This document shows positions 1 through 64,000 of a stretch of DNA of 64,000 nt, piece by piece. The translations under genes were made by a program, and so were the position numbers. The stretch covers positions 1-64,000 of the forward strand of contig NZ_JACKZC010000003.1 of NCBI RefSeq assembly GCF_014212495.1. The letters are read 5' to 3'. The notes below the pieces were generated by a model, which searched no databases, was not told the DNA's origin, and saw only the letters and a list, made by a program, of their open reading frames with translations. The DNA comes from Pontibacter sp. Tf4. GTDB lineage: Bacteria > Bacteroidota > Bacteroidia > Cytophagales > Hymenobacteraceae. Each line of letters opens with the position of its first letter. Position 1 is the first letter of the stretch.

Positions 1-476
1 GGCTATCTGCTCATAGGAGAGTGATTGGCAAGACTGGAGCATGGGAAATAACGTATAGGCTTATGTAGGTATCAGACCCTTTTACTGGAACGCGCTGTTC
101 TCCCCCCATAAGAATTCAACATAGGAGGTGGAGCCAAAGAAAATGCGGAGGGCTCCCTTCAGGGATACCCCTTTTGTTTGGACGACCTTGGCGCAGCGCA
201 CCCGTGTCCGGGCCCAGGGCTACCTTTGCAGCAGAATAAATGCCCCCGCACTTTTGCGTTGCGGTGTCTTCCAATAATAAGCACTTTATAACAGGATTTC
301 TTCTTCCTTTCGTGTTGCTTAAGCCCCACTACTCCTAAGTTTAGCAGTCCCTAAGATTGTATTTTATAAATGTTTCCATGCAAGATTGATTCATATTTCT
401 AGCAGCGTGTAAAGGTGCGAACCTAGTTAAGAATAGGAAATATGGACCTTATGTAATGTGGTCATGGAAAAGAAAA
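1..476. other. Gene-less stretch with several small hairpins
   Basis: No convincing reading frame is present on either strand. The part from about 130 to 264 is GC-rich and contains several short inverted repeats: 130-135 with 151-156 (GGAGCC/GGCTCC), 201-204 with 209-212 (CCCG/CGGG) and 246-250 with 260-264 (CCGCA/TGCGG). It may be the end of a mobile element or a structured RNA, but nothing identifies it. The window edge cuts off whatever lies to the left. Confidence 0.4.
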
Positions 477-546
477 AGCGCCGAGTTCCGAGGCAGGCGC
501 TAGCCGGTCCTGACCTGTGTGGAAGGACCATTTTTGTATACAAAAA
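477..546. repeat. Two hairpins followed by a perfect 16-bp palindrome
   Basis: AGCGCC (477-482) pairs with GGCGCT (496-501), and GGTCC (506-510) pairs with GGACC (525-529). They are followed at once by the perfect palindrome TTTTTGTATACAAAAA (531-546). The cluster lies about 270 bp before the IS110 transposase. It could mark the left end of that element or a terminator of a neighbouring transcript. Its role is not known. Confidence 0.5.
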
Positions 547-639
547 TACATCTTGCTCTTACCTTCACTGTAAGGTTTAAGGGCCATCGTTTCAGCTCTG
601 TTTCCATAGTTTTATGTCCTTAAAAAGTTAGGTGGAGTA

Positions 640-790
640 AAGGAAAACAGCGGCGCGGGGTGACCTTCACATCTTGCCAGGCTTTGGGCCTTTGGTCAGT
701 ATTAGTCCCCGCGCCTGCTGTCCTGTTGCCGGTGGCCAGATAGAATTTTAGACAGACAGGTCTTGTAAGAGTTTTAGCCGTTGGGCAACC
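640..790 (+). ncRNA. Candidate IS110 bridge-RNA region (long stem-loop)
   Basis: The non-coding leader of the IS110 transposase holds a long inverted repeat: 647-660 (ACAGCGGCGCGGGG) pairs with 707-721 (CCCCGCGCCTGCTGT) with a single bulged base. A second, inner helix is TGACC (661-665) with GGTCA (694-698). In the IS110 group the non-coding left end is known to be transcribed into a structured bridge RNA that pairs with donor and target DNA. The position and the fold fit that role. No guide loops could be assigned because the exact element ends are unknown. Confidence 0.4.
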
Positions 791-814
791 ATGTTTCACC
801 TTAATACTTTTGCT

Positions 815-1816
815 ATGAAACACTACAAGTACTTTGTCGGCATCGACGTCTCCAAGACTTCGCTTGATGTTTTCATCCATTCCCTGAACCTGCACCGCCA
901 GTTGTCCAACAACCGCTCTGGCTATGACACCCTGATCCGATGGCTGAGCAGGTCTCTTGAAACAGATGACCTGAGCAGGGTGCTGGTCTGCTTTGAGCAC
1001 ACCGGCTTCTACTCCTTGGCCCTGTCGGTGTACCTGGAGGAAAAGGACATTACTTTCGCGATGGTGGCGGCCCTGGAACTGAAGCGTTCGATGGGTATCT
1101 GCCGGGGCAAGAATGACCGGGTGGACGCTCAAAGGATTGCTAATTACACTTACCTGCACCGCCAAACGCTCCAACCCACCAGGCTGCCCGCCAAGGCTGT
1201 CCTGCAGCTGCAGCCCCTGCTGGCGCTTCGGGACCGGCTGGTGCGGGACCGGGTGGGCTATTATGTGACGCAAAAGGAGCAGCGGCGCTTTCTGTTGCCC
1301 TGCCAGCTGGACGGCCTTCAGGATGCTTACGCCAACGTGATCAGCTGCATGGATGCCCAGATAAAACGGGTGGAGCAGGCCATACGGCAGGTGGTGGAAG
1401 ATGACCAGGAACTGAAACAGATGCTGGAGCTGATCAGCGGCATCAAGGGCGTGGGTTTCCTGGTGGGCGTGTATTTGATCACCTACACCCACAACTTCAC
1501 CCGCTTTGCCACCTGGCGCAAGTTTGCCTGCTATGCCGGTATCGCCCCGTTTGAGTGGCAGTCGGGCACTAGCGTACGGGGGAAGACCAAGGTCAGCCCG
1601 CTGGCAAACAAGCAGGTCAAAAAGATGCTCCACATGGCCGCCCTGGGAGCCTCGCGTGGCGATCCTGAACTCAGTGCCTACTACCAGAAAAGACTGGCTG
1701 AGGGCAAGAACAAGATGTGCGTGCTCAACATGGTCCGCAACAAGCTGGTGGCCCGCGTGTTTGCCGTGGCTGCCCGCAAAACAGCTTACGTAGAGCTGAT
1801 GCGCTACGCGGCCTGA
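815..1816 (+). CDS. IS110 family transposase
   Basis: This is a DEDD-type RuvC-like recombinase that would move the element through a four-way junction guided by a bridge RNA. The N-terminal DEDD_Tnp domain shows GIDVSKTSLDV with the first Asp, CFEHTG with the Glu, and GKNDRVDAQ with the later Asp residues. The C-terminal transposase_20 domain shows GIKGVGFLVG, AGIAPFEWQSG and VRGKTKVS, where the Ser in the QSGTS stretch is the likely nucleophile. The start at 815 is chosen because family members usually begin a few residues before GIDVSK. An in-frame ATG at 791 would add eight residues. The length of about 333 residues is normal, and no frameshift is seen, so the gene looks functional. Confidence 0.9.
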   Translation: MKHYKYFVGIDVSKTSLDVFIHSLNLHRQLSNNRSGYDTLIRWLSRSLETDDLSRVLVCFEHTGFYSLALSVYLEEKDITFAMVAALELKRSMGICRGKNDRVDAQRIANYTYLHRQTLQPTRLPAKAVLQLQPLLALRDRLVRDRVGYYVTQKEQRRFLLPCQLDGLQDAYANVISCMDAQIKRVEQAIRQVVEDDQELKQMLELISGIKGVGFLVGVYLITYTHNFTRFATWRKFACYAGIAPFEWQSGTSVRGKTKVSPLANKQVKKMLHMAALGASRGDPELSAYYQKRLAEGKNKMCVLNMVRNKLVARVFAVAARKTAYVELMRYAA

Positions 1817-2283
1817 GCCGGTAAGCTGAGAACGGTTCTTTGGCAAGTGCTGCCAACAGGTTCTGGCAGCGCCCGGGATGGCTTTGCCCAACTTATAGCC
1901 AAAGGTAAAGACAACCATCAGCTGCAGATTCTTTAGAAAATTGTTGCTTATGACATAGAATACTCGTGCCCCAACCGGCACGCTTTTACACCTTCAGATT
2001 CCTTTAATAGTTCCTGTTTCTTCCAGACCGATGATACGGCAAATTAGCAGACAGACTATGTCTGTGTAGAGAAGCTGAATGAAAATTCTAGCGGAGCAAG
2101 CAGGGCACATTGGAGGCAAAGTGCAATTTAACTGCTTTTGTACTTTTCTTTTATGATAGCTAATCAATAAAGTGTGAGCATCTCTCCTGCTCAAATAATT
2201 TAGTCCATTTCAATTTGCGCTCCACAACTTCCTGCAATTGCCTTACAAATAGACCGTGCAGCTCTACCGGGACTGTTTCCGGA
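1817..2283. other. Non-coding stretch between the IS110 gene and the HEPN cluster
   Basis: The first 170 bp or so are probably the right end of the IS110 element. The remainder, rich in short A/T runs, shows no supported gene. A 66-codon minus-strand frame at 1994-2194 has no recognisable features and is not accepted. Confidence 0.4.
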
Positions 2284-2892
2284 TTATACTTTCACTTGCA
2301 GCGGGGTTCCAAGTATACTGGACTTGTTTCCATTTTTGAGAAGTTGTATCTCGTTTAGCACGAAGGCTGCTTCCACTATTTTATTTACCCTTTGGTAAAT
2401 GTCTGCCATCTCTACTTTGTCCATTGCCTGGTACTCCCAGGGGTTGGTTAAGGCGGTGTGGCACCAGAAGGATATCTTTGACTTGACAGCATCCAGGTCC
2501 TGCGATTCGAAAAGCACATTGATCACGAGATAAGGATTCCTTTCTTCTGCCTGGCTCAGGTTATTGGTGTAAAAATCCGTTTCATCATAATCAGAAAACG
2601 CCAGTTCATTTTCCACTGCAGCAGACCAGTGTATATCAAGTGCGTGTGGGCCGTACCTGCCAGCGCTATCCGCTTCCGTATAGGTTACTCCTGATTTATG
2701 CAGCAGCCAAAGGGCCTCCATCAGCCTTTCCACATCCTGGAAAGTATACAGCAGGTCAACCACTTTTTTATACTTCCACTTATGTTGATCCTTTATCCCG
2801 GCTATCAGGTACCGGAGCAGCTGCTTTCTGATGGCGGGCAATTTGTGCGATAGAAAAAAGAGCGTAACTACCTGTATTCTCAACTTCTTCAT
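2284..2892 (-). CDS. Hypothetical protein, companion of the NTase-HEPN gene
   Basis: A 202-residue protein without a recognised domain. It begins with a hydrophobic, basic N-terminus (RIQVVTLFFLSHKL) and appears mostly helical. Residues 53-66 (DVERLMEALWLLHK) and 119-129 (NPYLVINVLFE), followed by a W..xx.AL stretch near 143-148 and KIVEAAFVLN at 171-180, closely resemble the order of motifs in the 344-residue protein encoded at 3856-4890. The two flanking genes are therefore probably distant relatives. It lies 48 bp downstream of the NTase-HEPN gene on the same strand and is likely the last gene of a three-gene operon. Its function is unknown. Confidence 0.6.
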   Translation of the reverse strand: MKKLRIQVVTLFFLSHKLPAIRKQLLRYLIAGIKDQHKWKYKKVVDLLYTFQDVERLMEALWLLHKSGVTYTEADSAGRYGPHALDIHWSAAVENELAFSDYDETDFYTNNLSQAEERNPYLVINVLFESQDLDAVKSKISFWCHTALTNPWEYQAMDKVEMADIYQRVNKIVEAAFVLNEIQLLKNGNKSSILGTPLQVKV

Positions 2893-2940
2893 CTGACAGC
2901 TGTACAGGAGCGTTCTTCCACGGGTACTTTTTTGTTGCTT

Positions 2941-3846
2941 TCATACAGTGTGTATCAACTCTTCAATTTCTAATTTAGTTTGAGCTTCAGAAAGGAGCGC
3001 TTTTGTTTCCAGCGCTTCAATCTTTTTAAAGCATAAGTCCTTTGTCAACTCCATAAAGTATTTCACTTTCCGGTACAGTAGCCTTGCATCTGCTTCGTCA
3101 ACCTGAAATTCATCTTTGTAGCGTCCTTCTAAATAGCTCTTGGCAAGGATGGAAAAGAGCCGGGTATCTTCCGTTGTATTGCCTGCAAAAACACGGGCCG
3201 GTTCAGGAGAAAAACAACAACACAGATCCAGCAGCCTGCCCAGATGGTGTATGTCCGACCGGTAGGCTATGTGCACGCGTATCAAAGCCCTGCACGACTG
3301 CTCCACCACTTGGTGCATTAAGAACACTGCACAATTAAAGTAACCGCTTTCCAAAGCGTTTTCTGCTGCGCAAAAGAATCCCTGCGCCAGGTCGAAGCGG
3401 TTAAGAAAATGGTTTCTTGCCTTTTCAGTTGTTTTGCGGGGGCAAACTTCCGGCAGTGTGGGCATTGCAGTAAGCCCATTGGCAGCGTACAACAGCGTGC
3501 CTTCCCTGAAAACCCTGCAAAAGAACCGGCTTTGCCTGCTTAGCGCTTTCTCAATTGTTTCATATCTATGTGCCAGTACTGTGACTTTGCCCTTCGTGTA
3601 ATGGTTGGTAGCATAGCTCTGTACATCATGCTCAATACGCTTCCCGGCGGCGGTTACCACCAGCAGGAAAAAGTGGTTGCAACTTTCATCAGTTGCTTCG
3701 GCAAAACAGCTGTGGCTTATTTTTTTAGATGAGACACACCCAAAACAGATGATCTTTTCAGGCTGGAACTGCTGCACCAGTTTGGCAACAATGCCCTGAA
3801 GCTCATCCTGATCTTCAGCGGGTAATTGTTTCAACATATTCTCCAT
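2941..3846 (-). CDS. Degenerate nucleotidyltransferase plus HEPN domain protein
   Basis: A 301-residue protein. The N-terminal part (about 15-120) has the layout of a minimal nucleotidyltransferase, with KIICFGCVSS in the place of the Gly-Ser loop. The usual SDxD metal-binding residues are missing: the region reads DESCNHFFLLVV. The C-terminal part (about 145-275) is HEPN-like, with a long helix pair containing FNCAVFLMHQVVEQSCRALI and YRSDIHHLGRLL. HEPN domains are often RNases or toxin components, and MNT/HEPN pairs form toxin-antitoxin modules. Here both parts are fused in one chain and the NTase looks inactive. The gene sits 9 bp after 3856-4890, so the two are cotranscribed. Function is inferred only from the domains. 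Confidence 0.7.
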   Translation of the reverse strand: MENMLKQLPAEDQDELQGIVAKLVQQFQPEKIICFGCVSSKKISHSCFAEATDESCNHFFLLVVTAAGKRIEHDVQSYATNHYTKGKVTVLAHRYETIEKALSRQSRFFCRVFREGTLLYAANGLTAMPTLPEVCPRKTTEKARNHFLNRFDLAQGFFCAAENALESGYFNCAVFLMHQVVEQSCRALIRVHIAYRSDIHHLGRLLDLCCCFSPEPARVFAGNTTEDTRLFSILAKSYLEGRYKDEFQVDEADARLLYRKVKYFMELTKDLCFKKIEALETKALLSEAQTKLEIEELIHTV

Positions 3847-3855
3847 TGTATGCGC

Positions 3856-4890
3856 TCAGTTTTTAGCCTGCTCCTGCTCCAGTCTTTTTATCTCCTCAAA
3901 TATCCCCTCGGCATCAAGCTCTGCTGATCGAAGTAAATTGTAGAGTTTCACAAAATCATGCAGCGTTGAATCGTCATCATCTGGCGAATCCCTGCCTTTA
4001 TATTTCAGGTACCCCATGTAAACCCGCAGCAGGTTATCGCTCAGCCGCTCGGGCGGCACTTCCTGCAGGAAGGATATAATGTCTTTTTGCAGAGTGGGGC
4101 TTGGTGGTATTAGACTTGGTAAAGCTGTTGTTGTGTCTGCTTCAGCTTCCTGCTCTTTTCCATCTGTGATCATGTTTGCTTTTCCCAGATACCTGAAGTT
4201 AATGATCCAGGCTACTTCCAGCAGTTTTACCAGTTGCTCATAGTGCACAAGCAGGTCGTAGTTTTCGGTTTCTTCAAGCATACTTGTTCGGCGCAGCGCG
4301 TATTCCGTCCAGTCGCTGAGCAGGTTCTTCCACCGGGCAAGCGGCATCGTTTCAAAGAAAGCCTTTAAAACCAGGCAGGGGTTGCCCAGTTCCCGGTTCC
4401 TGAGCAGGCGAATGTTGCCGCCGTAAATTTTCTGATTCGTACGATGTTCCTGTCGCTTTTGCCTTTCTTCTTCCCACCACTCCTTTGAATATGGCGTAAA
4501 AACCGGCAGTTCCACTTCCCCATCGCTAGCTTCTTTCTTAAGCAATATCAACCAGCAGCTTTCCATCAGTTTTTCCAGCATCTTCTGCAGGGACACAGCA
4601 TCGCCTGGCTGTCTCATCATGGGCCAGCCCAGTTTGGTAGTGGCGGCTTTTAGGTATTGCCACAAATCAATTCGCCAGTAATCAATGGTGCTCATGCTGA
4701 ACAGCTCTAAAATAACGGTTACCGGCTCCTGCCGCTCTTCTTCAGTCAGGTGAACAATCTCGTCCGGGATGTGTGTTTTCACAGCGTACATAGCAATAGT
4801 TGGTTGATTTACCTGAATTTGGCGCTTTGCCTTGGTGTACCGAACCCAAAGCATGGGTATTTTACTCATCTTTGTGTTTTTCTTACTCAC
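3856..4890 (-). CDS. Hypothetical protein, first gene of the HEPN trio
   Basis: A 344-residue, probably cytoplasmic protein with no family I can name. It contains LQKMLEKLMESCWLILL (101-117), NPCLVLKAFFE (170-180), a W-TEYAL stretch (194-199) and LVKLLEVAWIINF (220-232). The same order of motifs occurs in the smaller protein at 2284-2892. A low-complexity acidic linker (about 243-262) separates a C-terminal helical part. The start codon is only 22 bp from the divergently transcribed XRE gene, so the two genes must share one very short control region, which suggests that the XRE protein regulates the trio. Confidence 0.55.
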   Translation of the reverse strand: MSKKNTKMSKIPMLWVRYTKAKRQIQVNQPTIAMYAVKTHIPDEIVHLTEEERQEPVTVILELFSMSTIDYWRIDLWQYLKAATTKLGWPMMRQPGDAVSLQKMLEKLMESCWLILLKKEASDGEVELPVFTPYSKEWWEEERQKRQEHRTNQKIYGGNIRLLRNRELGNPCLVLKAFFETMPLARWKNLLSDWTEYALRRTSMLEETENYDLLVHYEQLVKLLEVAWIINFRYLGKANMITDGKEQEAEADTTTALPSLIPPSPTLQKDIISFLQEVPPERLSDNLLRVYMGYLKYKGRDSPDDDDSTLHDFVKLYNLLRSAELDAEGIFEEIKRLEQEQAKN

Positions 4891-4900
4891 GTGAAAACGC

Positions 4901-4912
4901 TATATTTGATAA
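4901..4912 (+). promoter_or_regulatory. -7 box TATATTTG of the XRE gene; near-leaderless start
   Basis: TATATTTG (4901-4908) fits the Bacteroidota -7 consensus TAnnTTTG. It ends 4 bp before the ATG at 4913, so transcription would start about at the first codon. The mRNA would be leaderless, or the second Met at 4925 is used. The 22-bp gap to the divergent gene leaves room for only one operator. Confidence 0.45.
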
Positions 4913-5320
4913 ATGGAAACGACTATGAAACCAGCACATATTGGCAGAAAGATCAGCCGCATCCGCGAACTGCGCGGCATCAAGCAGGAAACGCTTGCAC
5001 AGGAAATGGGGGTCAGTCAGCAGACTGTATCAAGAATAGAGACAAGCGAAACGATAGAAGAAGATATTTTGGCTAAAGTGGCTCAAATATTAGGTGTAAC
5101 TCCTGAAGCCATTAAAAATTATAGCGATGAGGCTGTAATCACTATTATTTCAAGTACACTTCATGATAATGCAGGTTCAGTAAATAATAACTGTACCATC
5201 ACATTTAACCCAATCGACAAGTTATTGGAGGTCATTGAAGAGAATAAGAAGCTTTATGAGCGTTTACTGCAGAGTGAGAGGGAAAAGGTGGAGTTGTTGA
5301 AGAAAATGATTAAGGAATAA
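4913..5320 (+). CDS. XRE-family HTH transcriptional regulator
   Basis: A 135-residue DNA-binding protein. Residues 9-65 form a classical helix-turn-helix of the Cro/C1 type, with QETLAQEMGVSQQTVSRIE as the recognition region. The C-terminus (about 98-135) is a predicted coiled coil (LLEVIEENKKLYERLLQSER) that probably dimerises the protein. The in-frame ATG at 4925 is a good alternative start. It is divergent from the HEPN trio and is the likely repressor of that operon and of itself. A terminator hairpin follows the stop codon directly and has been hit by an IS256 insertion. Confidence 0.85.
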   Translation: METTMKPAHIGRKISRIRELRGIKQETLAQEMGVSQQTVSRIETSETIEEDILAKVAQILGVTPEAIKNYSDEAVITIISSTLHDNAGSVNNNCTITFNPIDKLLEVIEENKKLYERLLQSEREKVELLKKMIKE

Positions 5321-5340
5321 TAGCATTGTTTCAATGTATA

Positions 5341-5367
5341 AAGCCCGTGTCCCCAAAGGTCGGGCTT
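5341..5367 (+). terminator. Terminator stem of the XRE gene, interrupted by IS256
   Basis: AAGCCCG (5341-5347) pairs with CGGGCTT (5361-5367) around a 13-nt loop, 20 bp after the stop codon. The downstream flank now begins with the IS256 left end. The original flank, CAGTGTTTATATACC, is found on the other side of the element after position 6763. Confidence 0.6.
5360..5367. repeat. Target site duplication, left copy (TCGGGCTT)
   Basis: The 8 bp TCGGGCTT occur directly before the left terminal repeat and again at 6756-6763 directly after the right terminal repeat. Eight-bp duplications are normal for IS256-family transposition. Confidence 0.85.
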
Positions 5368-6755
5368 GGGAGTGTAATTTAAACTGTGTCATTTCCCTAT
5401 TTTAGTTTACTGGCCCTGTTGGTGTACTGGTGTGAATCCTTACAGCAACAGGGCCAAACTTTTGAAGTGCGTCTCACTTCAAGTCCAGCTGCATCCGCTC
5501 CCCGAACCAGATGGATAGTTGCTGGGCCGTCTGGCTCCAGTTACTTAGCGGCATGACCCATTTTTTGCTGATGTTCTGATGAGACAGGTACATCAGCTTT
5601 AGCAGGGCCATATCCGTTGGGAAAGCTCCTTTGGTCTTGGTCACCTTCCTGACCTGGCGGTGAAAACCCTCAATAGTATTGGTGGTATAGATCAGCTTAC
5701 GGATCGGCTCGGTGTACTTGAAGTACGTGCTCAGCTTATCCCAGTTCCGTTGCCAGCTTTCCAGTACCTTGGGGTACTTTTTGCCCCACTTCTCTTCCAG
5801 CTCCAGCAGCCTGAGCTCGGCCAGTTCTTTTGTCTCTGCCCGGTGCACGGGCTTGAGGTCCCGCATGAATTCCTTCTGGTCCTTAGAGCCCACATACTTG
5901 ATGCTATTGCGGATCTGGTGAACAATACAGCTTTGTACTTCAGCCTGCGGGAAAACACTGCTGATGGCTTCGGCAAAGCCCTTGAGGTTATCAATGCAGG
6001 CAATGAGCATATCTTCCACGCCCCGCTGCTGCAGATCGGTAAGTACCGAGAGCCAGAAGGTAGCCCCTTCGCTTTCGGAGACATACACGCCCAGCAGCTC
6101 TTTGTGGCCGTGGCGGTCAATACCCAGTATGTTGTAGACAGCTTTAGAAATGGTGCGCCCTTCCTGCCGCACCTTGTAGTGCATGGCATCAAGCCAGACA
6201 ATACAGTAGAGCCTGTCCAAGGGCCGGGCCTGCCATTCCTTGACCTGGGGCACGATCTTTTCAGTAAGGGCAGCCAGTGTGTCATGGGAGATGTCCATGT
6301 CGTACATCTCTTTCAGATGAGCGGAGATGTCCCTGAGGCTCATGCCCAGACCGTACATGCTCAGGATGCGGGGTTCCAGGTTCTCTGCCAGCACCGTTTC
6401 ACGCTTGCGGATGATCTGCGGCTCAAAGCTAGCCGAGCGGTCACGGGATGATTCTACTTCAATTACTCCGTCTGATGTACGCACTTGTTTGCTGACCTTT
6501 CCGTTGCGCCGGTTACCTTGCTTGCGTTGCTCATCTGTCAGGTGCAAGTCCATCTCCGCCGACAAAGCGGCTTCTAAAAAGTGTTTTAACAAAGGCCCTA
6601 AGGCACCGTCTTTGCCAAAGGTGGGTTTGCCGCTCCGAAACTCTTCCAGAAACTGGCGCTTGATCTTGTCCAGATCCAGCTCGTTTTTTTCTTCCATGTC
6701 AACTGTGTTAAAGGTAATACTTCTAATCCTTTGACACAGTTTATTTTACAGCCTC
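5368..6755 (-). mobile_element. Complete IS256-family insertion sequence
   Basis: The element is 1388 bp long. Its left end (5368-5391) and right end (6732-6755, read in reverse) are imperfect 24-bp inverted repeats. They share TGTAA, then after two mismatches the 12 bp TAAACTGTGTCA, and 19 of 24 positions match in all. It is flanked by the direct repeat TCGGGCTT and contains one intact transposase gene. Intact ends, an intact gene and a perfect target duplication all suggest recent insertion. Confidence 0.9.
5474..6697 (-). CDS. IS256 family (mutator-type) transposase
   Basis: A 407-residue DDE transposase of the Mutator/IS256 superfamily, full length for the family. Catalytic residues are visible: D170 in IVWLDAMHYKVR, D236 in LIACIDNLKGF and E343 in TTNTIEGFHRQVRK. 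The conserved C/H stretch QSCIVHQIRNS (255-265) lies between the second Asp and the Glu, as usual. The N-terminal part (about 1-100) carries the DNA-binding helices. The gene fills its own insertion element and has no functional link to its neighbours. Confidence 0.97.
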   Translation of the reverse strand: MEEKNELDLDKIKRQFLEEFRSGKPTFGKDGALGPLLKHFLEAALSAEMDLHLTDEQRKQGNRRNGKVSKQVRTSDGVIEVESSRDRSASFEPQIIRKRETVLAENLEPRILSMYGLGMSLRDISAHLKEMYDMDISHDTLAALTEKIVPQVKEWQARPLDRLYCIVWLDAMHYKVRQEGRTISKAVYNILGIDRHGHKELLGVYVSESEGATFWLSVLTDLQQRGVEDMLIACIDNLKGFAEAISSVFPQAEVQSCIVHQIRNSIKYVGSKDQKEFMRDLKPVHRAETKELAELRLLELEEKWGKKYPKVLESWQRNWDKLSTYFKYTEPIRKLIYTTNTIEGFHRQVRKVTKTKGAFPTDMALLKLMYLSHQNISKKWVMPLSNWSQTAQQLSIWFGERMQLDLK

Positions 6756-6763
6756 TCGGGCTT
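6756..6763. repeat. Target site duplication, right copy (TCGGGCTT)
   Basis: Exact copy of 5360-5367 on the far side of the IS256 element. It is followed by the original downstream flank of the XRE gene terminator. Confidence 0.85.
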
Positions 6764-7063
6764 CAGTGTTTATATACCCAAGAATATTTCAGGCATTCAC
6801 ATCATTAGGATGTATGGACCTTCTCCCCCGCCAGTAATAATAGCATTATAGCGACTCACTTTGTCCCTGTAGTTGGCTAGGATTCGTCCGTCCTCCAGAA
6901 TGAGTTTTCATTTAGCTGGTTTCAGCGCATAGTATAGAACTTTTATAAGTTCTTGGTTGCACGCTCTTAACCAGCTCTTCTTCATCTTGGTCGCTAACTT
7001 GGTCGTTTCCGACTAAGCTATCATGTAAAAGCTAAGAGTTGCTAAATTAAACTGACTCTTGTA
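6764..7063. other. Non-coding stretch between IS256 and the Thoeris operon
   Basis: No supported gene on either strand. The sequence is a mix of short degenerate frames and has no strong hairpin until the terminator that begins at 7064. Confidence 0.4.
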
Positions 7064-7116
7064 TAAAAAAAGAGGAGCTGCTGTAGAGGGCCTTTAACAC
7101 TTTACAGCACTTCCTC
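7064..7116 (-). terminator. Intrinsic terminator of the Thoeris operon
   Basis: Read on the minus strand, the arms 7102-7116 and 7072-7085 pair (GAGGA with TCCTC, TGCTGTA with TACAGCA) with a small bulge. They are followed by a run of seven T residues (plus-strand A run at 7065-7071). It lies 16 bp after the stop of the 7133-7624 gene. Confidence 0.75.
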
Positions 7117-7132
7117 AACTGTTGTATATAGA

Positions 7133-7624
7133 TTATCTTCCGGCAGCTCTAGCTGCCTTCTCAATCCATTTACCTATATTTTCACGACCATTATCGTTAA
7201 TCCAATGATAAACAGGGTATATCTCTGAAAGATTTTTCTTTTTACCATTTTCTTCAATATACCAGTTATCAAATGGATTCGTACCTTTTGTGCCTCTAAC
7301 CTGGTTTTGGTTCAACATACCATCTATGTAAATTCCGAAAAGGCCTCTACCATCAGTGTGGCTTTTCTTAATCTCATAACCTACCCATTCACTTTGTGCG
7401 GTTTCTTCACCAATTAGTACACAAGTAACCCCACAACCTTTCATTTGGTCATCAATCCAGTTCTGTATAGCAGTCTTACCTTTTTGTTTGATTTTTTCCC
7501 ACTCAGCCTTATCTAGAAAAGGCTGAGCCTCTCCTTCTGGCCTGCATACCCAGCTATTCCTAATTTGATTTACTCGCCAATTGTCATTCTTATAATGAAA
7601 GCTAAAAAAAACTTTTCTTGCCAT
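7133..7624 (-). CDS. thsB: Thoeris TIR-like protein ThsB (DUF1863 type)
   Basis: A 163-residue protein of the TIR-like DUF1863 (MTH538) family, which includes the ThsB sensors of type I Thoeris. The start MARKVFFSFHYKND is characteristic of that family. E84 in SEWVGYEIKKS is the likely catalytic Glu. ThsB proteins sense phage infection and make a cyclic ADP-ribose isomer that activates ThsA. The gene is 3 bp downstream of thsA on the same strand and is the last gene of the operon, just before an intrinsic terminator. It differs strongly from the second TIR gene at 9069-9641, so the operon carries two separate sensors. Confidence 0.88.
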   Translation of the reverse strand: MARKVFFSFHYKNDNWRVNQIRNSWVCRPEGEAQPFLDKAEWEKIKQKGKTAIQNWIDDQMKGCGVTCVLIGEETAQSEWVGYEIKKSHTDGRGLFGIYIDGMLNQNQVRGTKGTNPFDNWYIEENGKKKNLSEIYPVYHWINDNGRENIGKWIEKAARAAGR

Positions 7625-7627
7625 GTC

Positions 7628-9061
7628 TTACTTTTTATTAATTATTGATAGAATTTGTAAAATAATTTTTATGATTTGTTCTGGTTCAGAGTTTCCCAAT
7701 TGTTCTACTAGTTTCCGCACTTCTGGCAGATTGGGATAAAAGGTATCAAAATCCTGCATAACTTCTTCCCATAAAGCTTTCGACATATATCCAGTAGCAC
7801 CAATAGGCAACAAAACAACTCCTTGCTTTTGAGCTATTTCAAACTCTTTTCTCACTCCTCCGGCATCTATGATGGACCCATTTTCCATTTTATTACCAAA
7901 TACAAAAAGTGCTACTCCGGCAAAACTTATCATCCTCTCTCTATATTGTTGCCAGAGTTTACCCAGCTCATATTTACCAGTTTTTACCTGAGGGAAAGGC
8001 CTAATTAGTAGCTGCTCCTCCGTATGTATCAGAGGCTTTTCGTAAATCATTTCTAGAGCACCATTGATTACTGCGCTTCCTACACCCCAACCAAATCCGT
8101 TTACCACTTTATAGTTTTTTCCAACTAATGATTTGCTTAAGCTGTGTATGAACGTTAATGCCTTGTCTTTACCCCATTCACCATACTCCTCAGCGCTACC
8201 AGCGATAAAAACTGTTTGTTGCTTGTATCGTCTTTCTATGGCTATTAATATTTCTGTTATCTCATCGTAACTGTCCACTTCAACTGCATTGATGCCATAT
8301 CGTTTTAGATCTTCGAGCATAAAGTACTGCTTACGCTGATTGTACAAGAAGTCTTCCTTTGATTCACTTCCCTTATCTCCTCGAGCAACTTTTTTTATAA
8401 AAGCATAATGATGCCCTGTTTCATCATCAAGCCCAACTTTAAGTCTGCTAAGGACATAACTTATGTTTGGATCAGAGAAACTAAATCCAATAAATAGGAA
8501 AGTTTTTGTTACTAAGTCAGCACTTAGTGCAGTAATGAAAGGTGCATGAGTTTTGTAATATCTTTCGTAATGATCTTTTGTTAAGACAGCATTAGTAGCA
8601 TGGTCTACATCTCCGTGCATTTTATAAACTACAGCATCACGTCTATTCCTGTGAGTAGTAAGTTGAGATGGTGTATGCTTAGTGTCAACAATTTTTTGAT
8701 AGTCCCTTAACGTCTGTTCGATTAGGTTATCATAATTTGTTGTCCAGTAAGTTGAGATTGGTAAGCGGGCTAAAATCCTGTGGTTCTCAGTAGGTTCAGC
8801 TCTTTCTGCAAATTCTTCAACTATCCTTTTATTTAAGAAGCTGCTGTTTCGCTTCTCATTCACATGATACTGAGCAAGTGAAATTAAATCGTATTCTAAC
8901 TCGATGTTCAGTTTCAATTCAGTTGCAATATCATTTAAAAGCTCCTTCCAGTTAATGAAACCAGCGCCAACCGAGAGACCTGCTCCTGCAAATATCGCAG
9001 CAGAGCCATTGTTTAACTTTTTAAGGTAATCCTTAACAAACAATTCGTGTTCAGATTTCAT
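7628..9061 (-). CDS. thsA: Thoeris effector ThsA (SIR2-SLOG NADase)
   Basis: A 477-residue, two-domain protein. The N-terminal SIR2-like domain (about 1-275) has the FAGAGLSVG nucleotide loop, N109 and D111 in TTNYDNL, and H149 in KMHGDVDH. The spacing of N109 and H149 equals that of the catalytic Asn and His known in Bacillus ThsA. The C-terminal SLOG domain (about 285-470) has TVFIAGSAEEYGEWG, a GFGWGVGSAV glycine-rich loop and AGGVRKEFEIA, and would bind the cyclic ADP-ribose signal. On activation, ThsA removes NAD and causes abortive infection. It is flanked at 3 bp and 7 bp by two TIR genes on the same strand, which is the standard Thoeris arrangement. Confidence 0.92.
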   Translation of the reverse strand: MKSEHELFVKDYLKKLNNGSAAIFAGAGLSVGAGFINWKELLNDIATELKLNIELEYDLISLAQYHVNEKRNSSFLNKRIVEEFAERAEPTENHRILARLPISTYWTTNYDNLIEQTLRDYQKIVDTKHTPSQLTTHRNRRDAVVYKMHGDVDHATNAVLTKDHYERYYKTHAPFITALSADLVTKTFLFIGFSFSDPNISYVLSRLKVGLDDETGHHYAFIKKVARGDKGSESKEDFLYNQRKQYFMLEDLKRYGINAVEVDSYDEITEILIAIERRYKQQTVFIAGSAEEYGEWGKDKALTFIHSLSKSLVGKNYKVVNGFGWGVGSAVINGALEMIYEKPLIHTEEQLLIRPFPQVKTGKYELGKLWQQYRERMISFAGVALFVFGNKMENGSIIDAGGVRKEFEIAQKQGVVLLPIGATGYMSKALWEEVMQDFDTFYPNLPEVRKLVEQLGNSEPEQIIKIILQILSIINKK

Positions 9062-9068
9062 GATATAG

Positions 9069-9641
9069 TTAGTTTGCTAGCCAAGAAGATAATTTTTGAA
9101 GTTGGCCATTTGGGAACCTAACTACATAATTGTCTCTTATGGTGTCAGGTAAATACGGATTGGCTTTTTCTATATAAGGATATATATTCAAGTATTCTGC
9201 ATCTTTCCATGATGAAGAATCGCTAACAAAAGGAAAGAGTGCAATGTGATTTTGATACTTTGCAGCATCACCTAAACCGAGTTCCCAGTTAACCCAGTTT
9301 GAGGTGATCGCATTGGGTGATGCTACCAGTACAAATTTTTTGTTTGAGTTTATTTTTTCCTTAAGTTTCAATGCTGTGCTCGCATTTGTAACTTTTGGCA
9401 TACTTTCATCTAGCCAATCAACATATACTTCTACACCTTGCGAAGAAAGAAGCGATATAGCTCCTTCAAATATATCTTTATTACTGGATGCATCACTATG
9501 ACTATGGGATAAGAATACTGTTACAGCACCTTGCTGCCTTGCTTCAAACAACCGATCCTTTCTGCCCATATAGCGATTGCGCGTTATAAAAGGAATATTG
9601 TTCTTAAAGTTGATTATATTGGTGGTATTTAATATTGCCAT
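9069..9641 (-). CDS. thsB: Second Thoeris TIR protein (ThsB-like)
   Basis: A 190-residue TIR-domain protein. The TIR fold starts near residue 39 (GAVTVFLSHSHSD) and continues through VEVYVDWLD. E120 in SNWVNWELGLGD is the probable catalytic Glu. Its sequence is clearly different from the DUF1863-type ThsB at 7133-7624, and it belongs to the more classical TIR_2-like group. It is the first gene of the operon, 7 bp before thsA. Thoeris loci with several unlike ThsB genes around one ThsA are known, and each sensor is thought to widen the phage range. The residues before the TIR fold (1-38) are unusual and an internal start at Met25 is possible. Confidence 0.85.
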   Translation of the reverse strand: MAILNTTNIINFKNNIPFITRNRYMGRKDRLFEARQQGAVTVFLSHSHSDASSNKDIFEGAISLLSSQGVEVYVDWLDESMPKVTNASTALKLKEKINSNKKFVLVASPNAITSNWVNWELGLGDAAKYQNHIALFPFVSDSSSWKDAEYLNIYPYIEKANPYLPDTIRDNYVVRFPNGQLQKLSSWLAN

Positions 9642-9676
9642 GAATTGTCTTTTAATAATTTTATTATAAAGCTTTT

Positions 9677-9727
9677 AGCACCTCACCTAGTAAACATCAA
9701 TATGCATATTTCATCAGGTGAGGTGCT
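9677..9727. repeat. 12-bp perfect inverted repeat upstream of the Thoeris operon
   Basis: AGCACCTCACCT (9677-9688) and AGGTGAGGTGCT (9716-9727) are perfect inverted copies separated by 27 bp. The palindrome ATATGCATAT lies in the middle of the loop. The repeat is between the small gene at 9735-9908 and the first Thoeris gene. No T run follows on either strand, so it is either a weak terminator of the small gene or an operator for the Thoeris promoter. Confidence 0.55.
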
Positions 9728-9734
9728 GTAAAAA

Positions 9735-9908
9735 TTATCTTTCCTTGCGCACTCCTTTAAAAGGCTTGTCATCAGATTTCTGGTCCATGAAGCGCCCGGT
9801 ATTGGCGTTACGCTTCACCCAACGATCATTCTGTGAGTTATAAGTTTGGGAGCGCCCTCTTACGGCTCCGTTTCTATGGCCGTCCCCGGCCGGTTTGTTA
9901 GTTGCCAT
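9735..9908 (-). CDS. Small conserved basic protein (57 aa)
   Basis: The minus-strand frame runs from the ATG at 9908 to the TAA at 9735. It encodes 57 residues starting MATNKPAGDGHRNGAVRG and ending KPFKGVRKER. It is rich in Gly, Arg, Lys and Asn with no hydrophobic core, and looks like a small nucleic-acid-associated or disordered protein. I recognise this pattern (GDGHRNGAVRGRSQ, then RWVKRNANTGRFMDQK) as a recurrent small Bacteroidota protein without a known function. It stands alone, upstream of the Thoeris operon and separated from it by an inverted repeat. Confidence 0.7.
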   Translation of the reverse strand: MATNKPAGDGHRNGAVRGRSQTYNSQNDRWVKRNANTGRFMDQKSDDKPFKGVRKER

Positions 9909-10317
9909 CTATTGTATGGTTAAAATCTCAAATATGCGGTGTATACACGTAGCCCGACTGGGCGCATGCTTAAACCCCTAGGCACAGAATGCTCGGGCGA
10001 CTGCTACGGCGGCATGCGCTGAAATGAGTGCCATGTTCTTCAAGAAAGAGTACAAGTCATTTATTAGGAAAAAGTGCTGCCACTAAACTCCTGTTGAACT
10101 GTCTCTCATTGCCGACACTTTGGACAACAAGTGTCCTGTTGATGGTTATGTTCTCCTCTCTTTCTATTTAATCCATGCACATTCGTTATAAATCCATTAC
10201 CTGTCTTTTGAGGTGCAGGCAAACAACCTTTGGTGCTTTTAGGCGCACCGTGTCCTGATAGGTGAATGTAGCCGGAGAGGGTAGGCTGGCTAGGCCGAGT
10301 GAAGAATTCAGGTGGAT
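9909..10317. other. Non-coding stretch, one doubtful small frame
   Basis: No gene can be supported. A 77-codon minus-strand frame at 10106-10339 ends with CCPKCRQ but has no other protein-like signal, and its start overlaps a promoter that points the other way. Confidence 0.4.
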
Positions 10318-10347
10318 TTGCAGGTTGTAACAATTTCATTACTTTTG
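10318..10347 (+). promoter_or_regulatory. Canonical Bacteroidota promoter
   Basis: TTG (10318-10320) is followed after 19 bp by TACTTTTG (10340-10347). This is an exact match to the TTG ... TAnnTTTG promoter form of Bacteroidota. No gene starts behind it. Instead it is followed by two hairpins and a T run. Confidence 0.5.
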
Positions 10348-10352
10348 CAGTA

Positions 10353-10456
10353 CCATTACCGAAGCGTCAACTTCACTTCAGAATCTTGGCGGATTCTGAC
10401 CCGTAAAAACCAGCAATCGTATGTTTGCAGCATAGATTAGCTGGTTTTATTTTTTA
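10353..10456 (+). ncRNA. Candidate small RNA of about 100 nt
   Basis: The stretch lies between a canonical promoter and a strong terminator. It contains the 8-bp stem TCAGAATC (10378-10385) with GATTCTGA (10392-10399) and loop TTGGCG, followed by the terminator stem AAAACCAGC (10406-10414) with GCTGGTTTT (10440-10448) and a T run. No convincing coding frame is present inside. Its role is unknown. It lies between the Thoeris and ImmA/IrrE loci and could also be a leader or the antisense RNA of some target. Confidence 0.4.
10406..10456 (+). terminator. Intrinsic terminator (probably works in both directions)
   Basis: AAAACCAGC (10406-10414) pairs with GCTGGTTTT (10440-10448). An inner AATC/GATT helix extends the stem. 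The plus strand continues with ATTTTTT, and the minus strand with TTTTT. Confidence 0.65.
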
Positions 10457-10605
10457 GTATGAACAAGAAGCGTACCATCTACGTCCATTATTGCTATATA
10501 TTAATTTACAATTGACAATTACCGGCAATTTGACATACAGCTCGCCGAAATAACTGCCAAAAATAGAGCCTTGTCATACTCTCACTCTTGAAGGTTCTAA
10601 ACTAA

Positions 10606-11685
10606 TCAGCGCGACACGTACATCCCCTCATTGGCAAAGCCCAGCGAAGCCATGAACTGACGGAAGTCCCCCCCGTTCAGGTGCAGCATCTCCTTGATGT
10701 CTGTAGCAGACATTTCCAAGTCTTCCAGGTGGCAGCGAACCATCTCCCTCAGCAGTTGTGATGCTTCCGTAAAGCCATGCCTTGCCAAGTCAACCGGCTC
10801 CTTCTTCCGGTAAGGCGCCAGCTGGATCATCAACCCCCTGTGCCGCTCCTCGTTGAGCAGGCCAAGGTGCTTTGCACGCATGACAATGGCCGCCATGGAG
10901 CAGCCCCAACGGGCTTTCAGCCCCATCAGGCTCTCCAACCGAAGGCCGATCAGCTGGTCGTGTATGTCGTGTGCAGGCATCAAAAACTCACTCGCAAACT
11001 GGTTCGCCTCTATTTCGCGCTCCTCACCCGGGAGACAGTCTGTGTGCATGACCAAGTGCCCCAGCTCATGAGCCAGACTAAAGCGCATCCTGTCAAGGCT
11101 GTACTCACGGTTGATGTAAATAACGGGCAGGCCCCGGCTCGTAAAGAAGCTGTAGCCATCCACGTTCTCATTAGCCATCCACGTCTTGGCCACCACGATC
11201 TTGTGGTTCTCGAGTAGCGCGGTCAGGTTTCTGATTGGGCCGTTCGGCACGCGCCACTTGGCTCTCAGCTTGCGCGCCAGGTCCTGCGGCGCAGTATCCG
11301 TAACCGAGTCATCCAGAAAGTCCGGAACGGCGATGCCGTCCTCCGGCTCAATGGCGTCCTGCAATTTGCTGATCCACCCTCCCAATAGCCGGAAGTGCGA
11401 CTCCAGCTGTGTCCGCGGCACCGCCTTGAGCGCCGCCTTCTTGCGGTAGTGCCCCTGTACTGGGGGCAGATAGGAGTCGATGTCTTCCTGGTAAAAGAAG
11501 CTGACAGGGTAGTCCAGTGCCTCTGAGAGCAGGGCAATGTCCTCCTCGTTCGGTTCGCGCAGATTGTGCTCCCATTGAGAGACCGCTGCCTGTGTCCTAT
11601 TGATAAGTGCCGCGAGCTCCTTCTGCGTGATGCCGCGCGATGACCTGGCTAATTCCAGCATTTGGTAATTGAACCGAGTCTGCAT
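10606..11685 (-). CDS. XRE HTH plus ImmA/IrrE metallopeptidase protein
   Basis: A 359-residue protein. The N-terminal Cro/C1-type HTH (about 6-62) has GITQKELAALINRTQAAVSQWE. It is followed by a linker and an ImmA/IrrE (COG2856) zinc metallopeptidase domain with H206-E-L-G-H210 in SLAHELGHLVMH and a downstream EREIEANQFASEFLMP helix. Such proteins cleave repressors or antitoxins and often regulate mobile elements or defence systems. The gene is 6 bp downstream of the 11692-12336 gene on the same strand, and the two probably form a functional pair comparable to toxin-antitoxin operons. Confidence 0.9.
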   Translation of the reverse strand: MQTRFNYQMLELARSSRGITQKELAALINRTQAAVSQWEHNLREPNEEDIALLSEALDYPVSFFYQEDIDSYLPPVQGHYRKKAALKAVPRTQLESHFRLLGGWISKLQDAIEPEDGIAVPDFLDDSVTDTAPQDLARKLRAKWRVPNGPIRNLTALLENHKIVVAKTWMANENVDGYSFFTSRGLPVIYINREYSLDRMRFSLAHELGHLVMHTDCLPGEEREIEANQFASEFLMPAHDIHDQLIGLRLESLMGLKARWGCSMAAIVMRAKHLGLLNEERHRGLMIQLAPYRKKEPVDLARHGFTEASQLLREMVRCHLEDLEMSATDIKEMLHLNGGDFRQFMASLGFANEGMYVSR

Positions 11686-11691
11686 ATGCTA

Positions 11692-12336
11692 TTATCCTTT
11701 CTGTTGTTGCTTTGAGTCATTGCCGGTGTTCCCTTTTTTCTTAGGTCGGAACTTTATAACCAAGCTGTCTGCCTCATCTGTAATTGGGTAAATATCTTGC
11801 TCCAGCTCCAACGCCAGATTGTGGGTAGAGGCCTGACGCAGGACGTCGAACTCTTCCATCAGCTGCCCCCTCACGAAGAAAAGCGCGTGAAACCCCACCA
11901 AATGTGAGTTGGCCCGGTCAGAGAAGTGCTGCAGAATGACGCTCGGCAGCATTTCAAGGTCCGCGTACAACTCTCCCTGCACAATCGCTTTCTGGCGCTT
12001 CGAGTTAGCCTTGAAGGCGGCGTTTGCCCTTCCTTTGTAGAAGTGGAACTGGCACACGCCTTTCTTTATCAAAGTAAAGGTCATGAGTGTCTTCTTTACC
12101 TCCCAGTCCTCATCGATCCTGAATCTTTCCTCGAGCATACCCCAAATGCGGGGAAAAAGACAGGAGGAGTAAATGGCACGGAAGTGCGGGATATAGAGGT
12201 CTGTACCCTCTACCTCCAGGGTGATGGCGATGGCCCTTTCCACAGCATTGACAATAGCTTGCAGTTCATCTGGCGTAACCAAGTCACGGAAGTCAGATAG
12301 CGTTATGGTAGGGCGTAGAGTTGTCTCCATGGGCAT
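11692..12336 (-). CDS. Hypothetical partner of the ImmA/IrrE protein
   Basis: A 214-residue protein with no family I can name with certainty. It has mixed alpha/beta content (for example IAITLEVEGTDLYIPHF, TLMTFTLIKKGVCQFHFYKG) and a lysine-rich, probably disordered tail (about 193-214). No membrane segment or signal peptide is seen. It precedes the XRE-ImmA/IrrE gene by 6 bp, so the pair is cotranscribed, and the metallopeptidase may act on this protein or be controlled by it. Two start codons are possible (Met1 and Met3). Confidence 0.65.
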   Translation of the reverse strand: MPMETTLRPTITLSDFRDLVTPDELQAIVNAVERAIAITLEVEGTDLYIPHFRAIYSSCLFPRIWGMLEERFRIDEDWEVKKTLMTFTLIKKGVCQFHFYKGRANAAFKANSKRQKAIVQGELYADLEMLPSVILQHFSDRANSHLVGFHALFFVRGQLMEEFDVLRQASTHNLALELEQDIYPITDEADSLVIKFRPKKKGNTGNDSKQQQKG

Positions 12337-12549
12337 TCTATATATTTCGATTCAAATATATCACTAAAAATATAACAGGCAAAATCACGAATAAAATTTT
12401 TGACATTTTTTTTCATACAAGGCTTCGACCATGTCATAAAGGTTTTTTAATCAAGTATTATCTATTTGTAAATTGATGTTGCTAGTGTTCTTATAGCTCA
12501 TGTATCTCACTCTTCTGTCCTGACTCCTGTTTTGAAACTAATTGAGTTA

Positions 12550-12605
12550 ATGTCAAGTTTTATAACAAAAAAACTTGACATAATAGAGTGCCTATTTTAT
12601 CTTTG
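12550..12605 (+). promoter_or_regulatory. AbiE promoter with an overlapping 12-bp inverted repeat operator
   Basis: ATGTCAAGTTTT (12550-12561) and AAAACTTGACAT (12570-12581) are perfect inverted copies around 8 bp. The right arm contains TTG (12575-12577), which is separated by 20 bp from TATCTTTG (12598-12605), an exact TAnnTTTG -7 box. Binding to the repeat would cover the -33 element. AbiEi antitoxins are known to repress their own operon by binding inverted repeats in the promoter. Confidence 0.65.
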
Positions 12606-12636
12606 AAGGTAGTTTTACGCTACAGGGGAGCAAAAT

Positions 12637-13362
12637 ATGAGCATCATGCAGCAAGTCCGGGAACGAGTAGAGCAGGCCCAGCCCGGTCAGCTGTTGACTT
12701 ATGCTGATTTTCAGGTAAATGATAGCCAGCTGGAGGCCCTGGCAGCGGCGCTCAGCCGCCTGGCCAAGCAAGGGGTGATAAACCGACTGGCAAAAGGCCG
12801 CTACTATAAGCCAAAGGAAACTGTTTTTGGGAAAGTAAAACCATCCGAAAAAGAGATTATCAAGAGCCTGAGCACCTCCAAAGGCAAAGTCAAAGGGTAC
12901 GAGAGCGGTTTGGGACTTTACAACCAGCTGGGTCTGACCACGCAGGTTCCCCAGGAGGTGACGCTGATGACACGCAAGCAGCGCCGGGTAGCGAATGTAG
13001 GGAGAACCAAAATCCGCTATGTGCAGAGCCCTACCAACTTTAAGGAGTCTGACATTGACAAGCTTCAAGTCCTGGACGCTCTGCGCGGTTACAAGAAGAT
13101 CCCGGACCGCAACAGCGAAAAGACGATCCTTATTCTGCTTAAGTATATCAAAGAGTTAGCCGAACGCGACATGGATCGGCTCATGGCGCTGGCGCTGGAC
13201 TATAACCCCGCTACCCGTGCCCTGCTGGGAGCCCTGCTGGAACGTCTGGGCTTTACAGAGGAGGCAGACAGGCTAAGGCAATCATTGAACCCGCTGACAA
13301 AATACAAACTGGGCATTAGCGAGAGCATACTGCCTAACAGAAAGTACTGGAATATTATATGA
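12637..13362 (+). CDS. AbiEi-type antitoxin (DUF6088 family)
   Basis: A 241-residue protein of the DUF6088/AbiEi antitoxin group. The N-terminal winged-helix region (about 1-60) contains LTYADFQVNDSQLEALAAALSRLAKQGVINRLAKGRYY, the typical pattern of these antitoxins. The rest (DUF-like domain, about 65-241) follows the family layout. It overlaps the next gene by 4 bp (ATGA at 13359-13362), so translation is coupled. It would neutralise the nucleotidyltransferase toxin and repress the operon through the inverted repeat at 12550-12581. Confidence 0.88.
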   Translation: MSIMQQVRERVEQAQPGQLLTYADFQVNDSQLEALAAALSRLAKQGVINRLAKGRYYKPKETVFGKVKPSEKEIIKSLSTSKGKVKGYESGLGLYNQLGLTTQVPQEVTLMTRKQRRVANVGRTKIRYVQSPTNFKESDIDKLQVLDALRGYKKIPDRNSEKTILILLKYIKELAERDMDRLMALALDYNPATRALLGALLERLGFTEEADRLRQSLNPLTKYKLGISESILPNRKYWNII

Positions 13363-14333
13363 ACCTGCACCAAAACCCGGAGGTGTTTCGGGATGCCATT
13401 ACGGCCACGGCAGAGGCCCTGCAGATCAGGGATGTGTATGTGGAGAAAGACTACTGGGTGACGCTGGTGCTCTACCGCCTGGCCCACTCCCCCTACGTGG
13501 AGCAAGCCATTTTCAAGGGCGGCACCTCCTTGTCCAAAGCTTACAACCTGATTGAGCGTTTTTCCGAGGACATCGACCTGGCCATCAACGCCGACGAGGG
13601 CATGACTAACAACCAGGTCATGCAGCTGATCCGCAAAATCTCAAAAGAGATCACAAAGGACATGGTGGAGGTAGATGACCCGTACCGGACCAGTAAAGGC
13701 TCCCGCTTCCGCAAAACGCTGCACGACTACGAAGCTGCTCTTCCAGGAGATTATGGCCAGGCAACCGACAAGATTCTGGTGGAGATAAACTCCTTTGCCA
13801 GCCCCAACCCGCACCAGCTGATGCCAATCAAGACCTACATCAGCCAGTTTATGGCTCAACGTGGTTTGTTGGAGCTGATCCGCCAGTACGGGCTAGAGCC
13901 TTTTGAGGTGAATGTGGTGAGCCTGGAGCGCACCTTCACAGAGAAAGTACTAGCCCTGGTGCGGGCTTCTTATGCCGAAAACCCAGTAGATGAATTAGGT
14001 AGCAAGATCCGCCACGTATATGACCTGCACGCCATGCTAAAAACACCTGCAGTGGCCACCTTTCTGCACAGCGAGGACTTCTTTCAAATGATCAAGGACG
14101 TACAGGCCGATGATGCCCGAAACAGCGAGTTTCAGGGCGACTGGGCCACGCAACCGCTGGATGCCTGCCTTCTGTTCGCCGACGTGAAAGGAGCTTGGAA
14201 TTCTTTAGAGACTGCATACCAGCAGGAATTTCGTTCCCTAGTATACGGCACGCTTCCGGACCCGGAGGTAGTAATTGCTGACTTGGAAACAGTCGCTGCA
14301 CGCCTCAAGACTTTTGGAAACAGAGAAAGTTAA
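13359..14333 (+). CDS. AbiEii/AbiGii family nucleotidyltransferase toxin
   Basis: A 324-residue toxin of a type IV toxin-antitoxin system. The nucleotidyltransferase core shows FKGGTSLSKAYNLIERFSEDIDLAI, with S57 in the Gly-Ser loop and the metal ligands D71 and D73. An EKDYW motif (about 29-33), typical of the AbiEii family, precedes it. Related toxins add nucleotides to tRNA acceptor ends and cause growth arrest or abortive infection. The start overlaps the antitoxin stop. The locus converges on the brxL end of the BREX operon, separated by a long palindrome. Confidence 0.93.
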   Translation: MNLHQNPEVFRDAITATAEALQIRDVYVEKDYWVTLVLYRLAHSPYVEQAIFKGGTSLSKAYNLIERFSEDIDLAINADEGMTNNQVMQLIRKISKEITKDMVEVDDPYRTSKGSRFRKTLHDYEAALPGDYGQATDKILVEINSFASPNPHQLMPIKTYISQFMAQRGLLELIRQYGLEPFEVNVVSLERTFTEKVLALVRASYAENPVDELGSKIRHVYDLHAMLKTPAVATFLHSEDFFQMIKDVQADDARNSEFQGDWATQPLDACLLFADVKGAWNSLETAYQQEFRSLVYGTLPDPEVVIADLETVAARLKTFGNRES

Positions 14334-14370
14334 TAAAGCCCTAAGTCAGATCTTGTAGAGCTGGCTCAAT

Positions 14371-14403
14371 GCAATTAGTCCCACAAGTTGTGGGACTAAT
14401 TGC
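14371..14403. terminator. Near-perfect 33-bp palindrome between convergent genes
   Basis: The 16-bp arms 14371-14386 (GCAATTAGTCCCACAA) and 14388-14403 (TTGTGGGACTAATTGC) are perfect inverted copies around a single G. The palindrome lies between the convergent AbiEii and brxL genes, which suggests a two-way terminator. There is no long T run, so another role is possible. Confidence 0.6.
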
Positions 14404-14406
14404 TTC

Positions 14407-16434
14407 TCATACTTTAGAGTCAAAAAGATAAGTAATCTCACAGGCCTTGCATAGCCGCTTCTCCTGGCAATACTCCGCTATATCGCAGCGGCCATTGGTT
14501 TTCTGGAAAATATCCAGACCCCTCCCTAACACGATTTTCCAGCCATTATTCAGCTCAATGGAACGGTCATGAATATTCTCATCAAACTCAAAGGAAAAGA
14601 AGATACCTGACGGCTCCAGCGAATCAATGATCTCCTTGAATGCCTCCTTGGCATTCTCCAGATAATCTTCGTTGTTGCTGGTGACCAGGTACAGCTTTAC
14701 CTCCTGCCCCTCTTCCTTTACTTTGGCAACCAGTGCGGTAAATTCCATGAAATTCCGGAGCTGGTACGGCAACCGGATATAAGGGTCTATAAGCTTGATG
14801 TCAGTAGCTCCTGCCAGGTGCCTGCCAAACAGTTTCTCATAGGAAACACCCGTCTGATTGTCTCGGATAATCTTTTGACCTGCTTCCGGTTCTGCCTCCT
14901 TAACCTCTGGTTTCGTTGCGACTACTGTAGCGCTTTCAGGTGCTACTTCAAACGCTGGCTCCGGAGCCTTGTCTTTAGCGCCATATTCGATAATTTCCAG
15001 CGTCTGTACTTCCTTCTTAGTGCCAGTGGCTTTGTCGGTATAGCTGAAATCAACCTTCTCAAAGGTCTCATCCATGATATGAAGCTGCTCCTTCACACGC
15101 CTTCTGCATTCGATGGCAAATTCCAGTAGCTCCTGGGCATCTTCTTTACCGAAACTACCATCTGGGAAGATTACTTTTACCAGTCCTGAGAAGGTCTTGG
15201 AAATGGCCGTTTTATCACGGGTAGTTATACTGTCTGATAGCTCAAAAAATTCGGTGTAGGCATGCGTGTGATCCTCCTTGCGCAGTTCTTTCAGTACCTC
15301 AGCCAGGTAATCGACAATAAAACCATAGTCAGAGGTGAACATCTCGTTGCGGAGCTTCTGCACTTCCCAGCCCGGCAGGTAGGCGTGTATCCTGTCCAGG
15401 AAGGCGGTGTCGTAATAGTCTCTTGGCAGGGCCTCGAACAGGTCGGAGTGCTTTAGCATGTAGGGCACGGAGTGATCCGTGTTACCGACAAATACCATGG
15501 AAGCAGAAGCGCCATATACCTGTGTACCCCTGGAGAAGGACTTGTTGGCCATGTAGTTCTTCAGGATGTCTACCAGGCCACGATCCGCCCGCTTGTCCTT
15601 GCCCGCGAATTCGTCATAAGCCACTACATCCCAATAGCCCACCAGGCCAATGTCACCGGTGGTGTTGTTCACGAAAAGCTTGGCTTTGGATACTTCCCCT
15701 CCGGAGATAAGCATGCCGTGCGGTGACATCTCCGAGTAGATGTGCGACTTGCCTGTACCCTTCGGCCCCAGCTCAATCAGGTTGTAGTTGTTCTCAGCAA
15801 AAGGTATAAGGCGAGAGAGCTGCAGGAGTTTAGACCTAAAAGAAAACTCTTTCGGGTTCAAGCCAATGGACTGCATCAATGCATCGATCCACTCCTCTTT
15901 TGAAAAATGCCTGCGAGTGGCTTTGTACTCGGCTACATCAATGTTGGCTATCTGTATAGGTTTGAGGCTGTCGATGATCCAGGGAGACACATCGCGCTCA
16001 TCCGATGGCATATAGCCCATGGTAACAATGCACCACACCCCGCTGGAGAGCAGCTTCTTGTGGTCTTTCACAACCAGATCACTGATGACCACCTTATTCA
16101 GGCCCAGGTTGGCAAAGGCAGCCTCATACACATCTTTTCGGTCATTCAGCTTTACCGACACCTTGTCGATAATCCGGTGTGAGCCTTTTTCCCGGATGGT
16201 AGATTTTATCATCTGTGCCTCATCCCGGTGCACAAAGTGCCTGGAGATGATGTTCTTCACGTTCTCTACGCCCTCTGCAATTGTGTCCTCCACATCCGTA
16301 GCGCAGTACTGCCCCAGCAGGTACTCCAGCACATAGGTAGGCACAATGGCATTTCCCTTCACCAGTTTAGTGAGGTCCTTGCGCACTACCTTGCCCGAGA
16401 AATGCGTATTTAGAAGCTGATCAATCGTACTCAT
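14407..16434 (-). CDS. brxL: BREX protein BrxL (Lon-like ATPase)
   Basis: A 675-residue AAA+ protein. The Walker A motif GPKGTGKS is at 223-230 and the Walker B region DVVAYDEFAG at 269-278. After the ATPase part there is a flexible, Glu/Ala/Pro-rich linker (about 500-525), followed by a C-terminal domain that ends with a cysteine cluster (CDIAEYCQEKRLCKAC). BrxL is the last gene of type I BREX operons and is needed for defence but not for host methylation. It forms DNA-binding multimers. The start is 2 bp after the stop of pglZ, so the operon is tightly packed. Confidence 0.95.
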   Translation of the reverse strand: MSTIDQLLNTHFSGKVVRKDLTKLVKGNAIVPTYVLEYLLGQYCATDVEDTIAEGVENVKNIISRHFVHRDEAQMIKSTIREKGSHRIIDKVSVKLNDRKDVYEAAFANLGLNKVVISDLVVKDHKKLLSSGVWCIVTMGYMPSDERDVSPWIIDSLKPIQIANIDVAEYKATRRHFSKEEWIDALMQSIGLNPKEFSFRSKLLQLSRLIPFAENNYNLIELGPKGTGKSHIYSEMSPHGMLISGGEVSKAKLFVNNTTGDIGLVGYWDVVAYDEFAGKDKRADRGLVDILKNYMANKSFSRGTQVYGASASMVFVGNTDHSVPYMLKHSDLFEALPRDYYDTAFLDRIHAYLPGWEVQKLRNEMFTSDYGFIVDYLAEVLKELRKEDHTHAYTEFFELSDSITTRDKTAISKTFSGLVKVIFPDGSFGKEDAQELLEFAIECRRRVKEQLHIMDETFEKVDFSYTDKATGTKKEVQTLEIIEYGAKDKAPEPAFEVAPESATVVATKPEVKEAEPEAGQKIIRDNQTGVSYEKLFGRHLAGATDIKLIDPYIRLPYQLRNFMEFTALVAKVKEEGQEVKLYLVTSNNEDYLENAKEAFKEIIDSLEPSGIFFSFEFDENIHDRSIELNNGWKIVLGRGLDIFQKTNGRCDIAEYCQEKRLCKACEITYLFDSKV

Positions 16435-16436
16435 TC

Positions 16437-18932
16437 TTAAAAATCATCAAAATCATTGGAGAAGGAGATGTTTAGCGTATACATGTACTCCTTGTAAAGC
16501 TTCCATTTAGAGGACCCCTCTACCGGCTCTTCCAGCACCAGCTTCACGGTTTGGTTCTTATACTTGCCGCTGGCCTTGCTGCTCAGCTGGAAGCGGTGTT
16601 TTACCTCGCGCTGTCGCTCACTGCCCTCCTCTATGTCAAAGTTATAGCTGAACTGATCACTCAGCAACTCCCCGTCGTTCGAGAAGATGGCTGCCCGGAT
16701 CGTTCTTGGCTGGATAGAATCAGTAGCCACCTCTGTTTGCAGGAAAGACACAGAGAGGATGTTTGTAGTGATCTTGTTAGATTGCTGAATCACATCCACG
16801 TCTACCTGCTTAAGGGTATCCTGACGCTTCTTGGTGACTTTCACCAGCGGGATGACTACCTCCTGCAGAGAAGCACCGCCGTGCACAAATCTGGAGCCAG
16901 CCCCTTTTACCCGGTGCCTGTTGATGGACTTTGGTATCAGCACGTCGAAGTCTCCTGCCAGATTCAGTTCACCCGCTTTAAAGTGTCTGGTGCTGGCGTC
17001 GCCTTTCAGGTTCCTGCCCAGGATAAAGCGCCTGTTCTCCTTCCAGACTTCCCCGTTTACCTGCACGTCCGAAAAATCTGACTCTTCCAGAGCTGTGTGC
17101 TGGTAGATAAAGCCATGATCGGAGGTGATGATCATATTGGTGCCGTTCATGTTGGCGATGCGCTTGATGACGTCCATCAGGAAGACCAGCTCCCTTTCAA
17201 CAGCTTCAAACACCTTGTCCTCCGACGTCTTGTCGTCACCGGTCTTATCAATTTGGTTATGGAAGATGTAGATGACATCGTACTGCTTCACAAAGGCTCT
17301 GCCTTCAGTAGAAGAATTCATCTTCATGAATTCTTCAGCCTGAATGCCAACGGCCTTGTACCCTTCCAACGCAGCCAATATTTTATTTCTTCCCTGCAGT
17401 CCCTGGCAAGGTAGCTCATCCACACACACCTTGTCTGAGCCGTCTACTATAGAAAGCGACTTGTGGGGCAGCAGTGCCGCCATACCCAGCTGGGTATAGG
17501 AAGGCATGGCCGTCAGCATGTACTGTAGCTCACCTTCATACCTGTTCTCAGCGTTCACTTTCTGAAGGTACTCATAGGCGCACTCATAGCGCAGCGCATC
17601 GGATATGATCACAAATTGGCGCTGCCCTCTGTTTAGGGTTGGCTCCACATGGTCCTTATAAAAGCGGGACTGAGACACGCGTGGCAGCAGCGGCCATTCC
17701 GGAGCAGCGTCCACTACAGACTGCCAGTTGTTGTTTAGCTGCAGCAGCCAGTCGTTGGAGTATACTTTCTCTACTTTCTCAAAGAGCGGCTCCAGTACCT
17801 TGTTCTGACCCTTATTTCGGTAATGCCAGATGAACTTGCGGTAGTTGTAATCCACCAGGTGCAAGTCCTGACTGTAGCGCTTGGCTCCCTGCTCTATACT
17901 TGAAAAGGCTACGCTGGCATACTTACGGACAAGCGAGATCATCTCCATGGCGTGGGAGGTGGCCGCATAAAAGTCTTTGAACTCCCGGTACCAGTATTTG
18001 TTCTCCCGGTGCTTGATTACCTGACTGGCCTTGTCATTGCCAATACTTTCGCTAACCACTAGATGAATCAGGTCGTGTATGATCTTGAAATCCACCAGAC
18101 GGAAAAGGTCATCCTCCAGGATATCCTCCAGGTTGGCGTCTTCCAACAGGGGCTGCACGTTCAGGTCTTCCGCTATTTTAGCGGATAGTTGCTGAAAGGC
18201 TTCCTGGTAGGAGATAGTGTCTTTCCATACCGACAGCAACAGGCTGGCATCCTTGGTGAGGCCGGAGCTTTTGGTAAGCGAGAACACATTAGAAAACACC
18301 TCCAGCAGGAAATCATAGATACCAGGCGACTCGGCATAATACTTAAAGCTGTCGCTGATCAGGCCCCAGTAGAACGTGTTCAGGTTATAGCGCTCCAGCT
18401 CCCGATCCGGACGCTCGTTGCCATCGTTAAAGGCGCTGGCATGCGCCTGTATAAAGGCGGTCAGGCTGATGGTGTTGGTACTGAACAGGACAGCCAGCAT
18501 TTTGTAGCGGATGTCCCTGAACGTATCTACTTTGCCCAACAGGGCTTTCAGCTTCTGCCTGCGGTCTTTGCTCTTGAAGAACTCGATGTGCTCAGTTACC
18601 AGGTCTTTAAAGCCGTAATCAAGCCCAAGCTCCTGCAGGAAAGTAGCCTCCTGATTGGTATGGAACTCGTAGTGCGCCAGTTCCAGGTCCTGCAGCCAGT
18701 TATTTACATAAGCTGGGCGCTTGCCGGTGCGGTAAATCAGATACTGGCCTTCCGGATCTTCCCTGGCAATCTTGTGCTTGATGTAGAACTCGTTGTTCTG
18801 TACATAAATGCGCTCCACCCCAGGCAGAGCCAGTTCTTCAAACCTATCTTTTAGCTCCTCCTTTTCATCGTGCCAGAAGATAATCCTGTACTTTTCGAAA
18901 AGCTTGCGTAGCGAATCTTCTATCTGGCTCAT
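16437..18932 (-). CDS. pglZ: BREX type 1 alkaline-phosphatase-like protein PglZ
   Basis: An 831-residue protein of the BREX-1 PglZ type A. The PglZ domain has the alkaline-phosphatase-like core with ISDALRYE (443-450) and SDHGF (604-608). D445, D605 and H606 are the likely metal ligands. The N-terminal half is the helical BREX-specific part, starting with KYRIIFWHDEKEELKDRF. PglZ is one of the two signature BREX proteins and works with PglX in modifying host DNA and stopping phage. It overlaps pglX by 4 bp (18929-18932), a coupled start. Confidence 0.96.
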   Translation of the reverse strand: MSQIEDSLRKLFEKYRIIFWHDEKEELKDRFEELALPGVERIYVQNNEFYIKHKIAREDPEGQYLIYRTGKRPAYVNNWLQDLELAHYEFHTNQEATFLQELGLDYGFKDLVTEHIEFFKSKDRRQKLKALLGKVDTFRDIRYKMLAVLFSTNTISLTAFIQAHASAFNDGNERPDRELERYNLNTFYWGLISDSFKYYAESPGIYDFLLEVFSNVFSLTKSSGLTKDASLLLSVWKDTISYQEAFQQLSAKIAEDLNVQPLLEDANLEDILEDDLFRLVDFKIIHDLIHLVVSESIGNDKASQVIKHRENKYWYREFKDFYAATSHAMEMISLVRKYASVAFSSIEQGAKRYSQDLHLVDYNYRKFIWHYRNKGQNKVLEPLFEKVEKVYSNDWLLQLNNNWQSVVDAAPEWPLLPRVSQSRFYKDHVEPTLNRGQRQFVIISDALRYECAYEYLQKVNAENRYEGELQYMLTAMPSYTQLGMAALLPHKSLSIVDGSDKVCVDELPCQGLQGRNKILAALEGYKAVGIQAEEFMKMNSSTEGRAFVKQYDVIYIFHNQIDKTGDDKTSEDKVFEAVERELVFLMDVIKRIANMNGTNMIITSDHGFIYQHTALEESDFSDVQVNGEVWKENRRFILGRNLKGDASTRHFKAGELNLAGDFDVLIPKSINRHRVKGAGSRFVHGGASLQEVVIPLVKVTKKRQDTLKQVDVDVIQQSNKITTNILSVSFLQTEVATDSIQPRTIRAAIFSNDGELLSDQFSYNFDIEEGSERQREVKHRFQLSSKASGKYKNQTVKLVLEEPVEGSSKWKLYKEYMYTLNISFSNDFDDF

Positions 18933-21900
18933 ACTACCTCCGGTATTTTTACCCAGTCAAACTCCGCCACTTTCTTTTTGGTCTTGGCATCGTTAAGGCC
19001 GGGAACGGCTTTTACAGCCTTACCAAAAAGGTTATAGTTCACCAGCACGCCGTTATCCAGATCGATGGCGAGGCGTTCGGTGGCCAGCGGGTACAGAATC
19101 TCGCGCTCATACTCCTGCAGCTCCAGCAGCACCTGGTCAATCCTGGCCCTCTCCTTGATAGCTTTCGTTTTCTCGGTGGCAGAACCGCTCACCTCTACCC
19201 TATCCAGGTGCTCGCGGCGGGTGCGCAGTTTCTCCTGGTACTCGCGCAGGTACTTATTGAGGATGTTATTGACCGTGTCCGGGGTATAGCGGTGCATGTA
19301 AATCAGCACGTTGAAAGACCCTTGAGGCGAGGAGAATTGCCAGTAGATCGGACGCTTCTTATACCGGCGCACATGATCGTTGTAGAAGTCTTTTACAAAG
19401 TATTTGCGGATGTCTTTGCCCAGGCACTCCTCTACAAAAGCCAGGTTTTTAGCAAAGTTGGCCTCGCCGAACGTCACTTTCAGGAACTCGTGGAAGCGGC
19501 CCACAATGTCGTCTTCGAACCACTCGTCGTCGAGTATTGGGATGATGTTGTCGGCGTCGGGCAGGAAGGAAATCTCCTGATCAGACTTCGCAACCTTTTG
19601 TAGATAGTCCTGCAGCGTCTCGCCTTGGTTGGCCAATATAAGTCCCGGCTTGTCCAGCGAAAAACGGCCAAACATACAGCCCACGGCGTAGCTTACGAAC
19701 TGAGCCATCACTTCATCGGCGTGGAAGATTAATTCACCATTATCAATGCTGGTTTCTTCTTGGATAATAGTGATGTCTTCTAAAGGGACATCAGGAGTTA
19801 GCTCTTCCTGAAGGCCATAAATTTCTATGAACTGGCGGTTTAGCTCTTCCTCATTTTTATGAAGTTTGAAGAACTTATTTCTCCAGTATTGCTGGTATAA
19901 ATCATAAGATTCTTCTATATCAATGTCGGGAGTATTTATACCTCTAATTCGCAGGAGTTCATTTGCAACGAAATCCCATGATGTTTCTCTTGAATCCCAA
20001 TCTTTTTTGCTTAAATCTATAGAATTTAAAACTATGGAATTGATTAGATTTTTATCAGAGCATTCTAATAAAGGTATAGCCTGAACTTCTCCAATGTTAC
20101 AATTTAGTGTTGGATTAAATACCTTTAGCAAGTATTCGCTAAGAACTGTATTAAGTAAGCCAAGGCTATATATTCTTATATCCTCGTTATCAAAAAAAAT
20201 AGTTGGTGCAGCAAGGTTAAAAATTGAATCATCACTATAATCTCGAAAGCTTTGCTTTCCGGTGGTAATTAAAGTCCATGATATTCCTTTTTTCCACCAC
20301 AGATTATCTGGTAGAATACGTGCAACCTTATCCCTCCTGTAATGTAACCTAGCTTCTTGGCTCCAGTCAATCACAGTCTCAAGATTACCATACCACCTTC
20401 TAAAGCTTCCTCCTTTAGGATGTTTAACCCACTTTTTATCTATACCAAAGTCATAATTATTAACTTCCCAAAATAATTTTAGATACTTGTCATTATTACC
20501 AGACTTAGTTTGTCCATCAGATTTAGAAAAGCTCCCAATTGTTTTGTGAGCAAACACCTGTATAAAGCCCTTGCCTAGCCAATATCCAATAGGGTTTCCA
20601 GGTATCTTTTCAAAGTCTCTCTGATGTGCATTATAATACCAACCACATCCTCTATTATTAATTGCCTCTAGTACTTTGAAACGTTTTAACTCGGACTTCT
20701 CAAAGTTTACCAAGCGTATATATTTACCATTATCAACATTCTTGGCTTTCCAAAAAGTAAACGAGGCATTTTGAACCACTTCCCCTCCTATTTCAGGAAA
20801 AGTCCTCGACCCCAAATGAAGTAAAGTGTCAAAAAATGTGTTCTTAATAAGCTTCTTCCTTAACTTTTCATAGCTACCTAAGAACATCCAGCTATGCTGG
20901 TTGATCATACCTAAGAAGCCTTTAGGCTGCAGCATAGCCAAACCACTTTCCATAAAGCAAGCCATTAAATCAGCTTTGCTGTCAGGATAATTCCGCTTCA
21001 CAAAATCAGCAAGCGGCGCATTCATGTTGCCACCACCCATATAAGGCGGGTTATCTACTACGCAAGTGTACTTTCGGGCAAGTAATTGTAGGTGCTCTAA
21101 CCCTTGCTTCAGTTCCTCTAACTGATATTGATAAAAAGCATCGTCCTGGTGCCGGAATTCCTGCACTTCCTTTAGGGCAGCTTCAATTTCCTTTAAAGGA
21201 GTTTTAGGAAGTATAAGAGAGCCTAAATTGGTCGCCTGCTGTAGTGTTAGCAAATCCTGATATAATGTGGAAGCAAAGGAGCTTGAAAACAAGTTTAAGA
21301 TGTCAAGGTCGTTTAGCTTTACATGTTTAAACTCTGTGCTTGTATAACCTATACCAGTCTCTGTTAGCTGCTTCTGTATTAGTTCAAGCTTAAACTTAGT
21401 AATATCACGAAGATCATGTAAGTATAGAAAGGGTACTTTATCGTTCTTCTCAAGCTCTTGCTTTTTCTTTTCAGGTAGCTTTGCCCAATCGTTTTTAGCT
21501 ACTGTAACCCCTCCTTTTTCTAGTAGCTGATAAAAGAGCGTTTCTCCAAGTTTTATCTTTACGTCTTCAAGTCTAGGGGCAATAACTGGTAGATTACAGG
21601 CATCCATGATAGATGCCAAACTTTCAGCATTTAGCTTCATATCCTGAAAACACAGGATATGCGGCTGTGGCACTTCGCCTTTTTTGAAGAAGCGACGTTG
21701 GTAACTGCGGGCCTTCATCATCAGGGCCATGGCTGCCAGCTGCGCCGCCCGCTCGTCTATCTCGAAGCCGTAGAGGTTGTGCTGGATAATCAGCTTTGGT
21801 ATCTCACTAGGGTTGATACCTTCCTCCTCGTAGATTTTGGTGAGTAACTCAAAGCCATAAACCAGGATGTGCCCCGATCCGCAGGCCTGGTCCAGTAAAG

Positions 21901-22756
21901 TTATTTCCTCTGGAGAGCTTATCTTCAGGTAATCCTCACTCTGCAGCGAAGCCGATTCTATAAAGTATGGCATGTGTTCGCGCAGCCGGGAGTTGGGCCT
22001 GTTCTGCAGCCATAGCTTGCCCACGGTGTTCTGCACCATGTACTCTATTATCCAGCGCGGCGTAAAGAGTTGCGTGGCAGCTGGGATATCCTCTTTCTTC
22101 ACCTTGGCCTTGGAGGCAAACACCTCGTCCTTTTTCTCGGAAATGTAGAACTGGTAGAGCCAGCCAATAATCTCCACCTGCTGGCAGTCCTCAGCGGCCA
22201 TACCTTCGCGCACGTCGTGCACGATGGAGAACTCGCTGGTCAGGTCGTCGGGCAGGAGCAATTCGGTGTAGTCGTTTATGCGCTCAAACAGGAAAGGCAG
22301 CACCGTGTGCAGGTGGTTGCAGGCCGCGATCAGGAGCACCTTATAAGCCTCGTTCTGCGGGTTAGCGCTCGGCACACGCCCGTCTAACAGGTCGTATACC
22401 TGCTGAGCGTTCACTTTCAAGTCTTCAGCTATGTGCCCCTGCTTAGCCTCGTCCAGCAACTCCGGGAAGGTATAGCCCTCCTTCGGGGAGATCACCCGGA
22501 TATCAAGCGGCTGGTAGTTATTCACGTCCATGAAGCGAAGCGCTATCAGGCGGTTGAACCAGGTATAGGCTACCTTCTCCATCAGCTGCTCTTTACTAGT
22601 TCTGGCAAGCTCATCCTTGAGCGCCTTTACCTGCAATGCCTTTTCACGAAGCTCTACAGTATCGGTATGCAGCACGTACTCCAGCTTGGCCCCTACCTGC
22701 TCTATCAGTTTCTTTCGCGCCTCCTGGGCAAACCTCTTTAGCTTATTGGTATTCAT
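18929..22756 (-). CDS. pglX: BREX-1 adenine-specific DNA methyltransferase PglX
   Basis: A 1275-residue m6A DNA methyltransferase that marks host DNA for BREX self-recognition. Motif I is DQACGSGHIL (289-298) and the catalytic NPPY is at 569-572. The central part (about residues 372-1002, DNA 19750-21640) is clearly richer in A/T than the flanks. It would include the target-recognition region, so this section has probably been exchanged by recombination. The ends (helical N-terminus, C-terminal KPIYWQFSSPQGSFNVLIY-type region) are conserved BREX parts. It is 3 bp downstream of brxC and overlaps pglZ by 4 bp. Confidence 0.96.
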   Translation of the reverse strand: MNTNKLKRFAQEARKKLIEQVGAKLEYVLHTDTVELREKALQVKALKDELARTSKEQLMEKVAYTWFNRLIALRFMDVNNYQPLDIRVISPKEGYTFPELLDEAKQGHIAEDLKVNAQQVYDLLDGRVPSANPQNEAYKVLLIAACNHLHTVLPFLFERINDYTELLLPDDLTSEFSIVHDVREGMAAEDCQQVEIIGWLYQFYISEKKDEVFASKAKVKKEDIPAATQLFTPRWIIEYMVQNTVGKLWLQNRPNSRLREHMPYFIESASLQSEDYLKISSPEEITLLDQACGSGHILVYGFELLTKIYEEEGINPSEIPKLIIQHNLYGFEIDERAAQLAAMALMMKARSYQRRFFKKGEVPQPHILCFQDMKLNAESLASIMDACNLPVIAPRLEDVKIKLGETLFYQLLEKGGVTVAKNDWAKLPEKKKQELEKNDKVPFLYLHDLRDITKFKLELIQKQLTETGIGYTSTEFKHVKLNDLDILNLFSSSFASTLYQDLLTLQQATNLGSLILPKTPLKEIEAALKEVQEFRHQDDAFYQYQLEELKQGLEHLQLLARKYTCVVDNPPYMGGGNMNAPLADFVKRNYPDSKADLMACFMESGLAMLQPKGFLGMINQHSWMFLGSYEKLRKKLIKNTFFDTLLHLGSRTFPEIGGEVVQNASFTFWKAKNVDNGKYIRLVNFEKSELKRFKVLEAINNRGCGWYYNAHQRDFEKIPGNPIGYWLGKGFIQVFAHKTIGSFSKSDGQTKSGNNDKYLKLFWEVNNYDFGIDKKWVKHPKGGSFRRWYGNLETVIDWSQEARLHYRRDKVARILPDNLWWKKGISWTLITTGKQSFRDYSDDSIFNLAAPTIFFDNEDIRIYSLGLLNTVLSEYLLKVFNPTLNCNIGEVQAIPLLECSDKNLINSIVLNSIDLSKKDWDSRETSWDFVANELLRIRGINTPDIDIEESYDLYQQYWRNKFFKLHKNEEELNRQFIEIYGLQEELTPDVPLEDITIIQEETSIDNGELIFHADEVMAQFVSYAVGCMFGRFSLDKPGLILANQGETLQDYLQKVAKSDQEISFLPDADNIIPILDDEWFEDDIVGRFHEFLKVTFGEANFAKNLAFVEECLGKDIRKYFVKDFYNDHVRRYKKRPIYWQFSSPQGSFNVLIYMHRYTPDTVNNILNKYLREYQEKLRTRREHLDRVEVSGSATEKTKAIKERARIDQVLLELQEYEREILYPLATERLAIDLDNGVLVNYNLFGKAVKAVPGLNDAKTKKKVAEFDWVKIPEVV

Positions 22757-22759
22757 CTG

Positions 22760-25700
22760 CTATAGCGTAATTCTCTTGTTCTCCTGTATTTGTTTGAGGT
22801 AAGCCTCACGGATGGTGTTCACGTAATCGTCCACGTCCTGCGCTGTCTCCAGCGTGCCTTTCTTGAATTTTACCTCTACATTGGCGCGTCGTACATACAC
22901 TACCGGGCGATCCTGCACATCATTGCCCGCGCCACCGCCACTCTGGCCATTACCTCCTGGCACCGGCACCGGAGCTGGTTTGGGCAGCAGGTTCTGGATT
23001 TCGTTAAGCAATCGCACCTTCAGGTCGTTTGTTCCTAAAGCGTACTGCCTGATGTTGGAGATGTACCGGTTGCCCTTGATCTTGTATATCACCTCATCCA
23101 GCGGTTTTAGAATACTCTCCTGCTGTCTTTCAGTGAGCTTCAGGAAGTCAGCATTGGCAGACAATTGCTCTTTGTGCTGTTCCACCGTTTCAACTGCCTT
23201 CTCTTTCTCCTCCTCCAGCTTACTGAGCACTTTCTTGCTCAGGGCTTCCATCGCAGCCTTGGCATCGCGAATGCCTGTACCGACATAAGGCTTTCTGTCG
23301 GCGTAAACCGTCCTCAGCGTCTGCAGCTCGTCCCCCTCGATATGCTCGAAGTTGGACTGATCGCCGTTCAGGAAAACCTTTATCTCATCATAGATCTTCT
23401 TTTGGTCACTGTTCCAGAAGCGCTTGATCGGGTCCAGCAGATCTTCCTTGGTGTCCAGCAGCTCATCTTCAAAGTCCTTCAGGTTGAGCAGGAAATAGTT
23501 GAGCTCCTTTTTGGCTAACTTATCCAGGGTGTCACGCAAAGTCTCTAAAGAGGCCGTAAAAGGATAGCTGTTGCGCTGCGCCACCAGGTCCCTCACAAAA
23601 GTCAGCTCATTGTTCAACTTGTTTCTGAAAGCCAGGGCCACATCCTTGGCTTCGGTAGCCGCACAAGTCTCATCAAACAATTCATTGTAGACTTCCTTCA
23701 GGGCTCTCACCTGCTTGGGGTCAAAGTCGATCTGCGGCTCCAGTAAGGTGTTAGGCTGCAGCCTGTTATTCAGCAGCGAGGCAAGCACCTCCTCATCGCC
23801 CAGCAGGTTTGAGTTTTGCCTAACATCCAGTTTCCCCCGCTTGTAAAGCCTGGCCACCACAGTCCAGATAGCATTCGGGTACCAGCCGTAGGGTTTCTTC
23901 ACAAACTGATCCCGGATGTCGGTCAGTGAGGTGCGGTCTGACTGTTTTTTTCTTCTGTTGATATAGTTGAGTACCTCGTTCTCCGGCTCCGAGATGGTGT
24001 TGTCATCAGTGCCGAACAGGTCATTCATCTTAGTCTTGATCGTCTGCTTAACAGTATCCTCGGAGAAAGCTGTTGAACCGAGCATTTTCAGGTTCGGGTA
24101 AGCGATTTTTACCAGGTCCTGGAAAGCGTTAATCACCTTTGTTCTGCCGTCCGATGTGTTCCCGATCTCATGCTTGCTGCCGTTCATAAGGATATCGGCC
24201 TCTCCCAGCAGTTTCTGCAGGAGTAGTTTCAGCGTGCGTTTTCTCTCCCCGTTTTGTGTTCCCTTATCGTAGAGCAGGCGCTTTATACTTTCTTTGTTAT
24301 TGGTGGACTGGCTTTGCTTGATGTACTTATCCGTCTTCAGGTAAAGCCGCACATCCTTCAGCAGGCGCTCATCGGCAGGCAGCACGGCCATCATCAGGGT
24401 ATTATAACCCAGCGTTTGCGCTCTCAGCAGGTCAGGGTTCTCGTAGTTGTCATTGTTAGGCGTGATCACGTCTATCACTAACTCCTTCTCCCTGCCCAGT
24501 ATAACACCGTCTATTTTGTGGGTAAACTCATAATACTGCTTGTTCTCCGCATACCTGATCTTGTTGTCCTGAACGACCTCATCAAAAATCAGCTCATTTA
24601 GCATCTGCGTTACGCTTGACTCATCCACGTCCGTAGCCTTAATCTCCTGCTCAATGTCCTTCTCATCATCGGTCAGGAACTCGTACAGGTCACCGTTTCG
24701 CTGCACGTAAGTCTGCGCCTCCAACAGGTTTAGCGCCTCCAGCACTTTTTTGTCGTGCGCCTTCAGATCGATGTGGATATTGTCGATCATCAGCACCGAG
24801 ATATTGCGGGTGGTGGTTTTAAAGTTGGTGAAATACTTTACCAGGAAGAGTGCCTTGAGCACCTTGATGGCAAAGGCATCATCCAGGTTTTTCTCTGCCA
24901 GGGTAATAGAGGTTTGTATCTCGCCCCTGATGGTGGAGCGGATACCTTCATAGAGCAGATCAAAGGTAACAAGTGCATCGGTATCGCAATCGGCCATGCG
25001 CAGCACCACATCCTGGAAAACGCCCAGCATAGAGCGCTCCCCTACCGACGCATGCTTCCCCTGAAAGGCGTTATGGTTAGACAGCGCCCGAATACACTGC
25101 TGGAACAGGTCGAACTGGTAAGGCACAAAGGGGTACTTGTTGACGAAGTTCTTCTCTTCCCTGTAGCCTTTAAACTGCACCCCCACCTCTGAGAAGGAGA
25201 GCAGCGTTTCAAGGTTAGAGTGCTGCTTTTGCCAGGTATGTGCCAGCAGCGCCTTTGGCTCCGCCTTTTTCTGGAGCAGACGCTTCTCGATCACCTCGTC
25301 CACATTGGCTGAGGTAAGCGGCACTTTGATCTTGAACCTGGCTTGGATTCTGGAGAAGTCGTTTTGCTGGGACTTGTTCATATCGCCCACCACCTTCTCC
25401 ATATCCTCCTGAGAGGTTACCAGCACCCAGGCCTGGCCTTTTGTCTTTGTCGCCAGTGTCTCGGCTATCGTCTGCAGATTGAGCATCAGCTTGGTGTTGT
25501 CGCTGATATACTGGCCCACCTCATCCACGAAAAAGTTCAGCCTAAAGCCCTTTGGCTTTGTTTTGATGTATTCGTTTACCTTATCGCAAAAGTCCAGGAT
25601 GGAAATGACGCTGTCATCGCGCAAGGTCTTGATAATGTTCTGATATCCTTCTTGGGCAGGGCCAAGCAGCGAAGTAAGCGCTCTGTTGATGGCCTCCTTA

Positions 25701-26299
25701 ACCTTCGGGTCGAAGTACTTTCTCCTGCCCGTAAACCAGGACTCCCCGGCCTCTTCCTCGAACTTCTTGGTGAAATCTGCATAAACTGCTTTTGAGGTCA
25801 GCCACCTTTCAAAATCCGCCACGTGCCGTTGCCCCCCGAAAAAGCCTTGGTGGTCGTTGAGCACTTTGTAAAACACGTTCAGGATAGCGTCTTCCTCCTG
25901 CTTGCTCGTAATCTGGGCCTGCTGGTCTATGTTGAACAGGATGGACTCAGAAGGGATACGTGTTGCCTGGATCACGTCCGCCTTCAGCATTTCGTCATCC
26001 TCTATCTTGTTGGCAAACACCTCCCCCAGCTTAAAGCCGTCAAACTCCCTGTTCTCCATCACATAAGAGAGAATTTTGAGCAGGTGGGACTTACCCGACC
26101 CGAAGAAGCCGGAGATCCAGACGCCGTTGGCCCCCTGGTAATCGTTGTAGGCGGCGAAGAAGTCACGGATTTTGCGGGCGACCTCATTTGTCACCACATA
26201 CTCCTCTACCTCCTGAAAGACGTGCTCCTGGTCATCGGCCTTGATAACGGTTTCGATGGTACGGGTGATGTCTCTCTCAAAAATGTCTTGCAGTTTCAT
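22760..26299 (-). CDS. brxC: BREX ATPase BrxC
   Basis: A 1179-residue P-loop protein with the Walker A motif GFFGSGKS at 64-71 and the family start MKLQDIFERDITRTIE. The C-terminal half contains long charged coiled coils (for example VLSKLEEEKEKAVETVEQHK) and a Pro/Gly-rich linker (GGNGQSGGG) before a short C-terminal domain. BrxC is the large ATPase of type I BREX (DUF499-related group in other types) and is required for both defence and methylation. It overlaps brxB by 4 bp (26296-26299). Confidence 0.95.
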   Translation of the reverse strand: MKLQDIFERDITRTIETVIKADDQEHVFQEVEEYVVTNEVARKIRDFFAAYNDYQGANGVWISGFFGSGKSHLLKILSYVMENREFDGFKLGEVFANKIEDDEMLKADVIQATRIPSESILFNIDQQAQITSKQEEDAILNVFYKVLNDHQGFFGGQRHVADFERWLTSKAVYADFTKKFEEEAGESWFTGRRKYFDPKVKEAINRALTSLLGPAQEGYQNIIKTLRDDSVISILDFCDKVNEYIKTKPKGFRLNFFVDEVGQYISDNTKLMLNLQTIAETLATKTKGQAWVLVTSQEDMEKVVGDMNKSQQNDFSRIQARFKIKVPLTSANVDEVIEKRLLQKKAEPKALLAHTWQKQHSNLETLLSFSEVGVQFKGYREEKNFVNKYPFVPYQFDLFQQCIRALSNHNAFQGKHASVGERSMLGVFQDVVLRMADCDTDALVTFDLLYEGIRSTIRGEIQTSITLAEKNLDDAFAIKVLKALFLVKYFTNFKTTTRNISVLMIDNIHIDLKAHDKKVLEALNLLEAQTYVQRNGDLYEFLTDDEKDIEQEIKATDVDESSVTQMLNELIFDEVVQDNKIRYAENKQYYEFTHKIDGVILGREKELVIDVITPNNDNYENPDLLRAQTLGYNTLMMAVLPADERLLKDVRLYLKTDKYIKQSQSTNNKESIKRLLYDKGTQNGERKRTLKLLLQKLLGEADILMNGSKHEIGNTSDGRTKVINAFQDLVKIAYPNLKMLGSTAFSEDTVKQTIKTKMNDLFGTDDNTISEPENEVLNYINRRKKQSDRTSLTDIRDQFVKKPYGWYPNAIWTVVARLYKRGKLDVRQNSNLLGDEEVLASLLNNRLQPNTLLEPQIDFDPKQVRALKEVYNELFDETCAATEAKDVALAFRNKLNNELTFVRDLVAQRNSYPFTASLETLRDTLDKLAKKELNYFLLNLKDFEDELLDTKEDLLDPIKRFWNSDQKKIYDEIKVFLNGDQSNFEHIEGDELQTLRTVYADRKPYVGTGIRDAKAAMEALSKKVLSKLEEEKEKAVETVEQHKEQLSANADFLKLTERQQESILKPLDEVIYKIKGNRYISNIRQYALGTNDLKVRLLNEIQNLLPKPAPVPVPGGNGQSGGGAGNDVQDRPVVYVRRANVEVKFKKGTLETAQDVDDYVNTIREAYLKQIQENKRITL

Positions 26300-26880
26300 G
26301 CCTTAAGTTTGTAGTTGTCGATGTTAAAAGCCCTGTAGTAGTTGTCATCTTTCAGCAGGCCGAACAACTCTAAAGAGTACCCATTGTATTTCCCTGGGAA
26401 GAAGGCCACCGTAGGGGCATCTTTCGCCACGTTTTGCAGGTTGTTAAGTATGTTGTGTGAGCGGATAAAAGGGAAAACCAAGCCTATGCCGGTCAGGAAG
26501 TATACTTTGGCACCGCTGCTGGCAATCAACTGCCGGATGGCAGGCATCAGCACTTCATTAATATCCAGTATGGACTGCAGCGCCTCTTTGAACTCATCTT
26601 TTTCCATTTCCTTCTCCAGCTCGAAAATCTCCCCCTGCCCCAGCTCCCGGTTGATGATCATCATGGCCAGGTCGTAGAGATTTATCTCCAGCACAGGAAT
26701 GCCGTGGTTCTTCAGCTTGTTCCGGAGGCCTTTGATGGCTTTGTCCACTTCTACCTGGTCTTTCGCCTCATGGGGCGAAATAAAGAAGGGGATTTCACCG
26801 CCAAGCGACTTCATTTCCAGAAAGTCGCTGCTGGATATTACCTTGTATAAATGCTCAAATCCTTCTGCTACGCTGTTCAT
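26296..26880 (-). CDS. brxB: BREX protein BrxB (DUF1788)
   Basis: A 194-residue DUF1788 protein. Typical elements are FFISPHEAKDQVEVDKAIKGL near the N-terminus and VYFLTGIGLVFPFIRSHNIL followed by VAFFPGKYNGYSLELFG near the C-terminus. BrxB is a small, essential member of type I BREX that interacts with BrxC and PglZ. The gene overlaps brxC by 4 bp and is 1 bp from the brxA stop, in the standard order. Confidence 0.95.
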   Translation of the reverse strand: MNSVAEGFEHLYKVISSSDFLEMKSLGGEIPFFISPHEAKDQVEVDKAIKGLRNKLKNHGIPVLEINLYDLAMMIINRELGQGEIFELEKEMEKDEFKEALQSILDINEVLMPAIRQLIASSGAKVYFLTGIGLVFPFIRSHNILNNLQNVAKDAPTVAFFPGKYNGYSLELFGLLKDDNYYRAFNIDNYKLKA

Positions 26881-26881
26881 G

Positions 26882-27490
26882 CTAACTTGCTCTGTTTGCC
26901 ACCTCCATGTCCGGCATTAAATATATCTTCAGCCACTCCGGGTCATCTCCCACCACCGCCCGTGCAACTTTTTCGTCCACTAGCTGTGGGATGATTTTCC
27001 TTGACTTCACATTGTCAATAAGCCCGGTTTGCTCCAAAAACTTGAAGGTGACTTGCCTTACCTTTTTGGCTGTGTTTTCTGTCAGGTTTTCCAGTTCAGG
27101 ATGTGCCTGGCTCTTTCTTCTGAAAAAAGAAACATACTCCCCCTCTGTGAGCTGGTAATCAAAGACGATGGCTTTCTCCCGAACGACCTCCACCACAAAG
27201 TCTCTGATGTAGGCGTATGCTTTGCATATACTAAGCAGGGCAATTTGCCTTTGTGACACCATGTCCCCGTTGGCCAGAATTTCAAGCTGATCACCTGTCA
27301 GGGTATCAATCCGGAGTTTTATCTCTCTGAACTGGGTACTGATGGTTTTTGATCGTTGCCCCTTCACAACAGAACTCTTGTCAATCCCTGCCATTTCCTG
27401 CTCTAAACCGGCTTTAGCCAACTCAGACATTTCAGGCAGCATCAAGGAGGCCCCTGTAAAAGACAGTCTGTATTTCTTCTCCCTATCCAT
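26882..27490 (-). CDS. brxA: BREX protein BrxA (DUF1819)
   Basis: A 202-residue DUF1819 protein, normal length. It shows the family pattern: YRLSFTGASLMLPEMSELAK at the N-terminus, then RQIALLSICKAYAYIRDFVVEVV and KKVRQVTFKFLEQTGLI. BrxA is a DNA-binding, winged-helix-like protein with structural similarity to phage and transposon regulators, and it is the first structural gene of type I BREX. It overlaps the preceding small HTH gene by 8 bp (27483-27490). Confidence 0.93.
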   Translation of the reverse strand: MDREKKYRLSFTGASLMLPEMSELAKAGLEQEMAGIDKSSVVKGQRSKTISTQFREIKLRIDTLTGDQLEILANGDMVSQRQIALLSICKAYAYIRDFVVEVVREKAIVFDYQLTEGEYVSFFRRKSQAHPELENLTENTAKKVRQVTFKFLEQTGLIDNVKSRKIIPQLVDEKVARAVVGDDPEWLKIYLMPDMEVANRAS

Positions 27491-27668
27491 TTATATTCTT
27501 CAGCACGCTTATTTCAACTTCCAGAATGGCACTCAGTTTCTCCAGGTGATCTGGGCTAGGCACGGTTTTGCCGCTGCACCAGTTACTTACCGTTACCTCA
27601 GACACTCCCATCTTGGAGGCAAGCCACTTCTGCTTTACCCCGCGTGCTCTTATCAACTCTTTCAGCAT
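27483..27668 (-). CDS. Small XRE-type HTH regulator of the BREX operon
   Basis: A 61-residue protein that is almost only a Cro/C1-type helix-turn-helix: KQKWLASKMGVSEVTVSNW is the HTH core, followed by SPDHLEKLSAILEV. It is the first gene of the BREX operon and overlaps brxA by 8 bp. It is likely an autoregulator. Many BREX loci use the larger WYL-type BrxR instead, so this small Cro-like regulator is a Bacteroidota variant. Confidence 0.85.
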   Translation of the reverse strand: MLKELIRARGVKQKWLASKMGVSEVTVSNWCSGKTVPSPDHLEKLSAILEVEISVLKNING

Positions 27669-27673
27669 AATCC

Positions 27674-27710
27674 CTTTAAGAAAAATTAAAGTGCTCCTGA
27701 ATCAAAAGTA
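27674..27710 (-). promoter_or_regulatory. Putative BREX promoter (-7 box) and small dyad
   Basis: Read on the minus strand, TACTTTTG (plus 27703-27710) matches the TAnnTTTG -7 form 35 bp before the HTH start codon. The dyad CTTTAA (27674-27679) and TTAAAG (27686-27691) lies between this box and the gene and could be the operator of the small HTH protein. No good TTG element was found at the normal distance. Confidence 0.4.
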
Positions 27711-27924
27711 GTGAAAGAATATGGGAAATTTTTAATGTTCCGACAATTTACTTTTTTAAAGCATATAAAAAACCTAATATGATAATGTTTTAATTTTATA
27801 CATTGAATCATAATTTATTATTGGTTGGGTTTTGAGGAGAAGCATTTGTTTGCCGTATCGCTCCCAATTAACATAACTGTCTCTCTTAGGAAATTTTTCT
27901 TCTTTAGCTAAGTATATATTAATA

Positions 27925-28449
27925 GTGTCTTATACCTTTTCCACCCACACGCACCGCTTCGCTGTCTGGACTGCCGCCAGAGCGGTGAGCAGAGACTTTA
28001 TCGGTACTGAGTCCGTTCAAAAAGCCATTGAAAAATCTGGTTTGCCGGCGATGTTGGAACAGTTAGCTGAGTGCGGATCCCTCAGCCCAGCCACTTTCGA
28101 TTCCTTCCACAAGGAGGCGGTTAATGCCATGGCAGAGCAGCTCAAGGCCATGCTTGGGCCAAACGCGCACAAGGCCACCTATGGAAGAGTGGCAAAAATC
28201 CTGGCCATATATATAAAGACAAAGTTTGTTCTTCCTGACCCGATATGCAGCCTGAGCAAAATGGCTCATCCCCCGATCGACGCTATTCTTTTAAAGAACC
28301 TTTCGAAAGAATGTAGAGACTTAATGGTCGCCCAGGTGAGATGGACTAAACTCAATGAAGGGGAATATTTCACGTTAATCAATTCGCTCAGGCAGCGGTT
28401 TGATTTGGAGTGTTTTTGGGAGCTGGAGCAGTATTGGCTGCCAGGTTAA
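27925..28449 (+). CDS. Hypothetical protein, first gene of the DUF262 cluster
   Basis: A 174-residue, mostly helical protein of unknown function. The start is a GTG at 27925. The N-terminus THRFAVWTAARAVSRDFIGT is a pattern I associate with uncharacterised Bacteroidota proteins found in accessory regions. No catalytic motif or membrane segment is visible. It lies 12 bp before the zinc-ribbon gene on the same strand and diverges from the BREX operon. The four genes from 27925 to 32536 share a strand with short gaps and may form one operon. Confidence 0.65.
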   Translation: MSYTFSTHTHRFAVWTAARAVSRDFIGTESVQKAIEKSGLPAMLEQLAECGSLSPATFDSFHKEAVNAMAEQLKAMLGPNAHKATYGRVAKILAIYIKTKFVLPDPICSLSKMAHPPIDAILLKNLSKECRDLMVAQVRWTKLNEGEYFTLINSLRQRFDLECFWELEQYWLPG

Positions 28450-28461
28450 AATACGAATGTT

Positions 28462-29091
28462 ATGATGCCCTCCCTACCCATTGTTATCAGGTGCCCCAAG
28501 TGTGGGAACCAGATGAAAAAGCAGGTCCTTTACTCTGGCAATACCTTTGGCGCTGCTTACTATACTGATGGAAAGATGGAAGCACCGATGCTCCCGGAGC
28601 TCCCGCAGATCACTAAGTGCCCAGCCTGTAAAGAATTGTTCTGGATAGATGAAGCGGAAGAAGTAGGCGAGTACTTTCCTATGCCTCTGCTTCCCGGTGA
28701 AAAGGAAATTCCCTCAGTGCGGTTCCTGTCCATAACGGATTACGACAAAGCACTAAGGAGGAACCTTAGCCGCAATACGGAAGATGAGCTATACCTGAGG
28801 AGAGAGCTTTGGTGGAGATTCAATGATCGTGTACGCCGAGATAAAACCTTAGTGAACTCACCTCGGGAGGAGAGGATATGGAAAACAAACTTGGCCTTAC
28901 TGGAGGGTATCTTGGATGATAACGATCCTGAGCAGCGGATCATGAAAGCAGAGGTGCTTCGCCACCTGGGCTTTTTTCTGTTGGCATCGACTAATCTTGA
29001 GTTTGTTCGGGATGAACAGTATAAGCAGGTTGTGGATACGATTAAGAAGGCCTGTGAGGGGAAAAAGACAGAGGTCTTATTAGTCGAGTAA
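28462..29091 (+). CDS. Hypothetical zinc-ribbon protein
   Basis: A 209-residue protein. The N-terminal part has two Cys pairs, CPKCG (11-15) and CPACK (about 53-57), which together can bind one zinc ion. The second pair is followed by ELFWIDEAEE. The rest is helical and charged (LRRELWWRFNDRVRRDK). No other domain is recognised. It is 12 bp behind the 27925-28449 gene and 54 bp ahead of the first DUF262 gene. It is probably a nucleic-acid- or protein-binding accessory factor. Confidence 0.65.
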   Translation: MMPSLPIVIRCPKCGNQMKKQVLYSGNTFGAAYYTDGKMEAPMLPELPQITKCPACKELFWIDEAEEVGEYFPMPLLPGEKEIPSVRFLSITDYDKALRRNLSRNTEDELYLRRELWWRFNDRVRRDKTLVNSPREERIWKTNLALLEGILDDNDPEQRIMKAEVLRHLGFFLLASTNLEFVRDEQYKQVVDTIKKACEGKKTEVLLVE

Positions 29092-29145
29092 CACCTAAGG
29101 GCTTTACAACTATAAGTATCAGATATAATTAAAAAGTAATATAGA

Positions 29146-30621
29146 GTGAATATAGATTTACTACTTACTCTCCTCCCACCTCCTAAAGTAGAACCAACTA
29201 TAACAGTTGGTGCCTGTACTTTACAGGCTCTTCTCTCTTTCCAGGAAAGCTACACAATCGAGATTCCTGATTATCAAAGGCCCTATGTGTGGAGTACCGA
29301 AAAGGTAGAAGAGTTATTGAAAGACTTGCGTTCTTTTTATGATGAAAAGGAGAATCATGGAAAATACTACATGGGGAGCCTGCTACTTCACAGAAAGCCT
29401 GAAGAGAGGTATGATATCATAGATGGGCAACAGCGAATTACCACCCTGCTTATTTTAGACTATGTACTTAATGAAAAGAGTAGTACGCTAGTAACTCAAA
29501 GTGAGTACCTTAATTTGCTTTTCAATTCCCCAAAATCAAAAGAGAACATAATCCGCAATGAAAGCTTCTTGAGAGATAAGCTAAGTTCCTATGGATTGAC
29601 TGATCAGAAAAGGCTATTTGATGACTTGATTATAACTATCATCGTAACAACCTCTCAAGATGATGCTTTTACCTTTTTTGATACACAGAATAACAGAGGG
29701 GTAAAGCTAAGTGCTATCGACTATCTTAAATCATTTCATCTAAGAGAACTGAAGGGGCATGAGGATAAACAGCGCGTATTTGCTAAGAAGTGGGATAGCA
29801 ACAACCAGAATCAATTATTGCATGTTTTATTTAACCATATTATCTGGAGAGGTAGAAGATGGCGAGGTAAAACCATTATTTATGAAAATAAGGAATTTAT
29901 CTTGGAAGAATTCCAAAAGAAGGTCATTGATAAAAGTGAAGATGGCAGCGTAGCTCTATATCCAAACAGTAAGAACAAGCTTGCGGCTTCTTTGACATTT
30001 GACACAACTAATGGAATAAGCCTACAGACCTACCCTATTTTTCTGCAAGCAACACCTGTTAGCTATCCATTCTCCTTACGCCAACCTATTGAGAAAGGCA
30101 CTGGCTTCTTTCTTTATGCGGAAAAATATACTGCTTTATATAAGCATGTTTTCTACGTTAAAAATGAAGCTTCCGAACTTTATAAGGCTGTTAAGTTTTA
30201 CAAGTCAGTTTACAACAACGTTTCTGAGTACCTTAGAATGCTCTTCGAAGTTTGCCTAGTAATGTACTATGACAAGTTTGAAGAAAATAAGATCTATGAG
30301 TTCAGTTTATGGCTTGACTACTTGATAGGCACATACAGAATCAACCAGAAAAGTATCGTGGCACAGACACCTATTAAAATTCTTAGGGACAAAGACTTCA
30401 ATTTACTGGATGTAATTGACAACTCTTATAGACCAGAGGAAATATTCAGCTTTCTTAAAGGAGTTACTGATGAGGGTATATATATAAATGAGCGTGTTGA
30501 CTCTGGAAATGGAGTACAGGCAACCTATAAGAGGCAGTTTAATGCATACTTCAAACAGAGCCGAGAAGAAAGTTTAAGGGACAAAAAGAAATGGATTTAT
30601 GAACGCATCAATTCTAAATAA
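29146..30621 (+). CDS. DUF262 domain protein without HNH domain
   Basis: A 491-residue protein with an N-terminal DUF262 (GmrS-like, ParB/Srx fold) domain. It shows IPDYQRPYVWS (40-50) and IDGQQRITTL (92-101), the nucleotide-binding or hydrolysing signature. The C-terminal half lacks the HNH (DUF1524) nuclease motif of GmrD/BrxU-type restriction enzymes. The start is a GTG at 29146. The gene overlaps the next DUF262 gene by 23 bp, which suggests coupled expression and a joint function. DUF262 proteins are known type IV restriction components that act on modified phage DNA. Confidence 0.85.
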   Translation: MNIDLLLTLLPPPKVEPTITVGACTLQALLSFQESYTIEIPDYQRPYVWSTEKVEELLKDLRSFYDEKENHGKYYMGSLLLHRKPEERYDIIDGQQRITTLLILDYVLNEKSSTLVTQSEYLNLLFNSPKSKENIIRNESFLRDKLSSYGLTDQKRLFDDLIITIIVTTSQDDAFTFFDTQNNRGVKLSAIDYLKSFHLRELKGHEDKQRVFAKKWDSNNQNQLLHVLFNHIIWRGRRWRGKTIIYENKEFILEEFQKKVIDKSEDGSVALYPNSKNKLAASLTFDTTNGISLQTYPIFLQATPVSYPFSLRQPIEKGTGFFLYAEKYTALYKHVFYVKNEASELYKAVKFYKSVYNNVSEYLRMLFEVCLVMYYDKFEENKIYEFSLWLDYLIGTYRINQKSIVAQTPIKILRDKDFNLLDVIDNSYRPEEIFSFLKGVTDEGIYINERVDSGNGVQATYKRQFNAYFKQSREESLRDKKKWIYERINSK

Positions 30622-32536
30622 TAATGGGCTGGACATCAAATCAGAGCTGATCACGCTAGAAAAAATCACCAAGGATAATCAATTTTTCAACATACCTATT
30701 TACCAACGCCTGTATGTTTGGGGAAAAGAGCAAATAGAAACTCTCCTCGAGGACTTGTATCAAGCCTACCTGAAGAATGATCGGTACTACTATTTAGGTG
30801 GCGTGATGGTAGCCAGAAATCAGGAAGGACTGTATGACTTAATTGATGGGCAGCAACGGTTTACCACTTTATGGTTGATTGGCTATGTGCTTAGTAGCGA
30901 CTTAGAGCCTTTTATTTATGCCTCAGATGGTCACAAAAAGAAAGGAAGGCTCTCATTTTCTATTAGAGACCACGCTAATCAGTATTTTGACAATCCTGCA
31001 GTTATAAGTTCGCTCTCGCATGAGGCAATAAGTGAACTGAAGCCAATTTCGGATGCATTAAACACTATCAATCTATTTCTCAGCGATAAGAAAATATCAG
31101 GTGAAATAGTGGATGGATTTGCAAGCTTCATTTACAGTAATGTTAAACTAATTTTCACTGAAATACCTCCGACCACTGACGAAAACAAGCTGTTTGAGGT
31201 AATGAATAACCGGGGCATACAACTACAGCAGCATGAAATTCTAAAGGCAAGGCTTCTAAAAGAGATACCCGATCTGGAGAAGACCAAGTACGCCCAACTA
31301 TGGGAAGCTTGTTCTATAATGGATAATTACATAGAGAAGAATATTAAAGATGTAGCTGGCTTGAAATGGAAAGATCTATCTTTCAGTCCAGATGACTCAG
31401 AAAAAGTAGTAAGTCTACCTAGTGATATTCTCGCTCGTTTAAAAGCAGCAGGTGATAAGGAAGAAAAGCTTACACTTCTAGAGGTACTTCAGAAAGGATT
31501 GTATGCTGTGAGTAAAGGTGGTGATCAGGAGGAGGAAGGCTATGAGTCAGGGAAAGTCAGAAGCATTATTTCTTTTCCTATGCTACTACTTCACACTCTC
31601 CGTATCTATCTCTTTGAGAAAAATGAGAACCAAGCAGATGAAGACATTGTAGGCGTAAGTGAAAAACAGCTTCTTCAACTATTTGATAAGCACTTTGCTT
31701 TGTTTACAAACGAACAAGGCGTGAAAGATTTTATAAAGCTACTTTGGGATGTCCGGGTAAAGTTTGATAAACATGCTATCAAGTGGATTGAAAAGGATGG
31801 CGTTGAAATACATGCTATAAAGAGACTTTACCTGAACAAAGACTCACTGCAGAGGCGGGAGCCCGAAGCAAATGAAGGCTTTGCTTTATTGCAGAGCATG
31901 CTTTACCACTCTCAGCAGATTACCACCCATTACTGGCTTACACCTTTTCTGCATAGGCTCTTACAGACAGATGATACTGAGGAATTGTATCGATACTTGA
32001 AACAGCTCGATAATGTAATGTTCTGCACACCGAGGCAGGATCTAAGAACCTCTAGCTGGAGGTTGATAGGCAGTAGCCTGAAAGGTTACACTTTTGATTT
32101 GAAGACGCTAGGGTTGGATGATAAAAAGGGCACAAAGTATCCGAGTTACATTTTCTACAAGCTGGACTTCATTTTATGGCACGAATTGAACGAAAGTAAA
32201 GGCAGTGATTGGAAGAACTTCCGTATGACGGCCAAGAACTCTATAGAACATATTTCTCCCCAGCATCCACAAGAGTATGACGCTAACACAGTGTGGAGTC
32301 AAGATGATACGGAAGAAGTTAAAAAACTGAAACAAGATGATTTCGGTAATCTGGTTCTCTTGTCTCCAAGCATGAACTCAGAATACAGTAATAAGACTTA
32401 CAGGTCGAAGAGGAATGATTTTCTAGAAAAGAACAGATTAGAGTCTTTGAAATCTGCTTTAATTTTCGAAAATAAAACTTGGAGCTTTGATCTGATGAAA
32501 GAGCATAGAGAACAAATGAAACTCTACTTTCAGTAG
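30599..32536 (+). CDS. DUF262 plus HNH (DUF1524) type IV restriction-like protein
   Basis: A 645-residue protein related to GmrSD/BrxU. The N-terminal DUF262 domain has IPIYQRLYVWG (32-42) and IDGQQRFTTL (82-91). The C-terminus has an HNH-like DUF1524 region with SIEHISPQHP (548-557) and a later LGNLVLLSP-type segment (DFGNLVLLSPSMNSEYSNK). Such enzymes cut DNA carrying modified bases in a nucleotide-dependent manner. It overlaps the upstream DUF262 gene by 23 bp. A pair of one HNH-less and one HNH-bearing DUF262 protein suggests a heteromeric restriction complex. The pair lies next to BREX, as BrxU does in some BREX islands. Confidence 0.88.
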   Translation: MNASILNNNGLDIKSELITLEKITKDNQFFNIPIYQRLYVWGKEQIETLLEDLYQAYLKNDRYYYLGGVMVARNQEGLYDLIDGQQRFTTLWLIGYVLSSDLEPFIYASDGHKKKGRLSFSIRDHANQYFDNPAVISSLSHEAISELKPISDALNTINLFLSDKKISGEIVDGFASFIYSNVKLIFTEIPPTTDENKLFEVMNNRGIQLQQHEILKARLLKEIPDLEKTKYAQLWEACSIMDNYIEKNIKDVAGLKWKDLSFSPDDSEKVVSLPSDILARLKAAGDKEEKLTLLEVLQKGLYAVSKGGDQEEEGYESGKVRSIISFPMLLLHTLRIYLFEKNENQADEDIVGVSEKQLLQLFDKHFALFTNEQGVKDFIKLLWDVRVKFDKHAIKWIEKDGVEIHAIKRLYLNKDSLQRREPEANEGFALLQSMLYHSQQITTHYWLTPFLHRLLQTDDTEELYRYLKQLDNVMFCTPRQDLRTSSWRLIGSSLKGYTFDLKTLGLDDKKGTKYPSYIFYKLDFILWHELNESKGSDWKNFRMTAKNSIEHISPQHPQEYDANTVWSQDDTEEVKKLKQDDFGNLVLLSPSMNSEYSNKTYRSKRNDFLEKNRLESLKSALIFENKTWSFDLMKEHREQMKLYFQ

Positions 32537-33004
32537 TATTTGAATGGTACGAATCTTGAGTAACAAGAATGTCAATACTTTACCACAGAATCAAAGTTTC
32601 CCCTGTGTGGCCTAGTCCTTTCTTCAAACATAAGTTTGGTGTAGGCCAAATTGTAACAACTATCCTAATACTGCTCCAAGAAGAGCACAACAGAATTTTG
32701 TTGTCTCATTTTGTTTCCCTGAAGCTGTACTTCAATACATCCGACTAGGGTAAGAACTTTTTGATTTTTGATCAATTCTAGTAGGATTACTCACTTTTGT
32801 GTACCTATAACCTTTTCAAACCGTTGTTTATAAAAGGTTATAACTATCTTCCTGTTGTAGAACATTCAAAGAGAACAAATATTAATTGTACAGTTATATA
32901 GCTTACAGTGTAAAAGTTTGATTTACAATGCATATTTCGTTAACTTTCTACAATAGAATTTGCAGTTAGACTGAAAGTTTAAGAGTGGAGCGTGATTCGG
33001 TGAG
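32537..33004. other. Non-coding AT-rich stretch after the DUF262 pair
   Basis: No gene is supported here. The only clear structure is the inverted repeat at 32806-32842. The stretch separates the DUF262 operon from the 3' end of the serine recombinase gene and is a plausible place for the end of a mobile element. Confidence 0.4.
32806..32842. repeat. 11-bp perfect inverted repeat near the recombinase gene
   Basis: TATAACCTTTT (32806-32816) and AAAAGGTTATA (32832-32842) are perfect inverted copies with a 15-bp spacer. The repeat lies about 160 bp beyond the 3' end of the serine recombinase gene. It could be a recombinase binding site, an operator or a chance AT-rich dyad. Confidence 0.45.
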
Positions 33005-34819
33005 TCAAAAGAAACACCATCCATAAGTAATTGATAATAAGCTATGTTTTACGGGAGTTACGATTCCCCTACGGACTACTGAAAGGGAAAAGTGATGATT
33101 TTGATCGCTTTTCCCTTTTTCTTTTTCCACTAAAAACTGCTGTATCTGGCAGGAAAGGGCAAAAAAGCCATTTACTCGCTGGGTTCGATAACCTTCCATT
33201 TCACGGTCAAAATACACACCTTCCGGGAACATCATCGCTTGCAGTTGTTTACGGCCTTGTACATTTGCTTTACTCCATGATTGTGAGATAGTTACCGCTT
33301 TTTCTAAGCCCATTTTAATGAACTCTTTGGGGTTCGATAAGGCGGGCGCACACTTTTCCAGATTTCGCTCGATTTCCAACAGCTCAGTCTTCAGTTCTGA
33401 ACTGTACCTGACAAACATTTCTTTCTCGATTTCGCCAAAAGCATAGCGGCGCTCAATCACATCCAGTCTCTTTTTAAGTTCTGTGTGCTGGGTCTGCAGA
33501 CGCTTCTCTTCGCTGCGGCTTTCTTCTGTTAACTTATAGTAAGTCTCTTCCATGATCTCAGCCAACTTAGGTAGATACCTAGGATCAACTTCGAGTTCCG
33601 ATAAAAAACCTTCGTATAGGTTATGCAGCTTTCCAGCATTACGGTTCAGCTTGCAGCCGATGGTATTACACTTGTAGTAGTGAATCTGCTTTTTCTTCAT
33701 CTCATAGCCTGTTAAAGGCTTTCGGCAGCTACCACACTTGATGTGATGACGCAGCGGCAATTCTTCATCTTCTTTCACCTGCGTATAGCCATGCGCGTTC
33801 TGCGCCTGCAGGCCGTTTACCTTTAAAAACATCTGGCGCGTGATTAGCGGCTCGTGCTGCCCTTCCACCACTTCGCCGTCTTCCAGTAAGCCATGAGAGA
33901 TCAAACCGCAGTAGAAGGGGTTTTTAAACAGCTTTGTGATGGTTTGGTTGTATAACACCAATCCCTGCGCTTTCAGGCGCTTAATGATGTCGGTATTGCT
34001 TAATCCCTGCTCAGCTTTCAGCTGAAACGCCAGGCGAATAAGTTTACCAGTTTTATTAGGTTTTAAAACCACATCTTTACCCACAATGACTTTATCATAG
34101 CCCATCGGAACCTTACCTACCCACAAACCACGTCTGACGCGCGCTTCCATGCCCGTCATGCATTTTTCCCGGCGTAGGTCGTTATCAAACTGAGAAAACA
34201 GGAACTGTATACCCTGCTGCAATTTACCTGATGCCGTTTGGGTATCCACAGGCTGCGTTACCGCTACAACAGAAATACCCATACGACCTAACTCATCCAC
34301 AATACCAATAGCCGAAGAGCCGGTACGTGAGAAGCGGTCATGGGAATACACTATGATGTAACCTACCCGCAGTTTGCTTTTCTTTACAAACTCGAGCATT
34401 TTCTGGAATTCCTTGCGTTCGTCTGATTTCGCGCTTTCGTAGGTACCACCGAACTTACCCACTACCTGGTACCCATGGCGCTCAGCGTAGGCCGTACAAC
34501 GTTCTAGCTGCGTCGAAAGGCTTTGATTGGTCTCGGCCTGCTCTTTGGTCGATACGCGGGTATAGATAATGGCTACCTTACCGCGTGGTGTAGCTTTCTT
34601 ATTACCTTTCTGCAGTGGCCTTGCAAAGATGCTTAGTTCACTCCCTTTCCCTGTTGTAGCCCGAAGTGCAGTAGGTTTCTTTACTACCCCTGATGGCTTA
34701 GCAGCAACTTTAGTAGTAGATTTTGCTTTAGTAGCTGCCTTCGTTGCGTTAGCTGCTTTTTTCGTTTTCGGTGCAGCCTTGGCTACCTGTAGCACAGCTG
34801 CGGTGGTTTGCTTTTTCAT
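33005..34819 (-). CDS. Large serine recombinase with Lys/Ala-rich N-terminal tail
   Basis: A 604-residue serine recombinase. After an unusual N-terminal tail of about 80 residues rich in Lys, Ala and Thr (histone H1-like), the resolvase domain starts at KVAIIYTRVSTKEQ with S90 as the nucleophile, and continues with VYSHDRFSRTG and FSQFDNDLRRE. The recombinase domain (about 225-330), a zinc ribbon (HIKCGSCRKPLTGYE with KCNTIGCK) and a coiled coil (about 430-490) follow. Large serine recombinases integrate and excise mobile elements. The start is only 12 bp from the upstream stop, so the gene ends a minus-strand operon. The last 40 residues overlap a terminator-like hairpin and may be non-native. 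Confidence 0.93.
   Translation of the reverse strand: MKKQTTAAVLQVAKAAPKTKKAANATKAATKAKSTTKVAAKPSGVVKKPTALRATTGKGSELSIFARPLQKGNKKATPRGKVAIIYTRVSTKEQAETNQSLSTQLERCTAYAERHGYQVVGKFGGTYESAKSDERKEFQKMLEFVKKSKLRVGYIIVYSHDRFSRTGSSAIGIVDELGRMGISVVAVTQPVDTQTASGKLQQGIQFLFSQFDNDLRREKCMTGMEARVRRGLWVGKVPMGYDKVIVGKDVVLKPNKTGKLIRLAFQLKAEQGLSNTDIIKRLKAQGLVLYNQTITKLFKNPFYCGLISHGLLEDGEVVEGQHEPLITRQMFLKVNGLQAQNAHGYTQVKEDEELPLRHHIKCGSCRKPLTGYEMKKKQIHYYKCNTIGCKLNRNAGKLHNLYEGFLSELEVDPRYLPKLAEIMEETYYKLTEESRSEEKRLQTQHTELKKRLDVIERRYAFGEIEKEMFVRYSSELKTELLEIERNLEKCAPALSNPKEFIKMGLEKAVTISQSWSKANVQGRKQLQAMMFPEGVYFDREMEGYRTQRVNGFFALSCQIQQFLVEKEKGKSDQNHHFSLSVVRRGIVTPVKHSLLSITYGWCFF
33083..33125 (+). terminator. Plus-strand terminator-like hairpin inside the recombinase 3' end
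   Basis: AAGGGAAAAG (33083-33092) pairs with CTTTTCCCTT (33108-33117) and a further GTGAT/ATCGC extension is possible. It is followed by a T-rich run up to 33125. It is oriented to stop plus-strand transcription coming from the DUF262 operon, but it lies within the antisense reading frame of the last 40 or so codons of the recombinase. Confidence 0.55.
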
Positions 34820-34831
34820 GTTCTACTTGGG

Positions 34832-35335
34832 TTAAAGGGGAAGAAACTTTGTTACTTTTTTGTTACTCTGGCCTTTTAACTTTTGTACTTTAGAAACTTT
34901 TGCTGATGTAGCTTCTATTTCATCATCAGTTGTGAAAGCTATCTGCGGTTCCTGCTGATGTTGGTTGAACACCCAGGCGCTATAGCGCAGCATAAAATCC
35001 ACCTGTGCCTGCGCTTCTGCTTCGGTTAAGTGTTCCAGCCCCGGTGTCTGCCGGAGCTCGCGCACATGGCGCTCTATTGTTTCTGTTTCTTCTGCGAGCT
35101 GCTTGTAATAGCTATCATAAGCGCTCAGCTCTTCAGCTTCTTCAAGTTCTACAGGTTTACTAGCACTTGCTTTGCCTTTAGGCTTTACTTGATTTAGTTT
35201 TTGATGCTGTTTACTATTCTGTTGTTGGTTTTTCTTTTGTTGAGCTTTAGTTAAGGTTTTCACTATTGTGTTTGCCAGTGCCACAAGTCCGGGGCGACCG
35301 GTACTCGGGCGGGCTATACTATAGGTGCGGGGCAA
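34832..35335 (-). CDS. Hypothetical protein of the recombinase module
   Basis: A 167-residue protein. The N-terminal third is basic and Gln/Lys/Asn-rich with low complexity (KKNQQQNSKQHQKLNQ), so it is probably disordered or DNA/RNA-binding. The C-terminal half has an acidic helical segment (LEEAEELSAYDSYYKQLAEE) and a compact part ending TEAEAQAQVDFMLRYSAWVF. No family is recognised. The stop is 12 bp before the serine recombinase start, so it may be a recombination directionality or accessory factor, but this is only inferred from position. Confidence 0.55.
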   Translation of the reverse strand: MPRTYSIARPSTGRPGLVALANTIVKTLTKAQQKKNQQQNSKQHQKLNQVKPKGKASASKPVELEEAEELSAYDSYYKQLAEETETIERHVRELRQTPGLEHLTEAEAQAQVDFMLRYSAWVFNQHQQEPQIAFTTDDEIEATSAKVSKVQKLKGQSNKKVTKFLPL

Positions 35336-35389
35336 CCGCTACCTTTGGTTCTTGCCTGATCATCGTCAGGAAAAGTAAGCGAATCTGCA

Positions 35390-36367
35390 CTAAACACGGC
35401 GTTTTTGCTCGCGACTGAAGTAGAGCTGGTCGCCACCGCGGTGCTGCAGCTGGATCTTCTGGAAATTCTTCAGACCAACTGCATCTTTTACTTTGGTGGA
35501 TGTCCGCTCATCCAGCAGGCCATCCATGGTAGTAGTAAGCAGCATACTTCGCTTTTCATCAAAGCTGACTGTTACCTGCTTTAAGCTTTTGTTGCGTATG
35601 GCTCGGATAACCTGCAGTTCTTCTTCACTGAGCAGCGACAGACGCGGTATGTACTGAATCTTGTCGTCGTCCAGCAGATAGGCTGTCAGGTGCTGGGTGA
35701 TCGATAAATATACATGTGTTCTGTTTTGCAGTACCTTGCCTTCTGGTCCCATACCTTGCATCTCGTCCAGCCACGGTGCTAGTTCGCCAGTTGAAAAAAG
35801 CATTAGGCCTACTTCCTGCTTGCGGTACAGGGCGGCATAGATAAAGGCTTCGAGCTGCGTAAAACCTATACCAAAGGTATGCAGCAGTTCATCCAGCTGT
35901 CCGGTCTTTACCAGTTCCAGAAGTTCAGTTACTTCAGCTGGCTTCATGAGCTTCGATAGCTCTATGCGTACTTTATCAAGCAGAGCTGGAGATAAATCCT
36001 TGCCGTTGATCTTAAACCTAGTGAACAGATAATCACGAATTACTTTTATCCGCTCTACCGGCAAACCTTGACTATGTAAATCTCGGGCCAGCCGAAGCCA
36101 CAGGTATTCGGTAAAAGGCATTGCAGCTTCCACTGGTACTTCAGCGACTATACCTGCCTTTAGCCAGTCAGCATACATTGCTTGCGTTACACCCGCTTGG
36201 GCTACAGTAAAAAGCGGCTCACGCAACTTATAGTATAGTTCTTCTGCCTGCTCTTTTTCGTGTGCATCCAGGCTTAGATTAAACTTTGCCTGTTTAGGCG
36301 CAACATCAGGTGCTGATGTTAGTGTTTGCGGCGTAACTTCTATAACCATCATTCTATCGCTTATCAT
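35390..36367 (-). CDS. Hypothetical protein with a MerR-like helical segment
   Basis: A 325-residue, predominantly helical protein. Residues 51-112 (FTVAQAGVTQAMYADWLKAG, then PFTEYLWLRLARDLHSQGLP and VERIKVIRDYL) resemble the winged-helix pattern of MerR-type DNA-binding proteins. The C-terminal part ends with a beta-rich stretch (TVSFDEKRSMLLTTTMDG) and a basic tail. It overlaps the small membrane-protein gene by 14 bp. As part of the recombinase module, it may be a regulator or an accessory DNA-binding protein. Confidence 0.55.
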   Translation of the reverse strand: MISDRMMVIEVTPQTLTSAPDVAPKQAKFNLSLDAHEKEQAEELYYKLREPLFTVAQAGVTQAMYADWLKAGIVAEVPVEAAMPFTEYLWLRLARDLHSQGLPVERIKVIRDYLFTRFKINGKDLSPALLDKVRIELSKLMKPAEVTELLELVKTGQLDELLHTFGIGFTQLEAFIYAALYRKQEVGLMLFSTGELAPWLDEMQGMGPEGKVLQNRTHVYLSITQHLTAYLLDDDKIQYIPRLSLLSEEELQVIRAIRNKSLKQVTVSFDEKRSMLLTTTMDGLLDERTSTKVKDAVGLKNFQKIQLQHRGGDQLYFSREQKRRV

Positions 36368-36560
36368 CTGCTAATCTGTTATTAGAAATAGGTTGAAGAA
36401 CGACGGTACGCTCCTGCAACAGCCAATAGCATAACAGAGCTAACAGCAGAATAAAGAAACCAATCAGAATCCAGTTTCTAGAAGTACCTGTTGGTTGGGT
36501 TAGTTGTAGCGCCGAAAGATCCACTTCCGGCCAGGCTACGAGTGTGCCCCCTGTTAACAT
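36354..36560 (-). CDS. Small single-pass membrane protein
   Basis: A 68-residue protein with one strong transmembrane helix (about 29-49: NWILIGFFILLLALLCYWLL) and a short basic C-terminal tail. Its start overlaps the end of the 36554-37123 gene, and its end overlaps the start of the 35390-36367 gene. Translational coupling on both sides supports that it is a real gene. Function unknown. Confidence 0.5.
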   Translation of the reverse strand: MLTGGTLVAWPEVDLSALQLTQPTGTSRNWILIGFFILLLALLCYWLLQERTVVLQPISNNRLADDKR

Positions 36561-37123
36561 AGCGTTCTTGGATCCAGGATGTCAATAAACACCATGTCAC
36601 CTTCCTGACAATAGCATACATCGTACACACAGATGTACTGCTTCCCCTGGTACTGCACTGTAGTAGTGGCATACCGCACGTCAAAGCCGGCATTACCTAG
36701 AGCAGCCTGACTAATCGTGACGCCGGTGGTGCTACCTGCAAGAAACTGCTCGAGTATGTGCCGGTTTTGTTGCAGCTTCGACAAGATCAGCTTGTCTGTT
36801 TCACGCTGCACTGGCGCCTGGCTCTTTAGCTTTTTGATCGTTTGTTCAAGCCTGGCGATGTGCTGAATTTGTGCTTCAAGCCGCTGCTTTTGTTTTGCTG
36901 CTTGCTCTTGTAGTTGCCTGCGTTCGCGCAAGAGCAGATCTACCTGCGTGGATTGCTCGGCTGCGCGCTTATGGCTGCCCATTAAGATACTCGCTCCGTA
37001 CTGTGCAAAGGAAATGCCCCGCACTGCGGCTTCATCTGAAAGCTCTCGCTTTAGATCCGCCGGGATACGAACGGTTGCCGTGACACCATACTTGTCCGGG
37101 TGTCCATTTAAGTTTGTTTGCAT
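36554..37123 (-). CDS. Ribbon-helix-helix-like, coiled-coil hypothetical protein
   Basis: A 189-residue protein. The N-terminus GVTATVRIPADLKRELSDEA resembles a ribbon-helix-helix or mobilisation-protein type DNA-binding start. It is followed by a long coiled coil (about 64-105, LLLRERRQLQEQAAKQKQRL) and a C-terminal domain (about 130-189) with two conserved-looking cysteines in ICVYDVCYC. The gene leads the recombinase module operon. The RHH-coiled-coil layout recalls accessory proteins of mobilisable elements. Confidence 0.55.
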   Translation of the reverse strand: MQTNLNGHPDKYGVTATVRIPADLKRELSDEAAVRGISFAQYGASILMGSHKRAAEQSTQVDLLLRERRQLQEQAAKQKQRLEAQIQHIARLEQTIKKLKSQAPVQRETDKLILSKLQQNRHILEQFLAGSTTGVTISQAALGNAGFDVRYATTTVQYQGKQYICVYDVCYCQEGDMVFIDILDPRTLC

Positions 37124-37206
37124 TAGTTGTAAGGGTTAAAGGGTTAAAAAATTGATTAAAAAATTATAGAAGGTTATGCTTATTGATTAGAGTTTTTGTA
37201 TCAAGA

Positions 37207-37779
37207 CTACATTGGATCCGGATCGTCAGGCGAGAGCCCCAGCTCAGCACGCACTGCTTCCATAAAGCCTTTCATCTTCTCTTTGGCTTTCAGTTCGCGG
37301 TACACCCGGAATGGTTCGAGCATGGGGAAATTCTCAGATGTGTTCTCTCCGTTCAGCAGATGTTCTATCCCAGGTGTATCCCAAACCCGTTCAGCGGCTG
37401 GCTTTATATTTTTCTTCCCTTTCAGGCGCTCTGCCGTTTCATCAATCAAGTGATTCCCCAGCAAGCCATAGAGGTAATTTTCGGCGGCCTGTTGCATGCG
37501 GCGAATCCGCTCATCCCGCTGGCGCAGCATTTCCGATAAGGCATCCTGCCGCTCTTCTTTGGTTACCTTCTCTTCCAGTGTTTCGTAAGCAGCCAGCTCT
37601 TCTACACTTTTCCCAAAGTAGGCAGCCAGTTCTGAAAGTCGCTCCGGCGAAATAGCGACTTCCCCTTTCTCCATCCGACTTAGGTTACCCTTGGTCATAC
37701 CCAGTACCGTGGCGACTTGTTCCTGTGTGCGCCCCTCTTCTTTCCGGAGTGCTTTAATTTTTAAATGTAGGTTTTCCAT
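37207..37779 (-). CDS. XRE-family HTH regulator of the recombinase module
   Basis: A Cro/C1-type regulator of about 190 residues. The HTH is near the N-terminus (GRTQEQVATVLGMTKGNLSRMEKG). A helical C-terminal part (about 70-190) follows, with RERDERIRRMQQAAENYLYGL-like charged helices. The start at 37779 (MENLHLKIKAL) is preferred because HTH proteins of this type begin there, while 37794 would add five residues. The promoter region upstream (37795-37966) holds two tight palindromes that fit as its operator. It lies 83 bp before the rest of the module on the same strand. Confidence 0.85.
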   Translation of the reverse strand: MENLHLKIKALRKEEGRTQEQVATVLGMTKGNLSRMEKGEVAISPERLSELAAYFGKSVEELAAYETLEEKVTKEERQDALSEMLRQRDERIRRMQQAAENYLYGLLGNHLIDETAERLKGKKNIKPAAERVWDTPGIEHLLNGENTSENFPMLEPFRVYRELKAKEKMKGFMEAVRAELGLSPDDPDPM

Positions 37780-37811
37780 GCTGTAAACATACAACTATAA
37801 AAATATATTAC

Positions 37812-37846
37812 ACAACAGTTGTACAACTTTTATTTTTAAAAGTTGT
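37812..37846. promoter_or_regulatory. Two adjacent palindromes, likely HTH operator
   Basis: ACAAC-A-GTTGT (37812-37822) is directly followed by ACAACTTTTA (37823-37832) paired with TAAAAGTTGT (37837-37846). Both repeat the half-site ACAAC/GTTGT. They lie just upstream of the XRE gene start at 37779, a typical place for autoregulation. Confidence 0.55.
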
Positions 37847-37872
37847 GATTCAAGTAAAATAAGTGGCAAAGA

Positions 37873-37966
37873 TGTGAGACAATTTGTATCATTCGTGAGA
37901 CAGCTTCTATACACTTTGTCTCATGCGCGAGACAATTTGTTTACAAATTGTATACAAAATGTAAAC
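37873..37966. repeat. Iteron-like GAGACA repeats with a TTTACA dyad
   Basis: The hexamer GAGACA occurs at 37876, 37897 and 37929 in direct orientation and at 37917-37922 in reverse, so that TTGTCTC (37916-37922) and GAGACAA (37929-37935) form a dyad. The extended unit GTGAGACAATTTGT is nearly repeated at 37927-37940. Next to it GTTTACA (37939-37945) and TGTAAAC (37960-37966) form a second dyad. It may be a regulator array, an excision or recombination site, or an element origin. Confidence 0.5.
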
Positions 37967-38197
37967 GACTTGCTTACAATGTGTTACAGCAATTTTAAGT
38001 TTACCCAAAAATTCAGCTAAAGCATTATTATTGACAGCCAGTTTTTACTTTTCTAAACAGAGCTAAAGACCACGACCGAAGCATAAGCACACCAACTAGA
38101 AAGCACACAACCAAATACACTTCACCCCAACTATACCTTCTTCAAAACATCGCAAAAATTCTATATTATTCTATACTTACTCCATCCTTTTTCCTAC
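37967..38197. other. Non-coding stretch before hsdM
   Basis: A/T-rich, gene-free DNA between the dyad array and the hsd operon. It probably contains the hsd promoter, but no exact TAnnTTTG box was found. Confidence 0.35.
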
Positions 38198-38227
38198 CTT
38201 GTACTTTGTTTTAACACCGAGTACAAG
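38198..38227. repeat. Inverted repeat just before the hsdM start
   Basis: CTTGTACT (38198-38205) and AGTACAAG (38220-38227) are perfect 8-bp inverted copies with a 14-bp spacer, ending 5 bp before the ATG of hsdM. The repeat would fold over the ribosome entry site in the mRNA or act as an operator, so it could control the timing of methylase synthesis. Confidence 0.45.
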
Positions 38228-38232
38228 CCTAC

Positions 38233-39849
38233 ATGAGCACTACCAATACCCCATCTGCCAAAGCCAAGGCGGACATCGATTTTGAAAACGAACTCTGGAA
38301 TGCCGCCAACGAACTGCGCGGCGCTGTAGCCGAGAACCAGTACAAAGACTACGTGCTTTCGCTTCTGTTTTTGAAGCACCTTTCCGAGCGATTTGAGATA
38401 CGCAAGCACGAGATTGAACAGTCTTTTGCAGACCCGAAATGCGACTACTATAACATAGAGCAGCACCAGCAGACCGAGGTGCTGGAAGACGAGTTGGAGT
38501 ACCAGGTGAAGAACGTATACCGCCTGCCACGCGAGGCTACCTGGGCCTACCTGCGCGAGAACGCCGAGCAGGATGACATCAAGGTGAAGGTGGACCAGGC
38601 CTTTGTGCTGATCGACGAGATCCTGAGCAAGCGCAATCCCGATTACAAAGGCGTACTGGAGCCGATCTTCGTGAAAAGCCAGCTCTCCCCTACACAGGTG
38701 GCGGGGCTCATCAACCTGTTCTCCAAAGAGAAGTTCTCTGAGATCAACAACCCCGAATCCGACATCTACGGCCGCGTGTATGAGTACTACATCGGCAAGT
38801 TTGCCATGGCCGAAGGCTCCGGTGCGGGGCAATTTTTTACACCGGGCTCGGTGGTGCGTTTGCTCGTGGAAATGCTGGAGCCGCTCAAGGGCCGCATCAT
38901 GGACCTGGCCTGCGGTTCGGGTGGTATGTTTGTGCAGAGCCTCAAGTTTCTGCAGGCGCACGGCGGCGACAAAAACGACATCTCCATTTACGGGCAGGAG
39001 CGCTACGAAGGCACGCTGCGCCTTTGCAAAATGAACCTGCTGCTGCGCAACTTATCCTTCGACGTGAAGCTGGGCGACTCGCTGCTGCAGGACCGCTTCC
39101 CCGACCTGAAGGCCGACTACGCCCTCATGAACCCGCCGTTCAACATCAGTAACTGGCACCCTGAGCTGCTGCCCGACAACGACCCGCGCCTCTTCGGGGC
39201 CAAAGATACTTTTACCACGCCTGGCAACGCCAACTACATGTGGTTCCAGACGCTGTGGCACCACCTCTCGGAGCGTGGAACGGCGGGCGTGGTGATGGCC
39301 AACGGCGCCATGACCACCGGAAGCGCCGGCGAAAAGAACGTGCGCGAGCACATGATACAGCAAGGTATGGTGGACTGCATTGTGCAGATGCCCGACAAGC
39401 TGTTCCTGACAACCGGCATACCGGCCTGCATCTTTATACTAAGCAAGAACCGCGACGGCCGCGACGGTGAGCACCTCGAACGCAAAAACGAGATCCTCTT
39501 TATTGATGCCCGCAAACTGGGCACCATGGCCAGCCGCCGCCTGCGCGTGTTCGAAGATGCCGACGTGGCCCGCATTGCCGACACCTACCATACCTGGCGC
39601 AACATCGGCGGCAGCTACTCCGACACCGAGGGCTTCTGCAAGGCCGCTACCCTAGCCGAAGTGGCCGCCAACAATTACGTGCTCTCGCCGGGCCGCTACG
39701 TGGGCTCCGAAGCCGAGGAAGATGACGGCGTTCCGTTTGAAGATAAGATGAAGCTGCTGACTACCGAACTGGCCGCTCAGTTTGAGGAAAGTGCACTGCT
39801 GGAGAAGCGGATCCGGGAGAATCTGGAGGGGATTGGGTTTGGGTTGTAG
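38233..39849 (+). CDS. hsdM: Type I restriction-modification methylase subunit HsdM
   Basis: A 538-residue N6-adenine methyltransferase subunit. The helical HsdM N-terminal domain (about 15-160) starts with ENELWNAANELRGAVAENQYKDYVLSLL-type sequence. The catalytic domain has FTPGSVVRLLVEML, motif I DLACGSGGMF (224-233) and motif IV NPPF (300-303). With HsdS it protects host DNA, and with HsdR it forms the restriction complex. It is the first gene of the hsd operon. A KAP NTPase gene separates it from hsdS. It is GC-richer than the two genes that follow. Confidence 0.96.
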   Translation: MSTTNTPSAKAKADIDFENELWNAANELRGAVAENQYKDYVLSLLFLKHLSERFEIRKHEIEQSFADPKCDYYNIEQHQQTEVLEDELEYQVKNVYRLPREATWAYLRENAEQDDIKVKVDQAFVLIDEILSKRNPDYKGVLEPIFVKSQLSPTQVAGLINLFSKEKFSEINNPESDIYGRVYEYYIGKFAMAEGSGAGQFFTPGSVVRLLVEMLEPLKGRIMDLACGSGGMFVQSLKFLQAHGGDKNDISIYGQERYEGTLRLCKMNLLLRNLSFDVKLGDSLLQDRFPDLKADYALMNPPFNISNWHPELLPDNDPRLFGAKDTFTTPGNANYMWFQTLWHHLSERGTAGVVMANGAMTTGSAGEKNVREHMIQQGMVDCIVQMPDKLFLTTGIPACIFILSKNRDGRDGEHLERKNEILFIDARKLGTMASRRLRVFEDADVARIADTYHTWRNIGGSYSDTEGFCKAATLAEVAANNYVLSPGRYVGSEAEEDDGVPFEDKMKLLTTELAAQFEESALLEKRIRENLEGIGFGL

Positions 39850-39890
39850 GATTCGAGCCTTAATTTATTGTTGTTGCTTCGATTTAGTTT

Positions 39891-42515
39891 ATGGATTCTG
39901 AGATTAGAATAAACTTTCTAGATTATATAACTACCAAGAAAGCATTATTTACAATACTTTCATTAGTACTGCTTTTAGTGTTCTGGGACTTAGCATGGGA
40001 TAAGTTTGATGAAGTTTTTGTTGAACCAACGTTTAGTAAAGTAAAACCTCATTGGATACTTGATTGGCTACATATCCTGATAGTTTACTTCACCATTATA
40101 TTAACTATATACGCTTATATAAAGGATAAAAGAGTATCTATAGAAATCTTCTCTTTATCCACTCTTACCCTACTCATCTATTCTTATTGGAGGTTCATTA
40201 GTGATAAGTATAATTTCGTATCACTTACTTTTATACCTTATCATAAACATGGTGATTTAATACTACTGTTCTACACTTGTATTTCCATTCTAAGTATAAA
40301 AGGTTGGTTTAATAAATTAGAAGAACCTAAAGATTTTAAGGATCCATTTTTAGTTGACAAGCCAATTGCTGAAATAGTTAGAGATGAACTAGGTAGGAGA
40401 AAATTTGCTGAGAAAATAGCCTATAAAATACAGTCTAAGCCTAAACTAGATGACTCAGGTGCATTAGCTATTGGTATTAATGGAATATGGGGCTCTGGTA
40501 AAACATCTTTTAGCAATTTAATTAAGTGCTATATAGATCCCCATAATAGAATAATTATCGACTTCAATCCGTGGAGCAGTACTAGCCCTACTAAAATCAT
40601 AGAAGATTTTTTCGAGCAACTGATTGATGCCATGGCAAAGTATGATCCAAGACTATCAAAAAGTATTTCAGATTATGCCAAATCTCTTACATCCATTGAT
40701 GAAAACAGTATAACTAAAGGTTTAAACAGTATATCAGACTTCTTATTTAATGGTAATAGCAAAAGCTATGAAGAGATAAATGAATCTATAGGAAGATTAA
40801 AAAAACAAATTATAATTATTATAGATGACTTAGATCGACTTGATAAATACGAAATTGTAGAAGTCCTAAGAATAGTAAGGAATACCGCCAGTTTCAATAA
40901 CGTTATTTACGTTGTTTCTTATGATCGAAACTATATAGAAGAAGCAATAAAGCTTTTCAATCCATACAACTACAAGTCCTTTTTAGAGAAGATTTTTCAA
41001 TTCGAGTTCACTCTACCTAAGTATGATAATAGCATATATCGTGAGATGCTTATAACAGCCATTAAAGAAAACATAGATGCAAAATATATTTCTCTAGTAG
41101 ATAGTGCTGTTGAAGCAAGAACAAACACAGGAAGAAGCTTTACAAATGAAATTGTAAGAACTAAGCGAGATGTTATCAGACTCGCTAACTCAATTATTTT
41201 TGAATTTTCACTAACTGAAGAGGAAGTACACTTCGAAGATTTCTATTTATTACAGTTATTAAAAATAAAACATCAAAGAGTTTACGAACAATTATATCAA
41301 TACAAGGACATTTTCTTTATTACAGAAACAAGTAATAACGATAAGTATCTTCGATTAAGAAAAGAAAGTGAAAAATCCCTTGATGATAATTTTAGTGATG
41401 TCTTTAGATTATTAAATACTGATGGCACTTATGGAAATTCGAAAAAAGAAGTAAAATCAGATGATGAAACAGAAATTTTTAGAAGCTTCCTGGATAATAG
41501 AATAGCTGATGAATTTGAGAAGGATTTTGTTTATAGTATCGTAGTTGAACTTCTTCGTGAAAAAAACTATAGTGAAGCAGCGTCAAATAAGGAAAAATAC
41601 AAGTCATTCAGGTATCCTGGGAATCTTTATAAATACTTTTCCTTCCAGCGACTAACTTCAGATATCCCCACACGTGAATTTGAAGAACTAAGACGTGGTA
41701 ACTATGAAGTTTATAAGCAGCAAATTTTTGATTGGATTAACGATGGTAAGCTATCTGAACTCCTTGATAGGTTAGAAAAAATTAATGATTTCACAACATA
41801 TACTGAATATGAAAACCATTTAAATGTATCTCTTGACATTGGGAAATATAGGTACTCAAATGGACAGTACTACGGTTTAAACTATTGGCAAATTATAAAG
41901 ACTCTTAGGTATCCTTCAGATAAGTTAGAAACAACAGAAATCTTCAACTCACGAGATGAATATGAAGATTTTGTGAGACAATTCTTCTTATCAGCACCAC
42001 CACCATATACTTTTGAAAGTAATATAGTAGTTACTGCTATGTCAGATGCTAATGACTTTATTTTAAAAAATAATGAGTTAACTTCTATAAACCTTGATTA
42101 CTTTAATAAGTATCGCGAAGCGAATAAGGCTGTAACTGTTGAATTTAGAGAGTTGTATAGAAACTGCGTTAAACTTGACCCTTCTGCGAGTTCAAAATAT
42201 ACTATCGTCCCTGAAGCAACAAAACAGTTTAAGCGCCACTTCAAGATATATCTTAAGACATGTGAGTTGAGTGGATTTATAATGCATAGTACTCCTCAAA
42301 CTGACTCATTCCATATTCATGGAGATTGGATTAAAGAGATTTTTAATACCATTCAAACATTCGAAATTTATTTAAACTCTGCTTCTAACCTAGACAGAGA
42401 AGATATGTGTTTTAAAGAGTTTGTAACATTCTATGAAAAATCAAAGGTAGTTCCAGACCGCTTTATAAGTGTTGAATTTAACTTTCAACATTTGAATCCT
42501 GATAGGTATAAATAA
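39891..42515 (+). CDS. KAP-family P-loop NTPase with N-terminal membrane helices
   Basis: An 874-residue protein. Four hydrophobic helices (about 18-36, 58-77, 86-102, 121-137) anchor it in the membrane. A KAP P-loop NTPase follows: Walker A GIWGSGKT (198-205), the family signature DFNPW (224-228) and Walker B IIIIDDLDRLD (308-318). The C-terminal half is a large helical region without a known domain. KAP NTPases are bacterial STAND-like ATPases with a membrane-linked architecture, and several defence islands contain them. It lies between hsdM and hsdS (42 bp and 5 bp gaps), so it is probably made together with the R-M system. It is strikingly A/T-rich compared with hsdM and hsdR, which points to separate acquisition. 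Confidence 0.88.
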   Translation: MDSEIRINFLDYITTKKALFTILSLVLLLVFWDLAWDKFDEVFVEPTFSKVKPHWILDWLHILIVYFTIILTIYAYIKDKRVSIEIFSLSTLTLLIYSYWRFISDKYNFVSLTFIPYHKHGDLILLFYTCISILSIKGWFNKLEEPKDFKDPFLVDKPIAEIVRDELGRRKFAEKIAYKIQSKPKLDDSGALAIGINGIWGSGKTSFSNLIKCYIDPHNRIIIDFNPWSSTSPTKIIEDFFEQLIDAMAKYDPRLSKSISDYAKSLTSIDENSITKGLNSISDFLFNGNSKSYEEINESIGRLKKQIIIIIDDLDRLDKYEIVEVLRIVRNTASFNNVIYVVSYDRNYIEEAIKLFNPYNYKSFLEKIFQFEFTLPKYDNSIYREMLITAIKENIDAKYISLVDSAVEARTNTGRSFTNEIVRTKRDVIRLANSIIFEFSLTEEEVHFEDFYLLQLLKIKHQRVYEQLYQYKDIFFITETSNNDKYLRLRKESEKSLDDNFSDVFRLLNTDGTYGNSKKEVKSDDETEIFRSFLDNRIADEFEKDFVYSIVVELLREKNYSEAASNKEKYKSFRYPGNLYKYFSFQRLTSDIPTREFEELRRGNYEVYKQQIFDWINDGKLSELLDRLEKINDFTTYTEYENHLNVSLDIGKYRYSNGQYYGLNYWQIIKTLRYPSDKLETTEIFNSRDEYEDFVRQFFLSAPPPYTFESNIVVTAMSDANDFILKNNELTSINLDYFNKYREANKAVTVEFRELYRNCVKLDPSASSKYTIVPEATKQFKRHFKIYLKTCELSGFIMHSTPQTDSFHIHGDWIKEIFNTIQTFEIYLNSASNLDREDMCFKEFVTFYEKSKVVPDRFISVEFNFQHLNPDRYK

Positions 42516-42520
42516 TTTAT

Positions 42521-43759
42521 ATGTCAAATTGGAAATCATATAAACTAGGCGACTTCGCAGATGTGCAAACTGGCCCCTTCGGAAGCCAGTTGCATGCTTC
42601 TGACTATGTAGAAACAGGTATACCTTCTATTATGCCTGTGAACATAGTTGACCACAAAATCGAAGAAGCAGGTATTGCAAGAATCAAAGCGGAAGACGCT
42701 GAAAGGCTAAACAAATATTTAGTTGCTACAGGAGATATAGTTTTTAGCAGGAGGGGAGAAATTCATAGAAGAGCACTCATTACTGAAAAGGAAAAAGGTT
42801 GGCTTTGTGGTACGGGTTGTCTTCGAGCCCGGCTCAGAAGTATAGATGAAGTTGATCCACAGTTTTTATACTTCTACTTAGGTATAGATGAAGTTCGCGA
42901 CTGGTTATATGGTCATGCCGTTGGTACTTCAATGCCAAATTTGAACTCAGGTATACTTTCAAATTTACCTATAGAACTTCCCGATCTACCCACCCAACGC
43001 CGCATAGCCGAAATCTTATCTGCGCTGGATGACAAAATAGAGCTGAACCGCCGCATGAACCAAACTCTGGAGCAAATGGCGCAAACACTCTTTCGGCAGT
43101 ATTTTGTTGATGGTATAGATGAAGAGAATCTGCCGGAGGGATGGGAAAAATGTGAGTTTGGAGACTTTATTTCTTCAGTTTCTATAACTCATAAGTTTCC
43201 TAAACCACAGATTATATTCCTTAATACAGGAGATATTTTAAATGGTGATGTACTACATCGAAACTATAGTAATGTAAGAACACTACCAGGCCAGGCAAAG
43301 AAAAGCATACAGAAGAAAGATATTCTTTTCACCGAGATAAGACCCGCAAATAAACGCTTCGCTTATATAAACTTTGAGGCGAGTGATTATGTAGTTTCTA
43401 CTAAGCTAATGGTGTTAAGAGCCAAAGCTGATCTAGATTCACTCTTCTTCTATTTTTTACTGACACGCGATGAGACACTAAAGGAATTACAGAATCAAGC
43501 TGAGGCAAGATCTGGTACTTTCCCACAGATTACTTTCGATCAGGTTAAGATTTTGACTTTCAACAAACCTAATGATGATTCTCTTCACAATTTTATAGAG
43601 AATACCCTTACTCCTACTTATCAGAAAATTTTCAAAAATAAGGAGGAGATAACCACGCTTACCACCCTCCGCGACACCCTCCTTCCCAAACTCATGTCGG
43701 GAGAAATTGATGTAATGCAAATCAAACCGGAAGAGCTGCATGAGCCAGTATTTAGCTGA
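42521..43759 (+). CDS. hsdS: Type I restriction-modification specificity subunit HsdS
   Basis: A 412-residue specificity subunit with two target-recognition domains. TRD1 (about 1-165) begins WKSYKLGDFADVQTGPFGS. The first conserved spacer helix contains LPTQRRIAEILSALDDKIELN (about 160-180). TRD2 (about 205-365) starts with WEKCEFGDFISS, and a second helix (ITTLTTLRDTLLPKLMSGEI) closes the protein. It defines the recognition sequence of the HsdMS and HsdRMS complexes. The start is 5 bp after the KAP gene. The end overlaps hsdR by 20 bp. The TRD regions are A/T-rich and the spacer region is more G/C-rich, as usual after TRD exchange. Confidence 0.95.
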   Translation: MSNWKSYKLGDFADVQTGPFGSQLHASDYVETGIPSIMPVNIVDHKIEEAGIARIKAEDAERLNKYLVATGDIVFSRRGEIHRRALITEKEKGWLCGTGCLRARLRSIDEVDPQFLYFYLGIDEVRDWLYGHAVGTSMPNLNSGILSNLPIELPDLPTQRRIAEILSALDDKIELNRRMNQTLEQMAQTLFRQYFVDGIDEENLPEGWEKCEFGDFISSVSITHKFPKPQIIFLNTGDILNGDVLHRNYSNVRTLPGQAKKSIQKKDILFTEIRPANKRFAYINFEASDYVVSTKLMVLRAKADLDSLFFYFLLTRDETLKELQNQAEARSGTFPQITFDQVKILTFNKPNDDSLHNFIENTLTPTYQKIFKNKEEITTLTTLRDTLLPKLMSGEIDVMQIKPEELHEPVFS

Positions 43760-46700
43760 GAGCGACATAGAGGCAGCTGCCATTGACTGGCTGCGCGAAC
43801 AGGAGCCCTATACCTACCAACACGGCTCCGAGATAAAGCGCGACCTGAGCAAAGCCGTGCTCGAAGATGTGTTCGAGGCCTTTCTGCGGCGCCGCTACCC
43901 GCAGGTGCCGCCAAAAGTGCTGGCCGAGCTGAAGCAGGAGTTCCTCTACAACAGCGGCGCAGACCTGCACCAGCGCAACCACGCCTTCCACCTCAAGCTC
44001 AGCAAAGGCATCAGCAAAACCTGGAAAGACGACCTTGGCAAGCAGCACTTCGGCCACTTCTACCCTATTGCCTACGAGGACGTGCACCAGAACGAATTTT
44101 GGGTGGTCAACCAGTTCACCATCATCGGCAAAAGCAAACGCATCCCCGACCTGATCATTTTCGTGAACGGCCTGCCGCTGGTGCTCTTCGAATTCAAGAA
44201 CCTCTTCAGCCAGGACGCCACCGTAGAAGCCGCCTACAACCAGGTACAGCACTATACCTACCAGATTCCGCAGCTCTTCGAGTACAACGCCCTCACGGTA
44301 GTCAGCGACGGTCAGACCACCCTGCATGGCATGTACAACAGCGGCCTGGAGTGGTTTGCCGCCTGGAAAAGTATAGACGGCCGCGAGGTAGTCGGCAACG
44401 GCTTCGCGCTGGAAACCCTTATCAAAGGTCTGCTCGTACCCGAGCGCCTTTTGCAATACGTGCGCCACTACATCTTCCACGAGCTCGACAAGGGCCAGCT
44501 GATCAAGAAAGGCGCCAAGTACCACCAGTTCTTCGGCATACAGTACGCCCTGCAGCAAACCCTGCAGTCGGTAAAGCCCTACGGCGACGGCCGCATTGGC
44601 GTGGTCTGGCACACAACCCGCTCCGGCAAAAGCATTACCATGGCCATTTACACCGGCATCCTGCGCCAGCTGCCCGAGCTGAAGAACCCGACCATTGTGG
44701 TGCAGGTAGACCGCTTCGACCTGAACCGCCAGCTCTTCGACGATTTCGTGGCCGCAAAAGATCTGGTAGGCGATGTAAGTATAGCCAACACCACCGACGA
44801 GCTGCGCAGCCTGCTCAGCGGCGATAGCGGCGGCGTGGTGTTCAGCACCGTGCAGAAGTTCAACCTCAAAGACACCGCCACCGGTCGCGAGCTGGAGCAC
44901 CCCGTGCTGAGTACCCGCGACAATATCATCGTGATTGCTGACGAGTGCCACCGCACGCAGTACGGCCTGGTGCAGGGCTTTGCCAACAACCTGCGCCGCG
45001 CCCTGCCACAGGCGAGTTTCATCGGATTCACCGGCACCCCCGTCGACAGCAAAGACGCCGATACCGTAGCCGTGTTCGGCGACATCATCCATACCTACGA
45101 CATCCGCCAGGCCACCGAAGACAAAGCCGTAGTGCCGATCTACTACGAGCCGCGCCTGGCCAAGCTGCACCTGGGCAATGAGCAGCTCGAAGAAGAAGCC
45201 GAAGAGATAACCGGCGGTTTGGAAGAAAACGAGAAGAACCGCATTCTGTGGGCCGCCATGGAAGACGCCGCCGGAGCCAAAGAGCGCGTAGCCGCCATTG
45301 CCCGAGACATCCTGCAGCACTATACTTCTCGCACGAAGAATCTGGAAGGCAAAGCCATGATCGTGTGCATGAGCCGCCGCAACTGCGTGAAGCTCTACGA
45401 CGCCCTCACCGCGCTGGACGGTTGCCCCGAAGTAGCCGTGATCATGACCACCAACATCGCCAAAGACCCTATTGAGTGGAACGAGCACGTACGCTCAAAA
45501 GAGCAGATGGAAGGCATAAAAGCCCGCTTCAAAAATCCGGACGATGAGCTGAAACTCGTGATCGTGCGCGACATGTGGCTCACCGGCTTCGACAACCCCG
45601 CCATGCATACCCTGTATGTCGATAAAGTGATGAGCGGCCACAACCTGATACAGGCCGTCAACCGCGTCGCCACCGTTTTCCGCGACAAGCCCAGCGGCCT
45701 GATAGTGGACTACATCGGCATTGGTGACAGGTTAAGAGATGCAACGAAGAAGTATACTTCGGCAGGCGGCGAAGGCAAAGTGGCCTTTGATGTGGAAGAG
45801 GCGTTTGAGCTGGCGAGGGAGACGGTTGCGCAGCTGAGGGAAATGCTGCCGGGCGGTCCTGTTACGGTACAGTATGGTAAAAGCAATGGCTCCCGCGCTA
45901 TGGATAACGTAGAGACGAAATACTTTGCGTCTCCAATAGCCGCTGAAGACCCAGGAACATTTACTACGAAGAGATCAACCGGGAAAGCAGCAGAAGGCAA
46001 AGATCAGTTCGGCAACGGTAGTCCTGCACCATCCGGGAAGGGACATTCGGGAACGATTGAGACGCAAAGTATTGCGTCTCTACATGAGGCTATTCCATAC
46101 TTCAGCGCTTTATCCAAAGGCGAAAAACTGAAACTGGTACAGCATGCCGTTAACCACCTGGTAGCCGACGACGAGCTATGCAAGGCTTTTATGCTGAACG
46201 AGAAAAAACTCAGCCACCTCGCTCCTATCATCAAAAGCCACGAAAGTATAAATGAACTTGCGGCAGACATCGTATACCTCCAGCACGTAGGCGCAGCGGT
46301 CCGCAAGGCGAAGAATCCGGACCGCAACATTAAGAAAGCCGCCACGCAGGTAAAAGACCTCATCCACCGCAGCATCGTAAGCGAAGACGTGGTGGACGTA
46401 TTCCAGATGGCCGGCATCGAGCGCTTCGACATCTCCATCATCAACGACGATTTCCTGGCTACGGCTAAAGAGCAGAAAACCGGCAACGAACTGAAGCTGG
46501 AGCTGCTGCGCCAGATCATGAACGACGAGATCAAAGTACGCTCTGCCAAAAACCTAGTGAAGTATAGAAAGCTGAAAGAGGAAGTAGAAAAGATCATCGC
46601 CGACTACCACAACCATTTTTTCGACAGCCTGGTAGCCATGGAAAAGCTGCGCGAAGTAGCTAAGCACATGCAGGAAGAAGACGAGCGCCGTAACCAGCTC

Positions 46701-46988
46701 GGACTAACCGAAGAGGAAGAAGCCTTCTATGAGATCCTGGCCAAGCACCCCAACGCCGTACAGGACTTCGACCTGATCAAAGAACTGGTACAAAAGATTT
46801 TGGCCCAGGTAAAGAAAAGCGCCTCCCAACCCGACTGGTACAAGAAAGACGACACCAAAGCCCAGCTGCAACTGGCCGTAAAGCAAGTACTTCGCTTTAA
46901 AGTAAAAGCCGAGCTGCAGGAGATTCTGGATGAGATCATGGAGCAGGCTGAGGCCAGGTACAAAGAGTATGATATGAGTGTGGCATAA
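43740..46988 (+). CDS. hsdR: Type I restriction endonuclease subunit HsdR
   Basis: A 1082-residue restriction subunit. The N-terminal nuclease domain has the PD-ExK motif, with D137 in RIPDLIIF and E151/K153 in LFEFKN. The SF2 translocase part has HTTRSGKS (291-298), the DECH box (401-404), FTGTPVDS and the later motif GFDNPAM. The C-terminal part is helical. A 175-bp palindromic mini-element (45909-46083) adds a low-complexity linker at about residues 724-782 without breaking the frame. The start codon lies inside hsdS (20-bp overlap). The gene is full length and likely active. Confidence 0.95.
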   Translation: MSQYLAESDIEAAAIDWLREQEPYTYQHGSEIKRDLSKAVLEDVFEAFLRRRYPQVPPKVLAELKQEFLYNSGADLHQRNHAFHLKLSKGISKTWKDDLGKQHFGHFYPIAYEDVHQNEFWVVNQFTIIGKSKRIPDLIIFVNGLPLVLFEFKNLFSQDATVEAAYNQVQHYTYQIPQLFEYNALTVVSDGQTTLHGMYNSGLEWFAAWKSIDGREVVGNGFALETLIKGLLVPERLLQYVRHYIFHELDKGQLIKKGAKYHQFFGIQYALQQTLQSVKPYGDGRIGVVWHTTRSGKSITMAIYTGILRQLPELKNPTIVVQVDRFDLNRQLFDDFVAAKDLVGDVSIANTTDELRSLLSGDSGGVVFSTVQKFNLKDTATGRELEHPVLSTRDNIIVIADECHRTQYGLVQGFANNLRRALPQASFIGFTGTPVDSKDADTVAVFGDIIHTYDIRQATEDKAVVPIYYEPRLAKLHLGNEQLEEEAEEITGGLEENEKNRILWAAMEDAAGAKERVAAIARDILQHYTSRTKNLEGKAMIVCMSRRNCVKLYDALTALDGCPEVAVIMTTNIAKDPIEWNEHVRSKEQMEGIKARFKNPDDELKLVIVRDMWLTGFDNPAMHTLYVDKVMSGHNLIQAVNRVATVFRDKPSGLIVDYIGIGDRLRDATKKYTSAGGEGKVAFDVEEAFELARETVAQLREMLPGGPVTVQYGKSNGSRAMDNVETKYFASPIAAEDPGTFTTKRSTGKAAEGKDQFGNGSPAPSGKGHSGTIETQSIASLHEAIPYFSALSKGEKLKLVQHAVNHLVADDELCKAFMLNEKKLSHLAPIIKSHESINELAADIVYLQHVGAAVRKAKNPDRNIKKAATQVKDLIHRSIVSEDVVDVFQMAGIERFDISIINDDFLATAKEQKTGNELKLELLRQIMNDEIKVRSAKNLVKYRKLKEEVEKIIADYHNHFFDSLVAMEKLREVAKHMQEEDERRNQLGLTEEEEAFYEILAKHPNAVQDFDLIKELVQKILAQVKKSASQPDWYKKDDTKAQLQLAVKQVLRFKVKAELQEILDEIMEQAEARYKEYDMSVA
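45909..46083. mobile_element. In-frame MITE-like palindromic insertion in hsdR
   Basis: The two ends are 25-bp inverted copies of one another with a single difference: the left end (45909-45933) starts GTAGAGACGAAATAC and ends TTTGCGTCTC, and the right end (46059-46083) is its reverse complement apart from one base. Each end is itself a hairpin, GAGACG...CGTCTC, with GAGACGCAA AGTA TTGCGTCTC on the right. The 125 bp between the ends encode a low-complexity linker rich in Gly, Lys, Thr and Ser. Similar GTAGAGACGC palindromes are familiar as dispersed repeats in Bacteroidota and cyanobacteria. No clear target duplication was seen. Confidence 0.75.
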
Positions 46989-47041
46989 ATGCCATTGAAA
47001 ACAAAATTTCTACTCTTTGATTTCTCTCGCACTAACTATAC

Positions 47042-47875
47042 CTATGGCAACATAGGCGCTGCAGGTACAGCAGCACTACGTTTCTTGTACCACATGCCAA
47101 ACAGCACAATGACTAAAAGTAATTCCGAAAGATCACCCCAGTAATACATGAGCTTTGCCGCTTCCCGTATCTGGTCAGCGCTATGCGGAGAATTGATCGG
47201 ATACAGGTATGCGTACATAAACTTACTCAGGAACGCATGGGCAGCAATGCTGATAAACAGCACAAACACCCGAATACTAAAGGCAGGTCTTTTCGCCACA
47301 GGCTCCTGCCCTATCATGGACCAGGTAAACAAAAAGCCTGCTGCCAGAAAATGGAAGTGTATAAAGTAGTGCAGTAAAGGGGTGGTAAGACTTTTATCAT
47401 ATAGGGGTGTTAAGTATAACAGGTACATGCCACCCATGTTTAGCAACAGCGCAGTTACCGGGTGGCTGAGAACATAAAATAACCTGCTTCTGAGTATAGT
47501 GGTAATCCGCCTTGCTGTATTTACTGGCAATGCTTTCAGGGCTAGCGTAATGGGTGCAGCCAGCACTAAAAACAAAGGCCCATACATACCGATGAGCAGG
47601 TGTTGCACCATGTGCCCCACAAGGTTCTGGTGCGCCCATTGCATCACAGATGGCAACATGCTTATACTTAGTAGCAAAGCGCCAGTTATAAAACTAAGCG
47701 TTCTCCAACTCTTCCAGCCTCCTTTCGAATCCCGGATACTGAACGATCCCAGCAAGTATAAAACGGAAATAACTATAATCAACAGCTGCGGTATCAACGC
47801 TGAGAAACCCGGATCATTAGCATGGTGGGAAGCATGTTGCATCATACCTATAGTAAAAGCATCAGATGCCCGCAT
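47042..47875 (-). CDS. ctaG: Cytochrome c oxidase assembly protein, CtaG (caa3) family
   Basis: A 277-residue integral membrane protein with about seven transmembrane helices. The family pattern is clear: MLPSVMQWAHQNLVGHMVQHLLIGM with two paired His, PLFLVLAAPITLALKALP, then HYFIHFHFLAAGFLFTWSMIG and LYPINSPHSADQIREAAKLM, followed by MYYWGDLSELLLVIVLF. The caa3-type CtaG proteins help to assemble the CuB/CuA-bearing oxidase. It overlaps the DUF2243 gene by 14 bp and is its downstream partner. It converges with hsdR and marks the switch from defence genes to the respiratory/sulfur region. Confidence 0.88.
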   Translation of the reverse strand: MRASDAFTIGMMQHASHHANDPGFSALIPQLLIIVISVLYLLGSFSIRDSKGGWKSWRTLSFITGALLLSISMLPSVMQWAHQNLVGHMVQHLLIGMYGPLFLVLAAPITLALKALPVNTARRITTILRSRLFYVLSHPVTALLLNMGGMYLLYLTPLYDKSLTTPLLHYFIHFHFLAAGFLFTWSMIGQEPVAKRPAFSIRVFVLFISIAAHAFLSKFMYAYLYPINSPHSADQIREAAKLMYYWGDLSELLLVIVLFGMWYKKRSAAVPAAPMLP

Positions 47876-48332
47876 TCTGCGATTCTTTATTTGTGCCCTT
47901 TTTCAGTAAATAAAAGCCAATGAGCAACAGCAGTATACCTGCTGCATTCCAGGTAATGTCGTAGGGCAACAGGTTGTCAACATATCTTATCTGATGGGTT
48001 CTCAACACCTTATGATCCACCACGCCATCGAAAAGCTGAAACCCGCCCAATCCAAGAAAGAATCCAGGCCAGGCCCTTGCAGGATCCAGCGTGTTGCTTT
48101 TTCTAAGGTCAAGCAACATAAAGAAACCGGCTACAATAGCAATAAGCTCTGCTGAGTGCAGCAACCCATCAGCCATTAACCCAACCTTAAGAGTAGAGCG
48201 GTCGTAAAAGTGGTGCCATGCCAGCAACTGATGAAAAATGATCTCATCTATAGCTGCCATCACTCCTGCCCCTATAAGTGCAGCTGCCCACATAGATCGC
48301 TTCCTGGCATTTTGTACTAGTTCTTTGGTCAT
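47862..48332 (-). CDS. DUF2243 membrane protein
   Basis: A 156-residue protein with about four transmembrane helices and the DUF2243 pattern: AAIDEIIFHQLLAWHHFYDRS, MADGLLHSAELIAIVAGF, GFFLGLGGFQLFDGVVDHKVL and then the IRYVDNLLPYDITWNAAG stretch. The conserved His and Asp residues suggest metal or haem handling. DUF2243 genes commonly accompany CtaG-like oxidase assembly genes, as here (14-bp overlap). Exact function unknown. Confidence 0.9.
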   Translation of the reverse strand: MTKELVQNARKRSMWAAALIGAGVMAAIDEIIFHQLLAWHHFYDRSTLKVGLMADGLLHSAELIAIVAGFFMLLDLRKSNTLDPARAWPGFFLGLGGFQLFDGVVDHKVLRTHQIRYVDNLLPYDITWNAAGILLLLIGFYLLKKGTNKESQNAGI

Positions 48333-48547
48333 ATATATAGTTTAGTAAACTACACTTGTTACTGTACTACGAGCCGCTAAATGCATTGTTCACCTACTTT
48401 TCAGGTTACTATAATGAAAGCTACCAGTTAATTAAGCAGCTACTTATCGGAGCAGGAAGAGCTTCATTTGTCTAAAACACTCTTAAAACACCTGCGTTAA
48501 ATCCATTAACAATCATCAGATCATCATAACCACTTAACCAGAAAGCT

Positions 48548-48742
48548 ATGACAAAGAACATGGGAACAACAGACCGCATTGTACGGTCGGCACTGGCAGC
48601 GGGCGCGGTAGCCCTGATTGTCACCAAAACAGTTAAAGGGCCGGCAGCCATTGCCTTAGGTGGATTAGCGACCATGTTTGCACTTACAAGTTCTGTAGGG
48701 CATTGTTCTGCTTATAATGTGGCCGACATCAACACCCTTTAA
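48548..48742 (+). CDS. DUF2892 (YgaP-type) small membrane protein
   Basis: A 64-residue protein with two hydrophobic segments (about 11-28 and 31-49) and the DUF2892 pattern MGTTDRIVRSALAAGAVALI and GHCSAYNVADINT. DUF2892 is the membrane part of the sulfurtransferase YgaP in other bacteria. Here it stands alone, next to a DUF302 gene and within a region rich in rhodaneses. It may anchor a sulfur-relay partner. Confidence 0.85.
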   Translation: MTKNMGTTDRIVRSALAAGAVALIVTKTVKGPAAIALGGLATMFALTSSVGHCSAYNVADINTL

Positions 48743-48783
48743 CACGCTAGAAAGCGATCGAATACCACCATTAACTATAAGCT

Positions 48784-49170
48784 ATGAGTTACCACTTAAG
48801 CAAGAAGATAAGCGGCTCTTTTGAGGCAGCCACAACTAAAGTGAAAGATGCCCTGCAGCAGGAAGGGTTCGGCGTGATCAGTGAAATAGACCTGAAAGAG
48901 AAGTTTAAGGAGAAGCTGCATGTAGATTTCAGAAACTATAAAATACTGGGCGCCTGTAACCCGAAACTGGCGCACCAGGCCATTCAGCAGGAAGCAAACA
49001 TTGGCGTTATGCTGCCCTGCAATGTGCTACTGCAGGAACATGAAAACGGTGAAGTGGAAGTGACCGCCATAAACCCCATGGAAACGATGGCTGCCGTAGA
49101 CAACCCGAACCTTTCTTCGCTGGCAGAAGAAGTAAGCCAGAAACTGAAAACGGCGATAGACAAACTCTAG
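48784..49170 (+). CDS. DUF302 domain protein
   Basis: A 128-residue, soluble protein that covers the DUF302 domain: FEAATTKVKDALQQEGFGVI, the DVD/EIDLKEKFKEKL region, YKILGACNPKLAHQAI with one Cys, and IGVMLPCNVLLQE with a second Cys. DUF302 proteins are often found in sulfur oxidation and heavy-metal or redox stress loci, and the two conserved cysteines suggest thiol chemistry. It lies 41 bp after the DUF2892 gene and ends at an intrinsic terminator. Confidence 0.92.
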   Translation: MSYHLSKKISGSFEAATTKVKDALQQEGFGVISEIDLKEKFKEKLHVDFRNYKILGACNPKLAHQAIQQEANIGVMLPCNVLLQEHENGEVEVTAINPMETMAAVDNPNLSSLAEEVSQKLKTAIDKL

Positions 49171-49195
49171 CGCCAACACCAATAATAACTATAAG

Positions 49196-49226
49196 AAGGC
49201 TGTGCTGAAAAGTGCAGCCTTTTTTA
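49196..49226 (+). terminator. Intrinsic terminator after the DUF302 gene
   Basis: AAGGCTG (49196-49202) pairs with CAGCCTT (49215-49221) and is followed by TTTTATT. It lies 25 bp after the stop codon. Confidence 0.85.
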
Positions 49227-49263
49227 TTCTCAGGACAACTGTTATTTGAAAATAAATGGCTTG

Positions 49264-49308
49264 TGTAACCAATGTCACTGAACCGGGGCAACCTACACTC
49301 CATCTTTG
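49264..49308 (+). promoter_or_regulatory. Crp/Fnr-type site and -7 box before the methyltransferase gene
   Basis: The site TGTAACCAATGTCACTG (49264-49280) resembles the dyad TGTGAC-N4-GTCACA in its right half and weakly in its left. The -7 box CATCTTTG (49301-49308) lies at the same distance from the dyad as in five other promoters of this region. Confidence 0.6.
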
Positions 49309-49328
49309 TATCAATCATCTTAACAAGC

Positions 49329-49940
49329 ATGACTATGAAAGACTTTTGGAACGAACGCTACAGCCAGGAACAAATGGTATACGGTGCTGAACCTAACGAA
49401 TTTTTCAGGGAACAACTTCAACTCCTACAGCCCGGAACACTACTGTTACCTGCCGAAGGTGAAGGCAGAAATGCCGTGTATGCGGCACTGAAAGGCTGGC
49501 GGGTTACAGCGTTTGATTTTAGTGAAGCAGGTTCTAAAAAGGCCACAGCCCTGGCAGAACAGCGCGGCATAACTATAAACTACCAGGTAGCAGATGCGAT
49601 GCACTTTGAATGTGAGCCTGAAAGCCAGGATGCGGTAGCACTGATCTATGCTCACTTCTCGCCTGAACTGCGACAGCTACTACATCAGAAAGTGATTAAG
49701 TGGCTAAAACCAGGCGGCACAGTTATAATGGAGGCTTTCCACCCAAACCAATTAAGCTATAGTTCTGGGGGGCCAAAAGATGAAAGCATGCTCTATACTG
49801 CAGACATGCTAGAAGCAGACTTTAACCAGTTAGAGATTCAACTACTGGTTGAAGCCGAAATACAGCTAAATGAAGGTACTTATCATAGCGGAACAGGCTA
49901 TGTAACCAGGATGGTAGCTCAAAAGAAGCATAGTAAATAA
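49329..49940 (+). CDS. SAM-dependent methyltransferase (TehB-like)
   Basis: A class I methyltransferase of about 200 residues. It starts with MTMKDFWNERYSQEQMVYG, and the SAM-binding region is GTLLLPAEGEGRNAVYAALKG, WRVTAFDFSEAGSKKA and INYQVADAMHF. The pattern resembles thiopurine/TehB-type methyltransferases, which make volatile or methylated sulfur, selenium or tellurium products, but the substrate cannot be read from sequence. The start at 49329 is preferred: an upstream in-frame ATG at 49272 would lie before the predicted transcription start. Met 49335 is a second option. It has the Crp/Fnr-type promoter site and leads a likely operon with the stress protein. Confidence 0.88.
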   Translation: MTMKDFWNERYSQEQMVYGAEPNEFFREQLQLLQPGTLLLPAEGEGRNAVYAALKGWRVTAFDFSEAGSKKATALAEQRGITINYQVADAMHFECEPESQDAVALIYAHFSPELRQLLHQKVIKWLKPGGTVIMEAFHPNQLSYSSGGPKDESMLYTADMLEADFNQLEIQLLVEAEIQLNEGTYHSGTGYVTRMVAQKKHSK

Positions 49941-49984
49941 TAGAACATAAAAACTAGATCATAAAGGCTAACAGCTATACTCAA

Positions 49985-50827
49985 ATGAAAGATACATTAA
50001 ACATCATGGTACCGGTTGACTTTACACCGGTTTCTTACAGAGCAATAGAATTCCTGGCTTTCCTGATGGATAAGACACCCATTACTACGCACCTGGTGCA
50101 TGTAATAGAAGTGAACTCCGCTGAATGGGCGGGTTCTGTAGATGCATCGGAAACAGTAAACAAAAGTGAACTAAAGCAAAAGCAGGAATTAGCTAATCAG
50201 AAATTCGCAGAGCTGAAACAGCATGTTGATTTTAGCTTTACCAGCGAAGTACTATTTGGTGGTTTGACTACAGTGCTCGCCGACTATGCCAATACCAAAA
50301 ACATTGACCTGGTGATCATGGGTACGGACGGCGCTGCTGGCTGGCTGGAGAAAGTGTCTGGCTCTGAAGCGCAGCATGTGGTGCGTTATACCAACATTCC
50401 GGTCATCACCATCCATACGCATGCAGCCATTACCCCTATCCAGAACCTGCTATGGGTGGCGGATTTTGAAGCAGAAAAGCAACCAGAGCAAAGTGTGGCA
50501 ACTATAAAAATGCTGCAGCAACTTTTTAATGCCAGGCTGCACCTGTTGCAGATCGTAGATAAAGAAGATGAAAACAGGTTACACCAACTGAAAGGGAAAA
50601 TGGAGGATTTTGCGGAGCAGCTTAACCTGCAAAACTATGAACTGCACCTGCACCACAACTATAAGGTTCCGGCGGGTGTGCGCAGCTTTAACGAAGTATC
50701 TGAAATGGACCTGGTGCTGATCGGTACGCATGGCAGAAAAGGCATCAGCCACCTGTTCTATGGCAGTATCGCCGAAACACTGGTGAACCACTGCATCCGC
50801 CCTTTACTAACCTATCATCTTAACTAA
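49985..50827 (+). CDS. Tandem universal stress protein (UspA family)
   Basis: A 280-residue protein made of two Usp domains. The first (about 1-147) begins NIMVPVDFTPVSYRAIEFLA and has DLVIMGTDGAAGWLEKVSGS with the ATP-loop-like GxxG/S pattern. The second (about 155-280) ends DLVLIGTHGRKGISHLFYGSI with the same pattern, G-TH-GRKG-GS. Tandem Usp proteins are typical of Bacteroidota and are induced under energy or redox stress. It is 44 bp downstream of the methyltransferase gene and 56 bp ahead of the porin gene. Confidence 0.93.
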   Translation: MKDTLNIMVPVDFTPVSYRAIEFLAFLMDKTPITTHLVHVIEVNSAEWAGSVDASETVNKSELKQKQELANQKFAELKQHVDFSFTSEVLFGGLTTVLADYANTKNIDLVIMGTDGAAGWLEKVSGSEAQHVVRYTNIPVITIHTHAAITPIQNLLWVADFEAEKQPEQSVATIKMLQQLFNARLHLLQIVDKEDENRLHQLKGKMEDFAEQLNLQNYELHLHHNYKVPAGVRSFNEVSEMDLVLIGTHGRKGISHLFYGSIAETLVNHCIRPLLTYHLN

Positions 50828-50883
50828 TATCCTTTCTCCTCTGTGTGCGGCTCAGGCTGCACATCGTTTTTACACCAAACACC

Positions 50884-52281
50884 ATGCGTAATACATTTAA
50901 ACTGGCGGCTATACTTGCTGCCAGCATGGGCTGGGGTACGGCCTCTGCCCAAAAACATCACGAAGCCCATCAACCAGATACTGTACAGGTAAACAATGTA
51001 CAAGAACTTTTTACAAAAGGCTCAGTGCACGGGCATGTACGCAATTATTTTATGGCTACCTGGAGCCACCGCGAACTATCTGATAACTATGCCAATGCCA
51101 TCGGTGCCGAAATAGCCTATAAGACAGCTCCCTTCTATGGTTTCAGAGTTGGCTTTGCCGGGTTGTTTACCTACAACCTGTTCTCATCGGGCATGGCACA
51201 CCAGGATCCTTTAACAGGTAAACACCCGAAGCTGGAACTGGAGCTTTTTGATGTAGAAGACCCGGGAAACAAAGCCGACCTGGACCGGCTGGACGAACTA
51301 TACCTGGAGTACAAAACAGATTGGCTGCACGCAAAAGCTGGGCGTTTCAGCTTTACTTCTCCCCTGATGAACCCGCAGGATACCCGCATGAAGCCTTACT
51401 CTTTTCAGGGTATCAGTTTTCAGTTTCCTGTACAGGAAAAAGCGCTACTGACACTTGCCTGGTTTGATCATTTCTCACCCAGAAGTACCGTAGAATGGTT
51501 TAAAGCTGGTGAGTCCATCGGTACTTTCCCTTCTGGATATGATATGCAAGGCAATCGATCAGGTTATGCCCACCATACTGAAACCAAAGGCGTTGCCGTA
51601 ACGGGTCTACAGCTTAACTCAGATCAATCCCATCATGGCATTAACGCAGAAGTATGGAACTACTGGATAGAGAACATATCTAACACCAGCTACGGCCGGA
51701 CAACAATAGAAATTGTACCGCAAGTAAAAGCAGGTATAGAAGGTCTGTACCAGGTGCAGACAGGCAACGGTGGCAACCCGGAAGAAGCGCATGCCTACTT
51801 CCCGGATCAGCAACAATGGCTGGTAGGTGGTCAGTTAGCATACGAGCCCGGAAGTTGGAACACATCACTTAATTACCTGCACATAGATGGGGACGGGCGC
51901 TTCCTGTTTCCGCGTGAATGGGGCCGCGAGCAGTTCTTCGCCACTCTCTCCAGGGGCAGAATGGAAGGCACAGGTAAATCAGGCTTACTTGTGGCAAAAG
52001 TAAAAAAACGCTGGTCAGATAGGTTATCTATAGAGGCAGCTGCTTCCAAAACCTGGTTGCCTGGCGTGGATAACTATACACATAATAAGTATGGAGCAGT
52101 ACCATACATTGGATGGCTAGCTGACATTAACTATAGCCCTGCCAAACCAGTGCTCAAAGGATTGAACTTTCGGTTGCTTTATGTAGGTAGAACATCTCCG
52201 GATACAGACCTTCCGCTAGAAGCGATGTATTATAAAACCAACTTCCATAACCTGAACTTTGTAACACAGTTAAACTTTTGA
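50884..52281 (+). CDS. OprD-like outer membrane porin
   Basis: An outer-membrane beta-barrel protein of about 465 residues. A signal peptide (FKLAAILAASMGWGTASAQ) follows the start at 50884, which is preferred over the upstream in-frame ATG at 50845. The mature part has alternating beta-strand patterns. The segment HAKAGRFSFTSPLMNPQDTR followed by MKPYSFQGISF resembles the OprD-family core. The chain ends with LNFVTQLNF, a typical C-terminal Phe signal for outer-membrane insertion. It could import small anions or sulfonates for this sulfur region, but the substrate is unknown. Confidence 0.8.
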   Translation: MRNTFKLAAILAASMGWGTASAQKHHEAHQPDTVQVNNVQELFTKGSVHGHVRNYFMATWSHRELSDNYANAIGAEIAYKTAPFYGFRVGFAGLFTYNLFSSGMAHQDPLTGKHPKLELELFDVEDPGNKADLDRLDELYLEYKTDWLHAKAGRFSFTSPLMNPQDTRMKPYSFQGISFQFPVQEKALLTLAWFDHFSPRSTVEWFKAGESIGTFPSGYDMQGNRSGYAHHTETKGVAVTGLQLNSDQSHHGINAEVWNYWIENISNTSYGRTTIEIVPQVKAGIEGLYQVQTGNGGNPEEAHAYFPDQQQWLVGGQLAYEPGSWNTSLNYLHIDGDGRFLFPREWGREQFFATLSRGRMEGTGKSGLLVAKVKKRWSDRLSIEAAASKTWLPGVDNYTHNKYGAVPYIGWLADINYSPAKPVLKGLNFRLLYVGRTSPDTDLPLEAMYYKTNFHNLNFVTQLNF

Positions 52282-52340
52282 TCTCAGCCTGTGTGCCAAA
52301 ATCTGATAATTACATCTGGTAAATACAGTGCTATTCTTTG

Positions 52341-52385
52341 TGTGACAAACATCACTGAACATGGCTTTCGTATACTTTAATTTTG
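52341..52385 (+). promoter_or_regulatory. Crp/Fnr-type site and -7 box of the first MBL-rhodanese gene
   Basis: TGTGACAAACATCACTG (52341-52357) is a TGTGA-N6-TCACt dyad. TAATTTTG (52378-52385) is an exact -7 box at the same distance from the dyad centre as in the other five sites. Confidence 0.75.
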
Positions 52386-52424
52386 TATCAGAAAGTTTGG
52401 TCAACTATAAAACAGCAAAGATCT

Positions 52425-53768
52425 ATGAAAATTAAACAGTTTGAAGACAAGGGCTTAGCCCACTATGCATACGCTATCCTGAGCGAAAGCACAAAGGAAG
52501 TAATACTGATTGACCCGGCCCGCGACCCGCAGCCATACTATGATTACGCCAAAGAACACGACGCAAAAATTGTAGGTGTAATTGAAACGCACCCACATGC
52601 TGATTTTGTAAGCTCGCACTTGGAGATACACCAGAAAACCGGCGCCACTATTTACACGCATAGTATGGTCGGTGCCGATTATCCGCACCAGGCATTTGAT
52701 GAGGGTGCCGAGCTGCAATTAGGAGAAGTTAAACTGAAGTCGCTGCACACACCAGGCCACTCCCCTGACGGCATCAGCATTGTGCTGGAGCATGAAGGAA
52801 AAGACAAGGCCGTGTTCACTGGAGATACCTTGTTTATAGGTGATGTAGGTCGTCCGGATTTGCGCGAGAGTGCCGGTAACGTAACCGCTAAGCGTGAAGA
52901 GCTGGCCCGCCAGATGTATAAAAGTACACGCGAAAAGCTGATGAAGCTGGCCGACGATGTGGTAGTGTATCCGGCGCACGGTGCTGGCTCGCTGTGCGGT
53001 AAAGGCCTGAGCGATGCCAACAGCAGCACCATTGGCGACGAGAAGCTGGGTAACTACGCCCTGAAGCCGATGAGCGAAGACGAGTTTGTAAAGGTGCTGA
53101 CCGAAGACCAACCTTTTGTACCAAAATACTTTGGCTACGATGTAGGCCTTAACAAACAGGGCGCGCCAGATTATAAACCAAGTGTGGAAGGTGTGGCAAA
53201 ACTGGAGAAGAACTATACCCCGGAAGATGGCGCTGTAATAGTAGATGCTCGCTCAGAAAAGGTGTTCAAGCAAGGTCACTATAAAGGTGCGATCAACATA
53301 CAGAATGGCGGTAAGTTTGAAACATGGCTGGGATCTATAGTTGGCCCTAATGAAAGTTATTACCTAATAGGTGAAAGCGACGAACAGCTAAATGAGCTGA
53401 TCGCTAAGGCTTCCAAGATCGGGTATGAGCTGCTGATAAAAGGGGCTTTTGTATACGACAAGCAGGACGGCGAAACGAGCGATAGCTTTGACAGATCAGC
53501 TTTTGAAGCCAACAAAGAAGACTATACCATCGTGGACATCCGCAACACCTCAGAAGTAAAGTCGGGTAAATTCTTTGAAAAGGCCATCAACATTCCACTG
53601 CCGGAACTGCGCGAACGCGTGAAGGAGATTCCAACTGACAAACCAGTAGTTGTGCATTGCGCCGGTGGTTATCGCTCAGCAGCAGGTAGCAGCATCGTAG
53701 AGTCAGCCCTACCCAATATAAAGGTGCTGGACATGAGTGAAGCAGTTACAGAACTTAAAAATAAATAG
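52425..53768 (+). CDS. MBL-fold persulfide dioxygenase-like protein with two rhodanese domains
   Basis: A protein of 447 residues with three parts. The metallo-beta-lactamase domain (about 1-230) shows THPHADFVSSH, HTPGHSPD, GDTLFIGDVGRPDL and YPAHGAGSLCGK, the motifs of persulfide dioxygenase (ETHE1/Blh type). The first rhodanese domain (about 255-345) has no catalytic Cys: the loop reads YYLIGESDE. The second (about 365-447) has VVVHCAGGYRS with the active Cys. Such fusions oxidise or transfer sulfane sulfur. The start at 52425 (MKIKQFEDKG) is chosen because an upstream ATG at 52383 lies at the transcription start. A paralogue is at 57607-59019. Confidence 0.92.
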   Translation: MKIKQFEDKGLAHYAYAILSESTKEVILIDPARDPQPYYDYAKEHDAKIVGVIETHPHADFVSSHLEIHQKTGATIYTHSMVGADYPHQAFDEGAELQLGEVKLKSLHTPGHSPDGISIVLEHEGKDKAVFTGDTLFIGDVGRPDLRESAGNVTAKREELARQMYKSTREKLMKLADDVVVYPAHGAGSLCGKGLSDANSSTIGDEKLGNYALKPMSEDEFVKVLTEDQPFVPKYFGYDVGLNKQGAPDYKPSVEGVAKLEKNYTPEDGAVIVDARSEKVFKQGHYKGAINIQNGGKFETWLGSIVGPNESYYLIGESDEQLNELIAKASKIGYELLIKGAFVYDKQDGETSDSFDRSAFEANKEDYTIVDIRNTSEVKSGKFFEKAINIPLPELRERVKEIPTDKPVVVHCAGGYRSAAGSSIVESALPNIKVLDMSEAVTELKNK

Positions 53769-53777
53769 AAACAAACA

Positions 53778-53802
53778 GGAGACCTTGAGCATACGGGTCT
53801 CC
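53778..53802 (+). repeat. Short hairpin between the MBL and rhodanese genes
   Basis: GGAGACC (53778-53784) pairs with GGTCTCC (53796-53802). Without a T run it is more likely an mRNA-stabilising or processing hairpin than a terminator. Confidence 0.4.
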
Positions 53803-53824
53803 GCTTACCTTAACTATAACGACC

Positions 53825-54136
53825 ATGAACTATAAAGACATATCCGGAGAAGAGCTGAAAAAGCTAAAGGAAGAACAGCCAGATGCCGTTGTGGTGGACG
53901 TTCGTACCCCAATGGAAGTTAGCCAGGGTAAAATACCAGGCGCACAGGTAATAGACCTGATGGATGCCCAGTTTCCGCAAAAGGTAGATGCTTTGGACAA
54001 AGACAAACCCTATGTGCTTTACTGCAGATCGGGCAATAGAAGTGCCCAGGCCTGCAACTACATGGCGGGACAAGGATTTACAAAACTATATAACCTGAGT
54101 GGTGGCATCGGTAACTGGCCTTATGAAACTGAATAA
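53825..54136 (+). CDS. Single-domain rhodanese
   Basis: A 103-residue rhodanese with AVVVDVRTPMEV, IPGAQVIDLMD and the active-site loop YCRSGNRSAQAC, with the catalytic Cys in the first position. It ends with LYNLSGGIGNWP, the standard closing motif. It transfers sulfane sulfur within the cytoplasm. It is 56 bp after the MBL-double-rhodanese gene and overlaps the next small gene by 14 bp, so all three are one operon. Confidence 0.96.
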   Translation: MNYKDISGEELKKLKEEQPDAVVVDVRTPMEVSQGKIPGAQVIDLMDAQFPQKVDALDKDKPYVLYCRSGNRSAQACNYMAGQGFTKLYNLSGGIGNWPYETE

Positions 54137-54323
54137 TCTGTCGCTTAGTACCGGAACAAAGCTGGTGTTGAGCATGACTATCGGGGGTATTTTAGGTTAT
54201 ATGATTTATGCCTTTTATGGTTGTAACGGTAGCTGCCTAATTACTTCCAGCCCCCTTAACAGCACGATTTACGGAACAGTAGCAGGTGCTATCTTTTCCA
54301 GAAGATTTATAGCTAAGAAGTAA
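54123..54323 (+). CDS. DUF6132-like small membrane protein
   Basis: A protein of 66 residues with two hydrophobic helices. It has the pattern YGCNGSCLITSSPLNSTIYG, with a Cys pair between the helices, typical of small Bacteroidota membrane proteins (DUF6132). The start at 54123 overlaps the rhodanese stop in another frame. A longer start at 54099 is less likely. The Cys pair and the operon with the rhodanese suggest a role in sulfur or thiol transfer at the membrane. Confidence 0.8.
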   Translation: MKLNNLSLSTGTKLVLSMTIGGILGYMIYAFYGCNGSCLITSSPLNSTIYGTVAGAIFSRRFIAKK

Positions 54324-54332
54324 AGAACTATA

Positions 54333-54374
54333 AGCAACTGCCTGTACCAACATAGTACAGGCAGTTGCTATTTT
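54333..54374 (+). terminator. Strong intrinsic terminator after the sulfur operon
   Basis: AGCAACTGCCTGTAC (54333-54347) and GTACAGGCAGTTGCT (54355-54369) form a perfect 15-bp stem, followed by ATTTTA. Confidence 0.9.
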
Positions 54375-54418
54375 ACAAGGATGCCAGCAGCTTTTAACAT
54401 TGTATTACCTTACTTGTT

Positions 54419-54463
54419 TGTGACTAAAATCACATACAACTATACCTTAAAATATTTCCTTTG
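54419..54463 (+). promoter_or_regulatory. Crp/Fnr-type site and -7 box of the trxB operon
   Basis: TGTGACTAAAATCACAT (54419-54435) is a TGTGA-N6-TCACA dyad. The -7-like box TTCCTTTG (54456-54463) is at the same distance as in the other sites. The operon it precedes contains the Crp/Fnr gene itself, so regulation may be autogenous. Confidence 0.75.
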
Positions 54464-54567
54464 TGTAGTTCTAACAGCTCTTATAGTTAAGCTGTTATCA
54501 TACATTACATTTGTCAAAATCCCTTAAGACCTGAAAGTGTCGGTCTTATGACATAAATAAATTTCTT

Positions 54568-55557
54568 ATGGAAACCGAAAAAGTAAAAGTTCTGATCATT
54601 GGTTCTGGCCCAGCAGGCTACACAGCTGCGATATATGCATCCAGAGCCGGACTTAATCCGGTATTATATCAGGGTCTTCAACCAGGTGGCCAGCTAACCA
54701 TTACCAACGATGTAGAGAACTACCCAGGTTACCCGGATGGCATCAATGGTCCGCAGATGATGGAAGATTTTAAACACCAGGCAGAGCGCTTTGGCACCGA
54801 TGTGCGCTATGGTATTGCTACCGCTGTTGATTTCTCATTTAAACCACACAAAGTAACTATTGATGATCAGAAGGTTCTTGAAGCAGATACCGTCATCATT
54901 TCTACCGGGGCATCAGCTAAATGGCTTGGATTGGAGTCGGAAGCACGACTGAACGGTAGTGGCGTTTCTGCCTGTGCCGTATGCGACGGCTTCTTCTACC
55001 GTGGGCAGGATGTAGCTATAGTTGGTGCCGGTGATACGGCCGCAGAAGAAGCTACCTACCTGGCCAACCTGGCAAACAAAGTATATATGATTGTGCGCCG
55101 CGATGAGATGCGTGCCTCCCAGATCATGCAGGACCGGGTAAAAAGAACGAAGAACATAGAGATCCTGTGGAATACGGTTACAGACGAGATTCTGGGCGAG
55201 CAGGCTGTGGAAGGAATCAGGGTAAAGAACACCGTTACTAACGAAATGAGGGAGATACCGGTGAAAGGTTTTTTTGTCGCCATTGGCCACAAACCGAACT
55301 CCGACATATTTGCCGATTACCTGAACCTGGATGAGAATGGCTATATCCGAACGATACCAGGGACATCAAAGACAAATATAGACGGTGTGTTTGCCTGTGG
55401 CGATGTACAGGATTTCACGTACCGCCAGGCGGTTACTGCCGCTGGCTCAGGTTGTATGGCGGCGCTGGATGCCGAGCGTTACCTGGCAGCTCTGGAATCG
55501 GAGCATGCTACAGAACCAGAGCAGGACACAATACTTAGCTTAACTGACAAAGCATGA
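54568..55557 (+). CDS. trxB: Thioredoxin-disulfide reductase
   Basis: A 329-residue NADPH-dependent flavoprotein. The FAD motif GSGPAG is at 12-17, the redox-active CAVC at 136-139 within SACAVCDGFFYRG, and the NADPH motif GAGDTAAE at 153-160. The C-terminal FAD-binding stretch GVFACGDVQDFTYRQAVTAAGSG is also present. It reduces thioredoxin-like partners. Here it leads an operon with a small Cys-rich membrane protein (4-bp overlap) and the Crp/Fnr gene, and has the shared Crp/Fnr-type promoter, which ties it to the sulfur response. Confidence 0.95.
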   Translation: METEKVKVLIIGSGPAGYTAAIYASRAGLNPVLYQGLQPGGQLTITNDVENYPGYPDGINGPQMMEDFKHQAERFGTDVRYGIATAVDFSFKPHKVTIDDQKVLEADTVIISTGASAKWLGLESEARLNGSGVSACAVCDGFFYRGQDVAIVGAGDTAAEEATYLANLANKVYMIVRRDEMRASQIMQDRVKRTKNIEILWNTVTDEILGEQAVEGIRVKNTVTNEMREIPVKGFFVAIGHKPNSDIFADYLNLDENGYIRTIPGTSKTNIDGVFACGDVQDFTYRQAVTAAGSGCMAALDAERYLAALESEHATEPEQDTILSLTDKA

Positions 55558-55793
55558 TAAAAACTCTAAAGTATCAACTACTAACCGGCTGGCACCTGGC
55601 CCGCTGGATTCGTCTGGTACTTGGCGTAGCCCTGCTGATACAGGCTATCGCGAAAAGCGATGTACTGGTTGGTGCATTTGCCATTTTGCTTTTAGGGCAA
55701 GTCGTTACAAATACAGGCTGTTGCGGCCCATCGGGCTGCAGTGTACCACAACCAAAACAACACACAAAAGATACCACCGGACCTATTGAATAG
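55554..55793 (+). CDS. Small Cys-rich membrane protein
   Basis: A 79-residue protein with a basic N-terminus (LKYQLLTGWHLARWIRL), two short hydrophobic helices (about 19-33 and 38-50) and a Cys-rich C-terminal part, TGCCGPSGCSVP. The layout is like the DUF2892/YgaP-type membrane proteins, with the cysteines exposed near the membrane surface. Its start overlaps the trxB stop (ATGA), so it is translationally coupled and may be a reduction partner of the thioredoxin system or a metal/sulfur carrier. Confidence 0.7.
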   Translation: MIKTLKYQLLTGWHLARWIRLVLGVALLIQAIAKSDVLVGAFAILLLGQVVTNTGCCGPSGCSVPQPKQHTKDTTGPIE

Positions 55794-55814
55794 GGAAAAC
55801 GTAAAGGATAAAAC

Positions 55815-56462
55815 ATGGAAAGTAAAAATAAAGAAGAGTTACTGCAGAAGTTCTCACAGTTAGAGCAGCCATTGCTGGATGAGATACTAGCCCAAAGCAC
55901 CATTAGACACCTGAAAGAAGGTGACGAAGCTTTACGGACAGGCCAATATATCAAATCAACCGTGCTGCTTTCTAAAGGCTTACTGAAAGTGTATCGCGAA
56001 GACGAAAATGGTAATGAGTTTTTAATGTATTACCTGGAACCAGGGAATGCCTGCGCCCTTTCCATGATGTGTACCGCACGTGATGAACAGAGCCAGATCA
56101 TGGTAAAAGCAGTGGATGAATCGGAGATTATCCTGATACCGTCGCACCTGTCAGAACTATGGCTTGCCAAGTATAAAAGCTGGCACAACTTTGTAATTGC
56201 TTCGTACCGCCAACGCTTTGAAGAACTCTTGCAAACACTGGATAGCGTAGCATTTAAAGCCTTGGATGAGCGTCTTTTGTTTTACCTGAAACGCCATGTA
56301 AAAGTAAGCGGAAATGAAGTAAAATTATCGCATCAGCAGATTGCAAACGAGCTCAGCAGTTCCCGCGAAGTAATCTCCAGGCTGCTGAAAAAGTTAGAGC
56401 AAACCGGTGCTATCACGCTTCATCGCAATTATATAGAAGTACATGACCTGGATATAGTTTAA
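55815..56462 (+). CDS. Crp/Fnr-family transcriptional regulator
   Basis: A 215-residue regulator. The N-terminal cyclic-nucleotide-binding-like beta-roll (about 20-120) lacks the typical cAMP-contacting set. It contains two cysteines, C80 and C86, in GNACALSMMCTARDEQ. The C-terminal winged HTH has LSHQQIANELSSSREVISRL (171-190), with the Ser-Ser-Arg-Glu recognition helix of the Crp/Fnr group. Six dyads of the Crp type occur in this region, one of them before its own operon, so it is the obvious candidate to bind them. The signal may be the C80/C86 thiol state, for example sulfide or persulfide, but that is inferred. Confidence 0.9.
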   Translation: MESKNKEELLQKFSQLEQPLLDEILAQSTIRHLKEGDEALRTGQYIKSTVLLSKGLLKVYREDENGNEFLMYYLEPGNACALSMMCTARDEQSQIMVKAVDESEIILIPSHLSELWLAKYKSWHNFVIASYRQRFEELLQTLDSVAFKALDERLLFYLKRHVKVSGNEVKLSHQQIANELSSSREVISRLLKKLEQTGAITLHRNYIEVHDLDIV

Positions 56463-56477
56463 CTAGAAACACAAGAT

Positions 56478-56516
56478 AAAGGCGACCTGACAAATCATCA
56501 GGTCGCCTTTATTTTT
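56478..56516 (+). terminator. Intrinsic terminator after the Crp/Fnr gene
   Basis: AAAGGCGACCTGA (56478-56490) and TCAGGTCGCCTTT (56498-56510) form a perfect 13-bp stem, followed by ATTTTT. Confidence 0.92.
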
Positions 56517-56541
56517 AGCCTTTTTAAGTTATTTTCCCTTC

Positions 56542-56586
56542 TGTGACATCAGTCACTGTACTCCCTTCTGCTCCACCCTACCTTTG
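56542..56586 (+). promoter_or_regulatory. Crp/Fnr-type site and -7 box before the TauE/SafE gene
   Basis: TGTGACATCAGTCACTG (56542-56558) is a TGTGAC-N4-GTCACt dyad. TACCTTTG (56579-56586) is an exact -7 box at the shared distance. Confidence 0.8.
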
Positions 56587-56617
56587 TACCAGAAATCAAG
56601 ATAAAACTTTTAATAAA

Positions 56618-57481
56618 ATGGAAATACTTGGATACATCGCTGCTATGCTTATTGGTTTATCACTTGGCCTGATCGGGGGTGGCGGCTCTATTCTTACTGT
56701 ACCGGTGCTGGTTTATTTGCTGGGCCTAAGCCCGGTTATTTCAACAGCTTACTCCCTGTTTATAGTTGGGCTTACCAGTTTAGTGGGGTCATATAAATTT
56801 TACCAGAAAGGCTTGGTGAGCTTGAAAACAGCTGTTGTGTTTGGCTTGCCATCTATAGTGGCTGTATACCTGACGCGGCGCTACCTGGTGCCCGCCATTC
56901 CTGAAAATTTATTCACAGTAGGAGATCTGGCCATAACGAAAGGCGTGCTGCTGATGCTCTTGTTTGCCGGCTTGATGGTGTTTGCTTCGATCTCTATGAT
57001 CAAAAAGAAAAAAGATGCACCGGCAGAACCAGCTGATGTAGTAGATGAGAACATTGACACCGAACTGGATGTGGAGCACACTGATCCAAAAGAAACGCAC
57101 CCGAAGCCAAAGTTTAACTATGGCGGCATACTGGCTGAAGGACTGGTAGTAGGTACATTGACTGGTCTGGTAGGTGCAGGCGGTGGCTTCCTGATCATTC
57201 CGGCGCTGGTGCTCTTCAGTAAGCTGGATATGAAAATGGCCGTAGGTACATCGCTACTCATCATCGCTGTTAAATCGCTGTTCGGATTTATAGGTGATGT
57301 GTTCAACTATGAGATTGACTGGATGTTCCTGGGTATTTTCTCAGCCATTTCTATAGCCGGTATCTTCATCGGATCCTTCCTTTCCACAAAAATACATGCC
57401 GACAAGCTAAAGACTTCCTTCGGTTGGTTTGTACTCGTGATGGGCATTTACATCATCATCAAAGAAATATTTTTCGCATAA
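56618..57481 (+). CDS. TauE/SafE family sulfite/organosulfonate exporter
   Basis: A membrane protein of 287 residues with about eight helices in two halves. The glycine-rich motifs LIGLSLGLIGGGGSILTVPV and GLVVGTLTGLVGAGGGFLII are the paired TauE/SafE signatures. An acidic, probably cytoplasmic loop (about 128-160) separates the halves. The start at 56618 is chosen: the longer frame from 56543 would start upstream of the predicted transcription start. Export of sulfite or related anions fits the persulfide-dioxygenase genes nearby, because that enzyme makes sulfite. It has the shared Crp/Fnr-type promoter. Confidence 0.93.
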   Translation: MEILGYIAAMLIGLSLGLIGGGGSILTVPVLVYLLGLSPVISTAYSLFIVGLTSLVGSYKFYQKGLVSLKTAVVFGLPSIVAVYLTRRYLVPAIPENLFTVGDLAITKGVLLMLLFAGLMVFASISMIKKKKDAPAEPADVVDENIDTELDVEHTDPKETHPKPKFNYGGILAEGLVVGTLTGLVGAGGGFLIIPALVLFSKLDMKMAVGTSLLIIAVKSLFGFIGDVFNYEIDWMFLGIFSAISIAGIFIGSFLSTKIHADKLKTSFGWFVLVMGIYIIIKEIFFA

Positions 57482-57490
57482 GCCTGGCAG

Positions 57491-57535
57491 CGTGACCAAA
57501 GTCACAGACTCTGGCTATTCTTATCCCGAAATTTG
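57491..57535 (+). promoter_or_regulatory. Crp/Fnr-type site and -7 box of the second MBL-rhodanese gene
   Basis: CGTGACCAAAGTCACAG (57491-57507) is a near-perfect GTGAC-N4-GTCAC dyad. The -7-like box GAAATTTG (57528-57535) is at the shared distance. Confidence 0.8.
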
Positions 57536-57606
57536 TAATGTCACCAAGGTAAAAGGGTGACTAAAATTGAGAAACTAAAAAAACAAAAACTATAAAATCA
57601 GCTACC

Positions 57607-59019
57607 ATGAAAGTAGAACAGATCTATACCGGTTGCCTGGCACAAGGCGCTTATTACATTGAAAGCAACGGCGAAGCCGCCATCATTGACCCGTTACGTG
57701 AAGTAAAACCATACCTGGAGAAAGCAGAAAAAGACAACGCCACGATCAAGTATGTATTGGAGACACACTTCCATGCGGACTTCGTTTCAGGCCACGTGGA
57801 TCTGGCGAAGGCATCAGGCGCTACTATTGTTTTCGGACCAAATGCCCAGACTACTTATGACGCCTACATCGCGAAAGATGGTGAAGAACTGAAAGTAGGT
57901 GATGTCACTATAAAAGTGCTTCACACCCCAGGCCATACCATGGAATCTACCACGTATTTACTAATAGATGAGAATGGCAAAGACTATGCGCTTTTCTCTG
58001 GTGATACCTTGTTTATCGGTGATGTGGGTCGTCCGGACCTTGCTGCAAAATCTGACTTAACACAAGATCAGCTGGCTGGTCACCTGTACGACTCGCTGCG
58101 CAATAAGATCATGACGTTGGCGGATGACGTGATTGTATACCCGGCACACGGTGCTGGCTCTGCCTGCGGAAAGAATATGAGCAAGGAAACAAGCGATACA
58201 TTGGGTAATCAGAAAAAAACAAACTACGCCCTTCGTGCCGACATGACCAAAGAAGAGTTCATCAAGGAAGTAACAGATGGCTTAACACCGCCGCCGAGCT
58301 ATTTCCCGCTGAACGTAATGATGAACAAGGAGGGTTACGACAACATTGAAAGCGTACTGGAGCAAGGTTTACAGGCCCTATCGCCGGAAGCTTTTGAAGC
58401 GGCAGCCAACGAAACCGGCGCCCTGGTACTGGATACGCGAAGCCCGGAAACATTTGCAACTGGTTTTATACCGAATGCTATCAATATTGGTATTGATGGT
58501 GGTTTCGCCCCATGGGTAGGCACGCTGATCCCAGACATCAAGCAGCAGATATTGCTGGTTACAGACGAAGGCCGTGAAGAAGAGGTAGTAACCCGTTTAG
58601 CACGCGTAGGCTACGATTATACCATCGGGTACCTGAAGGGTGGCATAGATGCCTGGAAACAGGCTGGCAAAGATGTAGACGCTATTAACTCTATATCAGC
58701 AGAGACATTTGCACAGCGTTTTGAGCAGGATAATACCATTAAAGTAGTAGACGTACGCAAACCAGGCGAGTTCCAGGCAGAGCATGTGGAGACAGCACAA
58801 AGTGCTCCATTGGATTATCTGAATGAGCACCTGGCCGAGCTGCCTAAAGAAGAAACCATGTACCTGCATTGCGCCGGGGGTTACCGCTCTATGATCGCAG
58901 CATCTATACTTAAAGCCAGGGGCTTTGAAAATGTGGTGAACGTGGCGGGTGGTTTTAAGGCTATTGCCGAGACCAGCGTACCGAAAACTGCTTTTGTTTG
59001 CCCAAGCACACTGAAGTAA
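57607..59019 (+). CDS. MBL-fold persulfide dioxygenase-like protein with two rhodanese domains (paralogue)
   Basis: A 470-residue relative of the 52425-53768 protein, with the same three-part layout. The metallo-beta-lactamase domain shows THFHADFVSGH, HTPGHTMES, GDTLFIGDVGRPDL and YPAHGAGSACGK. The first rhodanese domain again lacks the active Cys (LLVTDEGREEE). The second has MYLHCAGGYRS with it. The two proteins share the layout but have diverged over much of their length, so they probably have different substrates or partners. It has its own Crp/Fnr-type promoter and is followed by a terminator hairpin. Confidence 0.92.
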   Translation: MKVEQIYTGCLAQGAYYIESNGEAAIIDPLREVKPYLEKAEKDNATIKYVLETHFHADFVSGHVDLAKASGATIVFGPNAQTTYDAYIAKDGEELKVGDVTIKVLHTPGHTMESTTYLLIDENGKDYALFSGDTLFIGDVGRPDLAAKSDLTQDQLAGHLYDSLRNKIMTLADDVIVYPAHGAGSACGKNMSKETSDTLGNQKKTNYALRADMTKEEFIKEVTDGLTPPPSYFPLNVMMNKEGYDNIESVLEQGLQALSPEAFEAAANETGALVLDTRSPETFATGFIPNAINIGIDGGFAPWVGTLIPDIKQQILLVTDEGREEEVVTRLARVGYDYTIGYLKGGIDAWKQAGKDVDAINSISAETFAQRFEQDNTIKVVDVRKPGEFQAEHVETAQSAPLDYLNEHLAELPKEETMYLHCAGGYRSMIAASILKARGFENVVNVAGGFKAIAETSVPKTAFVCPSTLK

Positions 59020-59046
59020 TTTCTTATAGTTAAAGACGCTTGAAGC

Positions 59047-59073
59047 GCTGGCGTAGTGTGATGCTGCGCCAGC
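59047..59073 (+). terminator. Terminator hairpin after the second MBL-rhodanese gene
   Basis: GCTGGCGTAG (59047-59056) pairs with CTGCGCCAGC (59064-59073) with one mismatch, followed by CTTTGAGTTTTA. It is a weaker terminator than others in the region because the T run is broken. Confidence 0.65.
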
Positions 59074-59103
59074 CTTTGAGTTTTAGAGAACGTCTCTTCC
59101 CTG

Positions 59104-59148
59104 CGTGACCAAAGTCACAGACAAAGGCTTCTATTATACCGACCTTTG
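59104..59148 (+). promoter_or_regulatory. Crp/Fnr-type site and -7 box of the rhodanese-YeeE operon
   Basis: CGTGACCAAAGTCACAG (59104-59120) is identical to the site at 57491-57507. The -7-like box GACCTTTG (59141-59148) is at the shared distance. Confidence 0.8.
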
Positions 59149-59189
59149 TATTGTAATTAAAACACAACAACCATTTAAGAAGAAAAGCT

Positions 59190-59516
59190 ATGTTTAACAT
59201 ATTCGGATCAAAACCAAAGAACTACGAGAACCTGGACGGCACCACGTTCAGAACCAGGTATCAGAATGCTGCGAAAGCGGAGCTACTGGATGTACGTACA
59301 GCCGGTGAGTTTGCTGGTGGTTCTATTAAAGGCGCTAAGAATCTGGATGTAACATCGTCACAGTTCCAACAGGCGCTTAAAACGATGGACAAAAACAAAG
59401 AGTACTTCGTGTTCTGCCGCAGCGGCAACCGTAGCGGCTCTGCCTGCGACATCATGAGTAAAGAAGGCTTTAAGGCCTATAATCTGGCAGGTGGCATTGG
59501 TGCCTGGCCAAGATAA
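59190..59516 (+). CDS. Single-domain rhodanese
   Basis: A 108-residue rhodanese with AELLDVRTAGEFAGGSI, the active-site loop FCRSGNRSGSAC and the final YNLAGGIGAWP. It begins with a short non-rhodanese stretch (FNIFGSKPKNYENLDG). It is the first gene of an operon with two YeeE/YedE transporter genes, so it may hand sulfur to or receive it from the transporter. It has an identical Crp/Fnr-type promoter to the MBL-rhodanese gene upstream. Confidence 0.96.
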   Translation: MFNIFGSKPKNYENLDGTTFRTRYQNAAKAELLDVRTAGEFAGGSIKGAKNLDVTSSQFQQALKTMDKNKEYFVFCRSGNRSGSACDIMSKEGFKAYNLAGGIGAWPR

Positions 59517-59595
59517 AATCGTATAAAATGAAAAGGTGGGAAACCTTAAACAGATCCCTGCCCTATCTCCTAAACCTAAACTAAACGAGTAAGTA

Positions 59596-60153
59596 ATGTT
59601 AGAATTTTTGAGCCAACCATGGCCGTGGTACACTTCGGGTATTGTTATCGCCTTTGTTATGGTACTGCTTCTGTTCTTTGGAAAATCATTTGGTGTGTCA
59701 GCCAACCTGCGTACCATCTGCTCAGCCTGTGGTGCAGGCAAAAATGTAAAGTTCTTTGACTTTGACTGGCGTTCCCAAACCTGGAATCTATTGTTCCTGG
59801 TCGGTGCCATATTAGGCGGCTTTATTGCATCAGAATTTCTTTCAACTGGCGAGGTGGTGCAGATTTCGCAGGCTACTATTCAAGATTTGAGTGCACTTGG
59901 TATATCTGCTCCGGATGACTTGCAGCCAGAAGAAATATTCAGCCTGGAGGCTGCTTTTACGCTGAAAGGTTTCCTGATTCTGTTGCTAGGCGGATTTGCC
60001 ATAGGGTTCGGAGCCCGTTATGCCGGGGGCTGCACTTCAGGCCACGCGATCAGTGGGTTATCTAACCTGCAGTTACCGTCACTTATTGCTGTAATCGGCT
60101 TCTTTATTGGTGGTCTGATCACTACCTGGATCTTGTTACCGCTCATTTTCTAA
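59596..60153 (+). CDS. YeeE/YedE family sulfur transporter, first half
   Basis: A 185-residue membrane protein with about four helices. The conserved Cys motifs are CSACGAG (about 41-47) and ARYAGGCTSGHAISGLSNL, where the GGCTSGH Cys is the thiosulfate-relaying type known from YeeE/TsuA proteins. It forms one half of a split transporter. The other half is the gene at 60200-60613. It would move thiosulfate or another sulfur compound across the inner membrane. It lies 79 bp after the rhodanese gene. Confidence 0.93.
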   Translation: MLEFLSQPWPWYTSGIVIAFVMVLLLFFGKSFGVSANLRTICSACGAGKNVKFFDFDWRSQTWNLLFLVGAILGGFIASEFLSTGEVVQISQATIQDLSALGISAPDDLQPEEIFSLEAAFTLKGFLILLLGGFAIGFGARYAGGCTSGHAISGLSNLQLPSLIAVIGFFIGGLITTWILLPLIF

Positions 60154-60199
60154 AGAAGCACCTATTAAACAGCCATTGTAAAACAAAGAGTTATATACC

Positions 60200-60613
60200 A
60201 TGAGAGGGTTAAAATTTATAATTGCCGGCATCTTGTTCGGCATCGTAATGAGTAAGTCGGAAGCCATATCGTGGTTCCGTATCCAGGAGATGTTCCGTTT
60301 TCAATCATTCCACATGTATGGCATCATCGGCACGGCCGTGGTGTTGGGGGTGATTATTACCTATGTGATCAAGAAGTATAAACTGCGTGATTACCAGGGT
60401 AACCCAATTACCTTTACACCGAAGGAAATGTCTGTTCCGCGCTACCTGATTGGTGGTACTATTTTCGGGTTAGGCTGGGCACTGACCGGTGCTTGTCCGG
60501 GACCGATGTTTGTGAACATCGGTTTTCAGTATTGGTCTATCCTGATAGCAGTAGTTGGGGCCATAGCCGGTACGTACCTGTACGGCGCTATAAAAGACAG
60601 ATTACCGCATTAA
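60200..60613 (+). CDS. YeeE/YedE family transporter, second half (DUF6691-like)
   Basis: A 137-residue membrane protein with about four helices. The pattern LIGGTIFGLGWALTGACPGP contains the conserved Cys of the YeeE/YedE group. Paired short YeeE/YedE proteins are common in Bacteroidota and together make one full-length transporter. It is 46 bp behind the first half on the same operon and is followed by a 12-bp hairpin terminator. Confidence 0.93.
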   Translation: MRGLKFIIAGILFGIVMSKSEAISWFRIQEMFRFQSFHMYGIIGTAVVLGVIITYVIKKYKLRDYQGNPITFTPKEMSVPRYLIGGTIFGLGWALTGACPGPMFVNIGFQYWSILIAVVGAIAGTYLYGAIKDRLPH

Positions 60614-60641
60614 AATAATTGGCTAAAAGTGAATTGTAGTG

Positions 60642-60671
60642 AAAGTCGCCGGTTTATATACTGGTGACTTT
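60642..60671 (+). terminator. Hairpin terminator after the YeeE/YedE pair
   Basis: AAAGTCGCCGGT (60642-60653) and ACTGGTGACTTT (60660-60671) pair over 12 bp with two G-U pairs and loop TTATAT. It ends 17 bp before the GTG start of the MFS gene, so it may act as an attenuator between them. Confidence 0.7.
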
Positions 60672-60688
60672 TACGCATACTACAAACA

Positions 60689-61954
60689 GTGAAACAACCA
60701 ACCGAAATAAAGCTTGGCTTACGTGAGAATGCTACACAGTTCTGGCTACTGGTGCTGGTAAACGGCTTTGTGGGTGCGATGGTGGGCCTGGAGCGTTCTG
60801 TGATACCAGAGTTTGCTGAAACAGTATTCAGTATAAACGGGCATACTGCGCTTTTGTCATTTATAGTTGCGTTTGGTCTGGCTAAATCAGGGGCTAACCT
60901 GGCAATGGGAAAACTTGCCACTAGGTATACACGAAGGCAGTTGCTGTTAATTGGGTGGCTGTTTGCGCTGCCCGTGCCCTGGCTGCTACTATATGCCGAT
61001 GCCTGGTGGTGGGTGATCTTTGCCAACCTCTTGCTGGGTATCAACCAGGGCCTGTCGTGGTCTGCCACCGTGGTGATGAAGATAGACCTGGTAGGTGAAA
61101 AGAACCGTGGCTTGGCCATGGGCATTAATGAATTTGCCGGTTACCTGGCAGTTGGGTTGGTAGCGTTTCTGGCAGGGTATATCGCTTCTACAACCGGCGA
61201 AGTAACTTATGCTTTTATTCCGGGAATTGCGTTCTCCATCATAGGTTTGCTACTAACGGTGTTCCTGGTGCTTGATACGCATAGCCATGTACAGACGGAA
61301 ACAAAGCAGACCAACATCCCGCTGCTGCACAACATCTGGAAAGACACCACCTGGCGTCATGGTAACTTAGGTTCTGTTACGCTGAACGGTTTTGTCAACA
61401 ACCTGAACGATGGTATCCTTTGGGGGCTATTACCGGTGCTGTTAAGTACCAAAGGATATTCCCTGACCGAAACAGGCTTGCTGGCCGGTATTTACCCAGT
61501 AGTGTGGGGATTGGGCCAGTTGGTAACCGGAAAGTTGGGTGATGTGCTTTGCAAAAAGCAATTGTTGAGTATGGGCATGATGATTCAGGGCGTTGCAATA
61601 GGCCTACTTTTATTTGCCGGCTCCTATCCTATTCTGGTAGCTGCGCTCGTTCTGTTGGGTGCAGGCACGGCTTTGGTATACCCTAACTTTTTATCGGTGG
61701 TGGCCGAGAACACGCACCCAAGCCAACGGCCGCAGAGCTTGGGCATCTTCCGGTTTTGGCGTGATTTTGGCTACGTGGCTGGTGCGGTTGCTGCTGGTAT
61801 ATTTGGTGATTTGTTCGGACTGCAAGCGGTTATACTTGGAACTGCCCTACTTACTGTGGGTGCCGGACTACTCTCAGAATACAGGATGTGCTGTACCAAA
61901 AAGCTGCTGTGGCATAGTAAGGAATGTAGTACTAAATATGTTAAAGCTGCATAA
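60689..61954 (+). CDS. MFS transporter
   Basis: A 421-residue major-facilitator protein with about twelve transmembrane helices. The start is a GTG at 60689. The N-terminal half has VNGFVGAMVGLERSVIPEFA and the loop motif NLAMGKLATRYTRRQLLLIG, which resembles motif A of the superfamily. The C-terminal half includes LVTGKLGDVLCKKQLLSMG, the second loop motif. A Cys-rich C-terminal tail (RMCCTKKLLWHSKECSTK) is unusual and may be related to metal or thiol sensing. The substrate is unknown. Location suggests export of an anion or metal linked with sulfur metabolism. Confidence 0.9.
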   Translation: MKQPTEIKLGLRENATQFWLLVLVNGFVGAMVGLERSVIPEFAETVFSINGHTALLSFIVAFGLAKSGANLAMGKLATRYTRRQLLLIGWLFALPVPWLLLYADAWWWVIFANLLLGINQGLSWSATVVMKIDLVGEKNRGLAMGINEFAGYLAVGLVAFLAGYIASTTGEVTYAFIPGIAFSIIGLLLTVFLVLDTHSHVQTETKQTNIPLLHNIWKDTTWRHGNLGSVTLNGFVNNLNDGILWGLLPVLLSTKGYSLTETGLLAGIYPVVWGLGQLVTGKLGDVLCKKQLLSMGMMIQGVAIGLLLFAGSYPILVAALVLLGAGTALVYPNFLSVVAENTHPSQRPQSLGIFRFWRDFGYVAGAVAAGIFGDLFGLQAVILGTALLTVGAGLLSEYRMCCTKKLLWHSKECSTKYVKAA

Positions 61955-62036
61955 CTGCAAACTCTAAAGGAAGATTTATCAACTATAGCTTCTGGCTAGA
62001 TTATTACTAAAAAGATACTATAGCGCATAAAAACAC

Positions 62037-62399
62037 ATGAGATACTACCTGCTGTTATTTGTAAGCCTTACGCTACTGCTCTTCATGATGCCGAAGAACG
62101 ATAGTTTGCGCAGCTTTGCACAGCAATCGACGCTGAAAAAAGGTTGTACATACAGCAGGCATTTTGGCAAAAAGCCTTGTGCCAAAAAATGCCTGAAACA
62201 CCAGGCGCACTCCGGTCAGCAAAGCAACGCAGCAGGTATAGTTATTGATTGCAGCCAGCAGGTATACGCCATCGTTAACGAGCTGCCTTCAGAGCTTTTT
62301 ATCTCTTTTGTGTCACCCTACAAATTTACAATTCCGCACATCCGGAAGCATCTTGCTCCTGTGCTGGAGTACGACCCTGAGCCGCCCCGAATTTCTTAA
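62037..62399 (+). CDS. Hypothetical secreted Cys-containing protein
   Basis: A 120-residue protein with a hydrophobic N-terminal signal (YYLLLFVSLTLLLFMMP). It is followed by a basic, Cys-containing stretch (GCTYSRHFGKKPCAKKCL) and a C-terminal part with a further Cys (IVIDCSQQVYAI). The spacing of the four cysteines suggests disulfides or metal binding outside the cytoplasm. No family is recognised. It stands alone between the MFS gene and the DoxX fusion gene. Confidence 0.55.
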   Translation: MRYYLLLFVSLTLLLFMMPKNDSLRSFAQQSTLKKGCTYSRHFGKKPCAKKCLKHQAHSGQQSNAAGIVIDCSQQVYAIVNELPSELFISFVSPYKFTIPHIRKHLAPVLEYDPEPPRIS

Positions 62400-62543
62400 A
62401 ATACACCAGATATGTTAAATGCATCAGCTTGTCAATTCATAGTTATAGTTGGTGCTGCCATACCGCTACTTCCCCAATAGGTGAATTGCTATAGGTATGC
62501 TCATACTTTATCTAATAAGTTATTTTAAGAAAAATCTAAACGT

Positions 62544-63428
62544 ATGGAAACTACTCCAAAACAAAAAATATCATTCCTGGTGCTGCGTAGCCTGGGCAGT
62601 CTTATCTTTATTATGGCTGGTACAAGCCACTTTGTAAAAACTGCCGGTGCAGCTGCCCGGTTAGAAAAGGCGCCGTTCGCTCACTTGGCCACCTGGATGG
62701 CATCAGCTGAAACCCTTATCTTACTTTCAGGAGCAGGTTTGCTTATTGGTGGCTTTATGCTGCTGGCAGGCTTTAAAACTAAGCTGGCTTCTGCCGGATT
62801 ACTGGCTATCCTTATACCGATTACGCTGACCGTACAGGTAGGCAGCGGAGACTATGGGCCTTTGTTCAAGAATGTGGCGCTGATAGGTTTGCTCATCTTT
62901 TTTATCATAAACGGCGCTGTGTACCATAGTATAGATTCGTTTCTGGAACAGAAAAAGAGAATTATTCCTTTGCCTGCACGAAATAAGGGCTATGTACCTA
63001 TAGTAGTTATTGGGCTGATGGTATTGCTTGGTTCCTGCGCCACGACAAATGCTCAAAATACTATGAATCAGCGTATGACCCATACTACCGCCAGTACAAA
63101 GTATGCAGTACTCATCAGCCAGCCAAATCACTTAAAAGCTGCTGTAAATACCGCTGAGACAATTACCAAAGACAGCAAGTATAACCGTGATTCGTTTGTA
63201 GTGATGGCCTGCGGAAAGTCGGTAGAAGCCTTTAAAAAAGACGGTGCGATGGCTGCAGAGATAGCCAAAGGCAGAGCCGCCGGGGTTACCTACATACTGT
63301 GCGGCATGTCGCTGAAGCAGTTCAATATTGCCCTATCCGATCTTATAGATGGTGTAGAGATCACACCCAATGGCCTAACTTATATGTTTGACCTTAAGCA
63401 AAAAGGCTATACGACTGTGGAACTTTAG
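62544..63428 (+). CDS. DoxX-like membrane domain fused to a DsrE-like domain
   Basis: A 294-residue protein. The N-terminal part (about 1-135) is a DoxX-type four-helix domain: VLRSLGSLIFIMAGTSHFVK, then LASAGLLAILIPITLTVQVG and NVALIGLLIFFIINGAVYH. A further hydrophobic segment (about 150-165) ends in LLGSCATT, which resembles a lipoprotein box but lies inside the chain. The C-terminal part (about 185-294) resembles DsrE/sulfur-relay proteins, with VVMACGKSVEAFKKD and VTYILCGMSLKQFNI, each carrying a Cys. DoxX-type proteins take part in thiosulfate:quinone oxidation in other organisms. The fusion would place the sulfur-relay part outside the inner membrane. Confidence 0.75.
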   Translation: METTPKQKISFLVLRSLGSLIFIMAGTSHFVKTAGAAARLEKAPFAHLATWMASAETLILLSGAGLLIGGFMLLAGFKTKLASAGLLAILIPITLTVQVGSGDYGPLFKNVALIGLLIFFIINGAVYHSIDSFLEQKKRIIPLPARNKGYVPIVVIGLMVLLGSCATTNAQNTMNQRMTHTTASTKYAVLISQPNHLKAAVNTAETITKDSKYNRDSFVVMACGKSVEAFKKDGAMAAEIAKGRAAGVTYILCGMSLKQFNIALSDLIDGVEITPNGLTYMFDLKQKGYTTVEL

Positions 63429-63483
63429 TCACATAACACCTTAAAAGATTGGGTTAATTTAGCTTCATTAACAAACTAACAGC

Positions 63484-64000
63484 ATGAATAAGAAGAAATT
63501 TTCAATAAAAGATATACCGGGCTGGGCGGTAATGCTCGCCGTTTTCGGAATTTTATATTTCACTGGGTTGCATACCGAAGCTATTGGCCAAGTGCAGCGT
63601 ATATTGCTGGCCACAGGTATTAAAAATGCCGATGTACCGGAAACCTTACAGAACCCGGACGCTACCGCAGTAGTAGATGCGGCTGCCGTGGCGAATACTG
63701 AAATGGCCGGAGCCGGTTTCAAAATTGTGGATCTGCAGGGCAAACAAGTAGCTTTTGAGATTCTGAAAGGAAAAGTCATATTCCTAAACATCTGGGCTAC
63801 CTGGTGCCCGCCCTGCATTGCCGAAATGCCAAACATTCAGAAGCTTTACGACAAGGTAGGCTCAGACAAAATTGCCTTTGTGATGCTGTCTGTAGATGAA
63901 GGCGGCATGGAGAAGGTGAAGAAGTTTATCGATAAGAAAAAGTACACATTCCCGGTATACATGCCGGCCAGCCAGTTCCCGCAGGAGTTCTACTCTAACG
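63484..64000 (+). CDS. TlpA-type thioredoxin, cut off by the window end
   Basis: The frame begins at the ATG at 63484 (MNKKKFSIKDIPGWAVMLAV) and is still open at the last base, so only about 172 residues are visible. A single N-terminal membrane anchor (about 10-30) is followed by a TlpA/ResA-type thioredoxin domain with IFLNIWATWCPPCIAEMPN, where WCPPC is the redox centre. It would reduce periplasmic disulfides, for example for cytochrome or oxidase maturation. It lies 55 bp after the DoxX-DsrE-like gene, so the two may act together. Confidence 0.92.
   Translation, partial: MNKKKFSIKDIPGWAVMLAVFGILYFTGLHTEAIGQVQRILLATGIKNADVPETLQNPDATAVVDAAAVANTEMAGAGFKIVDLQGKQVAFEILKGKVIFLNIWATWCPPCIAEMPNIQKLYDKVGSDKIAFVMLSVDEGGMEKVKKFIDKKKYTFPVYMPASQFPQEFYSN

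Follow-up and report, generated by a model that had tools for sequence, protein, structure and literature searches.

Taken as a whole, the data are best explained by a reactive-sulfur regulon in Pontibacter sp. Tf4, in which the Crp/Fnr-family protein encoded at 55815 and its paralog would act as class II activators, a reading that we hold with good confidence, and may sense their signal through cysteines. The window analysed here is a stretch of 64,000 nucleotides (64 kb). It carries six dyads, each followed by a -7 box:

49264..49279, + strand: dyad 1, TGTAACCAATGTCACT; -7 box CATCTTTG at 49301-49308; precedes the genes for a methyltransferase, a universal stress protein and a 465-aa protein
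52341..52356, + strand: dyad 2, TGTGACAAACATCACT; -7 box TAATTTTG at 52378-52385; precedes the genes for MBL-rhodanese 1 and a rhodanese
54419..54434, + strand: dyad 3, TGTGACTAAAATCACA; -7 box TTCCTTTG at 54456-54463; precedes trxB, a 79-aa ORF and the Crp/Fnr gene
56542..56557, + strand: dyad 4, TGTGACATCAGTCACT; -7 box TACCTTTG at 56579-56586; precedes the TauE/SafE gene
57491..57506, + strand: dyad 5, CGTGACCAAAGTCACA; -7 box GAAATTTG at 57528-57535; precedes the gene for MBL-rhodanese 2
59104..59119, + strand: dyad 6, CGTGACCAAAGTCACA; -7 box GACCTTTG at 59141-59148; precedes a rhodanese gene and two YeeE/YedE genes

The six sites and their constant spacing had been noticed in a first-pass annotation, and both were recovered from the window sequence. 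In all six, the distance from the first base of the dyad to the start of TTTG is 41 bases, and between -100 and +149 every other TTTG offset is seen at most once. That this spacing is not due to chance also held. With at most one mismatch to GTGAC-N4-GTCAC, exactly these six dyads are found in 64 kb, while 60 order-3 Markov simulations of the window yielded 0.58 on average and never more than 3. The frequency of TTTG in the window is 0.0065, which gives about 7.5e-14 for six at one preset offset, without correction for having chosen the offset. Dyads with up to two mismatches, taken alone, are not enriched in the window (18 versus 17.0 expected), and stricter matches were therefore used. Other details of the annotation had to be amended. 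The dyad is 16 bp long and not 17 bp, and its proposed full form, TGTGAC-N4-GTCACA, occurs at none of the six sites, although the core is perfect in three (56542, 57491 and 59104) and has one mismatch in the other three. All six -7 boxes end in TTTG as described, but the exact TAnnTTTG is present in only two (52378 and 56579), TA being changed in the rest.

The search was extended to the whole 4.45 Mb genome, where sites concentrate before sulfur-related genes. Nine perfect GTGAC-N4-GTCAC dyads were found, compared with 3 occurrences of the reversed control per strand. Eight of the nine precede sulfur-related genes in a 76-kb part of one contig (C17:56.5-132.4 kb), and the ninth lies ahead of a Thioredoxin_9 (thioredoxin-like) gene. 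The dyad followed by TTTG at this geometry, with at most one mismatch, occurs at 11 places: ten on C17:49.3-132.4 kb, plus the Thioredoxin_9 one. At the perfect dyad at C17:71331 the box is one base closer and reads CTTG, and a dyad on contig C20 has CTTG in place of TTTG. The initial idea of a six-promoter regulon thus holds for the window, but the genome has more promoters and the regulon is larger. Its assignment to sulfur and thiol metabolism is supported by this genome-wide specificity and by the footprints in relatives. Fnr-type ATGAC-N4-GTCAT dyads of the same genome show the identical spacing, at loci selected with a pattern that includes it. The geometry alone thus does not define the regulon and appears to be a general feature of class II Crp/Fnr promoters in this genome.

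The genes of the predicted regulon in the window, with that of the regulator, are the following:

49329..49940, + strand: class I methyltransferase (Methyltransf_25 and _11 over cut-off), start at 49329 or 49335
49985..50827, + strand: universal stress protein with two Usp stretches
52425..53768, + strand: MBL-rhodanese-rhodanese protein 1 (Lactamase_B and two Rhodanese stretches), CstB-like architecture
53825..54136, + strand: single-domain rhodanese (Pfam)
54568..55557, + strand: thioredoxin reductase (TIGR01292, 398 bits, cut-off 343)
55554..55793, + strand: 79-aa ORF between trxB and the regulator gene, without a match in Pfam
55815..56462, + strand: Crp/Fnr-family regulator of 215 aa (Pfam HTH_Crp_2, Crp and cNMP_binding)
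56618..57481, + strand: predicted TauE/SafE-family exporter (PF01925, 155 bits)
57607..59019, + strand: MBL-rhodanese-rhodanese protein 2, CstB-like architecture (PDB 3tp9, 4.8e-72; 3r2u, 6.7e-60)
59190..59516, + strand: single-domain rhodanese (Pfam)
59596..60153, + strand: YeeE/YedE-type Sulf_transp half-transporter a (PF04143, 61 bits)
60200..60613, + strand: YeeE/YedE-type half-transporter b (matches YedE and TsuA weakly, below cut-off)

In CstB, an MBL domain stands ahead of two rhodanese-like domains, and the domain matches of both MBL-rhodanese proteins of the window show this architecture. PDB 3tp9 and 3r2u align across nearly the whole length of the first; NCBIfam matches of the second are all below cut-off. 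TPMT and TehB models match the methyltransferase below their own cut-offs, and a Pfam search with the 465-aa protein of the dyad 1 operon gave no match. Judged by site and neighbourhood, the putative targets include the CstB-like, rhodanese and TauE genes expected of a persulfide-sensing regulator.

The 55815 protein has the cNMP-binding-like sensor domain and the Crp-type HTH of the CRP/FNR superfamily, and scores 52.4 bits against the NCBIfam CRP equivalog, whose cut-off of 266 is not reached. In CRP, Glu72 and Arg82 contact cAMP. These contacts are not kept in 55815: a profile alignment pairs E72 and R82 with Ala and Glu in the profile. The N-terminal cysteine cluster that holds the 4Fe-4S centre of FNR is not found either. 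The only cysteines in the 215 residues are Cys80 and Cys86, conserved in 151/151 and 143/151 sequences, respectively, Cys86 being missing in eight. In the AlphaFold model (mean pLDDT 87.6), Cys80 lies just ahead of helix 81-89. The DNA contacts R180, E181 and R185 of CRP are present as R184, E185 and R189 in the recognition helix SREVISR. A paralog elsewhere in the genome is 78% identical. Because the R-E-x-x-x-R signature is carried by only these two of the 11 cNMP-domain proteins in the genome, they are very probably the regulators of the dyads. The nomination of 55815 itself is supported by the footprints in relatives, by co-variation of helix and dyad and by exclusion of the other cNMP-domain proteins; the candidates are, however, two closely related regulators and not one. 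At E 1e-25, 134 of the 395 Bacteroidota genomes sampled have a member of the family.

The spacing recurs in related genomes. At 29 regulator loci, TTTG stands at +40 over 12 of 13 dyads. Across 80 related loci, 140 of 167 dyads have TTTG at the window's distance; every other offset between 14 and 79 has 0-7, and none of 23 permuted half-sites gave more than two TTTG at the window's distance. The first gene after the site is a sulfur gene in 113 of the 140 cases. Sixteen of the 80 loci lack a site of this geometry. Among genomes that carry the regulator, 17 of 29 have a site with at most one mismatch at their CstB-like locus (none in the other 12), versus 0 of 14 genomes without the regulator (Fisher 1.5e-4), the latter value being partly confounded since these 14 were hand-picked among the matches listed, are regulator-free only at E 1e-25 and differ in ancestry. 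The dyad 3 arrangement (trxB, 79-aa ORF, Crp/Fnr gene) recurs in locus L068, and GTAAC-N4-GTCAC stands ahead of the same genes as dyad 1 in several Pontibacter loci.

The dyad changes with helix residue 185 across relatives, Glu going with GTGAC and Val with GTAAC. The third half-site position is G in at least one half of 184 of the 185 sites near E185 regulators, and in neither half of 18 of the 20 sites near V185 regulators. Independent switches are few (one pair on well supported branches, three on all branches), so that a sign test of the co-variation cannot be significant. Altered-specificity mutants of E. coli CRP are known. Rodionov 2005 describes, in the text available, a correlation of residues 180/181 with the DNA site, and a search of the literature on CRP Glu181 specificity gave nothing to the point. 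Binding of the dyad by this regulator family is a strongly supported prediction.

Beyond the letters used for selection, the promoters have the A of TA in 97% and TG at the -33 place, 20 bp from TAnnTTTG. If the -7 box is centred at -7, as we assume, the dyad centre would be at about -40.5, overlapping a -33/-35 element that is weak and degenerate (CACTGA). The class II position predicted initially is supported by the geometry in the window and in relatives, and from it we infer activation and operon structure. The 55815 protein or its paralog, as a homodimer, would bind GTGAC-N4-GTCAC centred about 40.5 bp upstream of the transcription start, overlap the -33 element and activate the TAnnTTTG promoters in class II fashion. 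The genes switched on would be those for CstB-like MBL-rhodanese proteins, rhodaneses, TauE/SafE and YeeE/YedE transporters, thioredoxin reductase and SoxB/TsdA-like proteins, together with the regulator's own operon, a positive feedback. The loss of the cAMP contacts and the conservation of the two cysteines make a persulfide switch likely, though inferred: a persulfide or other oxidised sulfur species may turn the protein on by modifying Cys80 and Cys86, which occupy the place of cAMP in CRP. This is the least certain step, and we give it an even chance.

Regulon and regulator could also be as described with nitric oxide, oxidants or a heme ligand as the signal and the sulfur genes as damage control. 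This idea is modelled on HcpR and PgRsp, and the available account of P. gingivalis HcpR describes heme binding and NO activation. It appears unlikely, since no His or Met is invariant in the sensor domain of 44 aligned sequences whereas Cys80 is, hcp (PF03063) is absent from the genome while 5 of 14 control genomes gave matches, and sulfur genes flank the regulator in both the Glu and the Val clade (none within 1.5-2 kb at 3 of 28 and 5 of 27 loci, respectively). In E. coli CRP, fixed spacing is the mark of polymerase contact at class II promoters. A single spacing over 140 sites argues against a repressor that blocks polymerase from -40.5 until sulfur species release it, as such a site could sit anywhere over the promoter; an activator also seems needed by the degenerate -33 element. 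Repression is thus improbable, even if the dyad overlaps this element and the persulfide sensor CstR is described as a repressor.

Two further explanations concern the dyads themselves. Another Crp-type protein might control them, namely the C12 Fnr, with its N-terminal cysteine group, or the C21 response-regulator fusion, because ATGAC-N4-GTCAT, presumably their site, differs only in the outer base and has equal spacing. Both were rejected, as their helices (TAKETTIR and ASKETVIR) lack the Arg for the outer G, a base that an Arg of CRP is described to contact; moreover, across genomes the sites follow the C80/C86 family and differ according to its residue 185, leaving this option very improbable. 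Finally, two clusters of the genome are near-duplicates and the 16 bases of dyad 5 recur in dyad 6, as expected if the dyads were chance or inherited similarity, functionless relics of cluster duplication. The probability of this is negligible, given that spacer and flanks vary among sites while dyad, TTTG and distance are constant, and that at least one site at this geometry occurs in 64 of 80 related loci.

The preferred reading, activation by 55815 and its paralog, would yield regulator, DNA code, promoter geometry and targets from one window, with a natural Glu-to-Val specificity change as built-in control. In its broadest form, a widespread Bacteroidota reactive-sulfur sensor whose Crp/Fnr cAMP pocket was rebuilt as a Cys-x5-Cys persulfide switch, activating and not derepressing a CstB/TauE/YeeE/SoxB regulon, it is possible, and we advance it tentatively. 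Bacteroidota is a main phylum in soils, waters and guts. One known sulfide/persulfide regulator is a sigma-54 factor. In the accounts available, such control is described in Staphylococcus and Proteobacteria, with repressors; a literature search, weak for the term Crp/Fnr, returned no such regulator and no account of this regulon for Bacteroidota.

Several known systems can be compared. PDB 3dv8 (Crp/Fnr family transcriptional regulator), which we take to come from another phylum, is the closest solved sequence to 55815 (2e-31). Its entry names no function, and it shares Cys-x5-Cys at the position of Cys80/Cys86; if our reading is true, the sensor class would cross phyla. E. coli CRP resembles the system in that the dyad fits TGTGA-N6-TCACA, R180, E181 and R185 are kept and the centre is near -41. 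It differs in the low equivalog score, the replaced E72 and R82 and the cysteines in that stretch. HcpR and HcpR2 are, in the accounts available, Crp/Fnr-family proteins without the FNR cysteine motif, and the HcpR2 dyad, GTAACnnnnGTTAC, is that of the Val clade here; HcpR2 is described with Pro at 181 in most species and as controlling hcp, unlike the Glu or Val and the sulfur genes found here. SqrR and BigR belong to the ArsR family and FisR is a sigma-54 factor; none is of the Crp/Fnr type. BigR and SqrR are described as controlling sulfide-handling genes in Proteobacteria, a likeness of function. In its target set, the regulon resembles the Staphylococcus aureus cst operon, described as comprising tauE, cstA, cstB (a persulfide dioxygenase-sulfurtransferase) and sqr under the dithiol per-/polysulfide sensor CstR. 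A sulfide:quinone reductase like the Flavobacterium one was not found in the Pontibacter genome with a query that had no positive control. CstR is a CsoR-like repressor of another fold, whereas here a Crp/Fnr protein is predicted to work from an activator position, through a dyad common to many operons.

Six dyads had been placed by the first-pass annotation at 49264, 52341, 54419, 56542, 57491 and 59104, each at a constant distance from a -7 box, and both coordinates and spacing proved right, with TTTG starting 41 bases past the first dyad base in all six. The consensus was somewhat idealised: the core is perfect in three sites and has one mismatch in the other three, and the exact box TAnnTTTG occurs in two of the six. 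These six are the only dyads in the 64 kb with at most one mismatch to GTGAC-N4-GTCAC, versus a mean of 0.58 and a maximum of 3 in 60 simulated sequences. At two mismatches, dyads are not in excess within the window (18 versus 17.0 expected). Elsewhere in the window, 43740-46988 is a 1082-aa ORF judged by eye to resemble a type I restriction HsdR subunit.

The whole-genome search that the annotation had proposed gave nine perfect dyads in the 4.45 Mb genome, against 3 per strand for a reversed control pattern. Eight are located between positions 56543 and 132362 of C17, the contig on which the window sits, and the ninth on contig C20. The dyad plus TTTG at +40 (counted from the first G), with at most one mismatch, occurs at 11 places; ten lie on C17, from 49265 to 132392, and the other is that on C20. 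Dyads beyond the window are the following.

C17:68906, upstream of a small secreted-looking protein, then a SoxB-like protein (TIGR04486, 293 bits, below the cut-off of 550)
C17:71331 (L033:9332-9372), perfect dyad, with a SoxA/TsdA-type cytochrome downstream
C17:128887, C17:131408 and C17:132349, members of a second, near-duplicate cluster
C20, with CTTG replacing TTTG at the same place, upstream of a Thioredoxin_9 protein

At C17:71331 the box is CTTG (CTTGTA), one base nearer the dyad than elsewhere, and this site is possibly weaker or put to another use. The second sulfur cluster, about 72 kb away (L034:5006-11325, i.e. C17:129005-135324), comprises CstB-like, Crp/Fnr, TauE, rhodanese, YeeE and TlpA genes, and its regulator is 78% identical to the Crp/Fnr-family regulator encoded in the window. 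A small protein of 127-128 aa stands behind a dyad in two genera (L033:6996-7382 and L082:18317-18701); a family search with the former gave no match.

The related genomes, which the annotation had also proposed to search, show the geometry too. TTTG is at +40 12 times for 13 dyads at 29 regulator loci of other genomes (one dyad counted both ways), and 140 times for 167 dyads at 80 named genome loci totalling 1.417 Mb, which are not independent because they are mostly from Pontibacter and Flavobacterium. In the same 80 loci, other TTTG offsets from 14 to 79 were seen 0 to 7 times each, and 23 permuted half-sites gave at most 2 TTTG at +40. At least one such site is present in 64 of the 80. The first gene is a sulfur gene at 113 of the 140 sites, a biased sample since the loci are centred on the regulator, itself often among sulfur genes; the whole-genome result is therefore less biased. 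These first genes encode CstB-like protein 2 (42), TauE (34), CstB-like protein 1 (16), a rhodanese (15), a methyltransferase (5) and others. In Flavobacterium, such sites also stand before an RND efflux operon, the gene of a type III sulfide:quinone reductase-like protein (246 bits, below the cut-off of 525) and that of a TPMT-like methyltransferase. Six Flavobacterium dyads precede a first gene of 435-437 aa (L104:7929, L119:11923, L135:15329, L136:3175, L144:12688 and L147:6832). At L104 it encodes an OEP protein and HlyD comes next, and at L136 an RND pump comes third; the first genes of L119, L135, L144 and L147 were likened to these by length alone. The OEP/HlyD/RND sites suggest efflux of sulfur or thiol compounds.

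The window regulator shares 92% identity with a Pontibacter qinzhouensis regulator, and among 395 genomes sampled from the phylum 134 have the regulator (E 1e-25). Among the 11 cNMP-domain proteins of the genome, the eleventh of which has no HTH, the CRP-type helix SREVISR is found only in the two regulators. A CstB-like protein (E 1e-150 or better) occurs in 88 genomes, 76 with the regulator and 12 without it. We compared the best 29 CstB-like loci from other genomes, all regulator-bearing, with 14 regulator-free loci (the 12 genomes plus two with weaker CstB-like matches). A site with at most one mismatch lies within 1.5 kb in 17/29 versus 0/14 (Fisher 1.5e-4), and at two mismatches in 22/29 versus 0/14, in groups that differ in ancestry.

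In this superfamily, residues 180 and 181 follow the DNA site, according to the available text of Rodionov 2005 (PMC1274295). Among 151 regulators, 118 have R-E in the recognition helix (Thr replacing Ser in two of them) and 33 have R-V. Coding sites by the third position of each half-site, Glu-regulator loci have 99 AG, 84 GG, 1 AA and 1 GT, and Val-regulator loci 15 AA, 3 AT, 1 AG and 1 GT. In a thinned set of 71 rows with a call, G occurs in 53/53 Glu rows and is absent from 16/18 Val rows (Fisher 4.8e-14, ancestry ignored). Ancestry alone may account for this co-variation, because the tree holds few independent pairs, 1 if only well supported branches count and 3 if all do; one contrast between sister rows is that of L213 (Val, AT site) with L214 (Glu, GG site). 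The Glu/Val-site co-variation serves as a natural test that the Cys80/Cys86 regulator family would read these dyads.

In an alignment of 139 distinct sites, chosen by dyad and TTTG, TG stands immediately past the dyad core; after 20 bases comes TAnnTTTG, whose A is at 97%, and TTTG is followed by TA. Bacteroides promoters have a -7 box centred at -7. Taking the box as so centred, the dyad centre falls at about -40.5 and the TG at the -33 element. Dyad position relative to the -33 and -7 elements points to an activator that would compensate for the weakness of the -33 element, the role of CRP at class II promoters. The regulator gene is, as first annotated, inside one putative target operon, and since it lies behind trxB and the dyad at 54419, positive feedback is expected: the regulator would raise its own expression through this site. 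The +40 geometry is not special to the sulfur regulon, because ATGAC-N4-GTCAT dyads have it too (6/7, in loci picked by a pattern with that geometry), with examples at L034, L035, L036 and L038. Some of these dyads lie in a region of contig C12 that holds, by eye, cbb3-oxidase-like genes and an Fnr-like protein; at L035 they are near such genes, and the Fnr-like protein there has an N-terminal group of cysteines. They probably belong to an Fnr regulon of their own, likewise in class II geometry.

The regulator has two cysteines, Cys80 (151/151 aligned regulators) and Cys86 (143/151). In an AlphaFold monomer model (mean pLDDT 87.6, pTM 0.64), Cys80 directly precedes a short helix, 81-89, that contains Cys86 and by position matches the cAMP phosphate-binding cassette; in a profile alignment with CRP, the cAMP-contact positions hold other residues. 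No invariant His or Met was found in the sensor domain among 44 aligned sequences. Over 69 loci, sulfur genes adjoin the regulator in 25/28 of the Glu clade, 22/27 of the Val clade, 4/7 Glu/Cys-Cys proteins and 2/7 relatives without Cys86. Cysteine conservation, model position, lost cAMP contacts, lack of invariant His/Met and sulfur neighbours together give a thiol or persulfide switch about an even chance. The nearest solved relative, PDB 3dv8, has the same Cys-x5-Cys and an entry name without function.

The regulator is neither CRP (52 bits versus a cut-off of 266) nor FNR, as it lacks the N-terminal cysteine cluster. HcpR belongs to the same superfamily, and the GTAAC dyad is that of HcpR2 in the available text of PMC1274295; unlike in HcpR regulons, no hcp gene was found in this genome. 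A literature search, with most subscription journals outside its coverage, found no paper on this regulon. The target set resembles that of the cst operon of Staphylococcus aureus under CstR, as far as the available text of PMC5480029 describes it; however, CstR differs in fold, and in sign if the regulator activates. We rate the system as a Crp/Fnr regulon whose targets are reactive-sulfur genes.
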